Of a stretch of 64,000 nucleotides of DNA, positions 1 through 64,000 are shown piece after piece (position 1 is the stretch's first letter; each line of letters begins with the position of its first letter). This DNA comes from Streptomyces sp. CBMA29 (lineage in GTDB: Bacteria; Actinomycetota; Actinomycetes; Streptomycetales; Streptomycetaceae). A model generated the notes under the pieces. The model saw only the letters and a program-made list of their open reading frames with translations, was not told the origin of the DNA and searched no databases. Where the stretch lies: positions 1 through 64,000 of the forward strand of contig NZ_MECL01000126.1 in assembly GCF_014596445.1 (NCBI RefSeq), in the 5' to 3' direction. The position numbers and the translations under genes are program-made.

Positions 1-377
1 GTCGCGGCGCCCCCGCGGGCAGGCCCGCGCCCGCCCGCGGGCCCCGACGCGTACACCGTCAGCGGGGGAGCGCCGGTGACGGCGGCGAGCCACGCGGAGC
101 CCCCGCCGCCGTATCCCGCGCAGACCGCCAGGACGCCGGGATGACGGCGGAACACCCGCCGCGTCCAGGTGAGCGCGACGGCCCGGGAAGGCAGCAACAG
201 GCCGTGCCACAGCACGTCGGCGCTGTCCCGCCAGGGCACGCAGCGGGCGTCGTCCCAGCGGACGCTCAGGTGCTCGTCGGCGAAGGCGCCCCCGAACGGC
301 GCCCCGTCACCGCCCACCAGCAGTTCCACCCGGACCTCGCGGCAACCCGGCGCGGCGTGCTCGGAATCCCGGCTCAC
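1..377 (-). CDS. Hypothetical protein, 3' part cut by window edge
   Basis: An open minus-strand frame runs from a GTG at 377 to the window edge with no stop, giving about 125 residues. Its GTG overlaps the TGA of the upstream gene (GTGA, 374-377), the usual sign of translational coupling in this genome. The visible part begins VSRDSEHAAPGC and includes VRWDDARCVPWRDSADVLWHG, then a glycine-rich turn (CAGYGGGGSAWLAAVTGAPP). I do not recognise a family. Coupling to the GT-B-like protein suggests a shared role, perhaps in cell-surface polymer or glycoconjugate synthesis. That is inference only. The rest of the gene lies outside the window. Confidence 0.6.
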   Translation of the reverse strand, partial: MSRDSEHAAPGCREVRVELLVGGDGAPFGGAFADEHLSVRWDDARCVPWRDSADVLWHGLLLPSRAVALTWTRRVFRRHPGVLAVCAGYGGGGSAWLAAVTGAPPLTVYASGPAGGRGPARGGAA

Positions 378-1615
378 GGTGACCCGCCGCCCTCGGCCGA
401 TGCCGCGGGCGGCGGCAGCGGATCGGGGAGATCCAGTTCCCGCGTCTCCGGCTCGTGGGCGGGCTCGCCCAGCTCCAGCAGCCGGTACATCAGCCGCCGC
501 ATCCGGCCGTTGAAGCGGCCTGGCTCGGAGGAGATCCGCGCGGCGATCCTGCGGTACGCGCCCCGGTCGTAGTGGTCGCGCGCGTAACGGAGCTGCCGGG
601 ACAGCGAATGCGTCAGGGAGATCGCCGGCGCGAGGGCCGCCAGCGCCGCTCCCGGCGAGTGCGGATTGACGTCCCGACCGGGAAAGCGGGCCATCACGAT
701 CGGGACGTCGCACATCGCCGCGTACAGGGTCAGCGAGCCGTGGTCGCCGATCACCGCGTCCGCCGCGACCAGCAGCGGACGCCAGTCGACGTCGGGCGCG
801 ATCGGCGGAACGGCCTGCCGGCCGTCGCCCGCCAGCCACGCGCGCACCTGCCATCCGCCGTGGCCCGCCCATGCGTTGGGGTGCAGCAGCAGACACGTAC
901 GGTAACCGTCCGCCGGGTCCAGGTCGGCGAGCACCCGCGGCAGCAGTGCCTCCAGCCGGTTGAAGCTCGACCCGAGACCCCAGGTGGAACAGACCAGCAC
1001 CAGCTTCTCCCCGTCCCGCAGGCCCAGCGCCCTGCGGTACTCGTCCCGGCGCCCCAGGCTGCGCGCGATCCGGTCGTACGAGGCGTCCCCGACCACCTCG
1101 GCGATGGGCAGCGCCTCCGGGCAGGACTGCGACAGCAGCGCCAGGTCGTCGCGGTGGGCGAGCGCGTACGCGGCCGGGACCACGCGGTCGCCGATCATGA
1201 GGAAGTCCCTGGCCAGGCCGCTGACGCCGCGCCGAGCCGCGCCGGACGGCCCGGACAGCTTCATGTGACCCGCGCCGTGCGGGATCCGCAGCAGTGGGCC
1301 GCGCAACTGTTCAAGACCCTGGGAGCCCGCGGCCAGCACCAGGTCGTACTCCTCGGCGACCGCCTCGGACCAGGGCAGCACCTGGGCGTCCAGCGCCGTC
1401 AGGAAGGTGCCGACACCCGGGTTGAAGGCGTGCGGGGCGATGGTGAACCGTACGTGGATCCGCAGATCGGAGCGGAGCAGTTCGAACACGTCCTTGAGCC
1501 GCTGCCCGTACACCACGGTGTGCACCACGACCAGGACTCTCTTGCAGTCGGACAGTGTGGACCACCGTCCGGGATCGCGTATGGCCGGGCCGGTAAGCCC
1601 GTCTACCGCTGACAT
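374..1615 (-). CDS. GT-B-like / CDP-glycerol glycerophosphotransferase-like protein
   Basis: This 413-residue protein has the look of a GT-B fold transferase related to CDP-glycerol glycerophosphotransferases. An N-terminal Rossmann-like half opens with KRVLVVVHTVVYGQRLKDVFELL. The C-terminal half contains LVLVCSTWGLGSSFNRLEALLP, then LLLHPNAW and a DAVIGDHGSLTLYAAMCDVP segment, which resembles the donor-binding D-H/G-S-L-T-x-Y motif of that group. There is no signal peptide or membrane segment. It starts at ATG 1615 behind a G-rich stretch and is divergent from kdpD. The stop overlaps the next minus-strand gene. The substrate is unknown; a role in a teichoic-acid-like or glycan polymer is inferred from the fold alone. 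The family call is moderate, the coding call strong. Confidence 0.7.
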   Translation of the reverse strand: MSAVDGLTGPAIRDPGRWSTLSDCKRVLVVVHTVVYGQRLKDVFELLRSDLRIHVRFTIAPHAFNPGVGTFLTALDAQVLPWSEAVAEEYDLVLAAGSQGLEQLRGPLLRIPHGAGHMKLSGPSGAARRGVSGLARDFLMIGDRVVPAAYALAHRDDLALLSQSCPEALPIAEVVGDASYDRIARSLGRRDEYRRALGLRDGEKLVLVCSTWGLGSSFNRLEALLPRVLADLDPADGYRTCLLLHPNAWAGHGGWQVRAWLAGDGRQAVPPIAPDVDWRPLLVAADAVIGDHGSLTLYAAMCDVPIVMARFPGRDVNPHSPGAALAALAPAISLTHSLSRQLRYARDHYDRGAYRRIAARISSEPGRFNGRMRRLMYRLLELGEPAHEPETRELDLPDPLPPPAASAEGGGSP

Positions 1616-2022
1616 GGGTGAAACCCCCCGAAGTGAGTCTTCTCTCCTGCGACCGGTGCCCGGCCGCAGGAAGCGGCTTGCCCGGGGCGTCTGGCGGAAG
1701 GCTTGCCAAACCCTTGCCGAAACCTTGCCCGGCAGGCCGGGGGACGGGCGGTCTTGGGACCCGGGGGGAGTGAACGGGCCGCGACGGCGCGAAGTCCGCG
1801 CCCGGCGCAGCGTCGGCCGGGCCCCGCCTGCGGCAACGGCCGGGTCCCGCTCGGGGCGTCAAGACGCCGCGGCCGGGTCCCGCTCGGGGCGTCAAGACGC
1901 CGTCAAGGTCGCGCCGGCGGTGGCCGCGCGCCCGGAATATCCCGTTGCGCGGTTCTAGAGTCGGAGGGTGCGCCTGCCGGGCCGTCCGGGCGAAGGGGGC
2001 GGCGGAGCGGGACGATGGAGAC
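1616..2022. other. Divergent intergenic region upstream of kdpD
   Basis: This 407-bp stretch separates two divergent genes and holds no gene I would support. It should carry both promoters, but I see no confident -35/-10 pair. Its one clear structure is the 33-bp tandem repeat listed separately. An AT-richer patch at about 1937-1960 is the likeliest place for the kdpD promoter. Confidence 0.5.
1838..1902. repeat. 33-bp direct repeat, two copies, each with a dyad
   Basis: Two head-to-tail units (1838-1870 and 1871-1902) match over 32 bases. Each ends with the dyad GGCGTCAAGACGCC. They lie about 120 bp upstream of the kdpD start, so they could be a repeated operator or simply a local duplication. 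Confidence 0.8.
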
Positions 2023-4569
2023 ATGGCACGCGGGAAGCTGCGCATTTATCTGGGGGCGGCACCTGGTGTGGGGAAGACCTACGCCATGTTGTCGGAGGCG
2101 CATCGGCGTGTGGAGCGCGGCACGGACGTGGTGGTCGGGTACGTGGAGCACCACCGGAGGCCGCGGACCGAGGTGATGCTCGCGGGCCTGGAGGAGATCC
2201 GGCGCAAGGAGATCGACTACCGGGGGACCGTGTTCACGGAGATGGACGTGGACGCGGTGCTGGAGCGGGCGCCCGAGGTGGTGCTGGTCGACGAGCTGGC
2301 GCACACCAATGTGCCGGGGTCGCGGAACGCGAAGCGGTGGCAGGACGTCGAGGAGCTGCTGAAGGCCGGGATCCACGTGGTCTCGAACGTCAACATCCAG
2401 CACCTGGAGTCACTCGGTGACGTGGTGGAGTCCATCACCGGGGTGACGCAGCGCGAGACGGTGCCGGACGAGGTGGTGCGCAGGGCCGACCAGATCGAGC
2501 TGGTCGATATGTCGCCACAGGCGCTGCGCCGCCGGATGGCGCACGGCAACATCTACGCCCCCGACCGGGTCGACGCGGCGCTGTCCAACTACTTCCGCCC
2601 CGGCAATCTGACCGCGCTGCGCGAGCTGGCGCTGCTGTGGACCGCGGACCGGGTCGACGAATACCTCCAGCAGTACCGGGCCGACCACCGGATATCGGCC
2701 GCGTGGCAGGCCAGGGAGCGGATCGTGGTCGGCCTGACCGGCGGCCCCGAGGGCCGCACGCTGCTGCGGCGGGCGGCCAGGATGGCCGCCAAGGGCTCGG
2801 GCAGCGAGATCCTGGCCGTGCACATCGTGCGCAGCGACGGCCTGGTGTCCGGCTCGGCCAAGGAACTGGCCGTCCAGCGGGCCCTGGTCGAGGACCTGGG
2901 CGGGTCCTTCCACCACGTCATCGGCGACGACGTACCGGACGCGCTGCTGGACTTCGCGCGCGGCGTCGACGCCACCCAGATCGTGCTCGGCACGAGCCGC
3001 CGCAAGGCGTGGCAGTACGTGTTCGGGCCGGGCGTCGGCAGCACGGTGGCCCGCGACTCCGGCGACATCGACGTCCACATCGTCACCCACGAGCACGCCG
3101 CCAAGGGCCGCGGACTGCCCTCCGCGCGGGGCGCGAAACTCGGCCGCTCCAGGGTCGTGGCGGGCTGGCTGACCGGCGTCGCGGGCCCCGTACTGCTCGC
3201 GGTGCTGCTCACCCGCTGGCACCCCGGCATGAGCCAGGCCACCGAGATGCTGGTCTTCCTGACCATGACGGTCGCCGCGGCCCTGATCGGCGGACTGCTG
3301 CCCGCGCTGGCCGCGGCCTTGGTCGGCTCGCTGCTGCTCAACTACTACTTCACGCCGCCGACGCACTCCTTCACCATCGCCCAGCCAGAGAACATCATCG
3401 CCATCGCGATCTTCATCGTCGTCGGCGCCGCCGTCGCCTCGGTGGTGGACCTGGCCGCCCGCCGCACCCAGCAGGCCGCGCGGCTGCGCGCGGAGGCCGA
3501 GATCCTGTCGTACCTGGCGGGCAGCGTCCTGCGCGGCGAGAGCTCGCTCGAAGCGCTGCTGGAACGGGTCAGGGAGACCTTCGGCATGGACGCCGTGGTG
3601 CTGCTGGAACGGGACGACGAGCACGCGGCCTGGCACTGCGCCGCGAGCGTCGGCAGCACCCCCTGCGTACGGCCCGAGGACGCCGACGTGGAGGTGCCCG
3701 TCAACGACCGGCTCACCCTCGCGCTCACCGGCCGCGTCCTGCCCGCCTCCGACCGCCGTGTGCTGTCCGCGTTCGCCGCGCAGGCCGCCGTGGTGCTGGA
3801 CCGCAAGCGGCTGACCGACGAGGCGGCCAGGGCCAGGGAGCTGGCCGAGGGCAACCGGATACGTACGGCCCTGCTGGCCGCCGTCTCGCACGACCTGCGC
3901 ACCCCGCTCGCCGGGATCAAGGCGTCGGTGTCCTCGCTGCGCTCCGCGGACGTCGCCTGGTCGCCGCAGGACGAGGCGGAACTGCTGGCCGGGATCGAGG
4001 ACGGCGCCGACCGCCTCGACCACCTGGTGGGCAACCTCCTGGACATGTCACGGCTCCAGACCGGCACCGTCTCCCCGCTGATCCGCGAACTCGACCTAGA
4101 CGAGGTGGTGCCGATGGCGCTCGGCGGCGTCCCCGAGCAGAGCGTCGCCCTCGACATCCCCGAAACGCTCCCGATGGTCGCCGTCGACCCCGGCCTGCTG
4201 GAACGCAGCGTCGCCAACGTCGTCGAGAACGCCGTCAAGTACAGCCCGCAGAACGAGAAGGTGCTGGTCGCCGCGAGCGCGCTCGGCCACCGCGTCGAAC
4301 TGCGCGTGGTCGACCGCGGCCCCGGCGTCCCCGAGAGCGCCAGGGACCACATCTTCGAGCCGTTCCAGCGGTACGGGGACGCGCCGCGCGGCAACGGCGT
4401 CGGCCTCGGCCTCGCGGTGGCGCGCGGCTTCGTCGAGGCGATGGGCGGGACGCTGGTCGCCGAGGACACACCCGGCGGCGGCCTCACGATGGTGCTGACG
4501 CTGCCCGCCGCACACGGGGTCCCCGGAGCGCCCGGCGTTCCCGACCGGCCCGCCACGGCCGTCTCATGA
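2023..4569 (+). CDS. kdpD: KdpD-type sensor histidine kinase
   Basis: Membrane sensor kinase of the KdpDE two-component system, which responds to potassium limitation and osmotic state and phosphorylates KdpE. The 848-residue product has the full KdpD order. The N-terminal KdpD domain carries a Walker A (GAAPGVGKT, about residues 9-17) and DELAHTN. A USP-like domain follows (GLTGGPEGRTLLRRAARMAA), then four membrane helices at about residues 380-480, a GAF-like segment, the HisKA motif SHDLRTPLAG (His about 622) and an HATPase_c domain (NVVENAVKYSP, GVGLGLAVARGF). The start is the ATG before ARGKLRIYLGAAPG; upstream codons in the same frame do not look coding. It is coupled to kdpE. No kdpFABC ATPase genes are present here, so its output may be other potassium genes. 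Confidence 0.95.
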   Translation: MARGKLRIYLGAAPGVGKTYAMLSEAHRRVERGTDVVVGYVEHHRRPRTEVMLAGLEEIRRKEIDYRGTVFTEMDVDAVLERAPEVVLVDELAHTNVPGSRNAKRWQDVEELLKAGIHVVSNVNIQHLESLGDVVESITGVTQRETVPDEVVRRADQIELVDMSPQALRRRMAHGNIYAPDRVDAALSNYFRPGNLTALRELALLWTADRVDEYLQQYRADHRISAAWQARERIVVGLTGGPEGRTLLRRAARMAAKGSGSEILAVHIVRSDGLVSGSAKELAVQRALVEDLGGSFHHVIGDDVPDALLDFARGVDATQIVLGTSRRKAWQYVFGPGVGSTVARDSGDIDVHIVTHEHAAKGRGLPSARGAKLGRSRVVAGWLTGVAGPVLLAVLLTRWHPGMSQATEMLVFLTMTVAAALIGGLLPALAAALVGSLLLNYYFTPPTHSFTIAQPENIIAIAIFIVVGAAVASVVDLAARRTQQAARLRAEAEILSYLAGSVLRGESSLEALLERVRETFGMDAVVLLERDDEHAAWHCAASVGSTPCVRPEDADVEVPVNDRLTLALTGRVLPASDRRVLSAFAAQAAVVLDRKRLTDEAARARELAEGNRIRTALLAAVSHDLRTPLAGIKASVSSLRSADVAWSPQDEAELLAGIEDGADRLDHLVGNLLDMSRLQTGTVSPLIRELDLDEVVPMALGGVPEQSVALDIPETLPMVAVDPGLLERSVANVVENAVKYSPQNEKVLVAASALGHRVELRVVDRGPGVPESARDHIFEPFQRYGDAPRGNGVGLGLAVARGFVEAMGGTLVAEDTPGGGLTMVLTLPAAHGVPGAPGVPDRPATAVS

Positions 4570-4640
4570 CCGCACAGAAGACCGCACAGAAGAGCGCACA
4601 GAAGAGCGCACAGAAGAGCGCACAGAAGAACGAACAGAAG
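4569..4640 (+). repeat. 12-bp tandem repeat between kdpD and kdpE
   Basis: Six 12-bp units (4569-4640), consensus AGCGCACAGAAG, directly follow the kdpD stop. The first two units begin ACC and the last is AACGAACAGAAG. Because 12 is a multiple of three, the array stays open in the kdpE frame and would encode repeated (T/S)AQK units if the ATG at 4566, which overlaps the kdpD TGA, is used. Confidence 0.9.
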
Positions 4641-4649
4641 AGGACGCAC

Positions 4650-5333
4650 ATGTACCGGGTGCTCGTGGTGGACGACGAGCCGCAGATCGTCCGCGCCCTC
4701 GTCATCAATCTGCGGGCCCGCGCCTACGAGGTCGACGCCGCGCACGACGGCGCCACCGCGCTGCGGGTCGCCGCCGCCCGCCACCCCGACGTGGTCGTCC
4801 TCGACCTCGGGCTGCCCGACATGGACGGCGTCGAGGTGATCCGCGGCCTGCGCGGCTGGACCCGCGTGCCGATCATCGTGCTGTCCGCCCGGCAGGCGTC
4901 CGACGAGAAGGTGGAGGCGCTGGACGCGGGCGCCGACGACTACGTCACCAAGCCGTTCGGCATGGACGAGCTGCTGGCCCGGCTGCGCGCCGCGGTCCGC
5001 CGCGCCACGCCCACCGGACCCGACGACGACGCCGCCGTCATCGAGACCGAGTCGTTCACCGTCGACCTGGCGGCGAAGAAGGTCAACAGGGACGGCGCGG
5101 ACGTACGCCTCACCCCGACCGAGTGGCACCTGCTGGAGGTGCTGGTACGCAGCCCCGGCCGGCTGGTCAGCCAGAAGCAGCTCCTCCAGGAGGTCTGGGG
5201 ACCCGCCTACGGCACCGAGAGCAACTATCTGCGGGTCTACATGGCCCAGCTGCGCCGCAAGCTGGAGGCCGACCCGGCCCGCCCCCGGCATTTCATCACC
5301 GAACCGGGCATGGGGTACCGCTTCGAGCAGTGA
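4650..5333 (+). CDS. kdpE: KdpE-type response regulator
   Basis: OmpR/PhoB-class response regulator, the expected partner of KdpD. A receiver domain (MYRVLVVDDEPQIVRAL) has its phospho-acceptor Asp in VLDLGLPDMDG at about residue 51 and the conserved Lys in YVTKPFG. A winged-helix DNA-binding domain (LTPTEWHLLEVLVRSPGRLV, then NYLRVYMAQLRRKL) ends at residue 227, the normal family length. I chose ATG 4650 because it gives the usual N-terminus and is preceded by AGAGGA at good spacing. ATG 4566 is in frame and overlaps the kdpD stop (ATGA); it would add 28 residues made mostly of (T/S)AQK repeats. Proteomics would settle the start. Confidence 0.95.
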   Translation: MYRVLVVDDEPQIVRALVINLRARAYEVDAAHDGATALRVAAARHPDVVVLDLGLPDMDGVEVIRGLRGWTRVPIIVLSARQASDEKVEALDAGADDYVTKPFGMDELLARLRAAVRRATPTGPDDDAAVIETESFTVDLAAKKVNRDGADVRLTPTEWHLLEVLVRSPGRLVSQKQLLQEVWGPAYGTESNYLRVYMAQLRRKLEADPARPRHFITEPGMGYRFEQ

Positions 5334-5401
5334 CCCGGCTCTCCCGGAGCCGCCCCTTCGGGGCAATGACCAGGCGCTGACTGGCCGGTACCCTGGGGAA
5401 T

Positions 5402-5800
5402 ATGAGTGGTGCCATCCGTTCGGACCGACCCGCGGGACGTTTCCGCCGCATGCTCGACCGCCTGTCCTCCTCGCAGGAGGAACTGCACTCCGAGGAGCTG
5501 CAGAAGGACGCCCTGGCCGTCGGCTGCACGAGGATCTGCGACTGCTCCGACCGCCAGATAGTGTCCGTCACCGGTACGCTGCGTACGGTCACCCTCCGTC
5601 CCCGGGCCGGTGTGCCCGCGCTGGAGGCGGAACTCTTCGACGGGTCCGCCGCGCTGGACGTGGTCTGGCTCGGCCGCCGCAGTATCAGCGGTATCGAACC
5701 CGGCCGTCGGATCATCGCCTCCGGCCGGATCTCCATGAACCGGGGTCGTCCGGTGCTGTTCAACCCCAAGTACGAACTGCGTCCGGTCGGACAGGAGTAA
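5402..5800 (+). CDS. OB-fold nucleic-acid-binding domain protein
   Basis: Small 132-residue actinobacterial protein. After a basic N-terminus (SDRPAGRFRRMLDRL) comes an acidic helix, then a single OB-fold from about residue 50 to the end, with the strand pattern RQIVSVTGTLRTVTL, AELFDGSAALDVVWLG and GRRIIASGRISMNRGRPV. The arrangement resembles the anticodon-binding/RecG-wedge type of OB-fold, so it probably binds nucleic acid. The exact role is not known to me. It is followed after three bases by the DUF3159 gene, so the two are almost certainly co-transcribed. This pair next to trkA-like genes is a recurring arrangement in streptomycetes, as far as I recall. Confidence 0.85.
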   Translation: MSGAIRSDRPAGRFRRMLDRLSSSQEELHSEELQKDALAVGCTRICDCSDRQIVSVTGTLRTVTLRPRAGVPALEAELFDGSAALDVVWLGRRSISGIEPGRRIIASGRISMNRGRPVLFNPKYELRPVGQE

Positions 5801-5803
5801 CAG

Positions 5804-6694
5804 GTGGCGTCGATCGACAACACGGATCAGACGGTCCGCGCGGATTCCCGGCCGCCCGGCGGGAGCACGGACAGTACCGGGACCGGCGAGGTCACCGGCG
5901 AGACGGGTAACACCGGTAAGACCGGCGAGACCGGCACGACTGGCGAGACCGGCGAGATCACCGACGAGTCGCGGGCGGTCACCGAGGCCGCGCTGTTCGA
6001 CGCCTTCGGCGGGCTGCGCGGCATGGTGGAGACCACTGTGCCCGGCCTGGTCTTCGTCGCGATCTACACGGTCACCAAGGACCTCAAGAGCTCGGCCATC
6101 GCCGCCCTCGCGCTGTCGGTGCTGATGGGCGTGGCGCGGCTGGCCCGCAAGGACACCCTCAAGCACGCCTTCAGCGGGGTCTTCGGCGTCGCCTTCGGCG
6201 CGGTCTTCGCCATGATGTCGGGCAACGCGAAGAACTTCTATCTGCCCGGCATGCTCTACACGCTCGGCCTGGCCGTGGCGTATCTGGTCTCCGCCGCCGC
6301 GGGCTTCCCGCTGCTCGGCCTGATCCTCGGGCCGATCTTCAAGGAGAACCTGTCCTGGCGTAAGCGGAATCCCGGACGGCTGCGCGCGTACACCAAGGCG
6401 AGCTGGGCCTGGGGCCTGATCCTGCTGGCCAAGTCGGCGATCCTCTTCCCGCTGTACTGGTGGGGCAACGCGACGCAGCTCGGCTGGGTGAAGGTCGCGC
6501 TCGGCATCCCGCCGTTCCTGCTGTCGGTGTACCTGACCTGGATCTTCCTGGTGAAGGCCCCGCCGCCGATCGACGTGATCGCGGAGATGGAGGCGGCCGA
6601 GGCCGCGGAGAAGGCCGAGAAGGCCGAGAAGACTGAGAAAGCCGCGAAGGCCGAGAAAACGGAGAAGGCCGCCGCCAAGCACGCCAGGCCCTGA
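5804..6694 (+). CDS. DUF3159 membrane protein
   Basis: Integral membrane protein of 296 residues, DUF3159 family. It starts at GTG 5804, with GGAG in the tail of the preceding gene as ribosome-binding site. The first 60 residues are low-complexity (TGETGNTGKTGETG-like). A core of about six hydrophobic helices runs over residues 70-250 (for example PGLVFVAIYTVTKDLKSSAI, FGAVFAMMSGNAKNFYLPGM). The C-terminal tail is a charged Ala/Glu/Lys repeat (AEKAEKAEKTEKAAK). Family function is unknown. Its place directly upstream of the convergent TrkA genes suggests a link to ion transport, by context only. The repetitive tails are unlikely to be folded. Confidence 0.9.
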   Translation: MASIDNTDQTVRADSRPPGGSTDSTGTGEVTGETGNTGKTGETGTTGETGEITDESRAVTEAALFDAFGGLRGMVETTVPGLVFVAIYTVTKDLKSSAIAALALSVLMGVARLARKDTLKHAFSGVFGVAFGAVFAMMSGNAKNFYLPGMLYTLGLAVAYLVSAAAGFPLLGLILGPIFKENLSWRKRNPGRLRAYTKASWAWGLILLAKSAILFPLYWWGNATQLGWVKVALGIPPFLLSVYLTWIFLVKAPPPIDVIAEMEAAEAAEKAEKAEKTEKAAKAEKTEKAAAKHARP

Positions 6695-6701
6695 CGCGGA
6701 A

Positions 6702-6741
6702 GGCGGCGGCCCCGGACCCGGCAAGGTCCGGGGCCGCCGCC
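6702..6741. terminator. Bidirectional hairpin between DUF3159 and trkA-like gene
   Basis: A perfect 17-bp inverted repeat (left arm 6702-6718, right arm 6725-6741) with a 6-nt loop CGGCAA lies between two convergent stop codons (6694 and 6762). It is very GC-rich, as usual for streptomycete terminators, and could serve both strands. Confidence 0.85.
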
Positions 6742-6761
6742 CCTCCACAGGTAAACCGGAA

Positions 6762-7442
6762 CTACTCGGCGGTGCCACCGTCGCCCTGGAGCGACAGCAG
6801 ATCCTCCAACTGCTCCTCGCGGTGCGGCGCGGCCACGAACAGCAGCTCGTCCCCGGCCTCCAACGCGTCGTCCTTGGACGGCGTCAGCACCCGGTTGCCG
6901 CGGATGATCGTGACCAGCGAGGTGTCCTGCGGCCACTCCACGTCGCCGACCCTGGTACCGACCAGCGCGGCCTCCTCCGGCAGCGTCAGCTCCACCAGAT
7001 TCGCGTCACCCTGGCTGAAGCGCAGCAGCCGTACGAGATCGCCGACGCTCACGGCCTCCTCGACCAGCGCCGACATCAGCCGCGGGGTGGAGACGGCGAC
7101 GTCCACGCCCCACGACTCGTTGAACAGCCATTCGTTCTTGGGGTTGTTGACCCGGGCGACGACCCGGGGGACCCCGTACTCGGTCTTCGCCAGCAGCGAG
7201 ACCACCAGGTTGACCTTGTCGTCACCGGTGGCGGCGATGACCACGTTGCAGCGCTGGAGCGCGGCCTCGTCCAGCGAGGTGATCTCGCAGGCGTCGGCCA
7301 GCAGCCACTCCGCCTGCGGGACCCGCTCCACTGAGATGGAGGTGGGGTTCTTGTCGACGAGCAGCACCTCGTGCCCGTTCTCCAGCAGTTCGCCGGCGAT
7401 GGACCGGCCGACGGCCCCCGCCCCGGCAATGGCGACCCTCAT
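6762..7442 (-). CDS. TrkA-family NAD-binding potassium regulatory protein (second gene)
   Basis: RCK-type cytosolic regulator of potassium transport, 226 residues. The N-terminal TrkA-N Rossmann domain opens MRVAIAGAGAVGRSIAGELL (GxGxxG nucleotide site) and includes VVIAATGDDKVNLVVS. The C-terminal TrkA-C domain covers about residues 140-215 (LTLPEEAALVGTRVGDVEWP, LEAGDELLFVAAP). The ATG at 7442 shares one base with the TGA of the upstream trkA-like gene (TGATG), so the two are coupled and probably form a heteromeric or paired gating ring. The likely client is the KimA-like permease encoded divergently. I did not assign trkA because two paralogues are present. Confidence 0.92.
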   Translation of the reverse strand: MRVAIAGAGAVGRSIAGELLENGHEVLLVDKNPTSISVERVPQAEWLLADACEITSLDEAALQRCNVVIAATGDDKVNLVVSLLAKTEYGVPRVVARVNNPKNEWLFNESWGVDVAVSTPRLMSALVEEAVSVGDLVRLLRFSQGDANLVELTLPEEAALVGTRVGDVEWPQDTSLVTIIRGNRVLTPSKDDALEAGDELLFVAAPHREEQLEDLLSLQGDGGTAE

Positions 7443-8107
7443 CAGCGCGCCTCCTCGGGACCCTTGGCGAATGCCGCCTCGACCTCGGCGATCCCGTCGG
7501 TCCGCATCATCACGTGCACCAGGTCGCCCTCCTGGAGGACGGTCTGGGACGTCGGCACCATCGCCTCGCCCAGCCTGGTGAGGAACGCCACACGGACGCC
7601 CGTCTCCTCCTGGAGCGTGCTGATCTTGTGCCCGATCCACGCGACCGACGTGTGCACCTCGGCGAGCTGTACGCCGCCGCTCGGGTCGCGCCACAGCGGC
7701 TCGGCACCGGACGGCAGCAGCCGCCGCATCATCTGGTCGGACGTCCACCGCACGGTGGCCACGGTGGGGATGCCCAGGCGCTGGTACACCTCGGCACGGC
7801 GCGGGTCGTAGATCCGGGCCGCCACGTTCTCGATGCCGAACATCTCACGGGCCACCCGGGCCGCGATGATGTTGGAGTTGTCGCCGCTGCTGACCGCCGC
7901 GAAGGCTCCCGCCTCCTCGATTCCGGCTTCGCGCAGCGTGTCCTGGTCGAACCCGACTCCGGTCACCCGGCGCCCGCCGAACCCGGAGCCCAGGCGGCGG
8001 AAGGCCGTCGGGTCCTGGTCGATCACCGCGACCGTATGACCTTGCTGTTCGAGAGAGTGCGCGAGAGTGGAGCCCACTCGCCCGCATCCCATAATCACGA
8101 CGTGCAC
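7442..8107 (-). CDS. TrkA-family NAD-binding potassium regulatory protein (first gene)
   Basis: Paralogue of the following gene, 221 residues, first in the pair. The Rossmann motif MGCGRVGSTLAHSLEQQGHT lies at the N-terminus and the NAD-contact region is AVSSGDNSNIIAARVA. The TrkA-C domain spans about residues 130-205. I use GTG 8107 because GGAAGGA sits about 4 bases upstream and the protein then starts directly at the first beta strand (VHVVIMGCGRVG). An upstream in-frame start would add an unrelated tail. It is divergent from the KimA-like permease, so a shared 293-bp region controls both. Its role is to sense NAD(H) and gate a potassium transporter, by family knowledge. Confidence 0.92.
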   Translation of the reverse strand: MHVVIMGCGRVGSTLAHSLEQQGHTVAVIDQDPTAFRRLGSGFGGRRVTGVGFDQDTLREAGIEEAGAFAAVSSGDNSNIIAARVAREMFGIENVAARIYDPRRAEVYQRLGIPTVATVRWTSDQMMRRLLPSGAEPLWRDPSGGVQLAEVHTSVAWIGHKISTLQEETGVRVAFLTRLGEAMVPTSQTVLQEGDLVHVMMRTDGIAEVEAAFAKGPEEAR

Positions 8108-8388
8108 GACCGTCCTTCCGGCTGTCAAACGTTTGTGGCCGGGCTCTTGTGGAGCCCCGCGGAGCACTGTTGGTCAGCACAAGCGTCTCAGACCGCGGCC
8201 AAAGCTACACACGCGTGCGGCGGGCGAGAAGGTTGCGCCGACCGGGCGCACGACTTCCCCACCGAGATCTCCGCAGACAGCCCCGCCGACAGCCCCGCCG
8301 ACTTCCCCGCCGAAGCCGTACCCCGCCCGTCACCAAGTCCCCCACTGCCCTTAGGGCAGCGGGGGGAGCGGCCGTATTGACGATCCCT

Positions 8389-8394
8389 TAACAT
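8389..8394 (+). promoter_or_regulatory. Candidate -10 box for a leaderless kimA-like transcript
   Basis: TAACAT ends 6 bases before GTG 8401 and no Shine-Dalgarno sequence is present, the pattern of leaderless actinobacterial genes. A short dyad CTGCCCTTAGGGCAG lies just upstream (about 8346-8360). I see no convincing -35. Confidence 0.35.
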
Positions 8395-8400
8395 CGCGGG

Positions 8401-10464
8401 GTGTCCAAACTGACCGACCTGCCGAAACGGATCCTGATCGGCCGGGCGCTACGCAGCGACAAGCTGGGGGAAACGCTCCTCCCCAAGCGGCTCGCGCTAC
8501 CCGTCTTCGCCTCCGACCCGTTGTCCTCCGTCGCGTACGCGCCGGGCGAGGTCCTGCTCGTCCTGTCCATCGCGGGGGCCTCGGCCTACCACTTCAGCCC
8601 GTGGATCGCCGTCGCGGTCGTCGTGCTCATGTTCACAGTGGTGGCCTCCTACCGGCAGAACGTCCACGCCTACCCCTCCGGCGGCGGCGACTACGAGGTC
8701 GCCACCACCAACCTGGGGCCCAAGGCCGGACTCACCGTCGCCAGCGCGCTGCTCGTCGACTACGTCCTGACCGTCGCCGTCTCCGTCGCCTCCGGAATCG
8801 AGAACCTCGGTTCCGCCGTCCCCTTCTTCGCCGACCACAAGGTGCTCGGCGCGGTCGGCATGATCTTCCTGCTGATGGTCATGAATCTGCGCGGGGTGCG
8901 CGAGTCCGGCAACATCTTCGCCATCCCGACCTACGCGTTCGTCGTCGGCGTCTTCTGCATGATCGCCTGGGGCATCTTCAAGATCGCCACCGGACACGAC
9001 ATGCAGGCGCCCACCGCGCACTACACCATCCACGCCGAGACCTCGGGCATCGGCGGCTTCGCGCTGATCTTCCTGCTGCTGCGCGCCTTCTCCTCCGGCT
9101 GCGCCGCGCTCACCGGTGTCGAGGCGATCAGCAACGGCGTCCCGGCGTTCAAGAAGCCCAAGTCCAAGAACGCCGCGACCACGCTCGCCGCGATGGGCCT
9201 GCTGGCCGTCACCATGTTCTGCGGCATCATCGCGCTGGCCATGAACACCAAGGTGCACATGGCCTCCAACCCGGCGACCGACCTGCTCAACAACGGCGTC
9301 CCGGTCGGCTCCGGCTATACGCAGGACCCGGTGATCGCGCAGGTTGCCGAGGCGGTCTTCGGCCACAATTCGATCCCGTTCATCTTCCTGGCCGCCGTCA
9401 CCGCGCTCGTGCTGTTCCTCGCGGCGAACACCGCGTACAACGGCTTCCCGGTCCTCGGCTCGATCCTCGCCCAGGACCGCTACCTGCCGCGCCAGCTCCA
9501 CACCCGCGGCGACCGCCTCGCCTTCTCCAACGGCATCGTGCTGCTCGCGGGCTTCGCCGCCGTCCTCGTCTACATCTACGGCGCGGACTCCACCCGGCTG
9601 ATCCAGCTCTACATCGTCGGCGTCTTCGTCTCCTTCACGCTCAGCCAGACCGGCATGGTCCGGCACTGGAACCGGCACCTGCGCACCGAGACCGACCCGG
9701 CCAAGCGCCGCCACATGCACCGCTCCCGCGCCATCAACACCTTCGGCGCCTTCCTCACCGGCCTGGTGCTCGTCATCGTGCTGCTGACGAAGTTCACCCA
9801 CGGTGCCTGGGTCGCGGTGCTCGGCATGATCGCGTTCTACGCGCTGATGACCGCGATCCGCCGCCACTACACGCGGGTCGCGGACGAGATCGCCGCCGAG
9901 GACGAGCCGGGCGACGACTATGTGCGCCCGTCGCGCGTGCACTCCATCGTGCTGGTCTCCAAGCTGCACAAGCCCACCCTGCGGGCGCTGTCCTACGCCA
10001 AGCTGATGCGCTCCGACACCCTGGAGGCGCTCAGCATCAACGTCGACCCCGACGACACCAAGGCGCTCCAGACCGAATGGCAGCGCCGCGGCATCGACGT
10101 ACCGCTGAAGGTCCTCGACTCGCCGTACCGCGAGATCACCCGGCCGATCATCGAGTACGTACGGGGCCTGCGCCGCAGCAGTCCGCGCGATGTGGTCAGC
10201 ATCTACATCCCGGAGTACGTGGTCGGCCACTGGTACGAGCACGTGCTGCACAACCAGAGCGCGCTGCGGCTCAAGGGGCGGCTGCTGTTCACCCCCGGTG
10301 TGATGGTCACCTCGGTGCCCTGGCAACTGGAGTCCTCCGAGGTCGCCAAGGCGCGTGCCAGGCGCCGCGCGGACTGGAACGCGCCCGGCGCGGTCCGCCG
10401 CGGCCCGGTCGGCCCGCCGCGCCGCGACAGGGAGCACACCGGCAACGGCGGACGCCAGAAGTGA
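8401..10464 (+). CDS. APC-superfamily permease, KimA/YdaO-like (probable K+ importer)
   Basis: Large inner-membrane transporter of 687 residues. About twelve membrane helices fill residues 35-470, starting with the signature LPVFASDPLSSVAYAPGEVL, which closely resembles the start of Bacillus KimA/YdaO. A cytoplasmic domain of about 200 residues follows (VLVSKLHKPTLRALSYAKLM, RSDTLEALSINVDPDD), matching the USP-like domain of that family. KimA is a high-affinity proton/potassium symporter; here potassium is inferred from similarity and from two divergent TrkA-like genes and upstream kdpDE. Annotations as amino-acid permease are also common for this family. Start GTG 8401, probably leaderless. 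The basic tail after residue 640 looks unstructured. Confidence 0.85.
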   Translation: MSKLTDLPKRILIGRALRSDKLGETLLPKRLALPVFASDPLSSVAYAPGEVLLVLSIAGASAYHFSPWIAVAVVVLMFTVVASYRQNVHAYPSGGGDYEVATTNLGPKAGLTVASALLVDYVLTVAVSVASGIENLGSAVPFFADHKVLGAVGMIFLLMVMNLRGVRESGNIFAIPTYAFVVGVFCMIAWGIFKIATGHDMQAPTAHYTIHAETSGIGGFALIFLLLRAFSSGCAALTGVEAISNGVPAFKKPKSKNAATTLAAMGLLAVTMFCGIIALAMNTKVHMASNPATDLLNNGVPVGSGYTQDPVIAQVAEAVFGHNSIPFIFLAAVTALVLFLAANTAYNGFPVLGSILAQDRYLPRQLHTRGDRLAFSNGIVLLAGFAAVLVYIYGADSTRLIQLYIVGVFVSFTLSQTGMVRHWNRHLRTETDPAKRRHMHRSRAINTFGAFLTGLVLVIVLLTKFTHGAWVAVLGMIAFYALMTAIRRHYTRVADEIAAEDEPGDDYVRPSRVHSIVLVSKLHKPTLRALSYAKLMRSDTLEALSINVDPDDTKALQTEWQRRGIDVPLKVLDSPYREITRPIIEYVRGLRRSSPRDVVSIYIPEYVVGHWYEHVLHNQSALRLKGRLLFTPGVMVTSVPWQLESSEVAKARARRRADWNAPGAVRRGPVGPPRRDREHTGNGGRQK

Positions 10465-10538
10465 GGCCGCACGCGGGGACGTAGACTGGAGGGCTTGTCC
10501 CCGCGTACCGCACTTCGAAGCTCAGGAGCACCGCCCCC

Positions 10539-11870
10539 ATGCAGACCGAATCCGTAACCTCACTGGTCGGCCAGGAGTACGAGGTCGAGGTCGGCCAGGT
10601 GGCGCACGGCGGCCACTGCGTCGCGCGCACCGACGCCGGGCAGGTGCTCTTCGTCCGGCACGCGCTGCCCGGCGAGCGGGTCGTCGCGCGGGTCACGGAC
10701 GGCGAGGAGGGCGCGCGGTTCATCCGGGCCGACGCCGTGAAGGTGCTGACCGCGTCCAAGGACCGGGTCGAGCCGCCGTGCCCCTTCTCCGGCCCCGGCC
10801 GCTGCGGCGGGTGCGACTGGCAGCACGCGGCGCCCGGCGCGCAGCGGCGCCTCAAGGCGACGGTCGTCGCGGAACAGCTCGAACGGCTCGCCGGGCTCAC
10901 CCCGGAGCAGGCCGGCTGGGACGGCACCGTGATGCCCGCCCCCGGCGACAAGGTCGCCAAGGGCGAGGTGCCCGCGTGGCGGACCCGCGTGCAGTACGCG
11001 GTGGACGCCGAGGGCCGCGCCGGACTGCGCAAGCACCGCTCCCACGAGGTCGAGGTGGTCGACCACTGCCTGATCGCCGCCCCCGGCGTCAGCGACCTCG
11101 GCGTCGAGGACCGTACGTGGCCGCAGATCGCCTCCGTCGAGGCCATCGCCGCCACCGGTTCGAACGACCGTCAGGTGATCCTCACCCCGCGCCCCGGCGG
11201 GCGGCTGCCGATCGTCGAACTGGACCAGCCGGTGTCGGTGCAGCGGATCGGCGAACGCGATCACGCCGTGCACCGCGTCCACGGCCGCCCCTTCGTCCGC
11301 GAGCGCGCGGCGGGCCGCACCTGGCGCGTCGGCGACGGCGGCTTCTGGCAGGTCCACCCGAAGGCCGCGGACCTGCTGGTCGAGGCCGTCATGCAGGGCC
11401 TGATGCCGCGCAAGGGCGACATGGCCCTCGACCTCTACTGCGGTGTCGGCCTCTTCGCGGGCGCGCTCGCCGAACGCGTCGGCGACCAGGGCGCCGTCCT
11501 CGGCATCGAGTCGGGCAAGCGCGCCGTCGAGGACGCCCGGCACAATCTCCAGGACTTCGACCGCGTCCGCATCGAGCACGGCAAGGTCGAGCAGGTCCTG
11601 CCCAAGACGCGGATCGAGGAGGCCGACCTCATCGTCCTCGACCCGCCGCGCGCGGGCGCGGGCAAGCAGACCGTCCGCCAGCTCGCCGCCCTCGGCCCCC
11701 GCCGTATCGCCTACGTCGCCTGCGACCCCGCCGCCCTCGCCCGCGACCTCTCCTACTTCGCCGAAGCGGGCTACCGCTCCACCACCCTGCGCGCCTTCGA
11801 CCTCTTCCCGGTCACCCACCACGTGGAGTGCGTCGCGATCCTCGTGCCCGACCGTCAGTCCGTGAAGTAG
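10539..11870 (+). CDS. TrmA/RlmD-family class I SAM-dependent RNA methyltransferase
   Basis: Predicted 5-methyluridine-type RNA methyltransferase, 443 residues. A TRAM RNA-binding domain covers about residues 8-70 (GQEYEVEVGQVAHGGHCVAR). It is followed by an iron-sulfur cluster motif (PPCPFSGPGRCGGCDWQH, with a later Cys in DHCLIAAP) like that of RlmD. The catalytic domain has a SAM loop (LDLYCGVGLFAGALA), DPPRAGAGKQT and the nucleophile Cys in YVACDPAALARDLSYF. A ribosome-binding AGGAG lies 10 bases before ATG 10539. The last 16 bases overlap the convergent gntR gene. The RNA target (tRNA U54 or 23S rRNA) cannot be told from sequence. It directly follows the permease in many streptomycetes, from memory. 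Confidence 0.9.
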   Translation: MQTESVTSLVGQEYEVEVGQVAHGGHCVARTDAGQVLFVRHALPGERVVARVTDGEEGARFIRADAVKVLTASKDRVEPPCPFSGPGRCGGCDWQHAAPGAQRRLKATVVAEQLERLAGLTPEQAGWDGTVMPAPGDKVAKGEVPAWRTRVQYAVDAEGRAGLRKHRSHEVEVVDHCLIAAPGVSDLGVEDRTWPQIASVEAIAATGSNDRQVILTPRPGGRLPIVELDQPVSVQRIGERDHAVHRVHGRPFVRERAAGRTWRVGDGGFWQVHPKAADLLVEAVMQGLMPRKGDMALDLYCGVGLFAGALAERVGDQGAVLGIESGKRAVEDARHNLQDFDRVRIEHGKVEQVLPKTRIEEADLIVLDPPRAGAGKQTVRQLAALGPRRIAYVACDPAALARDLSYFAEAGYRSTTLRAFDLFPVTHHVECVAILVPDRQSVK

Positions 11871-12583
11871 TCGGGGTACTGCTCGCGCAGGGCGACGCCG
11901 TAGCGGCGGACGCGGCTCACGTGGTCGCCGAGCAGGCGCCGGCCGCCGGTCACGTCGGCGGCTTCGAGGGCGTCGACGATGGCCGTGTGCTCGGTGACCA
12001 GGGCGCGGACGGTGTCGGGGTCGGGGAGGCTGAGGCGGCGCAGCCGGTCGAGCTGGAGCTTCATCGGCTGCATGACCGTCCAGACGCCGTGGTAGCCGCT
12101 GATCACGAAGAGCTGCTCGTGCAGGGCCTCGTCGGCGTCGAAGAATCCGGCGAGGTCCTGTTCCGCCTCGCAGCGGACCTGTTCCGCCAGCAGGGCGCGG
12201 CATACGCCCAGGCGGCGGTCCGGCGCGGCGCACGCGACGGCGAAGGCGGAGATCTCCAGGCTCTCGCGGACGAACCGCGCTTCCTCGACGTCGCGCAGGC
12301 TGATCTTCGCCACGGTGGTGCCGACTTGGGGGATGACGGTCACCAGTCCGTTGTCCACCAGGCGGGCGATGGCCTCGCGCACCGGGGTTCTGCTCACCTG
12401 GAGCCTGGCCGACAGGTCGGTCTCGGACAGCGAGGCGCCGGGGGCGATACGTAGCGTCCTGATCGCCGACACCAGCTCTTCGTAGACGCGGTCGGAGGTG
12501 CGGGCGCGACCGCGGACGACCGGACGCAGCGGGGAGCCGCCGCCGCGCGCTTCCGTTGGGGGGTTGTTCAACGAGCGTTCCAC
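11855..12583 (-). CDS. GntR/FCD-family transcriptional regulator (paralogue 1)
   Basis: FadR-subfamily GntR regulator of 242 residues. The winged helix-turn-helix covers about residues 28-95 (YEELVSAIRTLRIAPGASLS, LQVSRTPVREAIARL). The FCD effector domain fills the rest, with likely metal-binding residues in FFDADEALHEQLF and a distal His in LGDHVSRVRRYG. It is strikingly similar to the second GntR at 19004-19744, including RDVEEARFVRESLE, so the two arose by duplication. FCD regulators of this type commonly sense sugar acids or hexuronates. It starts at GTG 12583 and overlaps the methyltransferase 3' end by 16 bases. It lies downstream of the secreted protein but is separated from it by a strong hairpin. 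Confidence 0.9.
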   Translation of the reverse strand: MERSLNNPPTEARGGGSPLRPVVRGRARTSDRVYEELVSAIRTLRIAPGASLSETDLSARLQVSRTPVREAIARLVDNGLVTVIPQVGTTVAKISLRDVEEARFVRESLEISAFAVACAAPDRRLGVCRALLAEQVRCEAEQDLAGFFDADEALHEQLFVISGYHGVWTVMQPMKLQLDRLRRLSLPDPDTVRALVTEHTAIVDALEAADVTGGRRLLGDHVSRVRRYGVALREQYPDYFTD

Positions 12584-12659
12584 CCTCGCAAGATTTTCGG
12601 GCCGGACTCCTCGTCAGGATATCGGGATTCGTCCGTCGGGCAGCGGGTCCCGCGCACAC

Positions 12660-12695
12660 CGCGGCCGGCCGGGTCCCGCGACCCGGCCGGCCGTG
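12660..12695. terminator. Strong hairpin downstream of the secreted-protein operon
   Basis: A 12-bp perfect stem (12663-12674 with 12681-12692, arms GGCCGGCCGGGT and ACCCGGCCGGCC) with loop CCCGCG sits 25 bp past the stop of the secreted protein on the minus strand. It most likely ends the importer operon before the gntR gene. Confidence 0.85.
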
Positions 12696-12719
12696 TGCCT
12701 CGTCGATCCGACGCGGCGG

Positions 12720-15488
12720 TCAGCGCCTCGCGCTCTGCGTGCCGGGCGTCACCGTCCACTGGTCGAAGTCGTACGCGACCGACTCGTCGCCGACGGTCGC
12801 GGTGAACGTCGAGCCGAGCTTGTCCTGCTGGAGCCACGGCGTGTCGAACAGCTTGAAGCTGTCGTAGCCGATCGCCTGGCCGTTCACCAGGCGGGTCGCG
12901 CCGGGCGCCTGGGACGCCCTGTCGTAGGTGAGGTCGAGGTCGTCCCCGGCCAGGCTGTGGTAGATGACGCGCGGGGTGGCGTCGTCCACGTGGCTGGTGT
13001 CCAGGCTGGTCTGCGTGGTCAGCGCCGTCGCGAAGGCGTCGAGGCTGGTGTACGCGGAGGCGTCGGCCGTCTCCAGCACCCACGCGTTGGTGTCGGCCTG
13101 GCTGCGCAGGATGTCGTAGGTGTAGCCGAGCGTCGCGGTCGGGTGGATCTGCGTCGTCGTCTTCACCTTGTTCGACGGGTCGTTGGGCGTCTGGTGGTAC
13201 CAGGCGCCGGGCTTCGCCAGCTTGAACGCGAAGTACATCGGCCCGGTGTCGACGACCGTCCAGCCGTCCACCTGCTTGCGCTCCACGACCGAACCGTTGT
13301 CGGGGAACATCGCGTTGATGTAGTTCGACGTCTGGTCACCCGACGACTTGTAGATGCCCAGCGCCGTCGGACCGTCCTGCATCACCCGGTGGTTGTCGGG
13401 CTGGTCGTACGACCCGATCTGCGCGGTGCCCTGGTCGAGCGAGATCCGGAACAGCGGATTCGCCGCGCTGGACTGCCAGCGCAGCACCATCGGCATGTCC
13501 TCGATCCAGTTGTCGACCCTGCGGTACTGCGTCTCGGTGGCCAGTCCCCAGGTGGGCCGCACATAGCTGGTGCGGTAGACGTCCATCGCGTTGCCGCCGG
13601 AGTTCTGCAGATTCGACTTGTACGCGCTGTACGACTTGTCGGTCATCCGGCCGATCGTCACCGCGAGCGGCGGCGGCGTGTAGGACGTGCCGGACCAGGC
13701 CAGCATGCCCACGTACTCCAGGTCGGGCCGGTACGCCGACGGCGCCGTGTTGTCCGACTCGCCCACCCCCTGCTGCGCCCGGTGCTCCCCGAAGTACGTC
13801 CAGGCGAGCGTCGTGTGGTCCGCGGACCGCCAGGTCGGGTCGTTGGCGGAGGCCAGGTCGCCCTTGGCGCGGCTCTCCGACGAGATCAGGTAGCCGTTGT
13901 CCCAGTCGTTCGCCCACTCGAACCACATGACGTCCATGGCCATCTTGACCTCGGAGCGCAACTGCTGGTCGTCGGACCACTGGTAGATCGCGTTCAGACC
14001 GACATACGTCATGATCGTGTACTCGGGGCTCTCGTACTCCGCCCAGCCGCGCCGCACCCCGGCGTTGACCATCTCCTCGATGTTGGCCTTGCTGCTCGCC
14101 TTGAGCGCCGCGCCGGAGTTGCCGTTGAGGTCGGCCACGTCCGGGAAGTACTGCCCGACCAGATAGCCGGTGACGTACGTGCTCATCCGCAGGTTCTCGG
14201 TCTGCGGGAGCTTCTGGTAGCCGTACTTGGCGAAGTACGCGCGCACGTCCTGGAGCATCGCGGGGCTGAACTGGTCACCCGCCATCAGGTACGTGTACAT
14301 CTTCGCCATGATCTTGTACTGCTCGTAGTCGTAGCCCTGGTAGAGCTTGTCCAGCTTGCCGAGGTTGGCCGCGACGTTCTGGTGGTCCACCAACTGCGCG
14401 GTGTACTGCGCCACGTTGATCGGGCCGTCCTCCTCCTTCATGGCCTTCGTCCGGTCCCACAGCCACTGCGTCCGGGTCTGCTGGGTGCCGGGGAACGGGG
14501 CGGGAGCAGCGGGTACGTAGGTGGCGGTCGTGACGTGCACCGAGCTGCTCAGCGGGCTGACGTTGCCGAACGCGTCCTTCGCGCGCACCGCGAAGTCGTA
14601 ACCCGTGCTCGGCATCAGACCGGTGACGACCGCGGAGGTGCTGGAGCCGCTGACCGAGGAGGCCAGATAGCCGTCGCGGTAGATGTCGTAGCCGCTGACC
14701 CCGGTGTCGTCGGTCGAGGCGTTCCACAGCAGCGGGACGCTGTCCGAGGAGGCCGTCCCGGCGTGCAGTGACGTCGGCGTGGTGGGCGGCGCGCTGTCGG
14801 ACACCGCGCCGGCGTCGTACACACCGACGTTGTCGACGTCGATCGCCTCGTCGGTGCCGCCGGTGTCGACGCGTACCTGGAAGCCGAGTTCGACGGTCGT
14901 CACGAGCCGCTGTCCGCCGTTGGGCACCACGGTGAAGCGGTACTCGGGGATGTCGCTGTCGTCGACCGTCGCCAGGGCGCCCGACGTGCTCTTGTACGCG
15001 GCGGTGCCGGTCAGGCTCACCGCCGGCACGGCGAACCGCGGCACCAGGACGTTGTCGGCGTTGCCGAACTGGATCTCCGCGTAGATGTCCTTGGCGACGG
15101 GCTTGGTGCTGGCCGCGCCGCGCTTGAGGTCGAACTTCAGGACGAACTGCTCGGCCGGGCTGCCGACCGGCGCTCCGTAGACGGCGTTGACGCGGCTCAT
15201 CAGCGAACCGGTGGAGAACCGGTGGTAGAAGTAGCTGGCGAGGTTGGTCCCCTCGGAGGCGTCGCGCAGTTCGAGCGCGTTGTTCCCGCCGACGCTCACG
15301 ATCTGCTGGCTGCCCCCGCCCGAGGCGGTGGACATGGTCAGCGGACTGGTGCCGCTGTCCATCGTGGTGTCCATGTCCGCCGCGAGCAGGTTGACCTGTG
15401 GGTCATCGGCGGCGACGGCACCCTGGGACGGTGCCGCGAGGAGCACGATGACGCACGCGGACGCCATGGCTCCGTACCGGACTCTCAT
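12720..15488 (-). CDS. Large secreted FN3-domain protein, probable polysaccharide-active enzyme
   Basis: A 922-residue exported protein. A signal peptide (MRVRYGAMASACVIVLLAAP, cleavage near VAA) is followed by a beta-sandwich, lectin- or CBM-like region (about residues 30-230) and a fibronectin type III domain (about 233-325: PTTPTSLHAGTASSDSVPLL, GVSGYDIYRDGYL). The remaining 590 residues begin as a helical domain rich in Trp and Tyr (TQWLWDRTKAMKEEDG, IYQWSDDQQL, MWFEWANDWDNGYL) and end in beta-rich sequence, the layout of an (alpha/alpha)-toroid lyase or hydrolase. I cannot place it in a CAZy family. AAAGGA lies 8 bases before ATG 15488. As the last gene of an ABC sugar-importer operon it likely degrades a polymer whose products the importer takes up. 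Confidence 0.8.
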   Translation of the reverse strand: MRVRYGAMASACVIVLLAAPSQGAVAADDPQVNLLAADMDTTMDSGTSPLTMSTASGGGSQQIVSVGGNNALELRDASEGTNLASYFYHRFSTGSLMSRVNAVYGAPVGSPAEQFVLKFDLKRGAASTKPVAKDIYAEIQFGNADNVLVPRFAVPAVSLTGTAAYKSTSGALATVDDSDIPEYRFTVVPNGGQRLVTTVELGFQVRVDTGGTDEAIDVDNVGVYDAGAVSDSAPPTTPTSLHAGTASSDSVPLLWNASTDDTGVSGYDIYRDGYLASSVSGSSTSAVVTGLMPSTGYDFAVRAKDAFGNVSPLSSSVHVTTATYVPAAPAPFPGTQQTRTQWLWDRTKAMKEEDGPINVAQYTAQLVDHQNVAANLGKLDKLYQGYDYEQYKIMAKMYTYLMAGDQFSPAMLQDVRAYFAKYGYQKLPQTENLRMSTYVTGYLVGQYFPDVADLNGNSGAALKASSKANIEEMVNAGVRRGWAEYESPEYTIMTYVGLNAIYQWSDDQQLRSEVKMAMDVMWFEWANDWDNGYLISSESRAKGDLASANDPTWRSADHTTLAWTYFGEHRAQQGVGESDNTAPSAYRPDLEYVGMLAWSGTSYTPPPLAVTIGRMTDKSYSAYKSNLQNSGGNAMDVYRTSYVRPTWGLATETQYRRVDNWIEDMPMVLRWQSSAANPLFRISLDQGTAQIGSYDQPDNHRVMQDGPTALGIYKSSGDQTSNYINAMFPDNGSVVERKQVDGWTVVDTGPMYFAFKLAKPGAWYHQTPNDPSNKVKTTTQIHPTATLGYTYDILRSQADTNAWVLETADASAYTSLDAFATALTTQTSLDTSHVDDATPRVIYHSLAGDDLDLTYDRASQAPGATRLVNGQAIGYDSFKLFDTPWLQQDKLGSTFTATVGDESVAYDFDQWTVTPGTQSARR

Positions 15489-15540
15489 GGATCATCCTTT
15501 CGTTGGCACTGGCTGACTTGCTGACCGTTGAACCGACCGG

Positions 15541-16473
15541 CTACTTGACCGACCCCGCGACCAGGCCCTTGCTCCAGAAGGACTGCAAGGACACGAACAT
15601 GGCGACGACGGGCACGACCGAGAGCAGCGCGCCCGTGACGACGGTCGCGTAACCGATCGGATAGCCCTGCATCTCACGCCAGCCGACGAGCCCCACGGTC
15701 ACGGGCTGGAGCGATCTGTCGGCGAGCATGAGCGAGGGGAGCAGGAAGTTCGTCCAGATCGCGACGAACTGGAACAGGAAGATCGTCACCATCGCGGGCG
15801 CCATGATCCGCATCCCCATCACGAAGATGCGGAACTCGCCCGCCCCGTCGATCCGTCCGGCCTCGATCAGCGCGTCCGGGATCGACGACGCGGCGTAGAT
15901 CCGGCTCAGATACACGCCGAAGGGGCTGACGATGCTGGGGATGAACACCGACCAGAAGGTGTTGATCACGCCGGTGTGACTGAAGAGCAGATACAGCGGG
16001 ACGGCGAGTACGGGGGCGGGCAGCAGGACGGCGGCGAGCACCGTGCCGAACACCGCCTCACGGCCGGGGAAGGGGAACTTCGCCAGCGCGTAGCCGCACA
16101 TGGTGGCCAGCAGCGTGGAGACGACGCCGCCGCCGACCGCGTACAGCAGCGAGTTCAGCAACCAGCGGGAGTAGATGCCGCCCTGGGCCTCGAACAGCGT
16201 CTGGACGTTGTCCCAGAGGGCGAAGTGCGCGCCGAACCAGAAGCCGTTGCCGGAGAAGAGCTCCCCGCTGCCCTTGGTGGCGGAGACGACCAGCCACCAC
16301 ACCGGGAGCAGGAAGTAGAGGGCGAACAGGCCCATGACGGCCAGCACGAACATCCGCGACGCCGGGTTCACGGTCGTCAGCGGGCTTCCCGAGGCGCGTT
16401 TCGGCCGCGGTCGCGGTCGCGGCTTCGGGGGGGTCGGCGTGGTGCGCGCGGGTGATTCCACGGTGGCGGTCAT
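15541..16473 (-). CDS. Carbohydrate ABC transporter permease (MalG/LacG type)
   Basis: Inner-membrane permease of 310 residues, CUT1 family MalG side. A Pro/Arg-rich cytosolic N-terminus (PPKPRPRPRPKRASGSP) precedes six membrane helices (first: MFVLAVMGLFALYFLLPVWW). The EAA loop that contacts the ATPase reads PDALIEAGRIDGAGEFRIFV, and the C-terminus ends in a typical QSFWSKGLVAGSVK. Its ATG shares a base with the stop of the upstream permease (TGATG), so translation is coupled. It is followed by the secreted protein after 52 bases in the same operon. No ATPase gene is nearby. Confidence 0.95.
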   Translation of the reverse strand: MTATVESPARTTPTPPKPRPRPRPKRASGSPLTTVNPASRMFVLAVMGLFALYFLLPVWWLVVSATKGSGELFSGNGFWFGAHFALWDNVQTLFEAQGGIYSRWLLNSLLYAVGGGVVSTLLATMCGYALAKFPFPGREAVFGTVLAAVLLPAPVLAVPLYLLFSHTGVINTFWSVFIPSIVSPFGVYLSRIYAASSIPDALIEAGRIDGAGEFRIFVMGMRIMAPAMVTIFLFQFVAIWTNFLLPSLMLADRSLQPVTVGLVGWREMQGYPIGYATVVTGALLSVVPVVAMFVSLQSFWSKGLVAGSVK

Positions 16474-17381
16474 CAGTCGGTCCTCTTGGCCGACGCGCGG
16501 AAGACGGCGACGGAGAGCACACAGATCAGCGCACCGAGCACCACCGACTGCGTGGCCGCGTAGTTGAAGTTGTTGGAGGAGACCGACCGCAGCGTGGCCA
16601 TGATCGGCGTGTAGGTGGAGGACAGGTTCGGCGCCACCGACTTCATGGTGGCGGGCTCGTTGTAGAGCTGGAACGTGCCGATGATCGAGAAGACCAGGGT
16701 CATCAGCAGCGCCGGTCGGATCTGCGGGACCTTGATCAGCCACGCGGCCCGCCACCCCGTGCAGCCGTCCATCGCGGCGGCCTCCATGGTCTCCTCGGGG
16801 ATGGCCTGGAGCGCCGCGTACAGCAGGATCGTGTTGTAGCCGGTCCACGCCCAGGTGAGGATGTTCGCGATCGAGAACGGCAGCGCGGCGTCGGTGACGA
16901 AGCTGGCGTGGACGCCGACCGAGTCGAGCGCGCGGGTGATCGGGCTCAGCGACGGCGCGTACAGGAACGACCAGACCAGTCCCGCGATCACACCGGGCAG
17001 CCCGTACGGGACGAAGTAGGCGAGCCGGAAGAACCGGCCGCCCTTGACCGCCGCGGAGTCCAGGAGAAGGGCGAGTACGAGCGCGATGCCGAGCATCACC
17101 GGCACCTGGATCACGCCGACGAACGCCACCCGTCCCAGCGAGGCGAGGAAGTCCGCGTCGTGGAACACCTCGACGTAGTTGTCGAAGCCCGCGAAGACGG
17201 TCTTCGAGCCGCCGAGCCCGAGGCCGGAGCGCTTCACCGAGAACAGGCTCTGCTCCAGTGAGTACGCGGTGGGGATCAGGTAGACGACGACGAAGAGCAG
17301 GAGGAACGGCAGGACGAACGGCGCGGCCCGGCGGAGCTCGCGTAGTCGGCGCCGTTGAGTCGTCACGGAGGACACGGTCAC
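16473..17381 (-). CDS. Carbohydrate ABC transporter permease (MalF/UgpA type)
   Basis: Inner-membrane permease of 302 residues, CUT1 family MalF side. Six helices are visible, the first within APFVLPFLLLFVVVYLIPTA. The EAA motif is EETMEAAAMDGCTGWRAAWL followed by IKVPQIRP. A periplasmic loop after helix 1 (GLGLGGSKTVFAGFDNYVEV) matches the usual FAGLxNY signature. It pairs with the second permease by a one-base TGATG overlap and follows the binding-protein gene after 134 bases, a gap large enough to hold a weak terminator or processing site. The substrate is likely an oligosaccharide, judged from family and context. Confidence 0.95.
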   Translation of the reverse strand: MTVSSVTTQRRRLRELRRAAPFVLPFLLLFVVVYLIPTAYSLEQSLFSVKRSGLGLGGSKTVFAGFDNYVEVFHDADFLASLGRVAFVGVIQVPVMLGIALVLALLLDSAAVKGGRFFRLAYFVPYGLPGVIAGLVWSFLYAPSLSPITRALDSVGVHASFVTDAALPFSIANILTWAWTGYNTILLYAALQAIPEETMEAAAMDGCTGWRAAWLIKVPQIRPALLMTLVFSIIGTFQLYNEPATMKSVAPNLSSTYTPIMATLRSVSSNNFNYAATQSVVLGALICVLSVAVFRASAKRTD

Positions 17382-17515
17382 CTTCTCTCTGAAGGAACGT
17401 GGGTGCTGGGGGACGTGTCGGGTCGGCTCGGGTCGGGGGCGAGGCGGGGCGGGGCGGGGGCGGCGGATTCGCGGCCCCCGCGCGGCCCTACTGGTTGGCC
17501 CCCATGGGCTGACCG

Positions 17516-18826
17516 CTACTGGTTGACCGAGAAGCCCTGGGACTTCAGCGCCTTGAGCGTGTCCTTCTGGGCGTCGCCGAGCGCGTTCTCGTACGTGGCC
17601 TTCTTCGTGTGCACCTTGCCGAGGCCGTCACCGAGCGTCGTGGCCGAGATCGACATGATCGGCCCCCACATCCAGCCGGAGTTGACCTTGGCCGACTCGG
17701 TGCGGAACAACTGGTAGACGGGCTGGCCGCCGTAGTAGCTCTGCGGGGCGTCCAGCGCGGAGTTGGTGAGCCCGGACCTGGACGCGGGCAGGATGGCCGC
17801 GGAGGCGATGAGGTTCGACACCGACTCCTTGTCCGTCGACATCCAGGTGGCGAATTCGGTCGCCTCCTTCGGGTGCGAGCAGTCCTTCATCACGGCCGTG
17901 GCCGATCCGCCGGAGTTCCCGACCGTGTCCGTACCGGCCCATCGGGGCATCGGCGCGACGGCCCACTTGCCCGCGGAACCCGAGGCGTTGTCCCGGATCA
18001 GGGACGCCGACCAGACGGGACCGACCTCGGCCCAGACCGTCCCCTTGCTCCACGCGGAGTACAGCGCCGCGTCGAAGGCGGGGTACGAGGCGAGCAGCCC
18101 CTTGTCGTACAGGCCCTGCCAGTAGTCGCCGACCTTGCGGTTGGCGGCGCTGTCGAACGACACGGACCAGGCGTCGTTCTTCACCCCGAACCAGGGGGCG
18201 CCGCCCTGCCACGCGAACCCGGCGTAGAGGTAGGGATCGGTGGGCAGGTTCATGATCCGCGACGCCGGGTCCGCGGCCTTCACCGCGGCGGCGGCGGCCG
18301 TGAACTCGTCCCACGTCCTGGGCAGCGCGATGTGCGCCTTCTTGAACAGGTCGGCCCGGTAGAACATCGCCATCGGCGCGGTGTCCACCGGTACGCCGTA
18401 CGCCTTGCCGTCGACGCCGACGTTGCCCCACACCCAGTCGGGGAACTCGCTCCTGCCGTCCTTCACGTACGTGCTGACGTCCTGGAGCACGCCCGCCGCG
18501 AGGAAACTGGAGAACGTCTCGTACCCGACCTGGGCCAGACAGGGCGCCTTGCCCGCCTTGGCGGCGGTGAGCATCTTGTCGTAGCCGCCGGCGCCGCCGT
18601 TGGTGACGGCCTCGTACTTCACGTGGACGTCGGGGTGCGTCTTGTTCCAGAGCGCGACGGACTTCTCGTAGCCCGCGGCCCAGCCCCAGAAGGTGATGTC
18701 CGCCGGGCCGCCGCTGTCCGCCTTGGAGCTGCCGCTGCCGCCGCTGCCGCCGCCGCATCCGGTCAGCACGAGGCTGAGCGCGGCGAGGACCGCGGCGGTG
18801 GTGAGTCGTGCCCTGCGCATGATCAT
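17516..18826 (-). CDS. ABC transporter sugar-binding lipoprotein
   Basis: Extracytoplasmic solute-binding protein of family 1, 436 residues. The N-terminus is a lipoprotein signal (RARLTTAAVLAALSLVLTGC) with lipobox LTGC. A Gly/Ser linker follows, then ADITFWGWAAGYEKSVALWN, the typical first strand of sugar-binding proteins, and later YGVPVDTAPMAMFYRADLFK and a Trp-rich ligand region (FAWQGGAPWFG). I chose ATG 18826, with AGAGG six bases upstream, over the ATG two codons later. It is the first gene of a minus-strand operon (binding protein, two permeases, secreted protein) divergent from the second gntR gene. In streptomycetes the ATPase for such systems is usually the shared MsiK, by established knowledge. 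Confidence 0.95.
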   Translation of the reverse strand: MIMRRARLTTAAVLAALSLVLTGCGGGSGGSGSSKADSGGPADITFWGWAAGYEKSVALWNKTHPDVHVKYEAVTNGGAGGYDKMLTAAKAGKAPCLAQVGYETFSSFLAAGVLQDVSTYVKDGRSEFPDWVWGNVGVDGKAYGVPVDTAPMAMFYRADLFKKAHIALPRTWDEFTAAAAAVKAADPASRIMNLPTDPYLYAGFAWQGGAPWFGVKNDAWSVSFDSAANRKVGDYWQGLYDKGLLASYPAFDAALYSAWSKGTVWAEVGPVWSASLIRDNASGSAGKWAVAPMPRWAGTDTVGNSGGSATAVMKDCSHPKEATEFATWMSTDKESVSNLIASAAILPASRSGLTNSALDAPQSYYGGQPVYQLFRTESAKVNSGWMWGPIMSISATTLGDGLGKVHTKKATYENALGDAQKDTLKALKSQGFSVNQ

Positions 18827-18845
18827 GGCGACCTCTCGGTTTGCT

Positions 18846-18855
18846 GCTGTACAGC
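18846..18855. promoter_or_regulatory. 10-bp palindrome upstream of the binding-protein gene
   Basis: GCTGTACAGC is a perfect palindrome 20 bases upstream of the binding-protein ATG. It could be an operator for the importer operon, distinct from the GntR-type sites further out. Short palindromes occur by chance, so confidence is low. Confidence 0.3.
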
Positions 18856-18966
18856 GCGGTTCGTGTCTTCGTGCCGTGGTGATGGGGGGCGTTGGCGGGG
18901 GCGATGAGGGGGCGATGGGGGAGCGGACATACCGCCGCGGACGACACCGGGTAGGCGACCGGGATA

Positions 18967-18994
18967 CTTGCATACAAGAATACTGGCATGCAAG
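18967..18994. promoter_or_regulatory. Two GntR-type operator-like sites in the divergent region
   Basis: Two related 12-mers, CTTGCATACAAG (18967-18978) and CTGGCATGCAAG (18983-18994), start 16 bp apart. Each is nearly palindromic, and their outer halves (CTTGCAT and ATGCAAG) form a perfect inverted repeat. The sequence resembles known FCD-GntR operators of the TTGTATACAA type. They lie between the divergent importer operon and gntR2, just upstream of GTG 19004. Confidence 0.6.
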
Positions 18995-19003
18995 GATTCG
19001 GAC

Positions 19004-19744
19004 GTGAATCCTCCCCGACCAGCACGCATCCAGGAGCAGGCACCCCCCGGCCCCGCCGGAGGGCTGTCGCCGATCACCCGGGACCGCACGCGGAACCGCG
19101 CCTCCGATCACGTCTACGACGAGTTGGTCTCCGCGATCCGCAAACTGCGGCTCGCCCCCGGCTCCTCCCTGTCGGAGACGGACATCGCGGAACGGCTGCA
19201 CGTCAGCCGTACGCCCGTCCGGGAGGCCATCGCCCGGCTCGCCGACACCGGCCTCGTCCACGTCGTGCCGCAGGTCGGCACGCAGGTCGGCCTGATCCGG
19301 CTACGGGACGTGGAGGAAGCGCGCTTCGTCCGCGAGAGCCTGGAGGTCTCGGCCTTCGAGGCGGCCTGCGGCAACCCGGCACTGGACGTCGGCATCCTCC
19401 GCGACCTGCTCGAACAGCAGGAACACGCCTACCGCACCGCCGACTACGACACGTTCTTCCAGGCCGACGAGGCCCTGCACAGCGCGATCTTCACCCTCAG
19501 CGGCCACCCCGGCGCCTGGCAGGTCGTCCAGCGGATGAAGCTGCAACTCGACAGAGTGCGCCGGCTCGCCCAGCCCGACACCGCCACGATGCGCGACCTG
19601 ATCGACGAACACCGGCTGATCGTCGATGCCTTGGAGTCCCGCGACATCGCGGGCGGGCGCGCCCTGATCAGCCGTCACGCCAGACGCGCGCTCGAACGCG
19701 TGCCAGGGCTGCGCGCGCGGTATCCGCACTACTTCACGGCATGA
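19004..19744 (+). CDS. GntR/FCD-family transcriptional regulator (paralogue 2)
   Basis: FadR-subfamily GntR regulator, 246 residues from GTG 19004. The winged helix-turn-helix (YDELVSAIRKLRLAPGSSLS, LHVSRTPVREAIARL) is followed by an FCD domain with FFQADEALHSAIF and a distal His in LISRHARRALE. I prefer GTG 19004 over an in-frame ATG at 18968, because the earlier start would translate through the operator-like repeats and add an unrelated tail. It is divergent from the importer operon and 53 bases upstream of the SDR gene, so it probably controls both the import and the catabolic operons. It shares long identical stretches with the GntR at 11855-12583. Confidence 0.9.
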   Translation: MNPPRPARIQEQAPPGPAGGLSPITRDRTRNRASDHVYDELVSAIRKLRLAPGSSLSETDIAERLHVSRTPVREAIARLADTGLVHVVPQVGTQVGLIRLRDVEEARFVRESLEVSAFEAACGNPALDVGILRDLLEQQEHAYRTADYDTFFQADEALHSAIFTLSGHPGAWQVVQRMKLQLDRVRRLAQPDTATMRDLIDEHRLIVDALESRDIAGGRALISRHARRALERVPGLRARYPHYFTA

Positions 19745-19797
19745 CCGGGCGCGGCAGCCGGGCGCACCGAATCACCGCGACGAAAGGACAACCCCAC

Positions 19798-20532
19798 GTG
19801 AACAGGTTCGCCGGACGGACGGTTCTCGTCACAGGCGCCGGTTCCGGCATCGGCCGCGAGATGACGCGCCAGTTCGTGGCGGAGGGGGCGACCGTGTACG
19901 CGGCGGACCTCGACCCCGCCGACGTACCCGAAGGCGGCATCCCGCTCACCGTCGATGTCACCGACCCCGACTCCTTCGCCGCGGCCGTCTCCCGGGCGGT
20001 GTCGGAGACCGGCGCGCTGCACGTGCTCTGCAACAACGCGGGCCTGGCCTCCAGCACCGACACCCTGGCGTGCAGCGTCGAGGAGTGGGACGCGACCTTC
20101 GCGGTCAACACCCGCGGGGTGTTCCTCGGCACCAAATTGGCCCTGCCGCACATGCTCGCCCAGGGCGACGGCGCCATCGTCAACACCGCCTCCGCCGCCG
20201 GACTCGTCGGGCTGAAGGACCGCGCCGCGTACTGCGCCAGCAAGGGCGCCGTGATCGCCTACAGCCGCCAGGTCGCCGTGCAGTACGCGGGCACCGGCGT
20301 GCGCTGCAACTCCGTGTGCCCCGGCACCGTCGACTCCCCGTGGGTGGGCCGCCTGCTCGCCGCGGCCGACGACCCCGAGCAGGCCCGCGCCCAACTCGTC
20401 GCCCGGCAGCCGATGGGCCGCCTCGGAACCCCGGCCGAGGTCGCCGCGGCCGCCCTCTACCTCGCCTCCGACACCGCCGCGTTCATCACCGGCACCGAGC
20501 TGGTCATCGACGGCGGGCTGCTCGCCGGCTGA
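19798..20532 (+). CDS. SDR-family NAD(P)-dependent dehydrogenase
   Basis: Classical short-chain dehydrogenase, 244 residues. Visible motifs are the cofactor loop TGAGSGIGREM (residues about 11-21), NNAG, the catalytic Ser in NTASAAG and the YCASKG catalytic Tyr/Lys pair. AADLD after beta-2 has an Asp at the position that usually selects NAD. AAAGGA lies upstream of GTG 19798. It is the first enzyme gene of a short plus-strand operon with an FAH-family hydrolase and a mannonate-dehydratase-like gene. In the L-rhamnose and L-fucose diketo-hydrolase routes an SDR oxidises a 2-keto-3-deoxy acid to a 2,4-diketo acid; the same job is inferred here. Confidence 0.92.
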   Translation: MNRFAGRTVLVTGAGSGIGREMTRQFVAEGATVYAADLDPADVPEGGIPLTVDVTDPDSFAAAVSRAVSETGALHVLCNNAGLASSTDTLACSVEEWDATFAVNTRGVFLGTKLALPHMLAQGDGAIVNTASAAGLVGLKDRAAYCASKGAVIAYSRQVAVQYAGTGVRCNSVCPGTVDSPWVGRLLAAADDPEQARAQLVARQPMGRLGTPAEVAAAALYLASDTAAFITGTELVIDGGLLAG

Positions 20533-20558
20533 CCATCCCTACCATCGAACGGATCACC

Positions 20559-21410
20559 GTGAAGCTCATGCGTGTCGGCCCACCCGGGGCCGAACGGCCC
20601 GTCGCCCTGCTTCCCGACGGCCGCCACCTCGACCTGTCCGCGCTCACCGACGACATCGACGGCGCCTTCCTCGCGGGCGACGGACCCGACCGGCTGCGCG
20701 ACGCGATCGCGACGGGCGGCCCTCCGGCCGCCGACGTCACCGGGCAGCGCGTCGGCCCGCCCGTCGCCCGCCCCGGTGTCGTGCTCTGCGTCGGCATGAA
20801 CTACGCGGCGCACGCGGCGGAATCGGGCGCCGCCCCGCCCCAGGCGCCGGTCGTCTTCTACAAGTCACCGCACTGCGTCGTGGGACCGGACGACGACGTC
20901 CTGCTGCCGCGCGGCTCCGCCACGACGGACTGGGAGGTCGAGCTCGCCGTCGTCATCGGACGCCGGGCCCGCTACCTCGACTCGCCCGCCGACGCCCTGG
21001 CCCACGTGGCGGGTTACACGATCTCCAACGACGTGTCCGAGCGGGCCCTGCAACTGGAGACCAGCGGCGGCCAGTGGTCGAAGGGCAAGAGCTGCGAGAC
21101 GTTCAACCCGCTGGGGCCCTGGCTGGTCACCCCGGACGAGATCGCGTCTCCCCAGGCCCTCGGTCTGCGCTCCTGGGTCAACGGCGAACCCCGCCAGGCG
21201 TCCGGCACCAAGGACATGGTCTTCGACGTCGCCACGCTGATCCACGAGCTGAGCCAGTTCACCGTCCTCGAACCGGGCGACGTCATCAACACCGGCACGC
21301 CCGAAGGCGTCGCGCTGTCGGGCCGCTTCCCCTACCTCAAGGAGGGCGACACCATGGAGTTGGAGATCGACGGGCTGGGCCGCCAGCGGCAGCGGGTCGG
21401 CCGGGCATGA
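20559..21410 (+). CDS. Fumarylacetoacetate hydrolase (FAH) family protein
   Basis: Soluble 283-residue enzyme of the FAH superfamily, which cleaves C-C bonds of (di)keto acids. The start VKLMRVGPPGAERPVALLPD is the usual N-terminus of the group close to 2,4-diketo-3-deoxy-L-rhamnonate hydrolases. The core has CVGMNYAAHAAESG, then SATTDWEVELAVVIG, giving the Glu ligands of the divalent metal, and TGTPEGVALSG near the C-terminus. GTG 20559 matches that N-terminus; ATG 20568 is an alternative. The stop overlaps the next start (ATGA, 21407-21410). With the SDR upstream it most plausibly hydrolyses a 2,4-diketo sugar acid to pyruvate plus a hydroxy acid. Acylpyruvase is another possibility. Confidence 0.92.
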   Translation: MKLMRVGPPGAERPVALLPDGRHLDLSALTDDIDGAFLAGDGPDRLRDAIATGGPPAADVTGQRVGPPVARPGVVLCVGMNYAAHAAESGAAPPQAPVVFYKSPHCVVGPDDDVLLPRGSATTDWEVELAVVIGRRARYLDSPADALAHVAGYTISNDVSERALQLETSGGQWSKGKSCETFNPLGPWLVTPDEIASPQALGLRSWVNGEPRQASGTKDMVFDVATLIHELSQFTVLEPGDVINTGTPEGVALSGRFPYLKEGDTMELEIDGLGRQRQRVGRA

Positions 21411-22501
21411 CCATACGACTCTCGCTCGGACACATCGACACCTACGACGCGCGGGTGGCGACCTTCGCGCGCCAACTCGGGCTCACCGGCGTCCAGCTCC
21501 ACACCCCTGACCTGCTGCCCGGCGAGGACGGCTTCTGGAGCGAGGCCGAACTGCGGGCCCTGAAGGACCGTTGCGAAGCCGACGGCCTCGCGATCGACGG
21601 CCTGGAGAACGTACCGCTCGCGCACTTCTGGAAGATCCAGCGCGGACTGCCGGGCCGTGACGAGCAGATCGAGAACTACCTCAGAACCATCCGCAATCTC
21701 GCCGCCGTGGGCATCGACCTGCTCGGTTACAACTTCCTCGCCACGTATGTCTGGCGCACGGACATGGCGGCGGCGGGCCGCGGCGGCGCCAAGGTCAGCG
21801 CCTTCGACCTGGCGGACGTCTCCCGCGGCAACGCGCTCGCGGGATACCGGCTCACCCCCGACCACCCCGTCGGCGAGCCGGCCACGGCCGACCGGATGTG
21901 GGCCAACCACCAGTACTTCCTCGACGCCGTCCTGCCCGTCGCCGAGGAGGTCGGCGTACGGCTGGCCCTGCACCCCGACGACCCGCCCGTGGACGTGCCG
22001 TTGGGCGGCATCGCCCGGATCTTCACCTCGCCCGCCGCCATCGGACGGGCCCGCGACCAGGCGGGCGGCAGCCCGTCCTGGGGCCTGAACCTCTGCCTGG
22101 GCACGGTGTCGGAGATGGCGGGCGAGGAGAGCGTCAACGAGGTCATCGACCTGCTGGGGCCGTCCATTTTCTACGTCCACTTCCGGGACGTCCGCGGCAC
22201 CGTGCCTCGCTTCAGCGAGTGCTTCCTCGGCGAGGGCAACTTCAATCCGGCGCGGGTCATCCGCCGCCTCGAGGACGCCGGATTCGACGGGTTCCTCATC
22301 GACGACCACGTCCCGGCGATGATCGGCGACCTCGACACCTGGGGCGACATCTCCTCCGAGGCGTACTGCAGCCGCGGCCGGGCCCACGCGATCGGCTACC
22401 TGCAAGGCGTCCTGAACGGCCTGGGGCTCGACCAGCCGGAGGCCCGCCCGCGGGCCGGCCGCTCGGCTACGGTCCGCCGCCAGCCTCAGGCCAGCCAGTA
22501 G
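21407..22501 (+). CDS. uxuA: Mannonate dehydratase-like protein (UxuA family)
   Basis: Predicted D-mannonate dehydratase, TIM-barrel fold, 364 residues. Likely metal ligands appear in order: His in LALHPDDPP, Cys in LNLCLGTVSEM, His in FYVHFRDV and Asp in FLIDDHVP, the same pattern as UxuA. UxuA removes water from mannonate to give 2-keto-3-deoxygluconate. It is coupled to the FAH gene by ATGA. No kdgK, eda or uxaC/uxuB is seen nearby, so the product may go through the SDR and FAH enzymes instead of the phosphorylative route. The true substrate may be a related aldonate. The tail (RPRAGRSATVRRQPQ) is basic and probably disordered, and the 3' end overlaps the convergent DUF2785 gene by 16 bases. 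Confidence 0.85.
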   Translation: MTIRLSLGHIDTYDARVATFARQLGLTGVQLHTPDLLPGEDGFWSEAELRALKDRCEADGLAIDGLENVPLAHFWKIQRGLPGRDEQIENYLRTIRNLAAVGIDLLGYNFLATYVWRTDMAAAGRGGAKVSAFDLADVSRGNALAGYRLTPDHPVGEPATADRMWANHQYFLDAVLPVAEEVGVRLALHPDDPPVDVPLGGIARIFTSPAAIGRARDQAGGSPSWGLNLCLGTVSEMAGEESVNEVIDLLGPSIFYVHFRDVRGTVPRFSECFLGEGNFNPARVIRRLEDAGFDGFLIDDHVPAMIGDLDTWGDISSEAYCSRGRAHAIGYLQGVLNGLGLDQPEARPRAGRSATVRRQPQASQ

Positions 22502-23304
22502 TACGGCAGGCGCAGGAGGTCGGCGACGCGCGCGGCGACCTCCCGCGCGTGCGGCGGGACGCCCTCGTCGGCGATGCCGCGTACCAGGTGCAGATGGAGC
22601 GACTGGAGGGTGGTGAAGGTGTTGAACGCCCAGACCGGGACCGCGCCGGGTCCGCCGCCCTCCAGGGCCTTGTGAACGACGGTCAGCCAGTCGGCGGCCT
22701 CCTCGACGGTCAGTCCGGGGGCCTGGAGGATACGGGTGAGCGCGCGGGCCAGCCGCGCGTCCTCCAACTGCGCGTAGCGGTAGTCGGTCCGCTCGGCCGT
22801 CATCCTGTGAGCGCACAGCTCCAGCAGGTCGGTGCGGCGCTCCGGCAGGGCCTTCGCGAACGCGGCTGCGGCGTCGGCGCCGTGCGCCACGGCGTGCAGC
22901 CAGCCCAGCGCGTCGTCCCAGCCGCGGGTGTCGCGCTCGGCCGGATACCAGGCCGAGAACCGCGCGTACCAGCGCTCCGCCGCCTCTCGCGGTACGAGCC
23001 CGGGTACGGCGTCGCCCCGCGTCAGCACGGAACAGATGACCAGCGGCGCGAAGGCCCTGGCTTGAACCTCCGGGTGGGTGAAACGGTCGGCCGCGTCGTC
23101 CCCGAGCGTTTCCAGGACGGCGTCGAGACGTCCGTCCCTGATCCAGCGGGCGGCGCCGGTATAGGCGTGGTCGTCGCGCGTCCCGGGGTCAGGGGACGTC
23201 AGCATGACGGACAGCTCGGCGGCGAGCCGCGGCGCGGGGACGCCCTCGGGGAAGGGGAATCCGTCGGCCGCGACCGACGTCCAGTCGACATGATCGGCAC
23301 TCAT
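22486..23304 (-). CDS. DUF2785 family protein
   Basis: A 272-residue soluble, mostly helical protein of the DUF2785 family. Recognisable segments are WIRDGRLDAVLETLGDD, WYPAERDTRGWDDALGWLHA and HGADAAAAFAKALPERRTDL; the central RGWDDALGWLHAVAHGAD is the family's most typical stretch. No catalytic residues are known and I see no signal peptide. It is convergent with the uxuA-like gene (16-bp overlap) and ten bases from the stop-to-start junction with the DUF1697 gene, which lies upstream on the same strand. The two may be co-transcribed. Function is unknown. Confidence 0.88.
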   Translation of the reverse strand: MSADHVDWTSVAADGFPFPEGVPAPRLAAELSVMLTSPDPGTRDDHAYTGAARWIRDGRLDAVLETLGDDAADRFTHPEVQARAFAPLVICSVLTRGDAVPGLVPREAAERWYARFSAWYPAERDTRGWDDALGWLHAVAHGADAAAAFAKALPERRTDLLELCAHRMTAERTDYRYAQLEDARLARALTRILQAPGLTVEEAADWLTVVHKALEGGGPGAVPVWAFNTFTTLQSLHLHLVRGIADEGVPPHAREVAARVADLLRLPYYWLA

Positions 23305-23313
23305 CGCATCAGG

Positions 23314-23937
23314 CTATTCCTCGCTCATCGCCACCAGTTTGGTGACCGTGTTCCAGTTGCGGGTGGACGCCGTCAGGCCGAGGCGGCGGTCGGAGAACTG
23401 TGCGGCCAGCTTGGAGTTGTGCACGCCGTCGGGGAAGTGGCCGTAGATCTCGCTCCGCCCGGGACGGAATTCGTCCGGCGCGTACGCCGCCGCGTCGATC
23501 GCCGCCAGCTTGTCGAGGGGGACGGGCCCCGACAGGAACGTCACCATGAAGCGCGACGGATTCACCCCGGCCATCGGGAACGGGTTGGCGTCCACGACCC
23601 GCCGGAGGTCCGCGCCGGTACGGATCAGGCAGGCGACGGTCAGCCCCAATTCGTCGCTGATCCGCTGCTCCAAGTCCGCCGCCAGCCGCCCCGGATCGGT
23701 CTGCGCGTGGGTGAAGACGGCGTTCCCGCTCTGGAGATGGGTGCGGACGTCGGCGGCGCCGATGGAGGCCAGCAGGTCCCTGAGGGTCTGCATGGGCAGC
23801 TTGTTCTTGCCGCCGACGTTGATTCCGCGCAGCAGCGCGACGTAGCGCGTATCCGTATCCGTATCCGTATCCGTATCCGTATCCGTGTTCGTGCTCGTGC
23901 TCTTATTGGTGCTGGTGCTGGTGGCCTTGGTCGTCAC
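23314..23937 (-). CDS. DUF1697 family protein with repetitive N-terminus
   Basis: DUF1697 protein, about 207 residues from GTG 23937. The family core begins at YVALLRGINVGGKNKLPM and continues through RTHLQSGNAVFTHAQ and YGHFPDGVHNSKLAAQF to the end, so it is complete. Ahead of it is an unusual 30-residue leader of Thr, Ser, Asn and Asp (TSTSTNKSTSTN then TD repeats) encoded in part by a six-copy GTATCC array. The start is uncertain: TTG 23967, GTG 23946 and GTG 23937 are all in frame and none has a good ribosome-binding site. Function of the family is unknown. Codon context of the leader differs from the rest, so the true start may even lie within the repeat. Confidence 0.8.
   Translation of the reverse strand: MTTKATSTSTNKSTSTNTDTDTDTDTDTDTRYVALLRGINVGGKNKLPMQTLRDLLASIGAADVRTHLQSGNAVFTHAQTDPGRLAADLEQRISDELGLTVACLIRTGADLRRVVDANPFPMAGVNPSRFMVTFLSGPVPLDKLAAIDAAAYAPDEFRPGRSEIYGHFPDGVHNSKLAAQFSDRRLGLTASTRNWNTVTKLVAMSEE
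23849..23886. repeat. Hexanucleotide tandem repeat (GTATCC) x 6
   Basis: Six perfect GTATCC units (23849-23884) plus two bases lie in the N-terminal coding part of the DUF1697 gene, where they read as Thr-Asp repeats. Changes in copy number would keep the frame. Confidence 0.95.
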
Positions 23938-24095
23938 GATCGCCACGCTAGCGGCCGGCACTGACAATCGGTCGATTCCGGGTGGTGCCGGGGCAAGCGC
24001 GGCGTCGCGCGAATCATGCGCGATGTCGCTCGTTCGGAGGACGGTACGGTCGCTGGAACGGTTCGGCAGGCCGTGGCCTGGTTACGTTCGCGCAT

Positions 24096-25409
24096 ATGAC
24101 CAGCATCCATGACAGGCCCGTCGTCACCGAACTGCGGCTGTCGGCCTTCAAATCGCACCGGGGCGCGTCGTTCGGACTCGGGCCGCTCACCCTGCTCTGC
24201 GGGGGCAGCGGCACCGGCAAGTCGAGCGTGCTGGAGGCGCTGGCCGCGCTCGGCCGGCTGGCCTGCGGGGACGGGCTCGACGAGGTCTTCGAGTCCGTGG
24301 TGCGCGGTGGCGCGGCGGCGTGCGTACCGCAGGACGCGCAGCCCGACCCGCAGGGACGGCGCGGCTTCCGGATCGGCTGCACGGTCACCGGCCCGGTGGG
24401 TCCCGTGCGGCTCGACATCGCCGTCCAGGCGGAGCCCACGCTGCGGATCGTCGGCGAGCGGCTGACCGGCGCGGGCGAGACGCTGCTGACGACGGCGCTG
24501 CGCGACCCGGAACGCCGCACGGTGCAGGCCGCCTGGCACACCGCGGGCCTGGTCGCGGTCACCCGCGCGCCGCTGCCCGACGACCGCCTCGCCACTGCCC
24601 TGTTGCCGCTGCGTGTCGCCGGACGCACCGACGGACAGCGCCTGGTGCTGGCCGCCGCGGAACAGGTCGTCGTGGCGCTGCGCGGGGTCTTCCCGATCGC
24701 GCCGCGCCCCGAGCTGATGCGCGGCCCCGTCCCGGTCGGCGACGGACGGCTGCGCGCCTCCTGCGACAACCTGTCCGCCGTCCTTGCCAGGACCGAGGGC
24801 GAATGCGGCACCCGGCACGCGGCGCTGGTCAACGCGGTGCGCGCGGTGTGCAGTCCGCCGGTGGAGGGCATCACGGCGCTGGCGGTGGGCGCCGCCGCGA
24901 GTACAGGCGCGGGCGTGAGTACAGGCGCGGGCGCGCGTACGGGCGCCGGTCCCCGTACGGGTGTCGGCGCGGCGGAGGGCGCCCGCGCGGGCGGCGGGCC
25001 AGCGACGGAAACGGCGCGGGCGGTGGACGCCGTGATCGCCGCGGTGGACCGCGGCCCGCTCGGCCTGGTCCCGGTGGACCGCCTCGGCGACGGCGAACTC
25101 CGTTTCCTCGCGCTGGCGTTGGTGCTGCTCACCGGCCCCGGAGTGCTGGACGTCGACACGAGTACGGAGCTGCTGCCCGCCAGTCAGGTGCTGACCGTGC
25201 TGGGCGACGGCCTCGACCACGGCCTGGACCGCCGCCAACTGTGCGAACTGCTGCGGCTGGCGGGCCCGGCCGCGGAACGCGGGCACATCCGGCTGCTGGG
25301 CACCGTCCAGGACGCGAGCTTCGCGGAGGGGATCGGCGGTGTCTCGGTCACCGCGCTCGGGGTCCCGCGGCCACGCCGCCGCGAGGATGCGGTAGACCAG
25401 TCGGGGTGA
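24096..25409 (+). CDS. AAA family ATPase (RecF/SMC-like ABC ATPase)
   Basis: A 437-residue ABC-type ATPase of the RecF/OLD-like group. The N-terminus has ELRLSAFKSHRGASFGLGPL, then Walker A GGSGTGKSSVLEAL (about residues 37-44). The C-terminal half has an ABC-signature-like RLGDGELRFLALALVLL followed by the Walker B region GPGVLDVDT. Between them, at about residues 265-310, is a low-complexity Gly/Ala/Thr insert (GAGVSTGAGARTGAGPRTG) rather than a coiled coil. ATG 24096 is preferred. Its stop overlaps the MazG-like start (GTGA), so the two are coupled. Such ATPases occur in DNA repair and in phage defence; no nuclease is fused here. The exact role is unknown. Confidence 0.88.
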   Translation: MTSIHDRPVVTELRLSAFKSHRGASFGLGPLTLLCGGSGTGKSSVLEALAALGRLACGDGLDEVFESVVRGGAAACVPQDAQPDPQGRRGFRIGCTVTGPVGPVRLDIAVQAEPTLRIVGERLTGAGETLLTTALRDPERRTVQAAWHTAGLVAVTRAPLPDDRLATALLPLRVAGRTDGQRLVLAAAEQVVVALRGVFPIAPRPELMRGPVPVGDGRLRASCDNLSAVLARTEGECGTRHAALVNAVRAVCSPPVEGITALAVGAAASTGAGVSTGAGARTGAGPRTGVGAAEGARAGGGPATETARAVDAVIAAVDRGPLGLVPVDRLGDGELRFLALALVLLTGPGVLDVDTSTELLPASQVLTVLGDGLDHGLDRRQLCELLRLAGPAAERGHIRLLGTVQDASFAEGIGGVSVTALGVPRPRRREDAVDQSG

Positions 25410-25756
25410 CCGAAGAAACCGACGCACCCGATCTGGCGGCGCTCCAGCGCCGCCTCGCCGCCTTCGCCGCGGCCCGGAACTGGCAGCCGTTCCACACGCC
25501 CAAGAACCTCGCCGCCGCGCTGAGCGTCGAGGCCGCGGAGCTCCTGGAGATCTTCCAGTGGCTCACCCCGGAACAGGCGGCGGAGGTGATGGCGGACGAC
25601 GGGTCCGCCCACCGGGTCCGCGACGAGGTCGCGGACGTGCTGGCGTACCTGCTGCAATTCTGCGAAGTGCTCGGCATCGACGTGCTGGCCGCGCTCGCGG
25701 CGAAGATCGACCGCAACGAGCTGCGGTTCCCGCGGGCCGATCCCTCGTCCGGGTGA
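25406..25756 (+). CDS. MazG-like nucleotide pyrophosphohydrolase
   Basis: Small all-alpha NTP pyrophosphohydrolase, 116 residues, of the MazG-like/dCTPase (RS21-C6) group. The metal-binding pattern is intact: SVEAAELLEIFQWL (ExxE) followed by RVRDEVADVLAYLLQF (ExxD). It is one domain, like other single-domain MazG relatives. The GTG start overlaps the AAA ATPase stop, giving tight coupling. The likely job is removal of non-canonical or excess dNTPs such as dCTP. The pairing with an ATPase is a context observation only. Confidence 0.9.
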   Translation: MTEETDAPDLAALQRRLAAFAAARNWQPFHTPKNLAAALSVEAAELLEIFQWLTPEQAAEVMADDGSAHRVRDEVADVLAYLLQFCEVLGIDVLAALAAKIDRNELRFPRADPSSG

Positions 25757-25878
25757 CGAGGTTTTCCACAGGCGCGGAGTTGTCCACAGATCTCCCGAGG
25801 GGCCTTTCCGTACCCGCGAAACTCTGTCACTCTGAGTAACGGCGAAGGGATCGCCGCAGGACAGAGGGGGTGCGGGAC

Positions 25879-26283
25879 ATGGACGCAGCGCGACTGGTGG
25901 CCCAGGCGGAGCGAGTGATGAGCCGATCGCCGCAGCCGGACGACGTCATCGCGGAGGCGTGGCAGGCGTTCGAGCTGACCGAGGCCGTGGGGCGGCTGCT
26001 CACCGCCGATCACGAGCGGCCGGTGGTCCGCGCCGGGCCGGGACCGGTGGTGGGCGCGTCAGGCGGCGACCCGCCGCGGGCCGCACGGCTGACCGGGGTG
26101 CGCGACCCGCACGGCACGCTGCGGGCCCTGCGCACGCTGCTCGGCGCGATCGGCCTGTCCCTGGTCGCCATCACCTGCACCGCGGAGGACGAGGCGGCGT
26201 ACTGGAACTGCATCGAAGCGCTGGACGCGGTGGACGAGGCCAAGGACCGCGTGCGCGCGCTGACCCGGGAGGCGGACCGTTGA
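25879..26283 (+). CDS. DUF6099 family protein
   Basis: Actinobacterial protein of 134 residues that I recognise as DUF6099-like. It is mainly helical, with RLVAQAERVMSRSPQPDDV, AWQAFELTEAVGRLL and a C-terminal LDAVDEAKDRVRALTREAD helix. I use ATG 25879 because GAGGGGG lies eight bases upstream; GTG 25870 sits inside that site and would add three residues. It has no signal or membrane segment. Function unknown. It is 33 bases from the downstream oxidoreductase gene but that gene seems to have its own promoter. Confidence 0.8.
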   Translation: MDAARLVAQAERVMSRSPQPDDVIAEAWQAFELTEAVGRLLTADHERPVVRAGPGPVVGASGGDPPRAARLTGVRDPHGTLRALRTLLGAIGLSLVAITCTAEDEAAYWNCIEALDAVDEAKDRVRALTREADR

Positions 26284-26310
26284 CGGAGATCGCCGTGATG
26301 GGGGCAGGAT
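26280..26310 (+). promoter_or_regulatory. Candidate promoter of the F420-type oxidoreductase gene
   Basis: TTGACG (26280-26285) and CAGGAT (26305-26310) lie 19 bases apart, with the coding ATG only six bases further. That fits a vegetative promoter giving a leaderless or very short-leader mRNA. The -35 overlaps the stop of the preceding gene. Confidence 0.45.
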
Positions 26311-26316
26311 GGAGGA

Positions 26317-27240
26317 ATGGATCTGCGAATCTTCACCGAGCCCCAGCAAGGTGCCGAGTACGACACCCTGCTCACCGTCGCCAAGGCGACCGAAGACCTG
26401 GAATTCGACGCCTTCTTCCGCTCCGACCATTACCTGAAGATGGGCGACGGGACCGGACTGCCGGGACCCACGGACGCGTGGATCACCCTGGCCGGACTCG
26501 CCCGCGAGACCAGCCGGATCAGGCTCGGCACCCTGATGACGGCCGGCACCTTCCGGCTCCCCGGTGTGCTGGCGATCCAGGTCGCCCAGGTGGACCGGAT
26601 GTCGGGCGGACGGGTCGAGTTCGGCCTCGGCGCGGGCTGGTTCGAGGAGGAGCACACGGCGTACGGCATCCCCTTCCCGAAGGAGAAGTTCGCCCGCCTT
26701 GAAGAGCAACTGGCCATCGTCACCGGCCTGTGGGAGACCCCGGTCGGCAAGACCTTCGACTACGACGGGACGTTCTACCAGCTCAAGGACTCGCCCGCGC
26801 TGCCCAAGCCGGCGCAGGCGAAGGTCCCGGTGCTGATCGGCGGCATGGGCGCCAAGCGGACACCGGAACTGGCGGCGCGGTACGCGACCGAGTTCAACAT
26901 CCCGTTCGCCTCGGTCGAGGACAGCGGGCTCCAGATCGGCCGGGTGCGCGCGGCGGCGGAGGCGGCCGGGCGCGGCCCCGACGACCTGGTGTACTCCAAC
27001 GCCCTGGTGGCCTGTGTCGGCAAGGACGACGCCGAGGTGGCCCGCCGGGCCGCCGCGATCGGCCGGGAGGTGGACGAGCTGAAGGCGAACGGGCTGGCGG
27101 GCACGCCCGCCGAGGTCGTCGACCGGATCGGGCAGTATGCGGAACAGGGCTCCACCCGCTTCTACTTCCAGATTCTCGACCTCTCCGACCTCGACCACCT
27201 GGAGCTGATCTCGTCCCGGGTCAGGACCCAGGTGGGCTGA
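26317..27240 (+). CDS. LLM-class F420-dependent oxidoreductase
   Basis: Luciferase-like (LLM) flavin/F420-dependent oxidoreductase, 307 residues, TIM barrel. Start MDLRIFTEPQQGAEYDTLLT. Typical segments are AFFRSDHYLKMG, TSRIRLGTLMTAGTFRLPG, GGRVEFGLGAGWFEEEHTAY and KVPVLIGGMGAKRTPELAAR. It resembles the F420-dependent group common in actinobacteria, which transfers hydride between F420 and unknown organic substrates. Cofactor use (F420 rather than FMN) is from family knowledge and cannot be proven here. It is followed after seven bases by the homocysteine methyltransferase gene, so the two are probably co-transcribed. Confidence 0.93.
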   Translation: MDLRIFTEPQQGAEYDTLLTVAKATEDLEFDAFFRSDHYLKMGDGTGLPGPTDAWITLAGLARETSRIRLGTLMTAGTFRLPGVLAIQVAQVDRMSGGRVEFGLGAGWFEEEHTAYGIPFPKEKFARLEEQLAIVTGLWETPVGKTFDYDGTFYQLKDSPALPKPAQAKVPVLIGGMGAKRTPELAARYATEFNIPFASVEDSGLQIGRVRAAAEAAGRGPDDLVYSNALVACVGKDDAEVARRAAAIGREVDELKANGLAGTPAEVVDRIGQYAEQGSTRFYFQILDLSDLDHLELISSRVRTQVG

Positions 27241-27247
27241 GGCCGCG

Positions 27248-28156
27248 ATGCCCACGACCCCGCCCGCACCGCTCTTCCCGGCCGCCGCCGAGAGGGCACT
27301 GGTCCTGGACGGCGGGCTGTCCAACCAACTCGCCGACCAGGGCTGCGACCTGTCGGACCCGCTCTGGTCCGCCCGGCTGCTCGCCGACGCCCCGGAGCAG
27401 ATCGAGGCCGCGCACACCGCCTATATGCGGGCGGGAGCCCGGGTGCTGATCACCTCCAGCTACCAGGCCACCTACGAGGGGTTCGCCCGGCGCGGTATCG
27501 GGCGGACCGAGGCTTCCGCGCTGCTGACCCGCAGCGTGGAGCTGGCCCGGCGGGCGGGCGCGGACCGGACCGACGTGCGGGTGGCGGCGTCGGTCGGGCC
27601 GTACGGGGCGATGCTCGCGGACGGCAGCGAGTACCGCGGGCGGTACGGGCTGAGCGTGCGGGAGCTGGAGCGCTTCCACCGGCCGCGGATCGAGACCCTG
27701 GCGGCGGCCGGTCCCGACGTCCTGGCCCTGGAGACGGTGCCGGACACGGACGAGGCCGAGGCCATGCTGCGGGCGGCCGAGGGGACCGGCGTGCCGGTCT
27801 GGCTCTCCTACACCGTCTTCGGCGACCGTACCCGGGCCGGGCAGCCCCTGGCGGACGCCTTCGCGGTGGCCGCGGGCCGCGACGAGGTGATCGCGGTGGG
27901 CGTCAACTGCTGCGCACCCGCCGACGCGGACCACGCGGTGGTGGTGGCGGCGACGGTCACCGGCAAACCCGTCGTCGTCTACCCCAACAGCGGTGAGCGC
28001 TGGGACGCCGACCACCGCCGCTGGGACGGAGCCACCACCTTCTCCCCAGCCCGCGTCGCCGCCTGGCACCAGTCGGGCGCCCGCCTGATCGGCGGCTGCT
28101 GCCGAGTGGGTCCGTCCCGGATCAGCGCCCTGTCGAAGGTGCTGCGCGGGGACTAG
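27248..28156 (+). CDS. mmuM: Homocysteine S-methyltransferase
   Basis: Zinc-dependent homocysteine S-methyltransferase, 302 residues, which uses S-methylmethionine (or SAM) to make methionine. The barrel opens with ALVLDGGLSNQLADQG. The zinc-binding cysteines are visible in VGVNCCAPADADH and in LIGGCCRVGPSRI near the end, and ITSSYQATYEGFARRGI is the typical substrate region. The stop codon TAG (28154-28156) lies exactly at the left boundary of a MITE-like element, so the present C-terminus (SKVLRGD) may have been fixed by that insertion. The length is normal, so no loss of function is expected. Confidence 0.95.
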   Translation: MPTTPPAPLFPAAAERALVLDGGLSNQLADQGCDLSDPLWSARLLADAPEQIEAAHTAYMRAGARVLITSSYQATYEGFARRGIGRTEASALLTRSVELARRAGADRTDVRVAASVGPYGAMLADGSEYRGRYGLSVRELERFHRPRIETLAAAGPDVLALETVPDTDEAEAMLRAAEGTGVPVWLSYTVFGDRTRAGQPLADAFAVAAGRDEVIAVGVNCCAPADADHAVVVAATVTGKPVVVYPNSGERWDADHRRWDGATTFSPARVAAWHQSGARLIGGCCRVGPSRISALSKVLRGD

Positions 28157-28338
28157 GGCGTGTCCGCAAGGTCTCTCCCCCAGACTCCGTCCGGGAGGTG
28201 CCCCCACCGCCCGGAGGGCGGGGCTGGCGGTGTCTGGTGCGTGCGATCGGCAATGGCGGTGGGGGCACCCCCGGACGGAGTCTGGGGGAGTGCGTGCCAG
28301 GCGCCGCCGGCCAGACGAGACTTTGCGGACACGCCCTA
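28154..28338. mobile_element. MITE-like inverted-repeat element with TA flanks
   Basis: A 181-bp non-coding element (28156-28336) begins GGGCGTGTCCGCAAGGTCT and ends with its inverted complement (one mismatch in 19 bases). TA dinucleotides lie directly outside on both sides (28154-28155 and 28337-28338), as expected for an IS630/Tc1-type target duplication. Inside is a second pair of inverted arms containing CAGACTCCGTCCGGG, so the whole unit can fold into a long hairpin. The sequence resembles short palindromic repeats common in Streptomyces genomes. It carries no transposase and would need one in trans. Confidence 0.85.
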
Positions 28339-28391
28339 GGGCCGGGAAAAACCCCTGGTCGGGCTGCGGGCGGGAGGGAATACTCGGGGAG

Positions 28392-29924
28392 GTGTTCCTG
28401 ACGATCTCCACCACCGGCACCGCGGCTGCCCCGGCTACTGACCTGGGGTTTCTGCTGCATAAGCACCCGGAGAAGGCACAGACCTTCTCCACCTCCTACG
28501 GCAACGCGCACGTCTTCTATCCCGAGGCGTCGGTCGAGCGGACCACGGCCGCGCTGCTGTTGGAGATTGATCCGCCCGCACTGGCGCGCCGGGGGAAGGG
28601 CAAGGGCAAAGGCCGGGGCGGCGCGCCCGACGCCGCGCTCGCGCAGTATGTGAACGACCGGCCCTACGCGGCCTCGTCGCTGCTCGCGGTGGCGCTGCGT
28701 ACCGTCTTCTCCAGTGCGCTGCGCGGCGAGTGCCGCACAATGCCGGAGCGGGCGGCGGCGCCGCTGCCGCTGCGGATCGAGGTGCCGGTGCTGCCCGCCC
28801 GCGGCGGCCCCGCGCTGGTGGCCGCGCTGTTCGAGCCGCTGGGCTGGCGGGTCGAGGCCGAGCCGGTGGCGCTGGACACGGAGTTCCCCGAGTGGGGCGA
28901 CTCGCGGTACGTACGGCTGGTGCTCGAAGGGGAACTGCGGCTGTCGGACGCGCTGCGGCAGGTCTATGTGCTGCTGCCGGTGCTCGACGACGCCAAGCAC
29001 TACTGGGTGTCGGCGGACGAGGTGGACAAGCTGCTGCGGTTCGGCGAGGGGTGGCTGGAGGAGCACCCGGAGCAGAAACTGATCACCAGCCGCTATCTGT
29101 CACGGCGTTGGGCGCTGACCCGGCAGGCGATGGAGCGGCTTGAGCTGGCCCGGCTGGCGGAGGCCGACGACATCGAGGTCGAGGCCATCGACAACGCGGT
29201 CGAGGACACCGTCGGCCCGGACGGCGAGGAGGCGGAGGAGCGGCCGACGCCGCTGGCCGTTCAGCGGCGCGAGGCGATCCTCGGGGCGCTGCGCGACGCC
29301 GGGGCCACGCGCGTGCTCGACCTGGGCTGCGGGCAGGGCCAGTTGGTGGGCGCGCTGCTGAAGGACGTGCGGTACACGGAGATCGTCGGCGTCGACGTAT
29401 CGGTGCGGGCGCTCGGCAGCGCGGCGCGGCGGCTGCGTCTGGACCGGTTGAGCGAACGGCAGGCGGCCCGGGTCACCCTGTTCCAGGGCTCGTTGGCGTA
29501 CACCGACACGCGGCTCAAGGGCTACGACGCGGCCGTGCTCAGCGAGGTCGTCGAACACCTCGACCTGCCGCGGCTGCCCGCCCTGGAGTACGCGGTGTTC
29601 GGCTCCGCCCGGCCGCGGACCGTGGTCGTGACGACGCCGAACGTCGAGTACAACGTGCGGTGGGAGACGCTGCCCGCGGGCCATGTCCGGCACGCCGACC
29701 ACCGTTTCGAGTGGAGCCGCGAGGAGTTCCGCGACTGGGCGACGACGGTCGCCGCCCGGCACGGATACGACATCGCCTTCACCCCCGTCGGCCCCGACGA
29801 CCCCGAGGTCGGCCCGCCCACCCAGATGGCGGTCTTCACGATCACCGCGCCCGCGCCCGCGCCCACGACCGACACCCGTCACACGACCACGAACACGACT
29901 ACCGGCAAGGAGGCGGCGGCATGA
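28392..29924 (+). CDS. hen1: 3'-terminal RNA ribose 2'-O-methyltransferase Hen1
   Basis: Bacterial Hen1, 510 residues, which 2'-O-methylates the 3' end of a cleaved RNA before Pnkp seals it, protecting the repaired site from renewed ribotoxin cleavage. The N-terminal Hen1-specific half begins VFLTISTTGTAAAPATDLGF and LLHKHPEKAQTFST. The C-terminal methyltransferase has LDLGCGQGQLVGALL (SAM loop) and the metal-binding SEVVEHLDLPRL (ExxEH). A basic linker GKGKGKGRGG is near residue 65. GTG 28392 gives the usual start, although GGGGAGG abuts it; a second G-rich site lies further upstream. The tail is Thr/Pro-rich. The stop overlaps pnkp (ATGA). Confidence 0.95.
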   Translation: MFLTISTTGTAAAPATDLGFLLHKHPEKAQTFSTSYGNAHVFYPEASVERTTAALLLEIDPPALARRGKGKGKGRGGAPDAALAQYVNDRPYAASSLLAVALRTVFSSALRGECRTMPERAAAPLPLRIEVPVLPARGGPALVAALFEPLGWRVEAEPVALDTEFPEWGDSRYVRLVLEGELRLSDALRQVYVLLPVLDDAKHYWVSADEVDKLLRFGEGWLEEHPEQKLITSRYLSRRWALTRQAMERLELARLAEADDIEVEAIDNAVEDTVGPDGEEAEERPTPLAVQRREAILGALRDAGATRVLDLGCGQGQLVGALLKDVRYTEIVGVDVSVRALGSAARRLRLDRLSERQAARVTLFQGSLAYTDTRLKGYDAAVLSEVVEHLDLPRLPALEYAVFGSARPRTVVVTTPNVEYNVRWETLPAGHVRHADHRFEWSREEFRDWATTVAARHGYDIAFTPVGPDDPEVGPPTQMAVFTITAPAPAPTTDTRHTTTNTTTGKEAAA

Positions 29925-32464
29925 CCGCACCACGCACGCTGCCCGTCACCGACCTGTCCCTCGTCGTCCTGATCGGCGCCACCGGCTCCGGCAAGTCCAC
30001 CTTCGCCGCACGGCACTTCAAGCCCACCGAGGTCATCTCCTCCGACTTCTGCCGCGGCCTGGTCAGCGACGACGACAACGACCAGAGCGCCAGCGCCGAC
30101 GCCTTCGACGTCCTGCACTACATCGCGGGCAAGCGCCTCGCGGCGGGCCGCCGCACGGTCGTGGACGCCACGAACGTGCAGTCGGAGAGCCGGAAGCAGT
30201 TGATCAAGCTGGCCCGGGAGTACGACGTACTGCCGATCGCCGTCGTCCTCGACGTACCCGAGCAGGTCTGCGTCGCGCGCAACGCCGAGCGCCCCGACCG
30301 GGCCTCGCTGCCGCGCCACGTCGTGCAGCGGCACCAGCGCGAACTGCGCCGCTCGCTGCGGGGCCTGGAGCGCGAGGGCTTCCGCAAGGTGCACATCCTG
30401 CGGGGCACCGAGGAGATCGACTCCGCCGAGATCGTCACCGAGCGCCGCTACAACGACCTGACGCACCTCACAGGACCGTTCGACATCATCGGCGACATCC
30501 ACGGATGCAGCTCGGAACTGGAGACGCTGCTGGCCGAGTTGGGCTACGTCGACGGCGCGCACCCCGAGGGGCGCACCGCCGTCTTCGTCGGCGACCTCGT
30601 CGACCGCGGCCCGGACAGCCCCGGTGTGCTGCGCCGCGTCATGGGCATGGTCGAGGCGGGCACCGCGCTGTGCGTGCCCGGCAACCACGAGAACAAGCTC
30701 GGCCGCTACCTCAAGGGCCGCCAGGTGCAGCACACCCACGGACTGGCCGAGACCATCGAGCAGCTGGAGCGCGAGGACGCCCGGGACCCGGAGTTCCGCA
30801 AGCGGGTCGCGGCCTTCATCGACGGTCTGGTCAGCCACTACGTGCTGGACGGCGGCAAGCTGGTGGTCTGCCACGCGGGTCTGCCGGAGAAGTACCACGG
30901 CCGCACCTCGGGCCGGGTCCGCTCGCACGTGCTGTACGGCGACACCACCGGCGAGACCGACGAGTTCGGCCTGCCCGTGCGCTACCCGTGGGCCGAGGAC
31001 TACCGCGGGCGCGCCGCCGTCGTCTACGGCCACACCCCGGTCCCGAACACGTCCTGGATCAACAACACCATCTGCCTCGACACCGGGGCGGTCTTCGGCG
31101 GCAAGATGACCGCGCTGCGCTGGCCCGAGCGCGAGATCGTGGACGTACCGGCGGAGCGGGTCTGGTACGAGCCCGTCAAGCCGCTGGTCACGGAGGCGCC
31201 GGGTGGTTTCGACGGGCGCCCGCTGGATCTGGCGGACGTCACCGGGCGGCGGGTCGTGGAGACCGGGCAGATGGGACGGCTCGCGGTCCGTGAGGAGAAC
31301 GCGGCGGCGGCCCTTGAGGTGATGAGCCGCTTCGCCGTCGACCCGCGCCTGCTCGCCTACCTGCCGCCGACGATGTCGCCCTGCGCGACCTCGCGGCAGG
31401 AGGGCTGGCTGGAGCACCCGGCGGACGCCTTCGCCGACTACCGCGAGAGCGGTGTCGCCCAGGTCATCTGCGAGGAGAAGCACATGGGCTCCCGCGCGGT
31501 GGTCCTGGTCTGCCGCGACGAGGCCGCCGCGCGGACGCACTTCGACACGGCCGACGGCTCGACCGGCGCGGTGCACACCCGTACCGGGCGGCCGTTCTTC
31601 GACGACGGGGCCGTCACCGAGGAGGTGCTGGCCCGGCTGCGCGCGGCCGTCACGGCGGCCGGACTGTGGGACGAGCTGTCCACGGACTGGCTGCTGCTCG
31701 ACGCCGAGCTGCTGCCCTGGTCGCTGAAGGCGTCCGGCCTGCTGCGCAAGCAGTACGCGGCCGTCGGCGCCGCGGGAGGCGCGGTCTTCCCCGCCGCCCT
31801 GAGCGCGCTCGAAGCCGCGGCGGCGCGCGGCACCGACGTCGCGGACCTGCTGGGCAGACAGCGTGAACGGGCGTCGGACGCGGCGGCGTTCACCGATGCC
31901 TACCGCCGGTACTGCTGGACCACCGACGGGCTCGACGGCGTACGGCTGGCGCCGTTCCAGCTCCTCGCCGTCCAGGGCCGCAGCCTCGCCGCGCTCCCGC
32001 ACGACGAGCAGTTGGCGCTCATCGACCGGCTGGTCGAGGCCGACCCCACCGGGCTCCTCGGAACCACCGGGCGGCTGCTGGTCGACACCACGGACGAGGA
32101 GTCGGTCGCCGCCGGAGTGCGCTGGTGGCTCGAACTGACCGGCGCGGGCGGCGAAGGCATGGTCGTCAAGCCGCTCGCCGCGCTGGTCCGCACCGAGAAG
32201 GGGCGGCTGGTGCAGCCGGGCATCAAGTGCCGCGGCCGGGAGTATCTGCGGATCATCTACGGTCCCGAGTACACCCGTCCGGAGCACCTGGAGCGGCTGC
32301 GGTCCCGTTTCCTCGGCCACAAGCGCTCGCTCGCCCTGCGCGAGTACGCGCTCGGCCTGGAGGCGCTGGACCGGCTGGCGGCCGGCGAACCGCTCTGGCG
32401 CGTCCACGAGGCGGTCTTCGCCGTACTGGCCCTGGAGTCGGAGCCGGTCGACCCCCGGCTGTGA
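29921..32464 (+). CDS. pnkp: Polynucleotide kinase-phosphatase (RNA repair)
   Basis: Bacterial Pnkp, 847 residues, the end-healing and ligating enzyme that forms a heterotetramer with Hen1. Three domains are visible. The N-terminal 5'-kinase has a P-loop (VLIGATGSGKSTFAARHF). A central metallophosphoesterase removes 2',3'-cyclic phosphate, with GDIHGCSSELE (about residue 190), GDLVDRGPDS and PGNHENK. The C-terminal ligase-like adenylyltransferase has its nucleotidyl Lys in CEEKHMGSRAVV (about residue 520) and later GEGMVVKPL. AAGGAGG lies seven bases upstream of ATG 29921. Coupling to hen1 by ATGA implies equal expression. The pair is complete, so the repair system is probably functional. Typical targets are tRNAs cut by ribotoxins. 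Confidence 0.96.
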   Translation: MTAPRTLPVTDLSLVVLIGATGSGKSTFAARHFKPTEVISSDFCRGLVSDDDNDQSASADAFDVLHYIAGKRLAAGRRTVVDATNVQSESRKQLIKLAREYDVLPIAVVLDVPEQVCVARNAERPDRASLPRHVVQRHQRELRRSLRGLEREGFRKVHILRGTEEIDSAEIVTERRYNDLTHLTGPFDIIGDIHGCSSELETLLAELGYVDGAHPEGRTAVFVGDLVDRGPDSPGVLRRVMGMVEAGTALCVPGNHENKLGRYLKGRQVQHTHGLAETIEQLEREDARDPEFRKRVAAFIDGLVSHYVLDGGKLVVCHAGLPEKYHGRTSGRVRSHVLYGDTTGETDEFGLPVRYPWAEDYRGRAAVVYGHTPVPNTSWINNTICLDTGAVFGGKMTALRWPEREIVDVPAERVWYEPVKPLVTEAPGGFDGRPLDLADVTGRRVVETGQMGRLAVREENAAAALEVMSRFAVDPRLLAYLPPTMSPCATSRQEGWLEHPADAFADYRESGVAQVICEEKHMGSRAVVLVCRDEAAARTHFDTADGSTGAVHTRTGRPFFDDGAVTEEVLARLRAAVTAAGLWDELSTDWLLLDAELLPWSLKASGLLRKQYAAVGAAGGAVFPAALSALEAAAARGTDVADLLGRQRERASDAAAFTDAYRRYCWTTDGLDGVRLAPFQLLAVQGRSLAALPHDEQLALIDRLVEADPTGLLGTTGRLLVDTTDEESVAAGVRWWLELTGAGGEGMVVKPLAALVRTEKGRLVQPGIKCRGREYLRIIYGPEYTRPEHLERLRSRFLGHKRSLALREYALGLEALDRLAAGEPLWRVHEAVFAVLALESEPVDPRL

Positions 32465-32495
32465 CGCCGTAGGTTATGCCCGTCATACGGCCGGG

Positions 32496-32520
32496 CCGCC
32501 CACACCCCTCCGGTGGGCGG
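32496..32520. terminator. Hairpin downstream of pnkp
   Basis: CCGCCCAC (32496-32503) pairs with GTGGGCGG (32513-32520) around a 9-nt loop, about 30 bases after the pnkp stop. It is a plausible terminator for the hen1-pnkp operon and lies just before the 23-bp repeat array. Confidence 0.6.
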
Positions 32521-32530
32521 TCCGACCGGG

Positions 32531-32645
32531 CTCGATCCCCGTGCGCCGAACCGCTCGATCCCCGTGCGCCGAACCGCTCGATCCCCGTGCGCCGAACCGC
32601 TCGATCTCCGTGCGCCGAACCGCTCGATCTCCGTGCGCCGAACCG
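32531..32645. repeat. 23-bp tandem repeat, five copies
   Basis: Five contiguous 23-bp units occupy 32531-32645. Each starts CTCGATC, has C or T at position 8, then CCGTGCGCCGAACCG. The first three have C and the last two T at the variable base. The array fills the gap between the convergent pnkp and NAD-kinase-like genes and ends three bases before the latter's stop. There are no spacers, so it is not CRISPR. Confidence 0.97.
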
Positions 32646-32648
32646 GTT

Positions 32649-33545
32649 CTACCCCAGCAGCCGCAGCGCCGTCGCCGACCGGCCGAGGCGTACGGTCTGA
32701 CCCCAGGTCAGCTCCAGCGCGTCGGACTCCATGCCGTCGCCGAAGGCGACCAGACGGTCGGACTCGACGGTCAGCCGGAGCCGGTCGGCCGCGGCCAGCA
32801 CGCCCGCGACCTGCGAAGTGCCGGTCGCGGGGGAGGGCCATGCCTCACGGACGAACCACAGCAGCCGCGGCTGCGTGGGACCCGGCAGCGCCAGGCCGCT
32901 GCCGCGTTCCTGCCACAGCGACCTCAGCCAGCCCGTGGCACCCGTGCCTGTACCCACCAGAACGCCCGATGACGCCTGGGCTTCCGCGGGTGCGGCATCG
33001 TCGTCGGGACCGAGCCGGTAGCGGGCGGTCTGGTGTCCCGGCGGCCCGAGGTAGATCTCGTTGAGCGCCAGCAGCCGCTGTGTGTCGTCGGCGACGGCCT
33101 CCACCATGGTCAGTTCGTCGGCCCGGCCGCCGCGCGCGGCGGAGTCGAGCAGCTTGCCCGCGTCGCCCGCCCGGTGCCGTACGAGCACGCCCGGATTACG
33201 GCCGGGGTCGGTGTCGATCCCCACCACCGGCTGCCCCGCCAGGTACTTGGCGGCATTGGCGACCAGTCCGTCCTGGCCGATCACCACGACCACGTCCTCC
33301 GGCGCGAAGAGGAAACGGTCCAGATCGGCCCGCTCCACCCGGGCCTGCCGCCACTGCAACGGCACCGCCGCGGCCACCTCGGCGAGCGCGGCCCGCCCGC
33401 GCTGATGCCGTTCCCGCACCTCCTGGATGCTCCGGCCGCGCGAGGAGAGGAAGAACGCCGCCTGGCCGTGGGTGCCGTGCCGGGCCAGCAACTCCTCGTA
33501 CTCGCTGACCCGGTGCACCAGCACCGCGCGCGGGGCGAGGCTCAC
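32649..33545 (-). CDS. NAD kinase-like / lipid kinase-like protein
   Basis: A 298-residue protein of the NAD kinase/diacylglycerol kinase superfamily. The central DVVVVIGQDGLVANAAKYL replaces the usual GGDG with GQDG, keeping the Asp. GVLVGTGTGATGWLRSL matches the substrate loop of ATP-NAD kinases (T/S-G-A/S-T-G/A). Before these are about 85 helical residues (HGTHGQAAFFLSSRGRSIQE). It starts at GTG 33545, which overlaps the SPFH stop (GTGA). The altered GGDG and the coupling to an SPFH gene suggest a specialised kinase or nucleotide sensor rather than the housekeeping NAD kinase. Catalytic activity is uncertain. Confidence 0.8.
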   Translation of the reverse strand: MSLAPRAVLVHRVSEYEELLARHGTHGQAAFFLSSRGRSIQEVRERHQRGRAALAEVAAAVPLQWRQARVERADLDRFLFAPEDVVVVIGQDGLVANAAKYLAGQPVVGIDTDPGRNPGVLVRHRAGDAGKLLDSAARGGRADELTMVEAVADDTQRLLALNEIYLGPPGHQTARYRLGPDDDAAPAEAQASSGVLVGTGTGATGWLRSLWQERGSGLALPGPTQPRLLWFVREAWPSPATGTSQVAGVLAAADRLRLTVESDRLVAFGDGMESDALELTWGQTVRLGRSATALRLLG

Positions 33546-34579
33546 CGCCCCTCACCACCGGAGCCCCGGCCCGCCCCGCCGCCGCCGGGACGCCCGAGCC
33601 GTTCCACCAGGCCGGTGAGCATATCGGGCGTGAGCGTGAGGCTGTCGATCCGCGGCAGGTTCTCCGCGACCCGGTTGAGCGCCAGCGCGTGCAGCGTCGC
33701 CGGATCCACGTCGCCGTGCACCCGCAGCCACCCGGCCTGTGCCTCGGCGCGCGCCGTACCCGCCTCGCGCGCCGCCTCGGCCTTCGCGCGGGCGAGGCGG
33801 ACGAGCCGGGCGGCCTCGGCCTCGGCGCGCACGGCGTCGGCCGCCGCGTTCTCCTCCGCCTCGCGGCGCGCGTTCGTGCCGTGCTGCTCGACCAACTGCT
33901 CCTCGCGCCGGGCGAGTTCGATCCGGCTGGCCAACTCATTCTCGGCGATGGCCCGTTCGCGTTCGACGGCGACGGCCCGCCGCTCGTACGTGGCCCGGTC
34001 CGCCTCCTGCTGGATCTGCTCACGCGCGGGCGTCCGCAGCGCGCGCTCCACCTCGGGCTCCGGCCGGATCGCCACCACGCGTACGGCGACGACCTCGATG
34101 CCGGTGGTGGCCAGTCGCGGCTCGGCGGCGAGCCCGTCGGAGATCCGCTGCCGTACCGCCGCCACGCCGTCGACCAGCGCGGACGCCAGCGCGGTACGGG
34201 CCAGGACGTCGAGCGCGTGCTGCTGGGCGGTCTCGGTGAGCAGGGTGGCGAGCTGTTCGAGCGGGGCGCCGCGCCAGATCCCGGTGTCGGGGTCGATGGA
34301 GAAGTCCAGGCGCTCGGCGGCGGTGGCAGGGGCGCTGATCCGGTACGTCACGGTCGACTGCACGCTGACGTCCTGGAAGTCGGAGGTCCTGGCGTGGAAG
34401 GACATCGCCAACTCGCGGTCGTCGACCGGCACTTCGGAGAGGGCGGCGGTCAGTGACCGGTACCAGAAGCTGAGGCCGGGCCCGTCGTGCACGAGCGCGC
34501 CGCGCGAGTGGTGGCAGATGTGCGCGGTGGGCGCTGAACGCAGATGGCGCCAGCCGAAGCGCCTGGTGATGTCGGCCAT
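33542..34579 (-). CDS. SPFH/Band 7 domain protein
   Basis: Stomatin/prohibitin/flotillin-type (SPFH) protein, 345 residues. The N-terminal region lacks the usual membrane anchor (MADITRRFGWRHLRSAPTAH), then the SPFH fold follows (DRELAMSFHARTSDFQDVSV, TVTYRISAP, TTGIEVVAVRVVAIRPEPEV). Residues about 185-275 form a long charged, Ala/Glu/Arg-rich helix likely to be coiled coil (EEENAAADAVRAEAEAARL-like). A Gly-rich tail ends the protein. SPFH proteins assemble into membrane-associated rings or scaffolds; without a clear membrane segment this one may be peripheral. It is the first gene of a two-gene operon with the NAD-kinase-like gene (GTGA overlap). Confidence 0.88.
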   Translation of the reverse strand: MADITRRFGWRHLRSAPTAHICHHSRGALVHDGPGLSFWYRSLTAALSEVPVDDRELAMSFHARTSDFQDVSVQSTVTYRISAPATAAERLDFSIDPDTGIWRGAPLEQLATLLTETAQQHALDVLARTALASALVDGVAAVRQRISDGLAAEPRLATTGIEVVAVRVVAIRPEPEVERALRTPAREQIQQEADRATYERRAVAVERERAIAENELASRIELARREEQLVEQHGTNARREAEENAAADAVRAEAEAARLVRLARAKAEAAREAGTARAEAQAGWLRVHGDVDPATLHALALNRVAENLPRIDSLTLTPDMLTGLVERLGRPGGGGAGRGSGGEGR

Positions 34580-34758
34580 GATGAGCCCCTCTTTCTCGTC
34601 AGTGCGACGATATCGAGCGATTCTCTTATCGTCAAGAGGACGAGATGGGGGAGTTCGGCGTATCCGCCGCAGTGCGCGGGCGCGGGCTGACGCGGCGCGC
34701 GCGGCGCGTCCCGCCGCTGGGGCGCGTGAATCGGGGGCGCGGTGGTCAGGATGGAGGC

Positions 34759-35982
34759 ATGGGATTCCATGTCGACTCCGAGACCGGGCGGCTGCGCCGC
34801 GTCATACTGCACCGCCCCGACCTCGAACTGAAGCGCCTGACCCCCAGCAACAAGGACGCGCTGCTCTTCGACGACGTCCTGTGGGTGCGCAGGGCCCGCG
34901 CCGAGCATGACGGCTTCGCGGACGTGCTGCGCGACCGGGGCGTCGAGGTCCACCTCTTCGGCGACCTGCTGCGCGAGTCGATGCTGGTGCCCGAGGCCAA
35001 GAAGCTGGTCCTGGACCGGGTCTTCGACGCCAAGGAGTACGGCCCGCTGGCCACGTCCCATCTGCGGGAGGCGTTCGACCGGTTGGGCGTCGTGGAGCTG
35101 ACCGAGGCGCTGATCGGCGGCATGACCAAGCGCGAATTCCTGGAGCGCTTCGCCGAACCCGTCTCCGTCCGCTTCCACGCCATGGACCTGGACGACTTCC
35201 TGCTCGCCCCGCTGCCGAACCACATCTTCACCCGCGACACCTCGGCCTGGGTCTACGACGGCGTCAGCATCAACGCCATGCGCTGGCCCGCCCGGCAGCG
35301 CGAGACGGTGCACTTCGAGGCGATCTACCGGCACCATCCGCTGTTCTCCGGCGGCGACTTCCACGTCTGGTCCGAGGGTCAGGCCGACTACCCGTCCACC
35401 ATCGAGGGCGGCGACGTCCTGGTCATCGGCGGCGGCGCCGTGCTGATCGGGATGAGCGAGCGCACCACCCCGCAGGCCGTGGAGATGCTGGCGCAGGGGC
35501 TGTTCGAGGCCGGCTCCGCGCGAACCATCGTGGCCCTGGACATGCCGAAGCGGCGGGCCTTCATGCACCTCGACACGGTGATGACGATGGTCGACGGCGA
35601 TACGTTCACGCAGTACGCGGGGCTGGGGATGCTGCCCTCGTACACCATCGAGCCCGGCTCGGGCGCGGGCGACCTGAAGGTCACCGACCACTCGCCCGAG
35701 CACATGCACCGGGCCATCGCGGCGGCCCTCGGCCTGGACTCCATCGACGTGCTCACCGCGACACAGGACGTGCACGCCGCCGAGCGCGAACAGTGGGACG
35801 ACGGCTGCAACGTCCTGGCCGTGGAGCCGGGTGTGGTCGTCGCCTACGAGCGCAACGCGACCACCAACACGTTTCTGCGCAAGCGCGGCGTCGAGGTGAT
35901 CGAGATCCCGGGCAGCGAGCTGGGCCGGGGCCGGGGCGGCCCGCGCTGCATGAGCTGCCCGATCGAGCGTGACGCGGTCTGA
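34759..35982 (+). CDS. arcA: Arginine deiminase
   Basis: Arginine deiminase, 407 residues, converting L-arginine to citrulline and ammonia. The guanidino-group-modifying fold has all key residues: the start [34 protein letters not shown] (substrate Asp), GGDV in [13 protein letters not shown], the catalytic His in [14 protein letters not shown] and the nucleophile Cys in [12 protein letters not shown] at the C-terminus. The length is normal. ATG 34759 is preceded at once by GGAGG and by a possible -10 (CAGGAT), so the mRNA may be nearly leaderless. The downstream argF-type gene can convert citrulline to ornithine and carbamoyl phosphate. No carbamate kinase or arginine/ornithine antiporter is visible. 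Confidence 0.97.
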
Positions 35983-36025
35983 GCGCCTGATCCCGGCGGG
36001 GTGCGTGTACGGCACACGAGAGGTC

Positions 36026-36039
36026 TGTATAAGAATGCC
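36026..36039. promoter_or_regulatory. Candidate ArgR operator (ARG box) upstream of argF
   Basis: TGTATAAGAATGCC fits the streptomycete ARG-box pattern TGCAT-N4-ATGCA at eight of ten positions. It lies in an unusually AT-rich patch (36020-36060), 76 bases before the argF start. A weaker half-site may follow at about 36043-36055. Confidence 0.45.
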
Positions 36040-36115
36040 GATCTACGTATAGACTTCCAATCTCGTTCGTCCCGCACCCCCGACCTACCCGCACCCCCGA
36101 CCTAGGAGTCCCCGC

Positions 36116-37114
36116 ATGGCCGTCGACCTCAAGGGCCGCCACTTCCTCAAGGAGCTGGACTTCACGCCCGAGGAGTTCCGCCACCTGGTGGAGCTGGCCG
36201 CGGAGCTGAAGGCGGCTAAGAAGGCGGGCGCCGAGGAGCAGCGACTGCGCGGCCGTAACATCGCGCTGGTCTTCGAGAAGACCTCCACCCGCACCCGGTG
36301 CTCCTTCGAGGTCGCCGCCGCCGACCAGGGCGCGTCCACCACCTACCTCGACCCGTCCGGCTCGCAGATCGGACACAAGGAGTCGGTCAAGGACACCGCC
36401 CGCGTGCTGGGCCGGATGTTCGACGGCATCGAGTACCGGGGCAGCGGCCAGGCCGTGGTCGAGGAGCTGGCCGCCCACGCGGGCGTCCCGGTGTGGAACG
36501 GCCTCACCGACGAATGGCACCCCACCCAGATGCTCGCCGACGTCCTCACCATGACCGAGCACAGCGCGAAGCCGCTCACCGGCATCGCTTACGCCTACCT
36601 CGGCGACGCCCGCTCCAACATGGGCAATTCGCTGCTGGTCACGGGCGCGCTGCTGGGCATGGACGTACGTGTCGCCGCGCCCGCCAGCCTGTGGCCGCAG
36701 GAGTCCGTGGTCGCCGAGGCCCGCCGCCTCGCCGAGATCTCGGGCGCCCGCGTCACCCTCACCGAGGACGTCACCGAGGCCGTGCGCGGCGCCGACTTCG
36801 TCCACACCGACGTGTGGGTGTCGATGGGCGAGCCGAAGGAGGTCTGGGACGAGCGGATCGCGCTGCTGGCGCCGTACGCCGTCACCGCCGACATCCTCGC
36901 GGCCACCGGCAACCCGGACGTGCGCTTCCTGCACTGCCTGCCCGCGTACCACGACCTGGGCACCGCGATCGGCCGCGAGATCCACCAGCGCACCGGGCTG
37001 ACGTCGCTGGAGGTCACCGACGAGGTCTTCGAATCCGACCGGTCGGTGGTCTTCGACCAGGCGGAGAACCGTATGCACACCATCAAGGCGGTCCTGGTGG
37101 CGACGCTGGCCTGA
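36116..37114 (+). CDS. argF: Ornithine carbamoyltransferase
   Basis: Ornithine carbamoyltransferase of 332 residues. The carbamoyl-phosphate motif [11 protein letters not shown] (about residue 56), the HPTQ motif in [20 protein letters not shown] and the ornithine-site HCLPAYHD are all intact. The gene may be anabolic (argF) or catabolic (arcB). Position next to arginine deiminase argues for the catabolic role; the ARG-box-like sequence upstream argues for control by arginine. It has its own 133-bp upstream region, which also holds a 17-bp direct duplication near 36070-36104. Symbol given as argF with that caveat. Confidence 0.95.
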
Positions 37115-37160
37115 GCCCGGTGCCCGCACCGGTCCCGAGCCCACGCCCGGCCGCTGCGGC

Positions 37161-37190
37161 GGTCAGCGCAGGTCAGCGCAGGTCAGTGCA
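37161..37190. repeat. 10-bp tandem repeat, three copies, at a gene 3' end
   Basis: GGTCAGCGCA occurs twice and GGTCAGTGCA once, head to tail. The third copy contains the stop codon of the RsbW-like gene, and each copy holds a TCA, so the stop is effectively triplicated in spacing of ten. Confidence 0.85.
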
Positions 37191-37632
37191 GGGTGAACCA
37201 GACGGCTTTGCCGGTGCCGGTCAGCCGGTAGCCGGAGTCGGCGCTCAGCGCGCGGATCAGGATCAGGCCGCGGCCGTGCTCGGCCAGGTCGTCGTGGCGC
37301 GGGGGGTCGGGCTGGGCGGGGATCAGGAGATTGAGGCCGACGGGGAATTCCAGGCCCTGGTCGTGGACCTCGACCTGGAAGCCGTGCGGGAGCAGTTCCA
37401 CGAACAGCTCGATGTCGCCCGGCGGGGTGTGCTCCACGGCGTTGGCGACGACCTCGGCGGTGAGGAGTTCCGCGGTGTCGGTGTCGGGGCCGGTGTCCTG
37501 ACCGAGTTCGACCAGGACGGTACGGACCATGGCGCGCGCCAGCGGGACGGCGGCGGGGGAGTGCGGCAGGTCGATCCGCCAGACCGTCGGCCGGTCGGGG
37601 AACTCGCCTGCGGTGCGGGTGGGGCTGGTCAT
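37183..37632 (-). CDS. RsbW-like ATP-binding regulatory kinase
   Basis: Single-domain GHKL ATPase of the anti-sigma-factor/serine kinase group, 149 residues, very numerous in Streptomyces. The N-box is AEVVANAVEHTPPGD, the G1 region VEVHDQGLE and the G2 region HGRGLILIRAL. The domain fills the whole protein, with no sensor or membrane part. Such proteins bind and inhibit sigma factors or phosphorylate anti-anti-sigma proteins. No sigma factor or STAS gene is adjacent, so the partner is unknown. It is convergent with argF and divergent from the enoyl-CoA hydratase-like gene. Confidence 0.9.
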   Translation of the reverse strand: MTSPTRTAGEFPDRPTVWRIDLPHSPAAVPLARAMVRTVLVELGQDTGPDTDTAELLTAEVVANAVEHTPPGDIELFVELLPHGFQVEVHDQGLEFPVGLNLLIPAQPDPPRHDDLAEHGRGLILIRALSADSGYRLTGTGKAVWFTLH

Positions 37633-37842
37633 CGCTGCTCCGATCCTGACGGGGCGGGGGCTCGCTCACCCCGATGTCCTCCACCCTAGGAATCGGACAA
37701 TACGGTCAGCAGAGGCGTCCGGAAGGAAGTCGTAGGGACCAAAGGCCCGCGAGCGGGCGGACCTCCGGCCCGTACCCGGCCGCGCGCGCCGCTCTCGGTC
37801 CGCCCGGTGTTCGCCCCCCGCCTCCTCCTTGTCTCGCCCTCC

Positions 37843-37854
37843 TGACGACAGTCA
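37843..37854. promoter_or_regulatory. Candidate operator TGACGRCAGTCA (site 1)
   Basis: TGACGACAGTCA, a TGAC-N4-GTCA palindrome, lies 36 bases upstream of the crotonase-family gene. It is followed by ACAGG and GATAAC. The same 12-mer with one change, again followed by ACAGG and GATAA, is found at 43712 in the other promoter of this locus. Confidence 0.65.
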
Positions 37855-37890
37855 CAAACAGGTGATAACGTCGAGACGAGGAGGCCGCGC

Positions 37891-38718
37891 ATGAGTCCGT
37901 ATCCCAGCTCCGCGAGCCCCACCGGCCACTGGCGCCATCTGCGCGTCGACCGGGCCGAGGGCGTCGTCACCGTCACCTTCGACAGGCCGGAACGGCTCAA
38001 CGCACTGACCTTCGGCGCCTACGCCGACCTGCGCGACCTGCTGGCCGAGCTGGCCAGGGAGGGTGGGACCCGCGCCTTGGTCCTCGGCGGCGCGGGCCGC
38101 GGTTTCTGCTCGGGCGGCGACGTGGACGAGATCATCGGCGCCACCCTGGCCATGGGCACCGGCGAGCTGCTGGAGTTCAACCGGATGACCGGACAGGTCG
38201 TCCGGGCGATCCGCGAGGCGCCCTTCCCGGTGATCGCCGCCGTGCACGGCATCGCCGCGGGCGCGGGCGCGGTGCTCGCCCTCGCCGCCGACTTCCGGAT
38301 CGTGGAGCCCTCCGCGCGCTTCGCCTTCCTGTTCACCCGCGTCGGCCTGTCGGGCGCCGACATGGGCGCCGCGTATCTGCTGCCCCGGCTCGTCGGGCTC
38401 GGCCACGCCACCCGGCTGCTGATGCTCGGCGACAGCGTCGACGCGGCGGAGGCGGAGCGGATCGGCCTGGTCAGCCAGAGCGCGCAGGAGGGCGGCGCCG
38501 ACGAGGCCGCCGCCACGCTCGCCCGCAGACTGGCGGCGGGCCCGGCGCTGGCCCATCAGCAGACCAAGGCGCTGCTCACCGCCGAGTTGGACATGCCGCT
38601 GGGCGCCGCCGTCGAAATGGACGCCGCGGCGCAGGCGTTGCTCATGACCAGCGCCGACTACGCCGAATTCCACGCCGCCTTCACCGCGAAGCGCGAGCCG
38701 AAGTGGGAAGGCCACTAG
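37891..38718 (+). CDS. Enoyl-CoA hydratase/isomerase (crotonase) family protein
   Basis: Crotonase-superfamily enzyme of 275 residues acting on a CoA thioester. The CoA and oxyanion regions are present (RLNALTFGAYADLRDLLAEL, GGAGRGFCSGGDVDEI, VHGIAAGAGAVLALAADFRI). Neither of the two glutamates used by true enoyl-CoA hydratases is obvious at its expected place (GAGAVLAL and LSGADMGAAYLLPRL), so it may do another crotonase reaction, such as ring hydrolysis or isomerisation. It is two bases from the bifunctional hydroxylase gene and shares an operator-like motif with the acyl-CoA dehydrogenase promoter. The best guess is a late step of the aromatic CoA pathway here. Confidence 0.9.
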   Translation: MSPYPSSASPTGHWRHLRVDRAEGVVTVTFDRPERLNALTFGAYADLRDLLAELAREGGTRALVLGGAGRGFCSGGDVDEIIGATLAMGTGELLEFNRMTGQVVRAIREAPFPVIAAVHGIAAGAGAVLALAADFRIVEPSARFAFLFTRVGLSGADMGAAYLLPRLVGLGHATRLLMLGDSVDAAEAERIGLVSQSAQEGGADEAAATLARRLAAGPALAHQQTKALLTAELDMPLGAAVEMDAAAQALLMTSADYAEFHAAFTAKREPKWEGH

Positions 38719-38720
38719 CC

Positions 38721-41087
38721 GTGCCCGGCGGCCACCGGACGGCGGGCGCCCGCCGTCCCGAGCGCATCGCCGTCATCGGCGGCGGCCCCGGCGGCCTCTA
38801 CGCCGCCGCGCTCCTCAAGCGCCTTGACGCGGACCGGACGGTCACGGTGTGGGAACGCGGCGCGCCCGAGGACACCTTCGGCTTCGGCGTCGTCTTCTCC
38901 GACGAGACCGTGGGCGGCATCGAGAACGCCGACCCGGCCGTCTACGCCGCCATGCGCGAGGAGTTCATCCGCTGGGAAGCGATCGACATCCGGCACCGCG
39001 ACCGCCTCACCCGCTCCGGCGGCCACGGCTTCGCGGCCCTCGACCGGCGCCGGCTGCTCGCGCTGTTGTACGAGCGCTGCCGCGACCTCGGCGTGGACGT
39101 CCGCGTCCGCACCCCGGCCCCCTCCGCCGCCCGGCTCGCCCTCGACCACGACCTCGTGGTGGCCGCCGACGGCGCCCACAGCGCCACCCGCGCCGCGCAC
39201 GCCGACGTCTTCCGCCCCCGCCTGACCACCCACGGCTGCCGCTACATCTGGCTCTCCGCCGACCTCCCGCTCGACGCCTTCCGCTTCGAGATCCTGGAGA
39301 CCCCGCACGGCGTGATGCAGGCCCACGCCTACCCGTACCGGCCGGGCGCCAGCACCTTCGTCGTCGAGATGGCCGAGGACGTCTGGCGCCGCGCGGGCTT
39401 CGACCGCGAAGCGGCCGAAGCCACCGCCACCGCCACCACTATCGCCGCCTGCGAAAAACTCTTCGCCCGCCTCCTCGACGGCCGCGCCCTGCACGCCAAC
39501 CGCTCCCGCTGGCAGCCCTTCACCACCGTGGTCAACGAGCGCTGGCGGCACGGCCGTACGGTCCTGCTCGGCGACGCCGCCCACACCGCGCACTTCTCCA
39601 TCGGCTCCGGCACCAAGCTCGCCATGGAGGACGCGCTGGCGCTCGCCGCTTCCCTGCGTGAACAGCCCGACACCGAAACGGCGTTGGCCGCGTACGAGAG
39701 CGAGCGGCGGCCGGTGGTGGAGAGCACGCAGCGGGCGGCGCTGGCCAGCCTGGAGTGGTTCGAACGGCTCGGCGCTTACGTGGACCAGCCGCCGACGCAG
39801 TTCGCGTTCAATCTGCTGACCCGCAGCCGCCGCGTCACGCACGGCAATCTGCGGCTGCGCGACCGGGAGTTCACCGACCGCGTCGAGCGCGGCTTCGGGG
39901 CGCCGCCCGGCACTCCGCCGATGTTCACCCCCTTCCGGCTGCGCGGCCTGACGCTGCGCAACCGCGTCGTCGTGTCACCGATGGACATGTACGTGGCGCG
40001 CGACGGCCTGCCCGGCGACTTCCACCTCGTCCACCTGGGCGCGCGAGCGCTCGGCGGGGCCGGTCTGGTGATGACCGAGATGGTCTGCGTCAGCCCGCAC
40101 GGCCGGATCACCCCCGGCTGCACCGGCCTGTGGAACGGCCAACAGGAAGCCGCCTGGCGGCGGATCACCGATTTCGTCCACCAGCAGGGCGGTATGGGCG
40201 GGACCGGTGCGGGTGCGAGCGGCACCGGCGGCACCGGCACCGCCATCGGCCTCCAACTCGGCCACAGCGGCCGCAAAGGCTCCACGCGCCTCATGTGGGA
40301 CGGCATCGACCAGCCGCTCCCCGACGGCAACTGGCCGCTGGTCGCCCCCTCGCCGCTGCCGTACCGCGAAGGCGTCAACCAGGTGCCGCACGCCCTGCGC
40401 GCGGACGAACTCGCCGAGATCCGCGACCAGTTCGCGGCGGCGGCCGAGCGCGGCGCCCGCGCAGGTTTCGACCTGCTCGAACTGCACTGCGCCCACGGCT
40501 ACTTGCTCTCCTCCTTCCTGTCCCCGCTCACCAACCACCGCACCGACCGTTACGGCGGCGACCTCGCGGGGCGGCTCCGCTTCCCGCTCGAAGTCCTGGA
40601 CGCGGTACGGGAGTCGTGGCCGTCCGACCGGCCGCTGACGGTACGGATCTCCGCCACCGACTGGGCGCCGGGCGGCGCCACGGGAGACGACGCCGTCGCC
40701 GTGGCCCGCGCGCTGGCCGAGCACGGCGCCGACGCCGTGGACGTCTCCACCGGCCAGGTCGTCGCCGACGAGCGGCCCGCCTTCGGCCGCTCCTACCAGA
40801 CGCCGTACGCCGACCGGATCCGTAACGAGACGGGCCTGCCGGTGATCGCGGTCGGCGCCATCTCCTCCTGGGACGACGTCAATTCGCTGCTGCTCGCGGG
40901 CCGCGCCGACCTCTGCGCACTGGCCCGCCCGCACCTGTACGACCCGCACTGGACACTGCACGCCGCCGCCGACCAGTCCTACGAAGGCCCCGGCGCGCCC
41001 TGGCCCACCCCGTACCTCGCGGGCCGCCGCCCGGCGCCCACCGGCCGTACGGACGCGCCGAAACCCCGCCTGGCGCTGGACTCCTGA
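38721..41087 (+). CDS. Bifunctional aryl-CoA monooxygenase / OYE-family reductase (2-aminobenzoyl-CoA or salicylyl-CoA type)
   Basis: Fusion of two flavoenzymes, 788 residues. Residues 1-390 form a class A FAD monooxygenase (RIAVIGGGPGGLYAAALL, later RTVLLGDAAHTAHFSIGSG). Residues 400-760 form an Old Yellow Enzyme domain (LRNRVVVSPMDMYVARDGLP, then DLLELHCAHGYLLSSFLSPL and TDRYGGDLAGRLRFPLEVLD). This is the architecture of 2-aminobenzoyl-CoA monooxygenase/reductase and of proteins named salicylyl-CoA 5-hydroxylase. With a ligase, crotonase, acyl-CoA dehydrogenase and Rid protein around it, and no gentisate dioxygenase, the aminobenzoyl-CoA role fits better. GTG 38721 has GGGAAGG nine bases upstream; GTG 38703 is an in-frame alternative overlapping the preceding gene. 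Confidence 0.88.
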   Translation: MPGGHRTAGARRPERIAVIGGGPGGLYAAALLKRLDADRTVTVWERGAPEDTFGFGVVFSDETVGGIENADPAVYAAMREEFIRWEAIDIRHRDRLTRSGGHGFAALDRRRLLALLYERCRDLGVDVRVRTPAPSAARLALDHDLVVAADGAHSATRAAHADVFRPRLTTHGCRYIWLSADLPLDAFRFEILETPHGVMQAHAYPYRPGASTFVVEMAEDVWRRAGFDREAAEATATATTIAACEKLFARLLDGRALHANRSRWQPFTTVVNERWRHGRTVLLGDAAHTAHFSIGSGTKLAMEDALALAASLREQPDTETALAAYESERRPVVESTQRAALASLEWFERLGAYVDQPPTQFAFNLLTRSRRVTHGNLRLRDREFTDRVERGFGAPPGTPPMFTPFRLRGLTLRNRVVVSPMDMYVARDGLPGDFHLVHLGARALGGAGLVMTEMVCVSPHGRITPGCTGLWNGQQEAAWRRITDFVHQQGGMGGTGAGASGTGGTGTAIGLQLGHSGRKGSTRLMWDGIDQPLPDGNWPLVAPSPLPYREGVNQVPHALRADELAEIRDQFAAAAERGARAGFDLLELHCAHGYLLSSFLSPLTNHRTDRYGGDLAGRLRFPLEVLDAVRESWPSDRPLTVRISATDWAPGGATGDDAVAVARALAEHGADAVDVSTGQVVADERPAFGRSYQTPYADRIRNETGLPVIAVGAISSWDDVNSLLLAGRADLCALARPHLYDPHWTLHAAADQSYEGPGAPWPTPYLAGRRPAPTGRTDAPKPRLALDS

Positions 41088-41104
41088 GCACAACGGGGCG
41101 GCGG

Positions 41105-41995
41105 CTACTGGTCCGCCACGAAGCGCGCCCCCTGGTCGCGCAGCAGCACATGCAGCGCCGTGAACACCGCCGCCGAGCGGATGCCCGGCCAGTCCGGGGG
41201 CAGCAGCGCCGGGGGCAGACCGGGGTCGGCGTACGGCAGGCGCCGCCAGGTGTCGAGCGCCCGCAGATAGTCCCCGAAGGCCCGCTCGGGCGAGGGCGCG
41301 CCGACCCCAGCCCCGGACTCAGCCCCGGACTCGGCCCTGGCCCCGGACTCGGCCCCAGCCCCGGCCCCGGCACCCGCCCCCGCCGACCACCTCCCCAGCA
41401 CCGGCTCGTGCGCGGCCAGGAACGTGTGGTGCAGCGCGGCCAGCGCGTCCAGATCCCACCAGCGCCGTACCGCCTCCTCGGTCGCGGTGAAACCGAGGTG
41501 CGCGCCGCGGAACAGGTCGACGTACGGGGCCAGTTCGAGCCGCCGCAGCACATGCCGGGTCTCCTCGTGCAGCGCGCCGGGCGCCACCCACACGCCGGGC
41601 GCGGCCGTACCGAAGCCGAGTCCGGCCAGCCGGGACCGCAGCAGGTGCCGCTTGTGCCGCTCGGACTCCGGCACCGAGAAGACGGCGAGCAGCCAGTCCT
41701 CCGGGTCGGGATCGGGCGCGGCGCCGACCCCGTAGATCCGCCCGTCGCCGTCCGCGAGCAGCAGCCGCGCGTCGTCGGACAGCGCGTACGCGGCGGCCCC
41801 GCCGACCCGGTCGGGCACGAGGTGGCCGCGCCGCTTGAGCCGGGAGACCGCGGACCTGACCGACGGCGGGTCCACGCCCACCGCCCCCATCAGCCGGATG
41901 AGCGCGGCCACCGGCACCCGGCCCGCCAACTCCGCGCGCCCGTAGGCGCCGTAGAAGGTGAGGATCAGGGAACTCGGTGTGTGCTGCTCGGTCAC
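41105..41995 (-). CDS. PaaX-family transcriptional repressor
   Basis: PaaX-type regulator of 296 residues, a family that represses aromatic CoA pathways and responds to aryl-CoA thioesters. The N-terminal winged helix includes LAGRVPVAALIRLMGAVGVD and PSVRSAVSRLKRRGHLVPDR. The middle domain (DWLLAVFSVPESERHKRHLL, LAGLGFGTAAPGVWVAP) and the C-terminal domain follow. An insert of about 28 residues made of Gly, Ala, Ser and Glu (WSAGAGAGAGAGAESGARAE onward) interrupts the third domain at about residue 207 and is unusual. It starts at GTG 41995, 19 bases after the ligase stop, so it is probably the last gene of the ligase operon. The two TGACGRCAGTCA sites are its likely targets. Confidence 0.9.
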   Translation of the reverse strand: MTEQHTPSSLILTFYGAYGRAELAGRVPVAALIRLMGAVGVDPPSVRSAVSRLKRRGHLVPDRVGGAAAYALSDDARLLLADGDGRIYGVGAAPDPDPEDWLLAVFSVPESERHKRHLLRSRLAGLGFGTAAPGVWVAPGALHEETRHVLRRLELAPYVDLFRGAHLGFTATEEAVRRWWDLDALAALHHTFLAAHEPVLGRWSAGAGAGAGAGAESGARAESGAESGAGVGAPSPERAFGDYLRALDTWRRLPYADPGLPPALLPPDWPGIRSAAVFTALHVLLRDQGARFVADQ

Positions 41996-42000
41996 ATGAT

Positions 42001-42012
42001 CACCCTAGGGTG
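42001..42012. promoter_or_regulatory. 12-bp palindrome between ligase stop and paaX start
   Basis: CACCCTAGGGTG is a perfect palindrome located between the ligase stop (42015) and the paaX GTG (41995). It also supplies an AGGGTG that may act as the paaX ribosome-binding site, so regulatory meaning is uncertain. Confidence 0.35.
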
Positions 42013-42014
42013 TC

Positions 42015-43652
42015 TCAGTCCAGGTCGCGCAGCCGGAAGCGCTGGAGCTTGCCGGTGGGCGTGCGGGGGAGCGCGGGCACGAAACGGATCTCGCGCGGCG
42101 CCTTGTACGGCACGATCACGCTCTTGGCGAAGTCCCGCAGCGCGCCCGCCGCCCGGTCCCCGCCGTCCACGCCCTCGTGCAGCACGACGAACGCCCGGAC
42201 GACCTGCCCGCGCTCCTCGTCCGGCACCCCGATCACCGCCGCCTCCCGCACATCCGGGTGCCGCAGCAGCGCCTCCTCGACCTCGGGCCCCGCGATGTTG
42301 TACCCGGCCGAGATGATCATGTCGTCGGCGCGCGCCACGTAGTGAAAGTAGCCGTCGGCGTCCCGGATGTAGGTGTCACCGGTGAGATTCCAGCCGTCGC
42401 GCACGTACTCCGTCTGGCGTTCGTCGGCCAGGTACCGGCAGCCGGTCGGCCCGCGCACGGCCAGCAGCCCCGGCTCGCCGTCCGGTACCGGCCGCAGGTG
42501 CTCGTCCACGATCCGCGCGGTGTAGCCGGGCACCGGCAGCCCGGTCGCGCCTGGGCGGGCCGCGTCGTCGGCGGCGGAGATGAAGATGTGCAGCAGCTCC
42601 GTCGCCCCGATCCCGTTGATCAGCCGCAGTCCGGTCCGCTCGTGCCAGCCCATCCAGGTCGCGGCGGGCAGATTCTCCCCCGCGGACACGCAGCGGCGCA
42701 GCGACGAGACGTCGTACGACGGCAGGTCGTTGAGCATCGCGCGGTACGCGGTCGGCGCGGTGAACAGCACGCTGACCCGGTGCTTCTCGACCGCCGCCAG
42801 CAGCTCCTCCGGCCCGGCCCGCTCCAGCAGCAGCGAGGACGCGCCCGCGCGCAGCGGGAAGACCACCAGGCCGCCGAGTCCGAAGGTGAAGCCCAGCGGC
42901 GGGCTGCCGGCGAAGACGTCCTCGGGGACCGGGCGCAGCACCCGCGCGGAGAAGGTGTCCGCTATGGCCAGCACATCGCGGTGGAAGTGCATGCAGCCCT
43001 TGGGGTGCCCGGTCGTGCCCGAGGTGAAGGCGATCAGCGCCACGTCGTCCGCCGAGGTCGGCACCGCCTCGTACGTCTCGGGGCGCCCCTCGGCCAGCCG
43101 CAGCAGATCGTCGTCGCCGGTACCGCCGTACGGGGTGATCCGCAGCCCCGGCACGCGCGCCGCCGTCAGTTCCTCCAGATACGCGGCGTCGCACAGCGCG
43201 TGCGAGACGCGGGCGATCCGGCCCACCTCCGCCAGCTCGTGCGCGCGCTGCGCGGCCAGGACGGTGACGGCCACCGCGCCCGCCTCCAGCACGGCGAGCC
43301 AGCAGGCGACCAGCCAGGGGGTGGTGGGGCCGCGCAGCAGCACGCGGTTGCCGGGGACGACGCCCAGCTCGTCGGTGAGGACGTGCGTGATCCGGGCGGT
43401 CGTCGCGCGCAGCTCGGCGTACGTCCACTCCGAGCCGTCGGGCAGCCGGAGGCAGGGGGCGTCGGGGCGGCCGGTGGCGAGGAGTTCGGCGGCGCAGTTG
43501 AGCCGATCGGGGTAGGAGAGACCGTCGTCGTCGAAGCGGTCGCCGTCGCGGCCGTCGCGGCTGTCGAGGCGGGCGAGGCGTGGCCACTGGTCGGGCGGCG
43601 GGAGGTGATCGCGCGCGAAGGTGTCCACATGGGCTGAAGGCAGCAGGTCCAT
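42015..43652 (-). CDS. Aryl-CoA ligase, probable 2-aminobenzoate/benzoate-CoA ligase
   Basis: AMP-forming acyl/aryl-CoA synthetase (ANL superfamily), 545 residues. The ATP motif is IAFTSGTTGHPKGCMHFHRD. Later motifs are INGIGATELLHIF (YGATE-like), RDGWNLTGDTYIRDADGY and the catalytic Lys in RTPTGKLQRFRLRDL. It is most like the benzoate/2-aminobenzoate-CoA ligase branch (START: HVDTFARDHLPPPDQWP). It activates an aromatic acid to its CoA ester, the entry step for the bifunctional hydroxylase. It is divergent from the acyl-CoA dehydrogenase, with an operator-like site in the 102-bp gap, and is followed by paaX. Substrate choice between anthranilate, salicylate and benzoate is by context. Confidence 0.9.
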   Translation of the reverse strand: MDLLPSAHVDTFARDHLPPPDQWPRLARLDSRDGRDGDRFDDDGLSYPDRLNCAAELLATGRPDAPCLRLPDGSEWTYAELRATTARITHVLTDELGVVPGNRVLLRGPTTPWLVACWLAVLEAGAVAVTVLAAQRAHELAEVGRIARVSHALCDAAYLEELTAARVPGLRITPYGGTGDDDLLRLAEGRPETYEAVPTSADDVALIAFTSGTTGHPKGCMHFHRDVLAIADTFSARVLRPVPEDVFAGSPPLGFTFGLGGLVVFPLRAGASSLLLERAGPEELLAAVEKHRVSVLFTAPTAYRAMLNDLPSYDVSSLRRCVSAGENLPAATWMGWHERTGLRLINGIGATELLHIFISAADDAARPGATGLPVPGYTARIVDEHLRPVPDGEPGLLAVRGPTGCRYLADERQTEYVRDGWNLTGDTYIRDADGYFHYVARADDMIISAGYNIAGPEVEEALLRHPDVREAAVIGVPDEERGQVVRAFVVLHEGVDGGDRAAGALRDFAKSVIVPYKAPREIRFVPALPRTPTGKLQRFRLRDLD

Positions 43653-43705
43653 GGCGACAGTGCCCCTCGACGAGTAAGCATCCGGCGGACGATTTCAGCG
43701 TAACG

Positions 43706-43726
43706 TGTTGATGACGGCAGTCAACA
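43706..43726. promoter_or_regulatory. Candidate operator TGACGRCAGTCA (site 2) in the divergent promoter
   Basis: TGACGGCAGTCA (43712-43723) is embedded in a larger dyad, TGTTGA (43706-43711) and TCAACA (43721-43726). It is followed by ACAGG and GATAAA (43733-43738), the same order as at site 1. It lies between the divergent ligase and acyl-CoA dehydrogenase genes, so one repressor could control both. Confidence 0.7.
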
Positions 43727-43754
43727 GGACGCGATAAAGCGAGGAGGCGGGGCG

Positions 43755-44990
43755 ATGGAGGACGGGGTTTCCGGCGGTGCGGATTCCGACGGTCCGGCGG
43801 CCGGGGAAGAAGCCGTCGGTGGCGCTGGCGGCACCGCCGGCGTGGGTGACACCCGTGTGGCGTTCACTCTCGATCCGGCACGGGCGGCCTGGGCGGACCG
43901 GATCAGGGCGCTCGCGGCGGAGCGCCTGAAACCGCTGGCCGAGGCCGGTGAACCGGGCCGCGTCAACCGGCCGCTGCTGGCCGGACTCGGCGCCCTCGGA
44001 CTCCTGGCCCGCGTGCTGCCCGGTGACGGCGCCCCGGTCTCCGCCCTCGACCTCTGTGTACTGCGCGAATCGCTGGCGCGCGAGTGCACCGAGGCCGAGA
44101 CCGCCCTCGCGCTCCAGGGCCTGGGCGCCCACCCGCTGCTCACCGCGCCCGCCGTCGCCGCGCGCTGGCTGCCCGAGGTGACCTCGGGCCGGGCCGTCGC
44201 CGCCTTCGCGCTCACCGAGCCGGGCGCGGGCTCCGACGCGGCGGCGCTGTCCCTGGCCGCCGAGCCGGACGGCGCCGGCCGCTGGCGGCTGACCGGGGAG
44301 AAGTGCTGGATCTCCAACGCGCCCGAGGCCGACATCCTCACCGTCTTCGCCCGGACGGCCCCGGGGCCCGGACCCGGCGGCAGCGGCGCGCGCGGCGTCA
44401 CCGCCTTCGCCGTCCCCGCCGACCGTCCGGGGCTGACCGGCGAACACCTCGACATGCTCTCGCCGCACCCCATCGGACGGCTGGTCTTCGACGGCGTCCC
44501 GGTCGGCGCCGACGACCTCCTCGGCGTGCCGGACCACGGCTTCCGTACCGCCATGGCCACCCTCGACCTCTTCCGGCCCAGCGTCGGCGCCTTCGCGGTC
44601 GGCATGGCGCAGGCCGCACTCGACGCGGCCGTCGCGCACGCGGGCGAACGCACCGCGTTCGGCGGCCCGTTGAAGGACCTCCAGGCCGTCGCGCACCCGC
44701 TCGCCGAGATGGCCACCCGCACCGAGGCCGCCCGGCTGCTGGTCTACGCGGCGGCCACCGCGTACGACACCGGCGCGCCCGACCTGACCGCCCGCGCGGC
44801 GATGGCCAAGCTCTACGCCACAGAGACGGCGCAGTACGTGGTCGACGCCGCCGTCCAGATCCACGGCGCCCGCGCGCTGCGCCGTGGCCACCTGCTCGAA
44901 CACCTCTACCGCGAGGTGCGCGCCCCGCGGATCTACGAGGGTGCCACCGAGGTCCAACGCACCATCATCGCCAGGGAGTTGTACCGATGA
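43755..44990 (+). CDS. Acyl-CoA dehydrogenase
   Basis: FAD-dependent acyl-CoA dehydrogenase, 411 residues. An Ala/Gly-rich N-terminal extension of about 35 residues precedes the fold. Signature segments are FALTEPGAGSDAAALSLAAE, TGEKCWISNAPEADI, ERTAFGGPLKDLQAVAHPLA and QIHGARALRRGHLLEHLYRE, and the catalytic Glu is in RIYEGATEVQRTIIARELYR near the end. It would oxidise a cyclic or ring-derived acyl-CoA in the aromatic route. Its stop overlaps the Rid-family start (ATGA). Expression is likely set by site 2 just upstream. Confidence 0.94.
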   Translation: MEDGVSGGADSDGPAAGEEAVGGAGGTAGVGDTRVAFTLDPARAAWADRIRALAAERLKPLAEAGEPGRVNRPLLAGLGALGLLARVLPGDGAPVSALDLCVLRESLARECTEAETALALQGLGAHPLLTAPAVAARWLPEVTSGRAVAAFALTEPGAGSDAAALSLAAEPDGAGRWRLTGEKCWISNAPEADILTVFARTAPGPGPGGSGARGVTAFAVPADRPGLTGEHLDMLSPHPIGRLVFDGVPVGADDLLGVPDHGFRTAMATLDLFRPSVGAFAVGMAQAALDAAVAHAGERTAFGGPLKDLQAVAHPLAEMATRTEAARLLVYAAATAYDTGAPDLTARAAMAKLYATETAQYVVDAAVQIHGARALRRGHLLEHLYREVRAPRIYEGATEVQRTIIARELYR

Positions 44991-45385
44991 GCCTGCGCCG
45001 TATCAACCCGGCCGAACTCTCGCCGCCCGCCGGCTTCTCGCACGCCGTCACCGCCACCGGCCGCAGCCTGGTGATGCTCGCGGGCCAGACCGCGCTGGAC
45101 TCCTCCGGCGCGGTCGTCGGCGACGACCTGCCCGCCCAGTTCGAGCGCGCCCTCGCCAATCTGCTGACCGCTCTGCGCGCGGCGGGCGGCACCCCGGCCG
45201 ATCTCGCCCGGCTCACCGTGCACACCACCGATGTCGCCGCGTATCGCGCGTGCGCCGCCGAACTCGGCCGGATCTGGCGGGAGTCGGCGGGCCGGGACTA
45301 TCCGGCGATGGCGGTGATCGGGGTCGTCAGACTCTGGGACGAACGGGCCCTGGTGGAGCTGGACGGCATCGCGGTGCTGCCGTAA
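44987..45385 (+). CDS. Rid (YjgF/YER057c/UK114) family protein
   Basis: Trimeric Rid-family protein, 132 residues. Family features are SHAVTATGRSLVMLAGQTAL, FERALANLLTALRAAGGTPA and the C-terminal VELDGIAVLP with its conserved Glu. The Arg that defines RidA imine deaminases (PARS motif) is replaced: the sequence here reads RDYPAMAVIGV. So it is not a classical RidA and may belong to one of the Rid1-7 groups with other chemistry. Coupling to the acyl-CoA dehydrogenase ties it to the aromatic route, where a nitrogen-bearing or enol intermediate would be its substrate. Deaminase activity should not be assumed. Confidence 0.9.
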   Translation: MSLRRINPAELSPPAGFSHAVTATGRSLVMLAGQTALDSSGAVVGDDLPAQFERALANLLTALRAAGGTPADLARLTVHTTDVAAYRACAAELGRIWRESAGRDYPAMAVIGVVRLWDERALVELDGIAVLP

Positions 45386-45415
45386 CGCCCCTTCCCGCGC
45401 GCGGATTCGGCCGCG

Positions 45416-46567
45416 CTACGCGTCCACGCCGGTCCGACAGCTCTCGCGCGTCCAGGCGCGGGCCTGGTCGGTGAGGGTGAAGCCGAGGCCGGGGCGGTCG
45501 GACAGGTGCATACGGCCGTCCCGGATCTCCAGCCGCTCGTTGAACAGCGGTTCGAGCCACTCGAAGTGCTCGACCCACGGCTCGTGCGGGTAGGCGGCGG
45601 CCAGGTGGAGGTGGATCTCCATGGCGAAGTGCGGGGCGAGTTGCAGCCGGTGGTGGTCGGCCAGCGCGGCCAGCTTGAGGAACTGGGTGATCCCGCCGAC
45701 GCGCGGTGCGTCCGGCTGGATGATGTCGCAGGCCCGCGCGTCGATCAGCGCCACGTGCTCCGCGACGCTGGACAGCATCTCCCCGGTGGCGATCGGCGTG
45801 TCCAGCGCGGCGGCCAGCGCGGCGTGCCCCTCCGCGTCGTACGCGTCCAGCGGCTCCTCGATCCAGGTGAGCCCGAACGACTCCAGCGCCCGCCCCAGCC
45901 GCGCCGCAGTCGGCCGGTCCCACTGCTGGTTGGCGTCCACCATCAGCGGTACGCCGTCGCCGAGATGGGCCCGTACCGCTGCGAGCCGCTTGAGGTCCTC
46001 GGCGCTGTCCGGCTGACCCACCTTGATCTTGACGCCGCCGATGCCGCGCTCCAGCGAGGCCGTCGCGTTCTCCATCACCTGCTCGACGGGCGTGTGCAGA
46101 AAGCCGCCCGAGGTGTTGTAGCACCGCACCGAATCCCGGTGCGCGCCCAGCAATTTGGCCAGCGGAAGGCCCGCCCGCTTCGCTTTGAGATCCCACAGCG
46201 CGATGTCGAACGCGGCGATCGCCTGCGTGGCCAGGCCGCTTCGCCCCACCGAGGCGCCCGCCCACACCAGTTTCCCCCACAGCCGCCCGATGTCGTTGGG
46301 GTCCTCACCCACCAACTCCCCGGCCACTTCCCGCGCGTGCGCGAACTGGCCGGGCCCGCCGGCCCGCTTGGAGTAACTGAACCCGATCCCCTCGTGCCCC
46401 TCCTCCGTCCCGATCTCCGCGAAGAGCAGCGCGACCTCCGTCATCGCCTTCTGCACCCCCGTCAGCACCTTGGCGTCGCTCACCGGCACCGCCAACGGCA
46501 GATACACGGACGACAATCTGACCGACCGAATCCGGTCACCGGCGGACGGCATCGACACCACGGACAT
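45416..46567 (-). CDS. Enolase-superfamily sugar-acid dehydratase (talarate/galactarate-type)
   Basis: Mandelate racemase/muconate-lactonising enzyme group of the enolase superfamily, about 383 residues. The catalytic Lys pair is in GGVKIKVGQPDS (KxK). The metal ligands follow in PLMVDANQQWD, TWIEEPLDAYD and PIATGEM, and the His-Asp region in CDIIQPDAPRVGG and QLAPHFAMEIHLHL. The pattern and the GFSYSKRAGGPGQFAHA segment resemble L-talarate/galactarate dehydratases, which make a 2-keto-3-deoxy acid. The start is open: ATG 46567 abuts GGGGAG, GTG 46561 has that site six bases away, and ATG 46552 is also in frame. ATG 46600 would overlap an AT-rich likely promoter. It is convergent with the Rid gene. 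Confidence 0.88.
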   Translation of the reverse strand: MSVVSMPSAGDRIRSVRLSSVYLPLAVPVSDAKVLTGVQKAMTEVALLFAEIGTEEGHEGIGFSYSKRAGGPGQFAHAREVAGELVGEDPNDIGRLWGKLVWAGASVGRSGLATQAIAAFDIALWDLKAKRAGLPLAKLLGAHRDSVRCYNTSGGFLHTPVEQVMENATASLERGIGGVKIKVGQPDSAEDLKRLAAVRAHLGDGVPLMVDANQQWDRPTAARLGRALESFGLTWIEEPLDAYDAEGHAALAAALDTPIATGEMLSSVAEHVALIDARACDIIQPDAPRVGGITQFLKLAALADHHRLQLAPHFAMEIHLHLAAAYPHEPWVEHFEWLEPLFNERLEIRDGRMHLSDRPGLGFTLTDQARAWTRESCRTGVDA

Positions 46568-46744
46568 CTCCCCGATCACATATCTAAACGCCAAGCGCAT
46601 CCCTGAACGCGCCCAGCATACGACCGCCCCCCGCTCCCCGACAGTCCGTGCTCAAGGAGGACGAGATCCACCGGTCACCGATGAGTTCGACCGGCACGCC
46701 CAGTCGTACCCGGTACAGCGAACTCCTACGGAGAGACCGATCCC

Positions 46745-47388
46745 TTGACCGAGCTGAACGCGGACCGTGCCCGGCAAGCGATCGTCGGGCACACCCGACG
46801 TCTGGCGGAATCAGCCGCCGCGGCCGGGCCCGGGACCGCTGTCCCGACGGCTCCGAAGTGGACCGTCTCCGACCTGGTCACGCACGTGGGTCAGACGCAG
46901 CACTGGGTCGCGGAGATCATCGAGCGGCGCATCACCGACCCCGCGCACCTGCCCACGCAGATGGCCGTACCGCCCACCGACCCCCGCGAGTGGCCGGCGT
47001 GGCGGACCGGCCGTCCGAGATCGACGCCGGCATCGCTGCCGCGCTCATCAGCAACCACTTCGCGATGCTCACCTCTCCCACGTGGGAAACGCAGCGGCCC
47101 GACTCCGCGCACGCCATCCGCGGCACCGGGCAGACCTTGCAGTGGCTGGCCACCGACACGGGAGACAGCCCGGGTGCCTGGTCCGTCGAACGGCGGCCCG
47201 ACCGGGCGGCGTGGAAGCCGGAAGCCCGCCAGGCCGACGTCACGGTGACCGGTCCGGCCCGATCGCTGCTGCTGACCCTGACCCGACGCCTTCCCCTCAC
47301 CGACCGCGAAGCGACCGGCATCAGGATCGACGGCGAGACCGGCCTCGCCCAGCACTGGCTCGACAACACCGCCCACGTCAGCGGCTGA
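46745..47388 (+). pseudogene. Frameshifted mycothiol-dependent maleylpyruvate isomerase-like (TIGR03083) gene
   Basis: Two overlapping frames together make one DinB-like protein of the maleylpyruvate isomerase/TIGR03083 family. The first frame (TTG 46745) gives the N-terminal metal-binding helices (LVTHVGQTQHWVAEIIERRI). The second continues from about 47005 (EIDAGIAAALISNHFAML, TGQTLQWLATDTGDSPGAWS, HWLDNTAHVSG) to TGA 47388. The shift falls near 46990-47010 and corresponds to one lost base (or two gained). Length and order are otherwise normal, so the loss is recent, or the base is a sequencing error. Its stop lies 29 bases before attL, so before element insertion it would have been convergent with murA2. 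Confidence 0.8.
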
Positions 47389-47417
47389 CCGACCTCGCGG
47401 CCTGCGATATCCGCGGA

Positions 47418-47434
47418 TCAGATGTCGCGGAAGA
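47418..47434. repeat. attL: left 17-bp copy of the att core
   Basis: TCAGATGTCGCGGAAGA, identical to positions 59688-59704, where the same bases encode the last codons and stop of murA2 (minus strand). The bases on both outer sides differ, so the repeat is exactly 17 bp. Confidence 0.88.
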
Positions 47435-47537
47435 GACCAGCGGACACGGTGACCTGCGGGGTTTTACTGTCGGAGTCTTTTGACCTGCGTGAATGTTCTT
47501 TCGGCTGTTTCACGCTCGTACTGGCTGATGGGCCGGA

Positions 47538-47559
47538 AGTCTCAGGAAAGTCCCAGAGA
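47538..47559. repeat. Candidate integrase arm sites, left end
   Basis: AGTCCCAGAGA at 47549-47559 is preceded directly by a variant (AGTCTCAGGAA, 47538-47548; 8 of 11 bases). The same 11-mer is duplicated near attR (59601-59622) in the same orientation. Spaced direct repeats on both sides of an att core are typical arm-type sites of tyrosine integrases. Confidence 0.65.
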
Positions 47560-47627
47560 ACTCCCGTAGGCAGGAGCCACTCTTTCGGCTCGGTACAGGG
47601 CTCACGGGTGGGCTGTGGGCTGGTGCT

Positions 47628-47775
47628 CGTGTATCCACGTTCTGACCCGAATGAACGGCAACTCGCACTGCTCGAGCGGCTCGCGACCGGTGAGGAGCAT
47701 CCCGCAGCGTGGGCGCTTGGAGATTGGCGGTCTGCTCATGCCTTGCGCGATCGAGGTTTGCTGAGAATCAGCCGG
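47628..47775 (+). pseudogene. Gene fragment, unknown family
   Basis: A short coding-like run (YPRSDPNERQLALLERLATG then WRSAHALRDRGLLRI) resembles small winged-helix-like proteins often seen on actinobacterial mobile elements, of the form ERQLxVLxRIA...ARALRDRGL. No good start is present and the C-terminus is replaced by the IS701 remnant. I treat it as a truncated gene. Confidence 0.4.
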
Positions 47776-48285
47776 TGCGGCGGGGAAACGACCAGCGCTG
47801 GTGGGGCGGGGTTTATCTGCGGGGGCTGCTGACGGACGGGAAACGGAAGTCGGTGGAGCCGATGGCCGCCCGGCTCGGGGCGGACGGCAACCGGTAGGCG
47901 TTGGCCAACTTCATCACGAACAGTCCGTGGGATCGGCGCATATCCGGGCCCATCTGGCCTGGCGGACGGAAGCGGCGATCGGTCCGAAAGCACTGGTCTT
48001 CGACGATACCGGGTTCCCCAAGGACGGGACCGCGTCGGCGTGTGTGTCACGGCAGTACACCGGGACCGCGGGCAAGGTCACCAACTGCCAGGTCGGCGTC
48101 TCCCTGCACCTGGCCTCGGATCAGGCGTCGGCGGCGGTGGACTGGCGGCTGTTCCTGCCCCGGGCATGGGACCCCGCCTCGCCGGAGGCCGACCCGGACA
48201 GGACCGCCCGGCGCAAGCGCTGCGGCATCCCCGACGACGTCGGGCACGTGGAGAAGTGGCAGCTTGTGAGGACGGCCAGGAAGGC
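47770..48285 (+). pseudogene. IS701-family transposase remnant
   Basis: Fragments of an IS701 DDE transposase. The first part reads VYLRGLLTDGKRKSVEPMAA then RLGADGNR and hits an in-frame TAG at 47896 (where a Gln codon is usual) before ALANFITNSPWD. After a frameshift near 47935 it continues AHIRAHLAWR, LVFDDTGFPKDGTASACVSR (first catalytic Asp region), QYTGTAGKVTNCQVGVSLHL and VGHVEKWQL. The last two thirds, with the remaining catalytic residues, are gone. No terminal inverted repeats were found. It is clearly inactive. Confidence 0.85.
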
Positions 48286-48398
48286 TACCTCCCGCCCGGG
48301 ATCCGCGACGCCCTCGCCTGGGCCTGAACCCGCCCGCCCAACCCTCCAGGAGACACCTATCCCCACCCCATCTCCGGCCTCCCCCACGGACCCTCGAC

Positions 48399-48662
48399 GT
48401 GATCTGCCTCCCGACGCCCGCCACCACACTTCCCCTCGGCCGCATCCGCCCGCTCTGGGAACCCGCCACCCACGCAGGCTGGACCATCCACGCCCACCTC
48501 GGCCTGGCCACCACCGAGGTACTGCTCGCCCGCTGGCCCGCCGCCCCCGACCACTGGCCCGACCTGATCCGCCCCACCCTCTACGAGGTCACCGGCCTGT
48601 GCCACGCCCTCACCTACGCCACCGCCGCCCTCGATCTTTCCGACCGCCTCTCCCAGAATTGA
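48399..48662 (+). CDS. Small hypothetical protein in the element
   Basis: An 87-residue frame from GTG 48399 with good actinobacterial codon usage: LPTPATTLPLGRIRPLWEPA, WTIHAHLGLATTEVLLARWP and LIRPTLYEVTGLCHALTYAT. The amphipathic pattern and biased third positions argue that it is, or was, coding. I do not recognise the family. No ribosome-binding site is close; the nearest AGGAGA is 45 bases upstream, so the 5' part may have been lost when the IS701 copy decayed. Confidence 0.45.
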   Translation: MICLPTPATTLPLGRIRPLWEPATHAGWTIHAHLGLATTEVLLARWPAAPDHWPDLIRPTLYEVTGLCHALTYATAALDLSDRLSQN

Positions 48663-48937
48663 AAAGCTCGACTACAACAGCAGCGAGGAAGACCACAGAA
48701 GAATCAGCGCAGTCACCTCGCCTTGGCGTTTCCATTGGTCTACTCGACCGTTGCGGGCCAAGTAAACTCCAAGTAGGGTGCGCCCGACCGCCTGGGAGAC
48801 AGCCAGGTATAAGGTTCAGCTCGAGTGGTTGCGGACCGCCAACCCCACACCACATATGACAACATAACGATGGGGCGACGGCTGACGGAACGTCGTCCGT
48901 GAAACTGATTGCCGGACTACATCGAAAGGCCCCCACC

Positions 48938-49429
48938 ATGCATCTCGTAATATCCGAGCACGATGAGTTCGCTGCACTAGTCATCAGGACTGACTTCTCC
49001 AACGAGGGCGCCTGGCAGGCGATCGTCACGGCGCTGGCTCAGCCATGGGGCTACAACAGCGAACTGGAAAGCCGCACTCATATCATCGATGAGCCAGACT
49101 GGGCTGGGGCGGCCTCCGAGGCGGTAATAGACGCACTTGAAGGTGTCGACGAGGTACCAGTGATCTTCATCGCCGACGCCGTGACAATGACTTCGCCACA
49201 TCAGGCGCTGCTCGCTATCGACCGATCACCTGAGGAAGATTTCCTGGACCCGATTTATGATCGGGAAATTATCGACTCCCCCTCCCCGCGTGAACTGCGA
49301 TCCACTCCGGCGGGTGTCCACGCAATTCACGCCAACCTAACCCTTGCAAACATGGACTTTTCGGACTACGCCGAAGCGGCGGCAGAAGACCCCACGGGCG
49401 TGTTTCACGATTTTAAGGATGGCTCCTGA
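48938..49429 (+). CDS. DUF6924-like protein, possible immunity or orphan gene
   Basis: A 163-residue acidic soluble protein that resembles DUF6924 proteins: VISEHDEFAALVIRTDFSNE, GAWQAIVTALAQPWG, an EDFLDPIYDREIIDSPSP loop and a final VHAIHANLTLANMDFSDYAE. ATG 48938 has GAAAGG eight bases upstream. The gene is lower in GC than the flanks, like the RHS tip. It is convergent with the RHS toxin gene rather than directly downstream on the same strand, so an immunity role is only a possibility raised by proximity and similar composition. Function of the family is not known to me. Confidence 0.7.
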   Translation: MHLVISEHDEFAALVIRTDFSNEGAWQAIVTALAQPWGYNSELESRTHIIDEPDWAGAASEAVIDALEGVDEVPVIFIADAVTMTSPHQALLAIDRSPEEDFLDPIYDREIIDSPSPRELRSTPAGVHAIHANLTLANMDFSDYAEAAAEDPTGVFHDFKDGS

Positions 49430-49883
49430 AGGCAGTCCCCCCAAGGGTATCCGCGCGCCGGATTCGATGCTGGATCGAGCGATCCGGGGGCGAGTTTGCG
49501 GTCACGAGCCAGCCCTTGCGTTCGGCAGCGCAATACGCCGTCCGCACACACCTCCGCCGGCCGCTCCGGCGGGATCGACGCCAGGAGCGGACGACGGATA
49601 TCCCGCAGAACTTGAACGCCTGATTGTCGTTCAGGTCCACACCCGGCACCGCCACGGTGAGGAGCAGCCCTGGACCGAGCTCCCGAGCCGGCACCTCGGC
49701 TACATCGAATACGACTGACAGGTCCTCAGTATCCAGTGGCGGCGCGCGGGAGGGCCTCAATCCGGCACCCCACGCACGCTCGTCGACGACACCGAGAAAC
49801 AACAATCAGCTTTGGGAACGCCGACGGCACTTCGGTTCAACGTTGCATAATCAAACAGTCACGTGAGGTAACTCCCAAGTACG
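49430..49883. other. Gap between DUF6924-like gene and RHS 3' end
   Basis: No gene here is convincing. A minus-strand frame (TTG 49805 to 49413) includes LSVVFDVAEVPARELGPGLL, followed by LTVAVPGVDLNDNQAFKF, which looks coding for about 50 residues and then degenerates into Arg-rich sequence. It lies directly downstream of the toxin stop on the same strand, the place expected for an immunity gene, so it could be an immunity remnant. No ribosome-binding site was found. Confidence 0.4.
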
Positions 49884-52800
49884 TTACATCGGTGCGTATC
49901 TGTTCCCGTAAACACGACGCACGTTGATTACTGCAACCAAGAATTGGTCCCCACGGACCATTCTATTGGCCGACAGAAATCCGCTCATCAGACCCCCCTG
50001 GGTATTATTCTCCGCCCGCGGGACGTCTTTGATCTTTGCCCCTATACCACCCTCAAGAGTCGAGGCAAATGGGTACTCGTCACAACTTCGTACTCTGATT
50101 CCCGTACCTTTATGCTGCTCCTTCCACCGATCGCACCCAGAAAGGGTGCGATTAATATCCCGAACGACTGTACTCCTGCTTGCAGTGAGAAGAAAAGGAC
50201 TTCCGGAGTTAATCGACATCATGTCATGAACGGCGATTTCCGGTGTCACTTTTCCATCGACCACGAACACGGGAAGCTTTTTGCAGTCATATTGCGAGAG
50301 GCCGTAGGACCATTCGCAGTCGTCGGCAAGCTGATCCCACTGCGGCTTGGTAAGCTTCTCCGGCACCGGGAGCAAATCCAAGAATTTATCTACATAATTT
50401 GATGTCGTGCTCCCAAAAGGATCGAGGGCACACGACACCCCGCCCAGCACCCTAGCAACGGTCCCCCCGACACCGAGGCGCAGTGCCTCTCGTTCTGCCA
50501 GCTTTCCCACTATACGGCCGGGGCTTACGGCCCATTGGCCTGTCGGGTCAGTCTTGTGAGTGGGTGAGTTGTCGGCGTACGAGTAGGCGGAATTGTACGG
50601 CGCGTCTACGCGGAGTTGGATGGGGTCCGTAGTGGTGAAGCGGCCGAGGGTGGGGTCGTAGTTGCGGGCGCGGAGGTTGAGTCCGGCTGCGCTGGTGGTG
50701 CGTTCGCGGTATTGGCCGGTGTAGCCGAAGGGGTTGGCGGGTGGGCTGGTGGCGGTGTCGGTCTGGGTGTATTCGCCGTAGGCGGTGTATGCGTAGCTGG
50801 TTTGGAGGGCTCCGGCGCCGTTGGTGAGGTCGGTGACGGAGCCGAGCTGGTCGTGGTGGTAGTAGAACGCGGCGTCGTCGCTGTTGGTCTGGGCGTGGAT
50901 CTGTTCCAGCGGGCTGTACTGGTAGTACGCGATGAGGTAGCCGGTGGCGTTGTAGTCCGATGATGCCTGGGGCAGGGCGTAGTTGGTGTCCCAGACGGTG
51001 GTGCGGGCGGTGGCGCCGTTGGTCTTGGCGGTGGTGCGATTGCCGTCGGTGTCGTAGGTGTAGGCGTAGGTGGAGCCGCCGGTGGTCAGGCCGGTGAGGT
51101 GGTTGTTGGCGTCGTAGGTGTAGGTGTTGGCGCCTGCACCAGTCTGGTTGCCGTCGTTGTCGTAGGTGAAGGGACGGGTGGTGGTGCCGCTCAGGGTGCT
51201 GGTGAGCTGGTCGGCGTTGTTGTAGGTGTAGGTGGTGAGTGCGCCGTTGGCGGTGGCGGTGGTGCGGTTGCCGACGCCGTCGTAGGTGTAGGTGGTGCCC
51301 GCGGCGGTGTTGGGGCAGGTCGCGGCCTGGGTGGCGGAGGTGCAGTCGGTCAGGAGCCGTCCGGCCTGGTCGTAGGTGTAGTACTGGTGGCTGTCCGGTT
51401 TGCCGAGGCGGTTGACGTCCACGCGGGTGGGCTGTCCCGCGTCGTCGAGGGTGAGTTGCCAGTTGGCCAGGGTGGTGGTGCCCTTGGTCGAGCCGATGGC
51501 GGTCAGGCGGCCGTCACGGTCGTAACCGCGTTTCTCGGTGTAGCCGTTGGCGCCGGGCATGACGGTGGAGGTGAGGTTGTCCGACGGGTCGTAGCCGAAG
51601 GTCGTGGTGCCGCCGGTGGCCTTCTGGGAGTTCTGGCGGCCGTCGTCGTCGTAGGTGTACGTGATCTTGTTGCCGGTGGCGGGGGCGGTGACGATGGTGG
51701 CGCCGGTGAGGTGTCCGGCGTTGTCGCCGCTGAACAGCCGCAGGTGGTTGGTGGTGTCGGTGGCGACGATGTCCAGTGTGGTGCCGGCGTTGAACTGGCC
51801 GGTGGCCGGGAGGCCGAAGGTGGTCCAGTCGGCGGTCTGCAGGATGTAGGTGCCGAACCCGCCCGTGCCGTTGGCGGGGTAGAAGCGGAGTTTGTTGTTG
51901 GCAGTGTCGCGGGCGAGGAAGTCGGTCTTGCCGTCTGCGTTGAAGTCGCCCGGCACCAGGTACATCGCTCCCCAGCCGCCGCCGAGGTCGGTGCGGGGGT
52001 TCAGGGTGCCGTCGCCCTTGCCCGAGTAGAAGTACAGGTGGCCGTCGGTGGAGTTGATGGCCAGGACGTCGAGTTTGCCGTCATTGTTGTAGTCCAGCGA
52101 GATCAGCCGGTACGTCGCCCAGCCGGTCCCGACCGTGGTACGGGTCCCGAACCCGCCGGTGCCGTTGCCGGGGTAGAAGTACATGGTGTTCGCCGACGAG
52201 CTGATCGCGAGGAAGTCCTGTTTGCCGTCGCCGTTGAAGTCCCCGGCGGTCAGCGCCATCACGCCCCAGCCCTGGCCGAGGTCGAACGCGGCGGCGAAGC
52301 CGCCCGCACCGTTGCCGTTGTAACGCAGCAGGTGGCCGGTGGACTTGTCGATCGCCAGTAGGTCGATCTTGCCGTCGCCGGTGTAGTCAATCGGCAGGAC
52401 CTGGTTGAACCCGGTACCCGAACCGGTCAGGGTCGAGCCGACGGTGAAGGTGCCGTCGGGGCGGCCGAGGTAGGTACGGATCGTGTTGGTGGCATCGGTC
52501 CGGATCACATCGGTAATGCCGTCACCGTTCAAGTCCGCGGACACGGTCTGGGTAGTGCCGGTCCAGTCCAGCGCCGCTCCGGCCGCGTAGTCCTGCGAAC
52601 GGGACGACAGGTGGCCCGCGTCGTCGTAGGTGTAGGCGAACGCGCCCTTGCCCGCCGAGGGCGTCACTGCGGTCAACTGCCCGTTGTCGTCGTATCCGTA
52701 GGTCCGGGTGCCGGTCCCGTCGGTGACGGTCTTTCGCTGGCCCGTCGCGTCGTAGGTGAAGCCCACCGCCGGAGTGCTGTCGCTGAACGTCGTCCCGCTC

Positions 52801-55800
52801 GGCAGCCCGCGGCCGTCGAAGACCGTCGTGGACACGGTTCCGCGCCCGTTGGTGACCTTGGCCGGGTTGCCGTCCGGGTCGAACTCGACCGATTGGGTGT
52901 TGCCCAGCGGGTCGGTCACATCGGTCTGCCGATCGGCGTTGTCGTAGCCGTAGGTCGTCGTGTGGCCGTTGTCGTCGGTGCGGGTCGCCAGAGTGCTGCT
53001 GAGGTTGTAGGTGTAGCTGGTGACCGCGTTGTCGGGGCCGGTGACCTTCTTGATCCGGCCCAGCTCGTCGTAGTCGGTCTTGGCGACCTGGTTCAACGGG
53101 TCGGTGACCTGCGTGACCTTGTTCATCGCGTCGTATTCGGTACGGGTGGCCTTGCCCAGGGCGTCGGTGACCTTCGTCTGGTTCCCCGCCGGGTCGTAGT
53201 CGTACGCCGTGGTGAACTGCGTCTTGTCCGCACCCGTCGCATTCCCCCGCGGGTCGACCTGGGTCCGCATCCGTCCGTCGAGGTCATATGTCCAGGAGGT
53301 GACGAAGCCCAGAGGTGACGTCTGGCTGACATGGTTGCCTGCCGCGTCGTATCCGTCTCTGGTCACCTTGAGCAGCGGATCGGTGCTCGTGAGCTGCCGG
53401 TCCGCGTCGTCATACGTGAACTTCGTGACCTTGTTGCGGGCGTCCGTCGTGGTAGCGATGTTGCCGTTGCCGTCGTAACTGGTCTTCGTGGTGTGATCCA
53501 GACCGTCGGTGACCGAGATGACACGGTTCAGAGCGTCGTACGCCGTCACGGTTTCCGCCCCAGACGGGTCGACAGTCCGGGTGCGGTTGCCGCTGCCGTC
53601 ATAACCAAAGGTGGTGGTGAACTTAGCCTTGTCCGCCCCCGCGACATTCCCCCGCGGCGACGTCATCGACGCCAGCCGATTCGCCCCGTCGTAGGTGTAA
53701 CTGGTCTTGTTCTGCGCCGGGTCAATCGTGGCGGACACGTTCCCCGCCTTGTCGTACTCGGTCCTGGTCACCTTGTTGTCCGGACCCGTCACCGAGACCT
53801 GGCGGTTGAACTTGTCGTATCCGTACGTGGTCACGTGGTTCAGGGCGTCCGTCACCGTGAGGACGTTCCCGTTGTCGTCATAGGTGTACGACGTCGCGTG
53901 CCCCAGCGGATCCGTCTGTTTCTTGAGCCGGCCCGCTGTGTCGTACTCGGACGTCGTACTGAACTTCGCCTTGTCCGCTCCCGTGACATTGCCCCGCGGA
54001 TCCGTCTGCGACGTCACCCGACCGGCATTGTCATACGTCGCAGAGGCGATGTTCCCCTCCGGATCAGTCGTCGACGTCAGATTACCGACGCTGTCGTACC
54101 CATAGTGGGTTACCCGGTTACCCGGCTCCGTCATCGTCTCGACCAGGCCACTGGCCGTGTAGGCGTACGACGTCACCCCGGCCGGTCCCGATTCCGACAG
54201 CATCCGCGCACTGGACCCGTCATAGGTGTATGTCGTCTTATGGCCACGCCCGTCAGTGTGCGCCTTCAACCGGTCCGACGCGTCGTACTCCCACGCCTCG
54301 GACGTGGTGTCGACCTGTGCCGATATGACGTTGCCATGGCTGTCGTACGTCATGTCGGTCGCCGCGTATTTACCGTCGGTGCTCCTGGTGACATTGAGCT
54401 GCGGGTCGTACGTACGGCGGGGGCCATTGCCGATCGGGTCGTAGCTGTTGAGCAGCACACCGGCCTGATAGACGTCTGTCCAGATGCCCCCGTTGGGGTC
54501 CGTCATATCGGATTCACCAGAACCGACAGGCGCACCAGAGGTCGGAACCCAGGCGAAAGTGGTGGTCTTGTTGTCGGCGTCGATCTGCTGAGTGATCCGC
54601 CCGGTCGACGGATCGTAGGTGTTCTGCGTGACAGTATTCCCCGCGGGATCCACAATCGTCGCCAGCCGCCCAGCGGCGTCGTACGTGTAGTGCGTGACAC
54701 CGGTGTCCGTGCCGGTGACGCTGGTCAACTGACCACCGGTGTAGGCGTAGTGCACCGACCGGCCGTCCGCGAGCGTCACCGCGGTCAAACGGCCGCTGCC
54801 GGTGTCAACGTCGAGGGAGGCCGTCCGCCCAGCAGCATCAGTTACCGAGCTGAGCACGCCTGAGGTGTACGTGAGAGTCAGACCGCGGCCGTCACTGTCC
54901 TTCATCGCGGTCAGCTGGCCTGTCTGGTCGAACGTGCGCGTGCTGTGGTCCAACGCGGTAACGGTGAACCCCCCGGCTACCGCCACTAGCGTGTAGCGAA
55001 CCGGCTTCGGTGTCGCGTACGACCCGTCACCGTTTTTCGTGAACACCACACGCGCACCATCGGCATCAACCAGAGTCGCCTTATCGCTGGCAGGGATCAG
55101 CGATGACTCGAAAGCAAGAGACCAGCCCTTCCCGACCAGACCCGTCGTCGAAGTCGCATCCGAACGATACGAACGCGCCAGCGCAAAAGGCACCCCCGCC
55201 CCAGGAACAACCGCATCCGTCACCGTCTCAGATACCGTTCCCGTAGCGGTGTTGACCGGATCGGCACGATTGGTCTGATGCGAACACGAGCACTGACCAT
55301 CCATCCCGCCGGGGATACCCGGAGTGAAGACAGCAGGCGCGGTGGGTGACGTCACGGGAGCACCCCAGGCATAGGGAACATAGAATGTTCCTGAAGAATC
55401 GCGGTGCTCCTGAAGCTGGGTCGGAAAATAAATCTTCGCGTAGTAATTCGTCCCCGCCTTGCCCTGCAACACTCCGTCTCCGATGTCGAAGCCGCACAGG
55501 TTTTCAGGAAACGTCGGTACGATCCACCTGATGCAACTGCCGCTGGTGTCACCGTCCACCGGACTATCAAGGTCGACATATCGGTCCGCGACCAATGAGT
55601 TATTCGAAGCCTGGTAAAGCTGCAGATGCATGAATAGTGGAAACCCCGGCGGAGTAGCATCCACCACTACTTCCCACGTCGTTCTCCCCGGGGAAACCCA
55701 AGTAGTCGCTCGCGGATTAACCGGCGGGTTCCCCAGTGCCGCCGTGACATCGCCATCGGCGTACGGCTCAACAATCCCTTCACGATTCTTTCCCCGGGCT

Positions 55801-56198
55801 ATGGCATGAGCGACAACGGAATCAACGGCGGAAGCACCGACAGTGCGATTCGGATCGATTCCATCGGCTTCCAGTGCTTTCTCATCACCTTCTGTCATTG
55901 GCTGCGGCAGAGACCCTTCGGTTACCTCCTTTCCGAACCGACGCTGGGGAGCAATATCCCAAAAGGGTGACCTACGACTTTCGGTGACTTGCGTACGCCG
56001 TTCAGTGAGTGTCATTGCGCGCTCGGGCTTCACCGGACGTACCGTCGCAGCCGAGGACGCAGACGCCGATGCCGGTGAAAACCCATGATCATCATCGCTA
56101 CCGTGGGCGCCAGCTGCGGCCGGAAGGCCAACCGCGACAGCACTAACCACCGCCAAGACCCCAATGCCGCAGCGCACGCGACGCCATGAATTATCCAT
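49884..56198 (-). CDS. Secreted RHS-repeat polymorphic toxin with NucA/NucB-like C-terminus
   Basis: A 2104-residue exported RHS protein. ATG 56198 (G-run upstream) gives a signal peptide ending VGLPAAAGAHG. A unique region follows to about residue 300, then DUF6531-like sequence (DPVNTATGTVSETVTDAVVP), many YD repeats (YDAAGRL-type), an FG-GAP/VCBS insert (about 1225-1505; DLNGDGITDVIRTD, YTGDGKIDLLAI), more YD repeats and the RHS core end (LNLRARNYDPTLGRFTTTDP, about residue 1850). The last 215 residues after DPTGQW are the variable tip. They contain SCDEYPFASTLEGG and VPRAENNTQGG, matching the NucA/NucB DNase pattern. The tip is AT-richer than the shell, a sign of exchange. It likely delivers a DNase into neighbours. 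Confidence 0.92.
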   Translation of the reverse strand: MDNSWRRVRCGIGVLAVVSAVAVGLPAAAGAHGSDDDHGFSPASASASSAATVRPVKPERAMTLTERRTQVTESRRSPFWDIAPQRRFGKEVTEGSLPQPMTEGDEKALEADGIDPNRTVGASAVDSVVAHAIARGKNREGIVEPYADGDVTAALGNPPVNPRATTWVSPGRTTWEVVVDATPPGFPLFMHLQLYQASNNSLVADRYVDLDSPVDGDTSGSCIRWIVPTFPENLCGFDIGDGVLQGKAGTNYYAKIYFPTQLQEHRDSSGTFYVPYAWGAPVTSPTAPAVFTPGIPGGMDGQCSCSHQTNRADPVNTATGTVSETVTDAVVPGAGVPFALARSYRSDATSTTGLVGKGWSLAFESSLIPASDKATLVDADGARVVFTKNGDGSYATPKPVRYTLVAVAGGFTVTALDHSTRTFDQTGQLTAMKDSDGRGLTLTYTSGVLSSVTDAAGRTASLDVDTGSGRLTAVTLADGRSVHYAYTGGQLTSVTGTDTGVTHYTYDAAGRLATIVDPAGNTVTQNTYDPSTGRITQQIDADNKTTTFAWVPTSGAPVGSGESDMTDPNGGIWTDVYQAGVLLNSYDPIGNGPRRTYDPQLNVTRSTDGKYAATDMTYDSHGNVISAQVDTTSEAWEYDASDRLKAHTDGRGHKTTYTYDGSSARMLSESGPAGVTSYAYTASGLVETMTEPGNRVTHYGYDSVGNLTSTTDPEGNIASATYDNAGRVTSQTDPRGNVTGADKAKFSTTSEYDTAGRLKKQTDPLGHATSYTYDDNGNVLTVTDALNHVTTYGYDKFNRQVSVTGPDNKVTRTEYDKAGNVSATIDPAQNKTSYTYDGANRLASMTSPRGNVAGADKAKFTTTFGYDGSGNRTRTVDPSGAETVTAYDALNRVISVTDGLDHTTKTSYDGNGNIATTTDARNKVTKFTYDDADRQLTSTDPLLKVTRDGYDAAGNHVSQTSPLGFVTSWTYDLDGRMRTQVDPRGNATGADKTQFTTAYDYDPAGNQTKVTDALGKATRTEYDAMNKVTQVTDPLNQVAKTDYDELGRIKKVTGPDNAVTSYTYNLSSTLATRTDDNGHTTTYGYDNADRQTDVTDPLGNTQSVEFDPDGNPAKVTNGRGTVSTTVFDGRGLPSGTTFSDSTPAVGFTYDATGQRKTVTDGTGTRTYGYDDNGQLTAVTPSAGKGAFAYTYDDAGHLSSRSQDYAAGAALDWTGTTQTVSADLNGDGITDVIRTDATNTIRTYLGRPDGTFTVGSTLTGSGTGFNQVLPIDYTGDGKIDLLAIDKSTGHLLRYNGNGAGGFAAAFDLGQGWGVMALTAGDFNGDGKQDFLAISSSANTMYFYPGNGTGGFGTRTTVGTGWATYRLISLDYNNDGKLDVLAINSTDGHLYFYSGKGDGTLNPRTDLGGGWGAMYLVPGDFNADGKTDFLARDTANNKLRFYPANGTGGFGTYILQTADWTTFGLPATGQFNAGTTLDIVATDTTNHLRLFSGDNAGHLTGATIVTAPATGNKITYTYDDDGRQNSQKATGGTTTFGYDPSDNLTSTVMPGANGYTEKRGYDRDGRLTAIGSTKGTTTLANWQLTLDDAGQPTRVDVNRLGKPDSHQYYTYDQAGRLLTDCTSATQAATCPNTAAGTTYTYDGVGNRTTATANGALTTYTYNNADQLTSTLSGTTTRPFTYDNDGNQTGAGANTYTYDANNHLTGLTTGGSTYAYTYDTDGNRTTAKTNGATARTTVWDTNYALPQASSDYNATGYLIAYYQYSPLEQIHAQTNSDDAAFYYHHDQLGSVTDLTNGAGALQTSYAYTAYGEYTQTDTATSPPANPFGYTGQYRERTTSAAGLNLRARNYDPTLGRFTTTDPIQLRVDAPYNSAYSYADNSPTHKTDPTGQWAVSPGRIVGKLAEREALRLGVGGTVARVLGGVSCALDPFGSTTSNYVDKFLDLLPVPEKLTKPQWDQLADDCEWSYGLSQYDCKKLPVFVVDGKVTPEIAVHDMMSINSGSPFLLTASRSTVVRDINRTLSGCDRWKEQHKGTGIRVRSCDEYPFASTLEGGIGAKIKDVPRAENNTQGGLMSGFLSANRMVRGDQFLVAVINVRRVYGNRYAPM

Positions 56199-56504
56199 CA
56201 ATCCCCCCACGGAATCTTCACACGACATGCAGAAGGTTCGATTCTTGAGCGCGCTCGTCCTCACGTCAAGACCCCGCAAAGCGGAGGAATGAATTCCCCC
56301 AATTCCCATTCATGGAATATTCCTACCAAAAGCCGCATCGTTAGCCCGATCTTTCGTGACGGTTCGTCGGTTCTTTCGGTGGGCCGTTTCGGCTTGTCTC
56401 GCGGATTGTGGGCAGGTGGCGGCCCGGCTGTTGTGCCGGGTGAACGCCGGTTTCCACGGTTCCGGTGGGAGTGCTGCTGGTGCAGGGAGGGCTGTTGTGG
56501 CTGA
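56199..56504. other. RHS upstream region with two GGAAT/ATTCC dyads
   Basis: No gene seen. GGAATGAATTCC (56286-56297) and GGAATATTCC (56314-56323) are perfect dyads of the same half-site, 16 bases apart, at 88-125 bp upstream of the RHS start. They may be an operator for the toxin gene. The rest is the 3' flank of the IS1380 remnant. Confidence 0.5.
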
Positions 56505-57120
56505 TCAGCCGGGTTTTGGAAGGGCGTCGAGTCTCCGGATGGCGTCGGTGATGACGTCGGTCCAGGGCCAGAGGCGGGCGCAGTGGAGGTGCCGCCGACG
56601 GGCGGTGCTGACCAGTTGAGCGGCGGCGGAGAAGAGCCGCAGCCGTAGGCGTCGAGGTTCCCAGAGCCGGGGCTTGCCGGCCAGGGCAAGTATCGGCAGC
56701 CAGGCCAGTAGGTCGAGTGCGGCGATCGGGATGTCGGTGGTGTTTGTGGCGAAGCAGGTCAGCCGCAGTCCGTCGGTGTCGGTGAAGCGCGACTGTGCCT
56801 GGGTGGGGTCGTTCCTTGCGGATGATCAGCCGCATCCCGGTTGGCCAGCCTTTCAGGACATCGCGGTCGAGGATCTCGCCTCCCGGTTCGATGGCGGGTG
56901 TCCAGGCAGAGGCGGGGACTTTGAGGACGGCCTGGTGGGTGGCGTCGGTGATGGTCATCCCGACCGAGTACGACAGCCACCTCCCGCGTCTTGCGAGCCA
57001 CGCAACGAACTGGTTGGTGTCGGTGCGGATCAAGGTGGAGCGGTCTCGTCGATATCGCTGGGGAAGCTGGACCAGGGACTGCTGGGCGTTTCCTTCCTGC
57101 GAGACCGGTCCGCGCTCGCT
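56505..57120 (-). pseudogene. IS1380-family transposase remnant
   Basis: C-terminal part of an IS1380-type transposase, broken by a frameshift and an internal deletion. One frame reads STLIRTDTNQFVAWLARRGR, LSYSVGMTITDATHQAVLKV and GMRLIIRKERPHPG. After a shift near 56800 it continues with RFTDTDGLRLTCFATNTTDI and then jumps to LDLLAWLPILALAGKPRLWE and LRLRLFSAAAQL, so the conserved QLADLELRHRRRARCEDRIR block is missing. The stop is at 56505. The N-terminal half and both ends are not seen. Confidence 0.82.
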
Positions 57121-57299
57121 GCGTTGGAGTGACTGCCCCGGGTGCTGAAGGCTGGTAATGATAAGAACCCGGATGTGATTTCTGAGAATAGTCAATAATT
57201 CTGAAGCCGTCATTGATCCGAAATGTATGTTGCTGTACCCCCCGACTCAAAGGAGTTCGCCTCTGTCCACCCGTGTCGATGAAAAGACGTGCCCATAGG

Positions 57300-57962
57300 C
57301 AAACGAGTCTCACCCGTGCTGGACTGGTTGGCTCATTGGCCAAAGGACGGGCTCGCGCTGCGAGGATTCGTGGCTTCCATCGATTTCGCGGCGTTGAGGC
57401 CGGGAGCGGCGCGTGCACTGCGGGTGGGAGACATCGAGAGCTACTGGAAGCCGGTGCCGGCTTCCTTCTGATTCCTTCCCGGATCGGCGAAGGCGCGGAG
57501 CGGAGTGCGGATGGAGCCTGCGGTGTTCGGCGAGTTCCTGCTTCGCCGGCGCTGACTGCAGTCTTGAGGTCGGAGATCGCTCGTTGTGAACTCCGTTCCG
57601 ACGATGCCGTGTTCGCGGGTGACGATGGGCAGGAGCTGTCAGGCGTTGCCTGTCGACGGTCCTGGCGGCAGGCGAGGTATGCAGTCGTCGGTGCGCAAGC
57701 GATGTCCTCTCCCTCGGGAGGGCGACTGTTTGACCTGCGCGACGCGTGTATTGAGGAATGGCTGCGGAGCGGCGACCAGAGCGCAGCACATATCGTCACC
57801 GTCGCCGAATGGGCGGGAGTTCGCGCCCCGTGGCTCGCTCAGCGCTTCGCGCACTGTATCGAGGGGCCGGAGCAATCTGGGATCCCCTGGGGCCGTCTCG
57901 AATCCGCATTTTGTGCTCCTGGCATGCCCGACGAGCCGATCGCAGCGGCACCTGTGCTTTAG
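57300..57962 (+). pseudogene. Tyrosine integrase remnant (first copy)
   Basis: Two frames recall an actinobacterial phage-type integrase. The first (from about 57325) has GFVASIDFAALRPGAARALR then VGDIES, the catalytic Arg box (usually LRPGEARxLR). The second, to TAG 57962, has GGRLFDLRDACIEEWLRSGD, VTVAEWAGVRAPWLAQRF and HCIEGPEQSG, matching the DLRHA...VAEWAGHS region, but with Asp in place of the catalytic His. It is a separate family from the integrase at 58.4 kb, so it marks an older insertion or tandem element. Confidence 0.7.
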
Positions 57963-58084
57963 TTCAGCGCCTCCACGGCCAGGCCGAGAAGTACTTCGTG
58001 CTCGCCCTCCGCTGACCACCACCGCCCGCACCGTTCCCACATCCCACAGGAGTTCCTCACGCCTCCGCGTCTCCTCACTCGGAT

Positions 58085-58369
58085 TCTCCCGCTACGACGT
58101 CGAAGAACGCATCCCGCCAGGCGTTCCTAACCGTCAATGAAGCCGCCGACTACCTTGGCCTGTCCCCTCATACCCTCTATGTCTGGCGCCACCGGCGTCA
58201 GGGACCGCCGAGCTTCCGTATGGGAAGCCGTGGCCGAGTGATGTACCGGATAGTGGCCCTGTACACCTGGGTTCGTGAACAAGAGCAGGCCGACTCGCGG
58301 TCCAACACTTCCATCAGCCCACTTCACACTCCCGTCCGGGAGCGCACCACTCGCTTCGCTAGCGACTGA
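58085..58369 (+). pseudogene. Excisionase-like helix-turn-helix frame without clear start
   Basis: The frame ending at TGA 58367-58369 encodes FLTVNEAADYLGLSPHTLYV, then WRHRRQGPPSFRMGSRGRVM and YRIVALYTWVREQEQ, a standard HTH_17/MerR-type excisionase domain. The frame is open from 58016 but has no ATG, GTG or TTG ahead of the domain, so the start is lost or non-standard. It lies 50 bases upstream of the integrase, the usual xis-int order. Confidence 0.72.
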
Positions 58370-58421
58370 CGCCCCCAGGCAGGCAGTACCGTCCTTATCT
58401 ATCGTTGTGGAGGAGTAAGAC

Positions 58422-59655
58422 CTGCCTGGCTACATAGAAGACCGATGGCTGAAGAAGCGCCCGAACCCGAAAGCACGCAAACGCGACCGCACCGCCATGT
58501 ACGGCAAGTGCACCCGATACCGCGCCAAGGGCATCCCCGGTGTCAAGGACCGCTCCTTCGACGCCCTCCAGGACGCCACGACCTGGCTCGCCCAGGCCCA
58601 GACCGACGCGCGCCGAGGCGAGTTCGTAGACCCCCGCGATGGTGCCATCTCCCTCAAGGACTATGTCGCAACGCACTGGTGGCCCAGCCAGAGCGGTGAC
58701 CCGTCCACGGTCGAGCGGATCGAGCAGAGGGTGCGGAGGCACATCGTTCCCCACCTGGGTGCTCAACCGCTGAACGCGACGGGCACGGAAGTCCTGCGTC
58801 ACTGGAAGAAGCGGCTGGAGAAGGACCTCGGTCCGACCTCCATCCATCTGGTTTGGGCGACGCTCTCCAGCGTCCTCCAGGCTGCGTCGAGGACCGTCGC
58901 CTCGGACGCAACCCGTGCCGATCCAGCACGGTCGGCCCGCCGGCCGCGGCACTCGGCAGGGTCGAAGCGTGGCCGCCCGACCGGGTGTTGGCGGTACGGA
59001 CGGCCCTGCCGGAGCGCTACCAGCTTCTCCTCGTGATCGGTGCGGACCTTGGGCTCCGGCAAGGGGAGGCGCTCGGACTCGCCTTGGAGGACATCGACTT
59101 CGCCAAGGAATTCGTACACGTCCGGCGGCAGGTCAAGATGGTGCGGGCGAAGTCCTGTTTCGCGCTCCTCAAGGGACGCGAGGTCCGGGACGTGCCGCTT
59201 CCGACCAGCGTGGCCCAGGCTATCCGACAGCACATGGAGCAGTTCGCGCCGGTTCCGTTCACACTGCCCTGGGACGACCCGCCTCCGGCTAAGACGCCCG
59301 TGGAAGCCAAACACCGGCGGCCGAGGACCTACAGCCTCCTGGTGACGGGACGCGAGCGGACGGCCATCAACCGGAACTACTTCAACTCCTACGTGTGGAT
59401 GCCGGCTCTGGCCACGACGGGCGTGATCGCCCCGCTAGGGGACGGCGGCGCCGACGGTGCTCGCGTGTGGGAGCCGTCCCGGGAACACGGCTTCCGTGCC
59501 CTGCCCTGCGACACTTCTACGCCTCCGAGGAGTTGGAGGCTGGCGAGTCAAATCGTCTCCCTGGCCCGCTGGCTCGGGCATTAGCCCGCCTCAAGCCCAA
59601 AGTCCCAGAGAAGTCCCAGAGATACGGCCGCACCGCGTCCCGACCTGCTGAATAG
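58422..59655 (+). pseudogene. Tyrosine-type site-specific integrase, frameshifted
   Basis: Integrase gene adjacent to attR, broken in at least two places. It starts well: GGAGGAG at 58409-58415 and then CTG 58422 giving LPGYIEDRWLKKRPNPKARK, where relatives have Met. The SAM-like core-binding region follows (VERIEQRVRRHIVPHLGAQP). After a shift near 58890 a second frame holds LLLVIGADLGLRQGEALGLA (catalytic Arg box). A third shift near 59500 leads to PALRHFYASEELEAGES (HxxR box region) and the end at 59655. The final Tyr box (usually WLGHSSPxxTxxxYxH) is damaged. It is inactive as read, though single-base errors should be excluded. Confidence 0.88.
59601..59622. repeat. Candidate integrase arm sites, right end
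   Basis: AGTCCCAGAGA occurs twice in tandem (59601-59611 and 59612-59622), 66-87 bases inside attR, in the same orientation as the matching copy near attL. They overlap the 3' end of the integrase gene. Confidence 0.7.
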
Positions 59656-59675
59656 CAGGTCAGACGCGGTGCGGC
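59627..59675. terminator. Long two-part stem-loop between integrase and murA2 ends
   Basis: Outer arms of 13 bp (59627-59639 with 59663-59675) and inner arms of 8 bp (GACCTGCT, AGCAGGTC) form a nearly continuous 21-bp stem with loop GAAT. It sits between two convergent genes, 12 bases past the murA2 stop, and should terminate both. It lies on the element side of attR. Confidence 0.85.
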
Positions 59676-59687
59676 GGCACCCGGGCG

Positions 59688-59704
59688 TCAGATGTCGCGG
59701 AAGA
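59688..59704. repeat. attR: right 17-bp copy of the att core, inside murA2
   Basis: Same 17 bases as 47418-47434. On the minus strand they encode Ile-Phe-Arg-Asp-Ile and the TGA stop of murA2 (with the first Ile codon only partly inside). Integration therefore restores the complete gene. Confidence 0.88.
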
Positions 59705-61217
59705 TCTCGATCTGGGCGCCGATGGAGTTGAGGCGCTCGGCGAGGTCTTCGTAGCCGCGGTTGATGACGTAGACGTTGCGGAGGACGGAGGTGCCTTCGG
59801 CGGCCATCATGGCGAGCAGGACGACGACGGCGGGGCGCAGCGCCGGGGGGCACATCATCTCGGCGGCGCGCCAGCGGGTGGGGCCCTCGACCAGGACGCG
59901 GTGCGGGTCGAGGAGTTTGACGGCCGCGCCGAGACGGGTCAGCTCGGTGAGGTAGATGGCGCGGTTGTCGTAGACCCAGTCGTGGATGAGGGTCGAGCCC
60001 TGGGCGGTGGCGGCGATGGCCGCGAAGAAGGGGACGTTGTCGATGTTGAGCCCGGGGAACGGCATCGGGTGGATCTTGTCGATGGGGGAGCGCAGCTTGG
60101 ACGGGCGGACGGTGAGGTCCACCAGCCGGGTGCGGCCGTTGTCGGCGCGGTACTCGGGAGTCAGCTCGTGGTCGAGCCCCATCTCCTCCAGCACGGCCAG
60201 CTCGATCTCCATGAATTCGATCGGCACCCGCCGGATCGTCAGCTCCGACTCGGTGACGACGGCCGCGGCCAGCAGGCTCATCGCCTCGACCGGGTCCTCG
60301 GACGGCGCGTAGTCCACGTCGCGGTCGATCGCGGAGACGCCGTGCACGGTGAGCGTCGTCGTACCGATGCCGTCCACTCGGACGCCCAGCTCCTCCAGGA
60401 AGAAGCAGAGGTCCTGGACCATGTAATTGGAGCTGGCGTTGCGGATGACGGTGACGCCGTCGTGCCGGGCGGCGGCCAGCAGCGCGTTCTCGGTCACCGT
60501 GTCGCCGCGCTCGGTCAGCACGATCGGCCGGGTCGGGGTGACGCCCCGGTCGACCTCCGCGTGGTACGTGCCGTCCGTCGCGGTGATGTCCAGGCCGAAG
60601 TGGCGCAGCGCGTTCATGTGCGGCTGGACCGTACGGGTGCCGAGGTCGCAGCCGCCCGTGTACGGGATACGGAAGCGGTCGGTGCGGTGCAGCAGCGGCC
60701 CGAGGAACATGATCACACTGCGGGTGCGCCGCGCGGCCTCGGTGTCCATCGAGTCCAGGTCGAGGCTGGCGGGCGGCACGATCTCCAGGTCGTTGCCGTC
60801 GTTGATCCAGCGGGCGCGGACGCCGATGCTGCCCAGCACCTCCAGGATCCGGTAGACCTCCTCGATCCTGGCCACCCGGCGCAGCGTGGTGCGCCCGGCG
60901 TTCAGCAGGGTCGCGCACAGCAGGGCCACGCAGGCGTTCTTGCTCGTCTTGACGTCTATGGCGCCGGACAGGCGACGCCCGCCGACCACCCGCAGATGCA
61001 TGGGGCCCGCGTAGCCGAGGGAGACGATCTCGCTGTCCAGCGCCTCGCCGATGCGGGCGATCATCTCAAGACTGATGTTCTGGTTGCCGCGCTCGATACG
61101 GTTGACTGCGCTCTGGCTGGTCCCGAGAGCCTCGGCGAGCTGGGACTGTGTCCAGCCCCTGTGCTGCCTGGCGTCCCGGATGAGCCTGCCGATACGTACG
61201 AGGTAGTCGTCGGTCAT
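59688..61217 (-). CDS. murA2: UDP-N-acetylglucosamine 1-carboxyvinyltransferase with N-terminal HTH domain
   Basis: MurA-family enolpyruvyl transferase of 509 residues, the first committed step of peptidoglycan synthesis (PEP plus UDP-GlcNAc). Residues 1-66 are an XRE-type helix-turn-helix (HRGWTQSQLAEALGTSQSAV, NRIERGNQNISLEMI), then a complete EPT domain from about residue 72. The Lys-Asn pair is in SKNACVALLCATLL. The fosfomycin-target Cys is present in TGGCDLGTRTVQPHM at about residue 189. RRVPIEFMEIELAVLEEMG lies in the second half. This fusion is known in streptomycetes as a second MurA. The 3' end is the integration site of the neighbouring element and remains intact. A palindrome 12 bases upstream of the ATG suggests autoregulation by the HTH. 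Confidence 0.93.
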   Translation of the reverse strand: MTDDYLVRIGRLIRDARQHRGWTQSQLAEALGTSQSAVNRIERGNQNISLEMIARIGEALDSEIVSLGYAGPMHLRVVGGRRLSGAIDVKTSKNACVALLCATLLNAGRTTLRRVARIEEVYRILEVLGSIGVRARWINDGNDLEIVPPASLDLDSMDTEAARRTRSVIMFLGPLLHRTDRFRIPYTGGCDLGTRTVQPHMNALRHFGLDITATDGTYHAEVDRGVTPTRPIVLTERGDTVTENALLAAARHDGVTVIRNASSNYMVQDLCFFLEELGVRVDGIGTTTLTVHGVSAIDRDVDYAPSEDPVEAMSLLAAAVVTESELTIRRVPIEFMEIELAVLEEMGLDHELTPEYRADNGRTRLVDLTVRPSKLRSPIDKIHPMPFPGLNIDNVPFFAAIAATAQGSTLIHDWVYDNRAIYLTELTRLGAAVKLLDPHRVLVEGPTRWRAAEMMCPPALRPAVVVLLAMMAAEGTSVLRNVYVINRGYEDLAERLNSIGAQIEIFRDI

Positions 61218-61229
61218 ATCGCCGAGGCT

Positions 61230-61245
61230 ATCTCACATATGAGAT
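61230..61245. promoter_or_regulatory. Palindromic operator candidate upstream of murA2
   Basis: ATCTCA and TGAGAT flank a 4-base centre (CATA), starting 12 bases before the murA2 ATG on its upstream side. AT-rich perfect dyads are rare in this GC-rich DNA. The site overlaps the likely promoter and is the natural target for the HTH domain of MurA2. Confidence 0.7.
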
Positions 61246-61473
61246 GCGGCAACCGCGGATCGGCCGTCCGTGACGGACCCCACTCCCGCCGTGTGCCATC
61301 CGGCGTACGCCGGCGCGTACCCGCCCGTGCCCGCACCCGCGACCGCCCTCACCGTACTCGCGGGTCACGGCCCCGCAACCCGAGAGCGCAACCTGGCGGC
61401 GAAGCCCAAGAGCGCAACCCGATGCGCACGCCCCGGCCACGCGCCGCCGTGGGCATACGGCACACTTCCGATC

Positions 61474-61959
61474 ATGCTCACGCCCATACGTTCCCGGCCC
61501 TCGCGCCGCGCGGCCGGCGCCGTACTCGCCCTGGCCGGAGCGCTCGCCGGGTGCGGCGGCGGCGCGGGCCCCTCGCAGGACCCGCCGAAACCGCCGTTCG
61601 GCTGGTCGCCGAGCGGACCCTCCCAGACGCCCCCGACCTGGGGGGAGACGACGGGCGCCGCGGCCACGCGAGGTACGGGATCGCCGTCGGCCGGCTCGAC
61701 GTTCGCCCTCACGGCGCCGCCGGAACGCGCGGGCGCGACTCCGGTGACGCCCAGCGCGAGCGGGAGCGTCAGCACGTGCCCGACGCCCGGACAGCCATAT
61801 CGCCTGTGCGGCCGTTACCAGCTGGTCTGGCCGACGATCGACCCGTCCGCGCCGTGTGTCGACCGCGACCAGGGAGTCCACGCAGGCGCCACGTATGCGT
61901 GTGTCCACGGTTACTGGGTGGAGCTCCCGAAGGTCCCGACACCGGCCACGCCGAAGTAG
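61474..61959 (+). CDS. Putative lipoprotein
   Basis: A 161-residue exported protein from ATG 61474. The signal (RRAAGAVLALAGALAGC) ends in lipobox LAGC, so it should be lipid-anchored. A Pro/Ser/Thr-rich linker of about 75 residues follows (PPKPPFGWSPSGPSQTPPTW). A small Cys-containing C-terminal domain (CPTPGQPYRLCGRYQLVW, CVDRDQGVHAGATYACVHG) has four Cys that may form two disulfides. No family recognised. It is convergent with the next minus-strand gene, 15 bases apart, and divergent from murA2. Confidence 0.8.
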   Translation: MLTPIRSRPSRRAAGAVLALAGALAGCGGGAGPSQDPPKPPFGWSPSGPSQTPPTWGETTGAAATRGTGSPSAGSTFALTAPPERAGATPVTPSASGSVSTCPTPGQPYRLCGRYQLVWPTIDPSAPCVDRDQGVHAGATYACVHGYWVELPKVPTPATPK

Positions 61960-61974
61960 CGCGCCCGGCGCCCG

Positions 61975-63204
61975 CTACCGCCCGTGCGGTACGAAGATCG
62001 GCTCGTCGTCGGCCGCGGCCCGCGGCGCCGGAATCCGGCGGCGCACCGCCCACCGCGGCGTACGCGGCAGGACCACGGCCAGCAGGCAGCACACCGCCAT
62101 GCCGAGCAGCCCGGTGATGACGCCGAGCTTGGCGGCCAGGGAGACCTGCGGCAGGACGAACACGGCGATGTCGAGTCCGAAGGACGCGGCGCTCACCACC
62201 GTCAGCGCCGCCGCGACACGGTTCAGCCGGGCGTCCAGCGCCTCCGCGCGCTGCGAGGACGCGGCCAGCAGGGAGTTGCTGACGTAACCGAGGAGCTTGT
62301 CGGCGCGCTCCTGGGTGTCGTCGAGCCCGATCACCTGGCGCGCGGAGAGATAACTGGCCCGGTGCACCTGCGTCGACTCGATCCGGTAGGCGTCGAGATG
62401 GTGGAAGTCGGCCCACAGACCGTCGAGGAACCGCCGGAAGGCGTGCACATCGGTGGTCTCGGGGTGGCCGTGCGCCAGGTCGGCCAGCACCCAGCGCCCG
62501 GCGACGAGCGCACCCACCAGCAGCGACTGCTGCGCCACCGCGATGTCCGTGGGCTCGGTCATGGTCAGCAGATCGTGCAGCGGCGTCGCCGGATCGCGAT
62601 CCCAGGCGTACGTGTACGGCAGCAGAATCCGGCAGTCGGGGCCCGATATCAGCGCGGGGACACGGGCGTCGGCCGTCCACGGCGGATTCCGCGTCACGAA
62701 GTGGCAGTTGTAGCGCGCCGATTGGCGGTCGATCGGCGAACCCGCCCCGGTCAGCGCGAGATCGGGCCGCAACGCGATTCCCTGGACTAGACCACTGGCG
62801 ACGGCCGCGGCCAGCACCGCCGTCAGGATCGGTGCGTCCGCCTCCCGCAGCGCCTGGTTGACGGTCGCGTCGAGCGCGTCGAGGTCGTGCAGCGCCATCC
62901 GCCGCAGATCGGCCTCGTGCCGCAGCGCGTAGACCACCAGCACGGTGCCCGCGGCCAGGATGCGCGCGTGGCAGGCCACGATCTCCGTGCCCGGCAGGCT
63001 GATCGCCGGTCCGACCATGCCGGTCAGGTCCATCTCGATGGTGGTGTCCGGGTTGTACGCCAGCGACCGCAGGCCCCCGGCCACCGGCCGTAACTCGCCG
63101 TGGCCCGGCACCGCGACCAGCTCCAACGAGCTGACGGGGGAGCGGTGGTGCAGCGGATACGCCCGGCTCTGGAGGTGCAGCACCTCGCTCGCGCCGTCGC
63201 TCAT
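61975..63204 (-). CDS. Hypothetical protein with two C-terminal membrane helices
   Basis: A 409-residue protein starting at ATG 63204, which overlaps the stop of the upstream methyltransferase gene (ATGA). Residues 1-300 look soluble, with IEMDLTGMVGPAISLPGTEI, SPIDRQSARYNCHFVTRNPP and ESTQVHRASYLSARQVIG. A helical stretch (SNSLLAASSQRAEALDARLN) leads into two hydrophobic segments at about residues 328-385 (TVVSAASFGLDIAVFVLP, VITGLLGMAVCCLLAVVLP). A Pro/Arg-rich tail ends the protein. The layout resembles CorA-like or sensor-type proteins with a C-terminal membrane hairpin, but I cannot assign a family. Coupling to the methyltransferase suggests a shared function. Confidence 0.78.
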   Translation of the reverse strand: MSDGASEVLHLQSRAYPLHHRSPVSSLELVAVPGHGELRPVAGGLRSLAYNPDTTIEMDLTGMVGPAISLPGTEIVACHARILAAGTVLVVYALRHEADLRRMALHDLDALDATVNQALREADAPILTAVLAAAVASGLVQGIALRPDLALTGAGSPIDRQSARYNCHFVTRNPPWTADARVPALISGPDCRILLPYTYAWDRDPATPLHDLLTMTEPTDIAVAQQSLLVGALVAGRWVLADLAHGHPETTDVHAFRRFLDGLWADFHHLDAYRIESTQVHRASYLSARQVIGLDDTQERADKLLGYVSNSLLAASSQRAEALDARLNRVAAALTVVSAASFGLDIAVFVLPQVSLAAKLGVITGLLGMAVCCLLAVVLPRTPRWAVRRRIPAPRAAADDEPIFVPHGR

Positions 63205-64000
63205 GCCGTCGCTCCCGCGCGGCCGGGGCCGGAGCCGGGGGTCCAGGAGACCGCCACGTACTCCGGGATCAGGTCGGACTCGCTCACCGACACCCCGCCC
63301 AGATAACGCCGTTGCAGATCCTCGGGGCCCCGGTCCTCGATCGCCGTGCCCAGCAGCGACTCCAGCTCGTCGTGCGTGAGATGGCTCGCGTCCGCGGGCA
63401 CCGACCTGCGCAGGAACCAGTCGCGCTGCCCGGCCAGGACGCGGCAGCCCGCCGCCGCCGCGGGCCAGTAACTGACCGCGGTCACCGCCGTCGTACCGAA
63501 ACCGGCGCCCAGCGTCACCACCGACCGTGCCGCGTCCCCCGGCAGATAGAAGACGACGCCCTCCGCTACGTACGCGATCGGCCGCCCCGCTGCCAACTCG
63601 CGTGCGGCGGCGGTCACTTCGGCGCGGCCCTCCGCCCCGTTCAGATCGGCCGCGAGATGCCGCACCTCGCGCTCCGGCGCGACACCGGACGCCGTCAGCT
63701 CCGCCGCCCGCCGCCGCTTGGCCGCCGCCATCTCCGGCAGGTCCACCTCCAGCGCGGCGGGGAACGGCAGCAGCCACGGATACGAGGAGAAGCCCGCCCC
63801 GCACACCACGAGCACCGTGTCCGGGTCGGCGCGCAGCGCCCGTGCGAGGGTGTCCGCGATGTAGCGTCCGCGCAGCGACACCACCAGGTCGTCGTGCGGG
63901 TACACCTCGTCGGCGAACTCCCGCCACAGCGCCCTCACCGCGGGCCGGTCACCGTCCGGAATCCACGCGCCCGCCAAGGGATCCTCGGCGAGGTCGGGCT
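63201..64000 (-). CDS. Class I SAM-dependent methyltransferase (leucine carboxyl methyltransferase family), 5' end cut
   Basis: The frame runs off the right edge. Codons upstream of the apparent TTG at 63977 stay open (PDLAEDPLAGAWIPDG), so the true start is outside the window and the start at 63977 is only apparent. The visible 266 residues have LVVCGAGFSSYPWLLPFPAA then LEVDLPEMAAAKRRR (SAM site) and AYVAEGVVFYLPGDAA, the signature of the PPM1/LCM family. These methylate carboxyl groups, or act on polyketides and other small molecules. The stop overlaps the next gene (ATGA, 63201-63204). Substrate unknown. Confidence 0.85.
   Translation of the reverse strand, partial: PDLAEDPLAGAWIPDGDRPAVRALWREFADEVYPHDDLVVSLRGRYIADTLARALRADPDTVLVVCGAGFSSYPWLLPFPAALEVDLPEMAAAKRRRAAELTASGVAPEREVRHLAADLNGAEGRAEVTAAARELAAGRPIAYVAEGVVFYLPGDAARSVVTLGAGFGTTAVTAVSYWPAAAAGCRVLAGQRDWFLRRSVPADASHLTHDELESLLGTAIEDRGPEDLQRRYLGGVSVSESDLIPEYVAVSWTPGSGPGRAGATA

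Follow-up and report, generated by a model that had tools for sequence, protein, structure and literature searches.

The segment at positions 47418–59704 of the window (the whole 64-kb stretch of DNA that was analysed) is, with a probability of about 0.9, a decayed integrative element that was inserted by an integrase at the 3' end of the murA2 gene and that supplied this gene with its stop codon and a terminator-like hairpin. The original prediction of an integrative element in this position is borne out by the linkage of 27 of 29 related integrases to the murA2 end, by same-strand pairs of core sequences in 13 of 27 genomes, by a conserved element-side motif at the left copies of the core, and by an unoccupied murA2 site, in G141, that matches the left junction of the element in G059.

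The predicted exact 17-bp direct repeat was found, with identical copies of TCAGATGTCGCGGAAGA at 47418–47434 (the left core copy, attL) and 59688–59704 (the right core copy, attR), both on the forward strand and ~12.3 kb apart, and there is no third exact copy in the 8.48-Mb assembly (93.9% complete). The GC content between the repeats is 0.57–0.69, compared with 0.71–0.77 in windows covering 40.0–46.5 kb, and the 64-kb window yielded no tRNA gene. The left copy is followed by GACCAGCGGACACGGTGACCTGC, a motif that also follows other left copies, and by a left arm (47435–47594, forward strand) that includes a AAAGTCCCAGAGAA repeat at 47547–47560 and may be an arm site for the integrase. The right copy does form the last codons and stop of an HTH-fused murA2, as proposed, so that one of the direct repeats lies inside the end of the target gene. 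The transposase genes inside the segment would fit a stray repeat: the left 17-mer would have arisen by chance or through recombination, and transposition or homologous exchange would have brought in the segment. This is very improbable, as only 0.17 matches to the 17-mer are expected in the window even when 3 mismatches are allowed, against the two observed, and as the left copy carries the element-side motif of the family and an arm with 69–79% DNA identity to the left ends of the elements in G006, G026 and G029.

The target gene, murA2 (59688–61217, reverse strand), encodes an HTH-fused UDP-GlcNAc 1-carboxyvinyltransferase (PF00275 EPSP_synthase and PF01381 HTH_3) with the C-terminus ..IFRDI*. 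The product scores above the cut-off of NF006873 and below that of the murA equivalog TIGR01072. The 3' end of murA2 was located in 170 of 200 sampled family genomes.

A search for other elements ending in the same 17-mer was rewarded. In the 27 linked loci, taken from genome contigs, the integrase relatives (73–100% identity for close relatives) end just before the murA2 stop codon (..FRDI*), which starts 127–186 bp after the integrase match, and within the genus integrases at least 75% identical to that of G006 are at murA2 in 7 of 9 genomes. The second core in the 13 genomes is on the same contig and strand at a distance of 3–198 kb (the left copy has one mismatch in G050 and G057), and same-strand core pairs are also present in G026, G029, G033 and the window. 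All 20 left copies are followed by GA[CT], 16 of them by GACCA, and GTGACCTGC occurs soon after within 2 mismatches in 18; two further left copies (G050 and G164) also read GACCAG, and the window left copy carries this conserved family element end, GACCAG..GTGACCTGC. Of 394 family genomes, 24 contain a strict attR pattern, at 25 places in all; this figure is low as it rests on exact matching, and it includes at least one place (G001:C33) which is not the murA2 of that genome. Arm repeats are present at 33 of 70 distinct murA2 flanks, a set enriched by the integrase searches and in which an arm-negative flank is not equivalent to an empty one (L011/G022 has an integrase). Related integrases are also located at the ends of other protein genes, namely glnA and a whiB-like gene. 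The integrase tree excluded L056 and L057 as duplicates, as well as pieces no longer than 150 aa.

The integrase gene of the window element (58422–59655, forward strand) is a pseudogene with CTG at its start position, split by frameshifts into three frames (58422–59036, 58853–59584 and 59395–59655), and its match to PF00589 (25.8 bits) is just below the cut-off. Approximately 135 bp of the relatives' integrase, including the catalytic tyrosine, is absent between 59580 and 59582. The tyrosine integrase that had been said to end 33 bp from the repeat is thus only in part as described; the open reading frame 59395–59655 does end ~33 bp away, but it is one of the three frames of the broken gene. 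Full-length integrases with the R-H-R-H-Y residues were found in 19 of the 29 relatives, and the window has only the broken remnant lacking the Tyr. As the integrase is frameshifted and the Tyr region is gone, the window element is, judged from its sequence, a relic with a dead integrase.

Upstream of the integrase remnant are an excisionase-like HTH_17 protein gene (58019–58369, forward strand; PF12728, 1e-10), matched in 22 of the 29 relative loci, and a relic of a second, recombinase-like open reading frame (57192–57962, forward strand), which lies upstream of xis/int in relatives and has blastp matches in 14 of the 29 loci. The latter has no Pfam match itself, and its relatives in L216 and L096 match PF00589, that in L096 below the cut-off. 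Two transposase-related sequences were identified, an IS701-like gene with a partial match (47801–48859, forward strand; PF13546 DDE_5 127.7 bits, above cut-off; NF033540 IS701, 117 bits against a cut-off of 150), and a DDE_Tnp_1_4 fragment (56341–57213, reverse strand; PF13701 23.6 bits, below the cut-off of 34.7). The cargo includes the IS701-like gene and a gene (49884–56309, reverse strand) that encodes an RHS/YD-repeat protein of 2141 aa with FG-GAP repeats and a C-terminal NucA/NucB DNase domain (PF05593, PF13517, PF14040; TIGR01643, TIGR03696), a polymorphic-toxin architecture that predicts a DNase. A DUF6924 protein (48899–49426, forward strand; PF21962, 4e-35) is a candidate immunity partner; the open reading frame 49413–49805 (reverse strand) was also considered for this role and rejected, since it looks non-coding on reading. 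Defence and polymorphic-toxin genes are present in some of the murA2 islands.

Transfer genes were not recognised, and the segment might also be an actinomycete ICE (AICE) or a prophage stripped of its transfer or structural genes; both use tyrosine integrases with excisionase-like partners, and AICEs are prone to decay according to the part of the source available (PMC9513070). These two readings were set aside as unlikely. A G[ATS]TGSGKS motif of the FtsK/TraB type was not found in the 29 integrase loci, 7 element stretches or the window element, though the search for this Walker motif was crude and for most loci covered only ~10 kb upstream of int, making it a partial test of the family. 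No phage structural family was detected among the 30 element proteins scanned (of 139 called), nor was a replication protein of the RepSA/Prim-Pol type among the element proteins scanned by profile. Close phage relatives of the integrase were not found: all 494 matching phage records shared less than 60% identity, and viral contigs gave two distant integrase matches (34–41%).

The unoccupied murA2 flank of G141 and the left flank of G059 align across a native hairpin and the entire 17-base core, beyond which they diverge. This match covers the left junction only: at its right end, the G059 element has no murA2 next to it. The gene is 5.5 Mb distant, at 883 kb, and a different, decayed hairpin adjoins it; the G059 genome has therefore been rearranged. 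The left copies of Streptomyces scabiei (G046) and G164 share the native hairpin type with G141, and a comparison of the S. scabiei left flank with 200 genomes gave matches in G141 and G164 alone, confined to the native hairpin and core.

An empty site for the window element itself, in which 47389–47417 would join directly to the 17-mer and murA2, did not emerge from the 297 family genomes searched with 46600–47434 or from the comparison of murA2 flanks. Besides the window's own genome, only 16 of the 297 match any part of 46600–47434, 13 of them by just 43–84 bp, and for this reason the left flank of the window is taken to be accessory DNA. The longer matches are in G018, G116 and G177, and those in G018 and G116 are far from murA2 or on another contig. 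An MDMPI-like gene in this flank lacks ~150 bp relative to G116 and G177. In the nearest syntenic genome, G013, the left neighbours of the window element (34.7–45.4 kb) are 2.2 kb from murA2 with other DNA between; this interval was rejected as a clean empty site, as it contains DNA similar to window positions 22486–23307.

On the integrase side of the right core, direct repeats of AAGTCCCAGAGAAGTCCCAGAG (59600–59621, forward strand) recur beside the right core in relatives and are putative arm-type sites. A terminator-like hairpin (59620–59682) separates int from murA2 and lies on the element side; it was recognised by its folding energy and by a consensus hairpin in 27 aligned sequences. On the minus strand of the window it folds at −53 kcal/mol (z −7.17; none of 200 shuffles as stable), whereas the left junction gave z +0.63. 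Hairpin alignment A2 covered 24 of the 29 loci, with L107 (a near-duplicate of L106), L113, L117, L120 and L123 dropped, and the covariation term was small (−0.08).

A silent change in the last codon of murA2 (TCAAATG core) was found at 12 of the 33 arm-positive flanks, at none of the 37 arm-negative ones and in none of the 20 left copies, and because it is confined to arm-positive sites, the junction is placed inside the core. The prediction that insertion keeps murA2 intact is correct in that the gene is left whole, but murA2 is not merely spared; on present sequence comparisons, its stop codon comes from the element side, and probably the terminator-like hairpin does also.

As the hairpin touches murA2, it could be host DNA, namely the native murA2 terminator, in which case the element would end to the left of it and the right 17-mer would not be the junction. 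Similar hairpins are present, as judged by eye, at six arm-negative murA2 flanks (L006, L007, L011, L012, L020 and L029, of which L011 has an integrase). At least 8 of the 20 left copies also have one on their left side (G026, G033, L160, L161, L163, L164, L166 and L170), as does the G050 left copy. These might be traces of earlier elements at the same site, and some of them may be of host origin. The native-terminator reading is improbable, given that a different, shared native hairpin is found at the unoccupied G141 site and at the left junctions of G059, G046 and G164, that the G059/G141 alignment breaks after the 17-mer, and that the silent change puts the junction inside the core. Moreover, at glnA the element-type hairpin and the same arm repeats occur only in G012, where a close integrase sits, and in none of the 29 other flanks read (30 of the 37 places found were read).

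An element-borne hairpin may instead serve the integrase gene, either by terminating it or by blocking read-through between int and murA2, any benefit to murA2 being accidental. This has a substantial chance of being correct, somewhat short of even: the hairpin is the point on which int and murA2 converge, both the strand in the murA2 direction and the consensus in the int direction fold, and the hairpin moves with int to glnA; against it can be set only that no observation separates a role for int from one for murA2.

For the integrative element favoured here, we infer that a tyrosine integrase would have bound the arms and recombined attP of a circular element with the core TCAGATGTCSCGGAAGA in the last murA2 codons, so that the core was left as a direct repeat at the two ends. 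In attP, the side facing the integrase would have held the arm repeats and the terminator-like hairpin along with the core; after insertion, murA2 would thus end with a stop codon and a presumed terminator of element origin, while the native downstream hairpin would stay at the far (left) junction. The integrase would have been broken later, presumably leaving the window copy fixed, and the transposase genes may be later arrivals.

An incoming element that restores the 3' codons of its target, a conserved protein gene, is familiar from phage 21 and e14 at the 3' end of icd in E. coli, though these are prophages in another host and gene. AICEs (pSAM2, SLP1 and kin) likewise have a tyrosine integrase and insert at the 3' end of a gene, but their defining part is an FtsK-like transfer gene, which the motif search did not reveal in the integrase loci, element stretches and window element examined. 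Those with tyrosine integrases are also mostly in tRNA genes, from the portion of the review available (PMC3218068). The claim that a protein-coding attB is unusual is overstated, as the accessible part of a study of one Streptomyces population gives 36 tRNA, 14 protein-coding and 1 intergenic insertion site (PMC9513070).

Islands at the 3' ends of protein genes are already known at bacA and aviX1. PAISt of Streptomyces turgidiscabies resembles the murA2 elements as a modular tyrosine-recombinase island with eroded integrases in relatives, but has an 8-bp palindromic core, TTCATGAA, in bacA, in contrast to the 17-bp core in murA2 (PMC4057263, available part). TR1/TR2 of S. scabiei are tandem islands with border repeats, but with the border TAGACGTTGAAGCGGAAC and aviX1 as target, and TR2 encodes its own transmission (PMC10711302, available part). 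The window element is at neither published core. Limited literature searches brought up no recognisable report of murA as an insertion site or of the murA2 family; 'mura' is absent from the available main text of PMC3218068, PMC9513070 and PMC10711302, and PMC9262239 was discarded as the word in its available text is an author name.

The murA2 3' end can now be named as a shared landing site in Streptomyces-like bacteria, and islands that insert into protein-coding genes seem to supply the gene end themselves, together with a terminator-like hairpin. We tentatively suggest, at not quite even odds, that a dedicated Streptomycetaceae integrase clade carries gene-end replacement cassettes, in which each attP includes the last codons of the target, a stop and a strong terminator hairpin. 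Such a cassette would land in a conserved cell-wall gene, provide this gene with a new 3' end and remain silent, and the clade would have moved with its hairpin to other conserved protein genes that end similarly in D-I-stop (glnA), with murA2 as the landing site shared by defence (pPIWI_RE), polymorphic-toxin and metabolic cargo. The clade, with its 19 full-length members, could serve as a source of site-specific integration tools, and because some islands carry defence and polymorphic-toxin genes, the murA2 site is worth mining.

The 17-mer TCAGATGTCGCGGAAGA was found in exact copies at 47418–47434 and 59688–59704, the only two in the 8.48 Mb genome assembly, and with up to three mismatches it gave two matches in the 64-kb window against 0.17 expected. 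The exact 17-bp direct repeat that the original prediction placed around this segment was thus borne out, and so was the identity of the right copy as the tail of the HTH-fused murA2 gene (59688–61217, minus strand; name retained from the original prediction), which encodes a 509 aa product with an N-terminal HTH_3 and an EPSP_synthase domain, ending in GAQIEIFRDI-stop. In NCBIfam, this product scored above the cut-off of NF006873 (UDP-GlcNAc 1-carboxyvinyltransferase) and below that of the murA equivalog model. The GC content between the repeats is 0.57–0.69.

Other elements ending in the same 17-mer were also sought and found. Integrase alignment A1 was used to search genome_contigs (one genome per species, 84,980 species by its description), which identified 29 integrase loci at 73–100% identity, 19 of them with a full-length integrase retaining all five catalytic residues, and the murA2 stop starts 127–186 bp past the integrase match in 27 of the 29. 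The exceptions were L120, in which 14 core bases are present without a murA2 gene following, and L123 (73%), where the integrase adjoins the 3' terminus of a gene judged WhiB-like by reading the sequence and not by family search. In the genus of the window, nine genomes carry an integrase at least 75% identical to that of genome G006, seven of them at murA2. The integrase of G012 (89%) is located at the 3' end of a glutamine-synthetase-like gene (ending FELYFDI-stop) and that of G034 (75%, partial) at the end of another protein gene (QVWNV-stop). In a FastTree tree of 46 sequences, the murA2 clade (22-member node, support 0.985) includes the integrase of G012, which suggests a target switch between murA2 and glnA. 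The motif T[CT]AGATGTCG is common to both targets. The glnA 3' end adjoins a close (89%) integrase in G012 (L084) and a distant one (43–50%) in G010 (L082), and may therefore form a second hot spot in a protein gene. Arm repeats, hairpin and core were also found away from the murA2 gene of genome G001 (G001:C33:171225–171322), potentially marking either another target or a displaced relic, and S. clavuligerus plasmid NZ_CP086232.1 carries an integrase fragment (264460–264963) with 85% identity to the murA2-family clade.

In the window element, the core on the murA2 side is followed by a hairpin (59620–59682, murA2 strand; -53 kcal/mol, z -7.17, 0 of 200 shuffles equally stable), direct repeats AAGTCCCAGAGAAGTCCCAGAG (59600–59621), an integrase remnant split over three frames, an excisionase-like gene with an HTH_17 match, a relic of a recombinase-like ORF, a transposase fragment, a gene for an RHS/YD-repeat protein with a C-terminal NucA/NucB DNase domain, a DUF6924 gene, and an IS701-like transposase gene (score below the NCBIfam cut-off) adjoining the left core. 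As its integrase lacks the stretch holding the catalytic Tyr, relatives being ~135 bp longer between 59580 and 59582, the window copy is, by its sequence, a relic. Relatives of its HTH_17 gene and recombinase-like ORF lie upstream of int in 22 and 14 of the 29 integrase loci, respectively. The latter is perhaps an accessory DNA-binding factor. In a relative at locus L216 (15493–16293; 267 aa, upstream of xis/int), part of the catalytic set, namely R1 and the HxxR histidine, seems on reading to be missing.

Directly after the left copies, GA[CT] was found in 20 of 20 and GACCA in 16 of 20 (window included), and GTGACCTGC, within two mismatches, occurs soon after the core in 18 of 20. As these element-side motifs are common to the left copies, the left 17-mer of the window is assigned as attL of the murA2 family rather than as a stray repeat.

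The original prediction proposed that an empty site in related strains would prove the attachment site. In G059, the 330 bp preceding the left copy align with the flank of murA2 in G141 (82%), and the alignment runs through the native, host-side hairpin (GGTGTCGTGCC..GGCACGACACC) and the whole 17-mer, where it stops; this hairpin type is also found left of copies in S. scabiei (G046) and G164. At the sequence level, this shows a left junction versus an unoccupied site, not a full before-and-after pair, because the right end of the element in G059 is not at murA2. In that genome (loci L120, L167 and L256) the left copy has the native murA2 flank and murA2 itself, beside another decayed hairpin, is at 883 kb, 5.5 Mb away; a chromosomal rearrangement appears to have split the target site. 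No empty-site pair for the window's own left flank was found among 297 genomes of the bacterial family. In G013, the window's next left neighbours (34.7–45.4 kb) are separated from murA2 by 2.2 kb; DNA matching that G013 region also lies 112 bp from the leftmost copy in S. noursei. The sequence immediately left of attL (45416–47388) may be accessory DNA that entered the same hot spot earlier; it includes an MR_MLE gene and an MDMPI-like gene, the latter rare in the family and ~150 bp shorter than its counterparts in G116 and G177.

Of the genomes carrying the 29 loci, 27 were searched (that of L098 was left out), and 13 of these 27 have a further core in the same orientation on the same contig, at spacings of 2.95, 15.7, 16.8 (one mismatch), 18.1, 21.6, 29.4, 34.2, 34.9, 36.8, 41.3, 56.7 (one mismatch), 70.9 and 198 kb, the last of which may span more than one element. 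The other 14, many of them assemblies of small contigs, had no same-strand pair. Further pairs in the genus were found in G026 (2.6 kb), G029 (26.7 kb), G033 (10.8 kb) and the window (12.3 kb); as G026 and G033 gave no integrase match genome-wide at E<=1e-30, their pairs could be either remnants of elements or simple repeats. Three consecutive cores in S. noursei point to apparent tandem accretion at the site, as do the sequences found before the left copy in S. natalensis (826 bp resembling an integrase-side end) and in G050 (an arm repeat with a hairpin of the element type).

Cargo was compared in seven element stretches (139 proteins, crude gene caller), that of G042 ending short of the right end and that of S. 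noursei covering the left portion of its array. Apart from int and murA2, three groups of proteins are shared, each by two of the seven stretches. The G042 element carries a pPIWI_RE defence set (L218, contig C7, 1993–11505) followed by a Tox-REase-2 polymorphic-toxin-like gene, G061 an RHS protein, G049 metabolic genes, and G029 NADH-dehydrogenase-like and transport genes. As no phage structural family was found among 30 of the 139 proteins scanned against Pfam, and no FtsK-type Walker motif in the integrase loci and element stretches examined, the family is described here as integrative islands. An ORF in G058 (L219:11009–12898) combines a metallophosphatase domain with a match to the final 76 positions of EPSP_synthase, and appears to hold a murA-like 3' fragment within an element.

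Of 33 distinct murA2 flanks with arm repeats, 12 have A at core position 4 (TCAAATG), as against none of 37 flanks without such repeats and none of 20 left copies; the change is silent (Ile ATC to ATT). In the simplest reading, strand exchange would occur right of position 4, and therefore the element would supply the end of murA2 plus what comes after. The hairpin was alignable over 27 sequences (26 beside murA2 and one beside glnA); of its 16 consensus pairs, six keep pairing via double changes in some sequence, and the covariation term is small (-0.08). Among 30 glnA flanks read, of 37 places found, hairpin and arm repeats occur together in G012 alone, where the close integrase is located. 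The picture at murA2 is less clean, as a similar hairpin was seen by eye in six arm-negative flanks and on the host side of at least 8 of 20 left copies; these may have been left by earlier elements or belong to tandem ones. The hairpin, a putative terminator, may act for int no less than for murA2.

AICEs with tyrosine integrases favour tRNA genes (PMC3218068), and one population had 14 protein-coding versus 36 tRNA sites (PMC9513070). Like the Streptomyces islands at the 3' ends of bacA (PMC4057263) and aviX1 (PMC10711302), the murA2 islands occupy the 3' end of a protein gene. A limited literature search did not reveal murA as an insertion site. The real interest of the family lies in the apparent supply of gene end and hairpin by the element.
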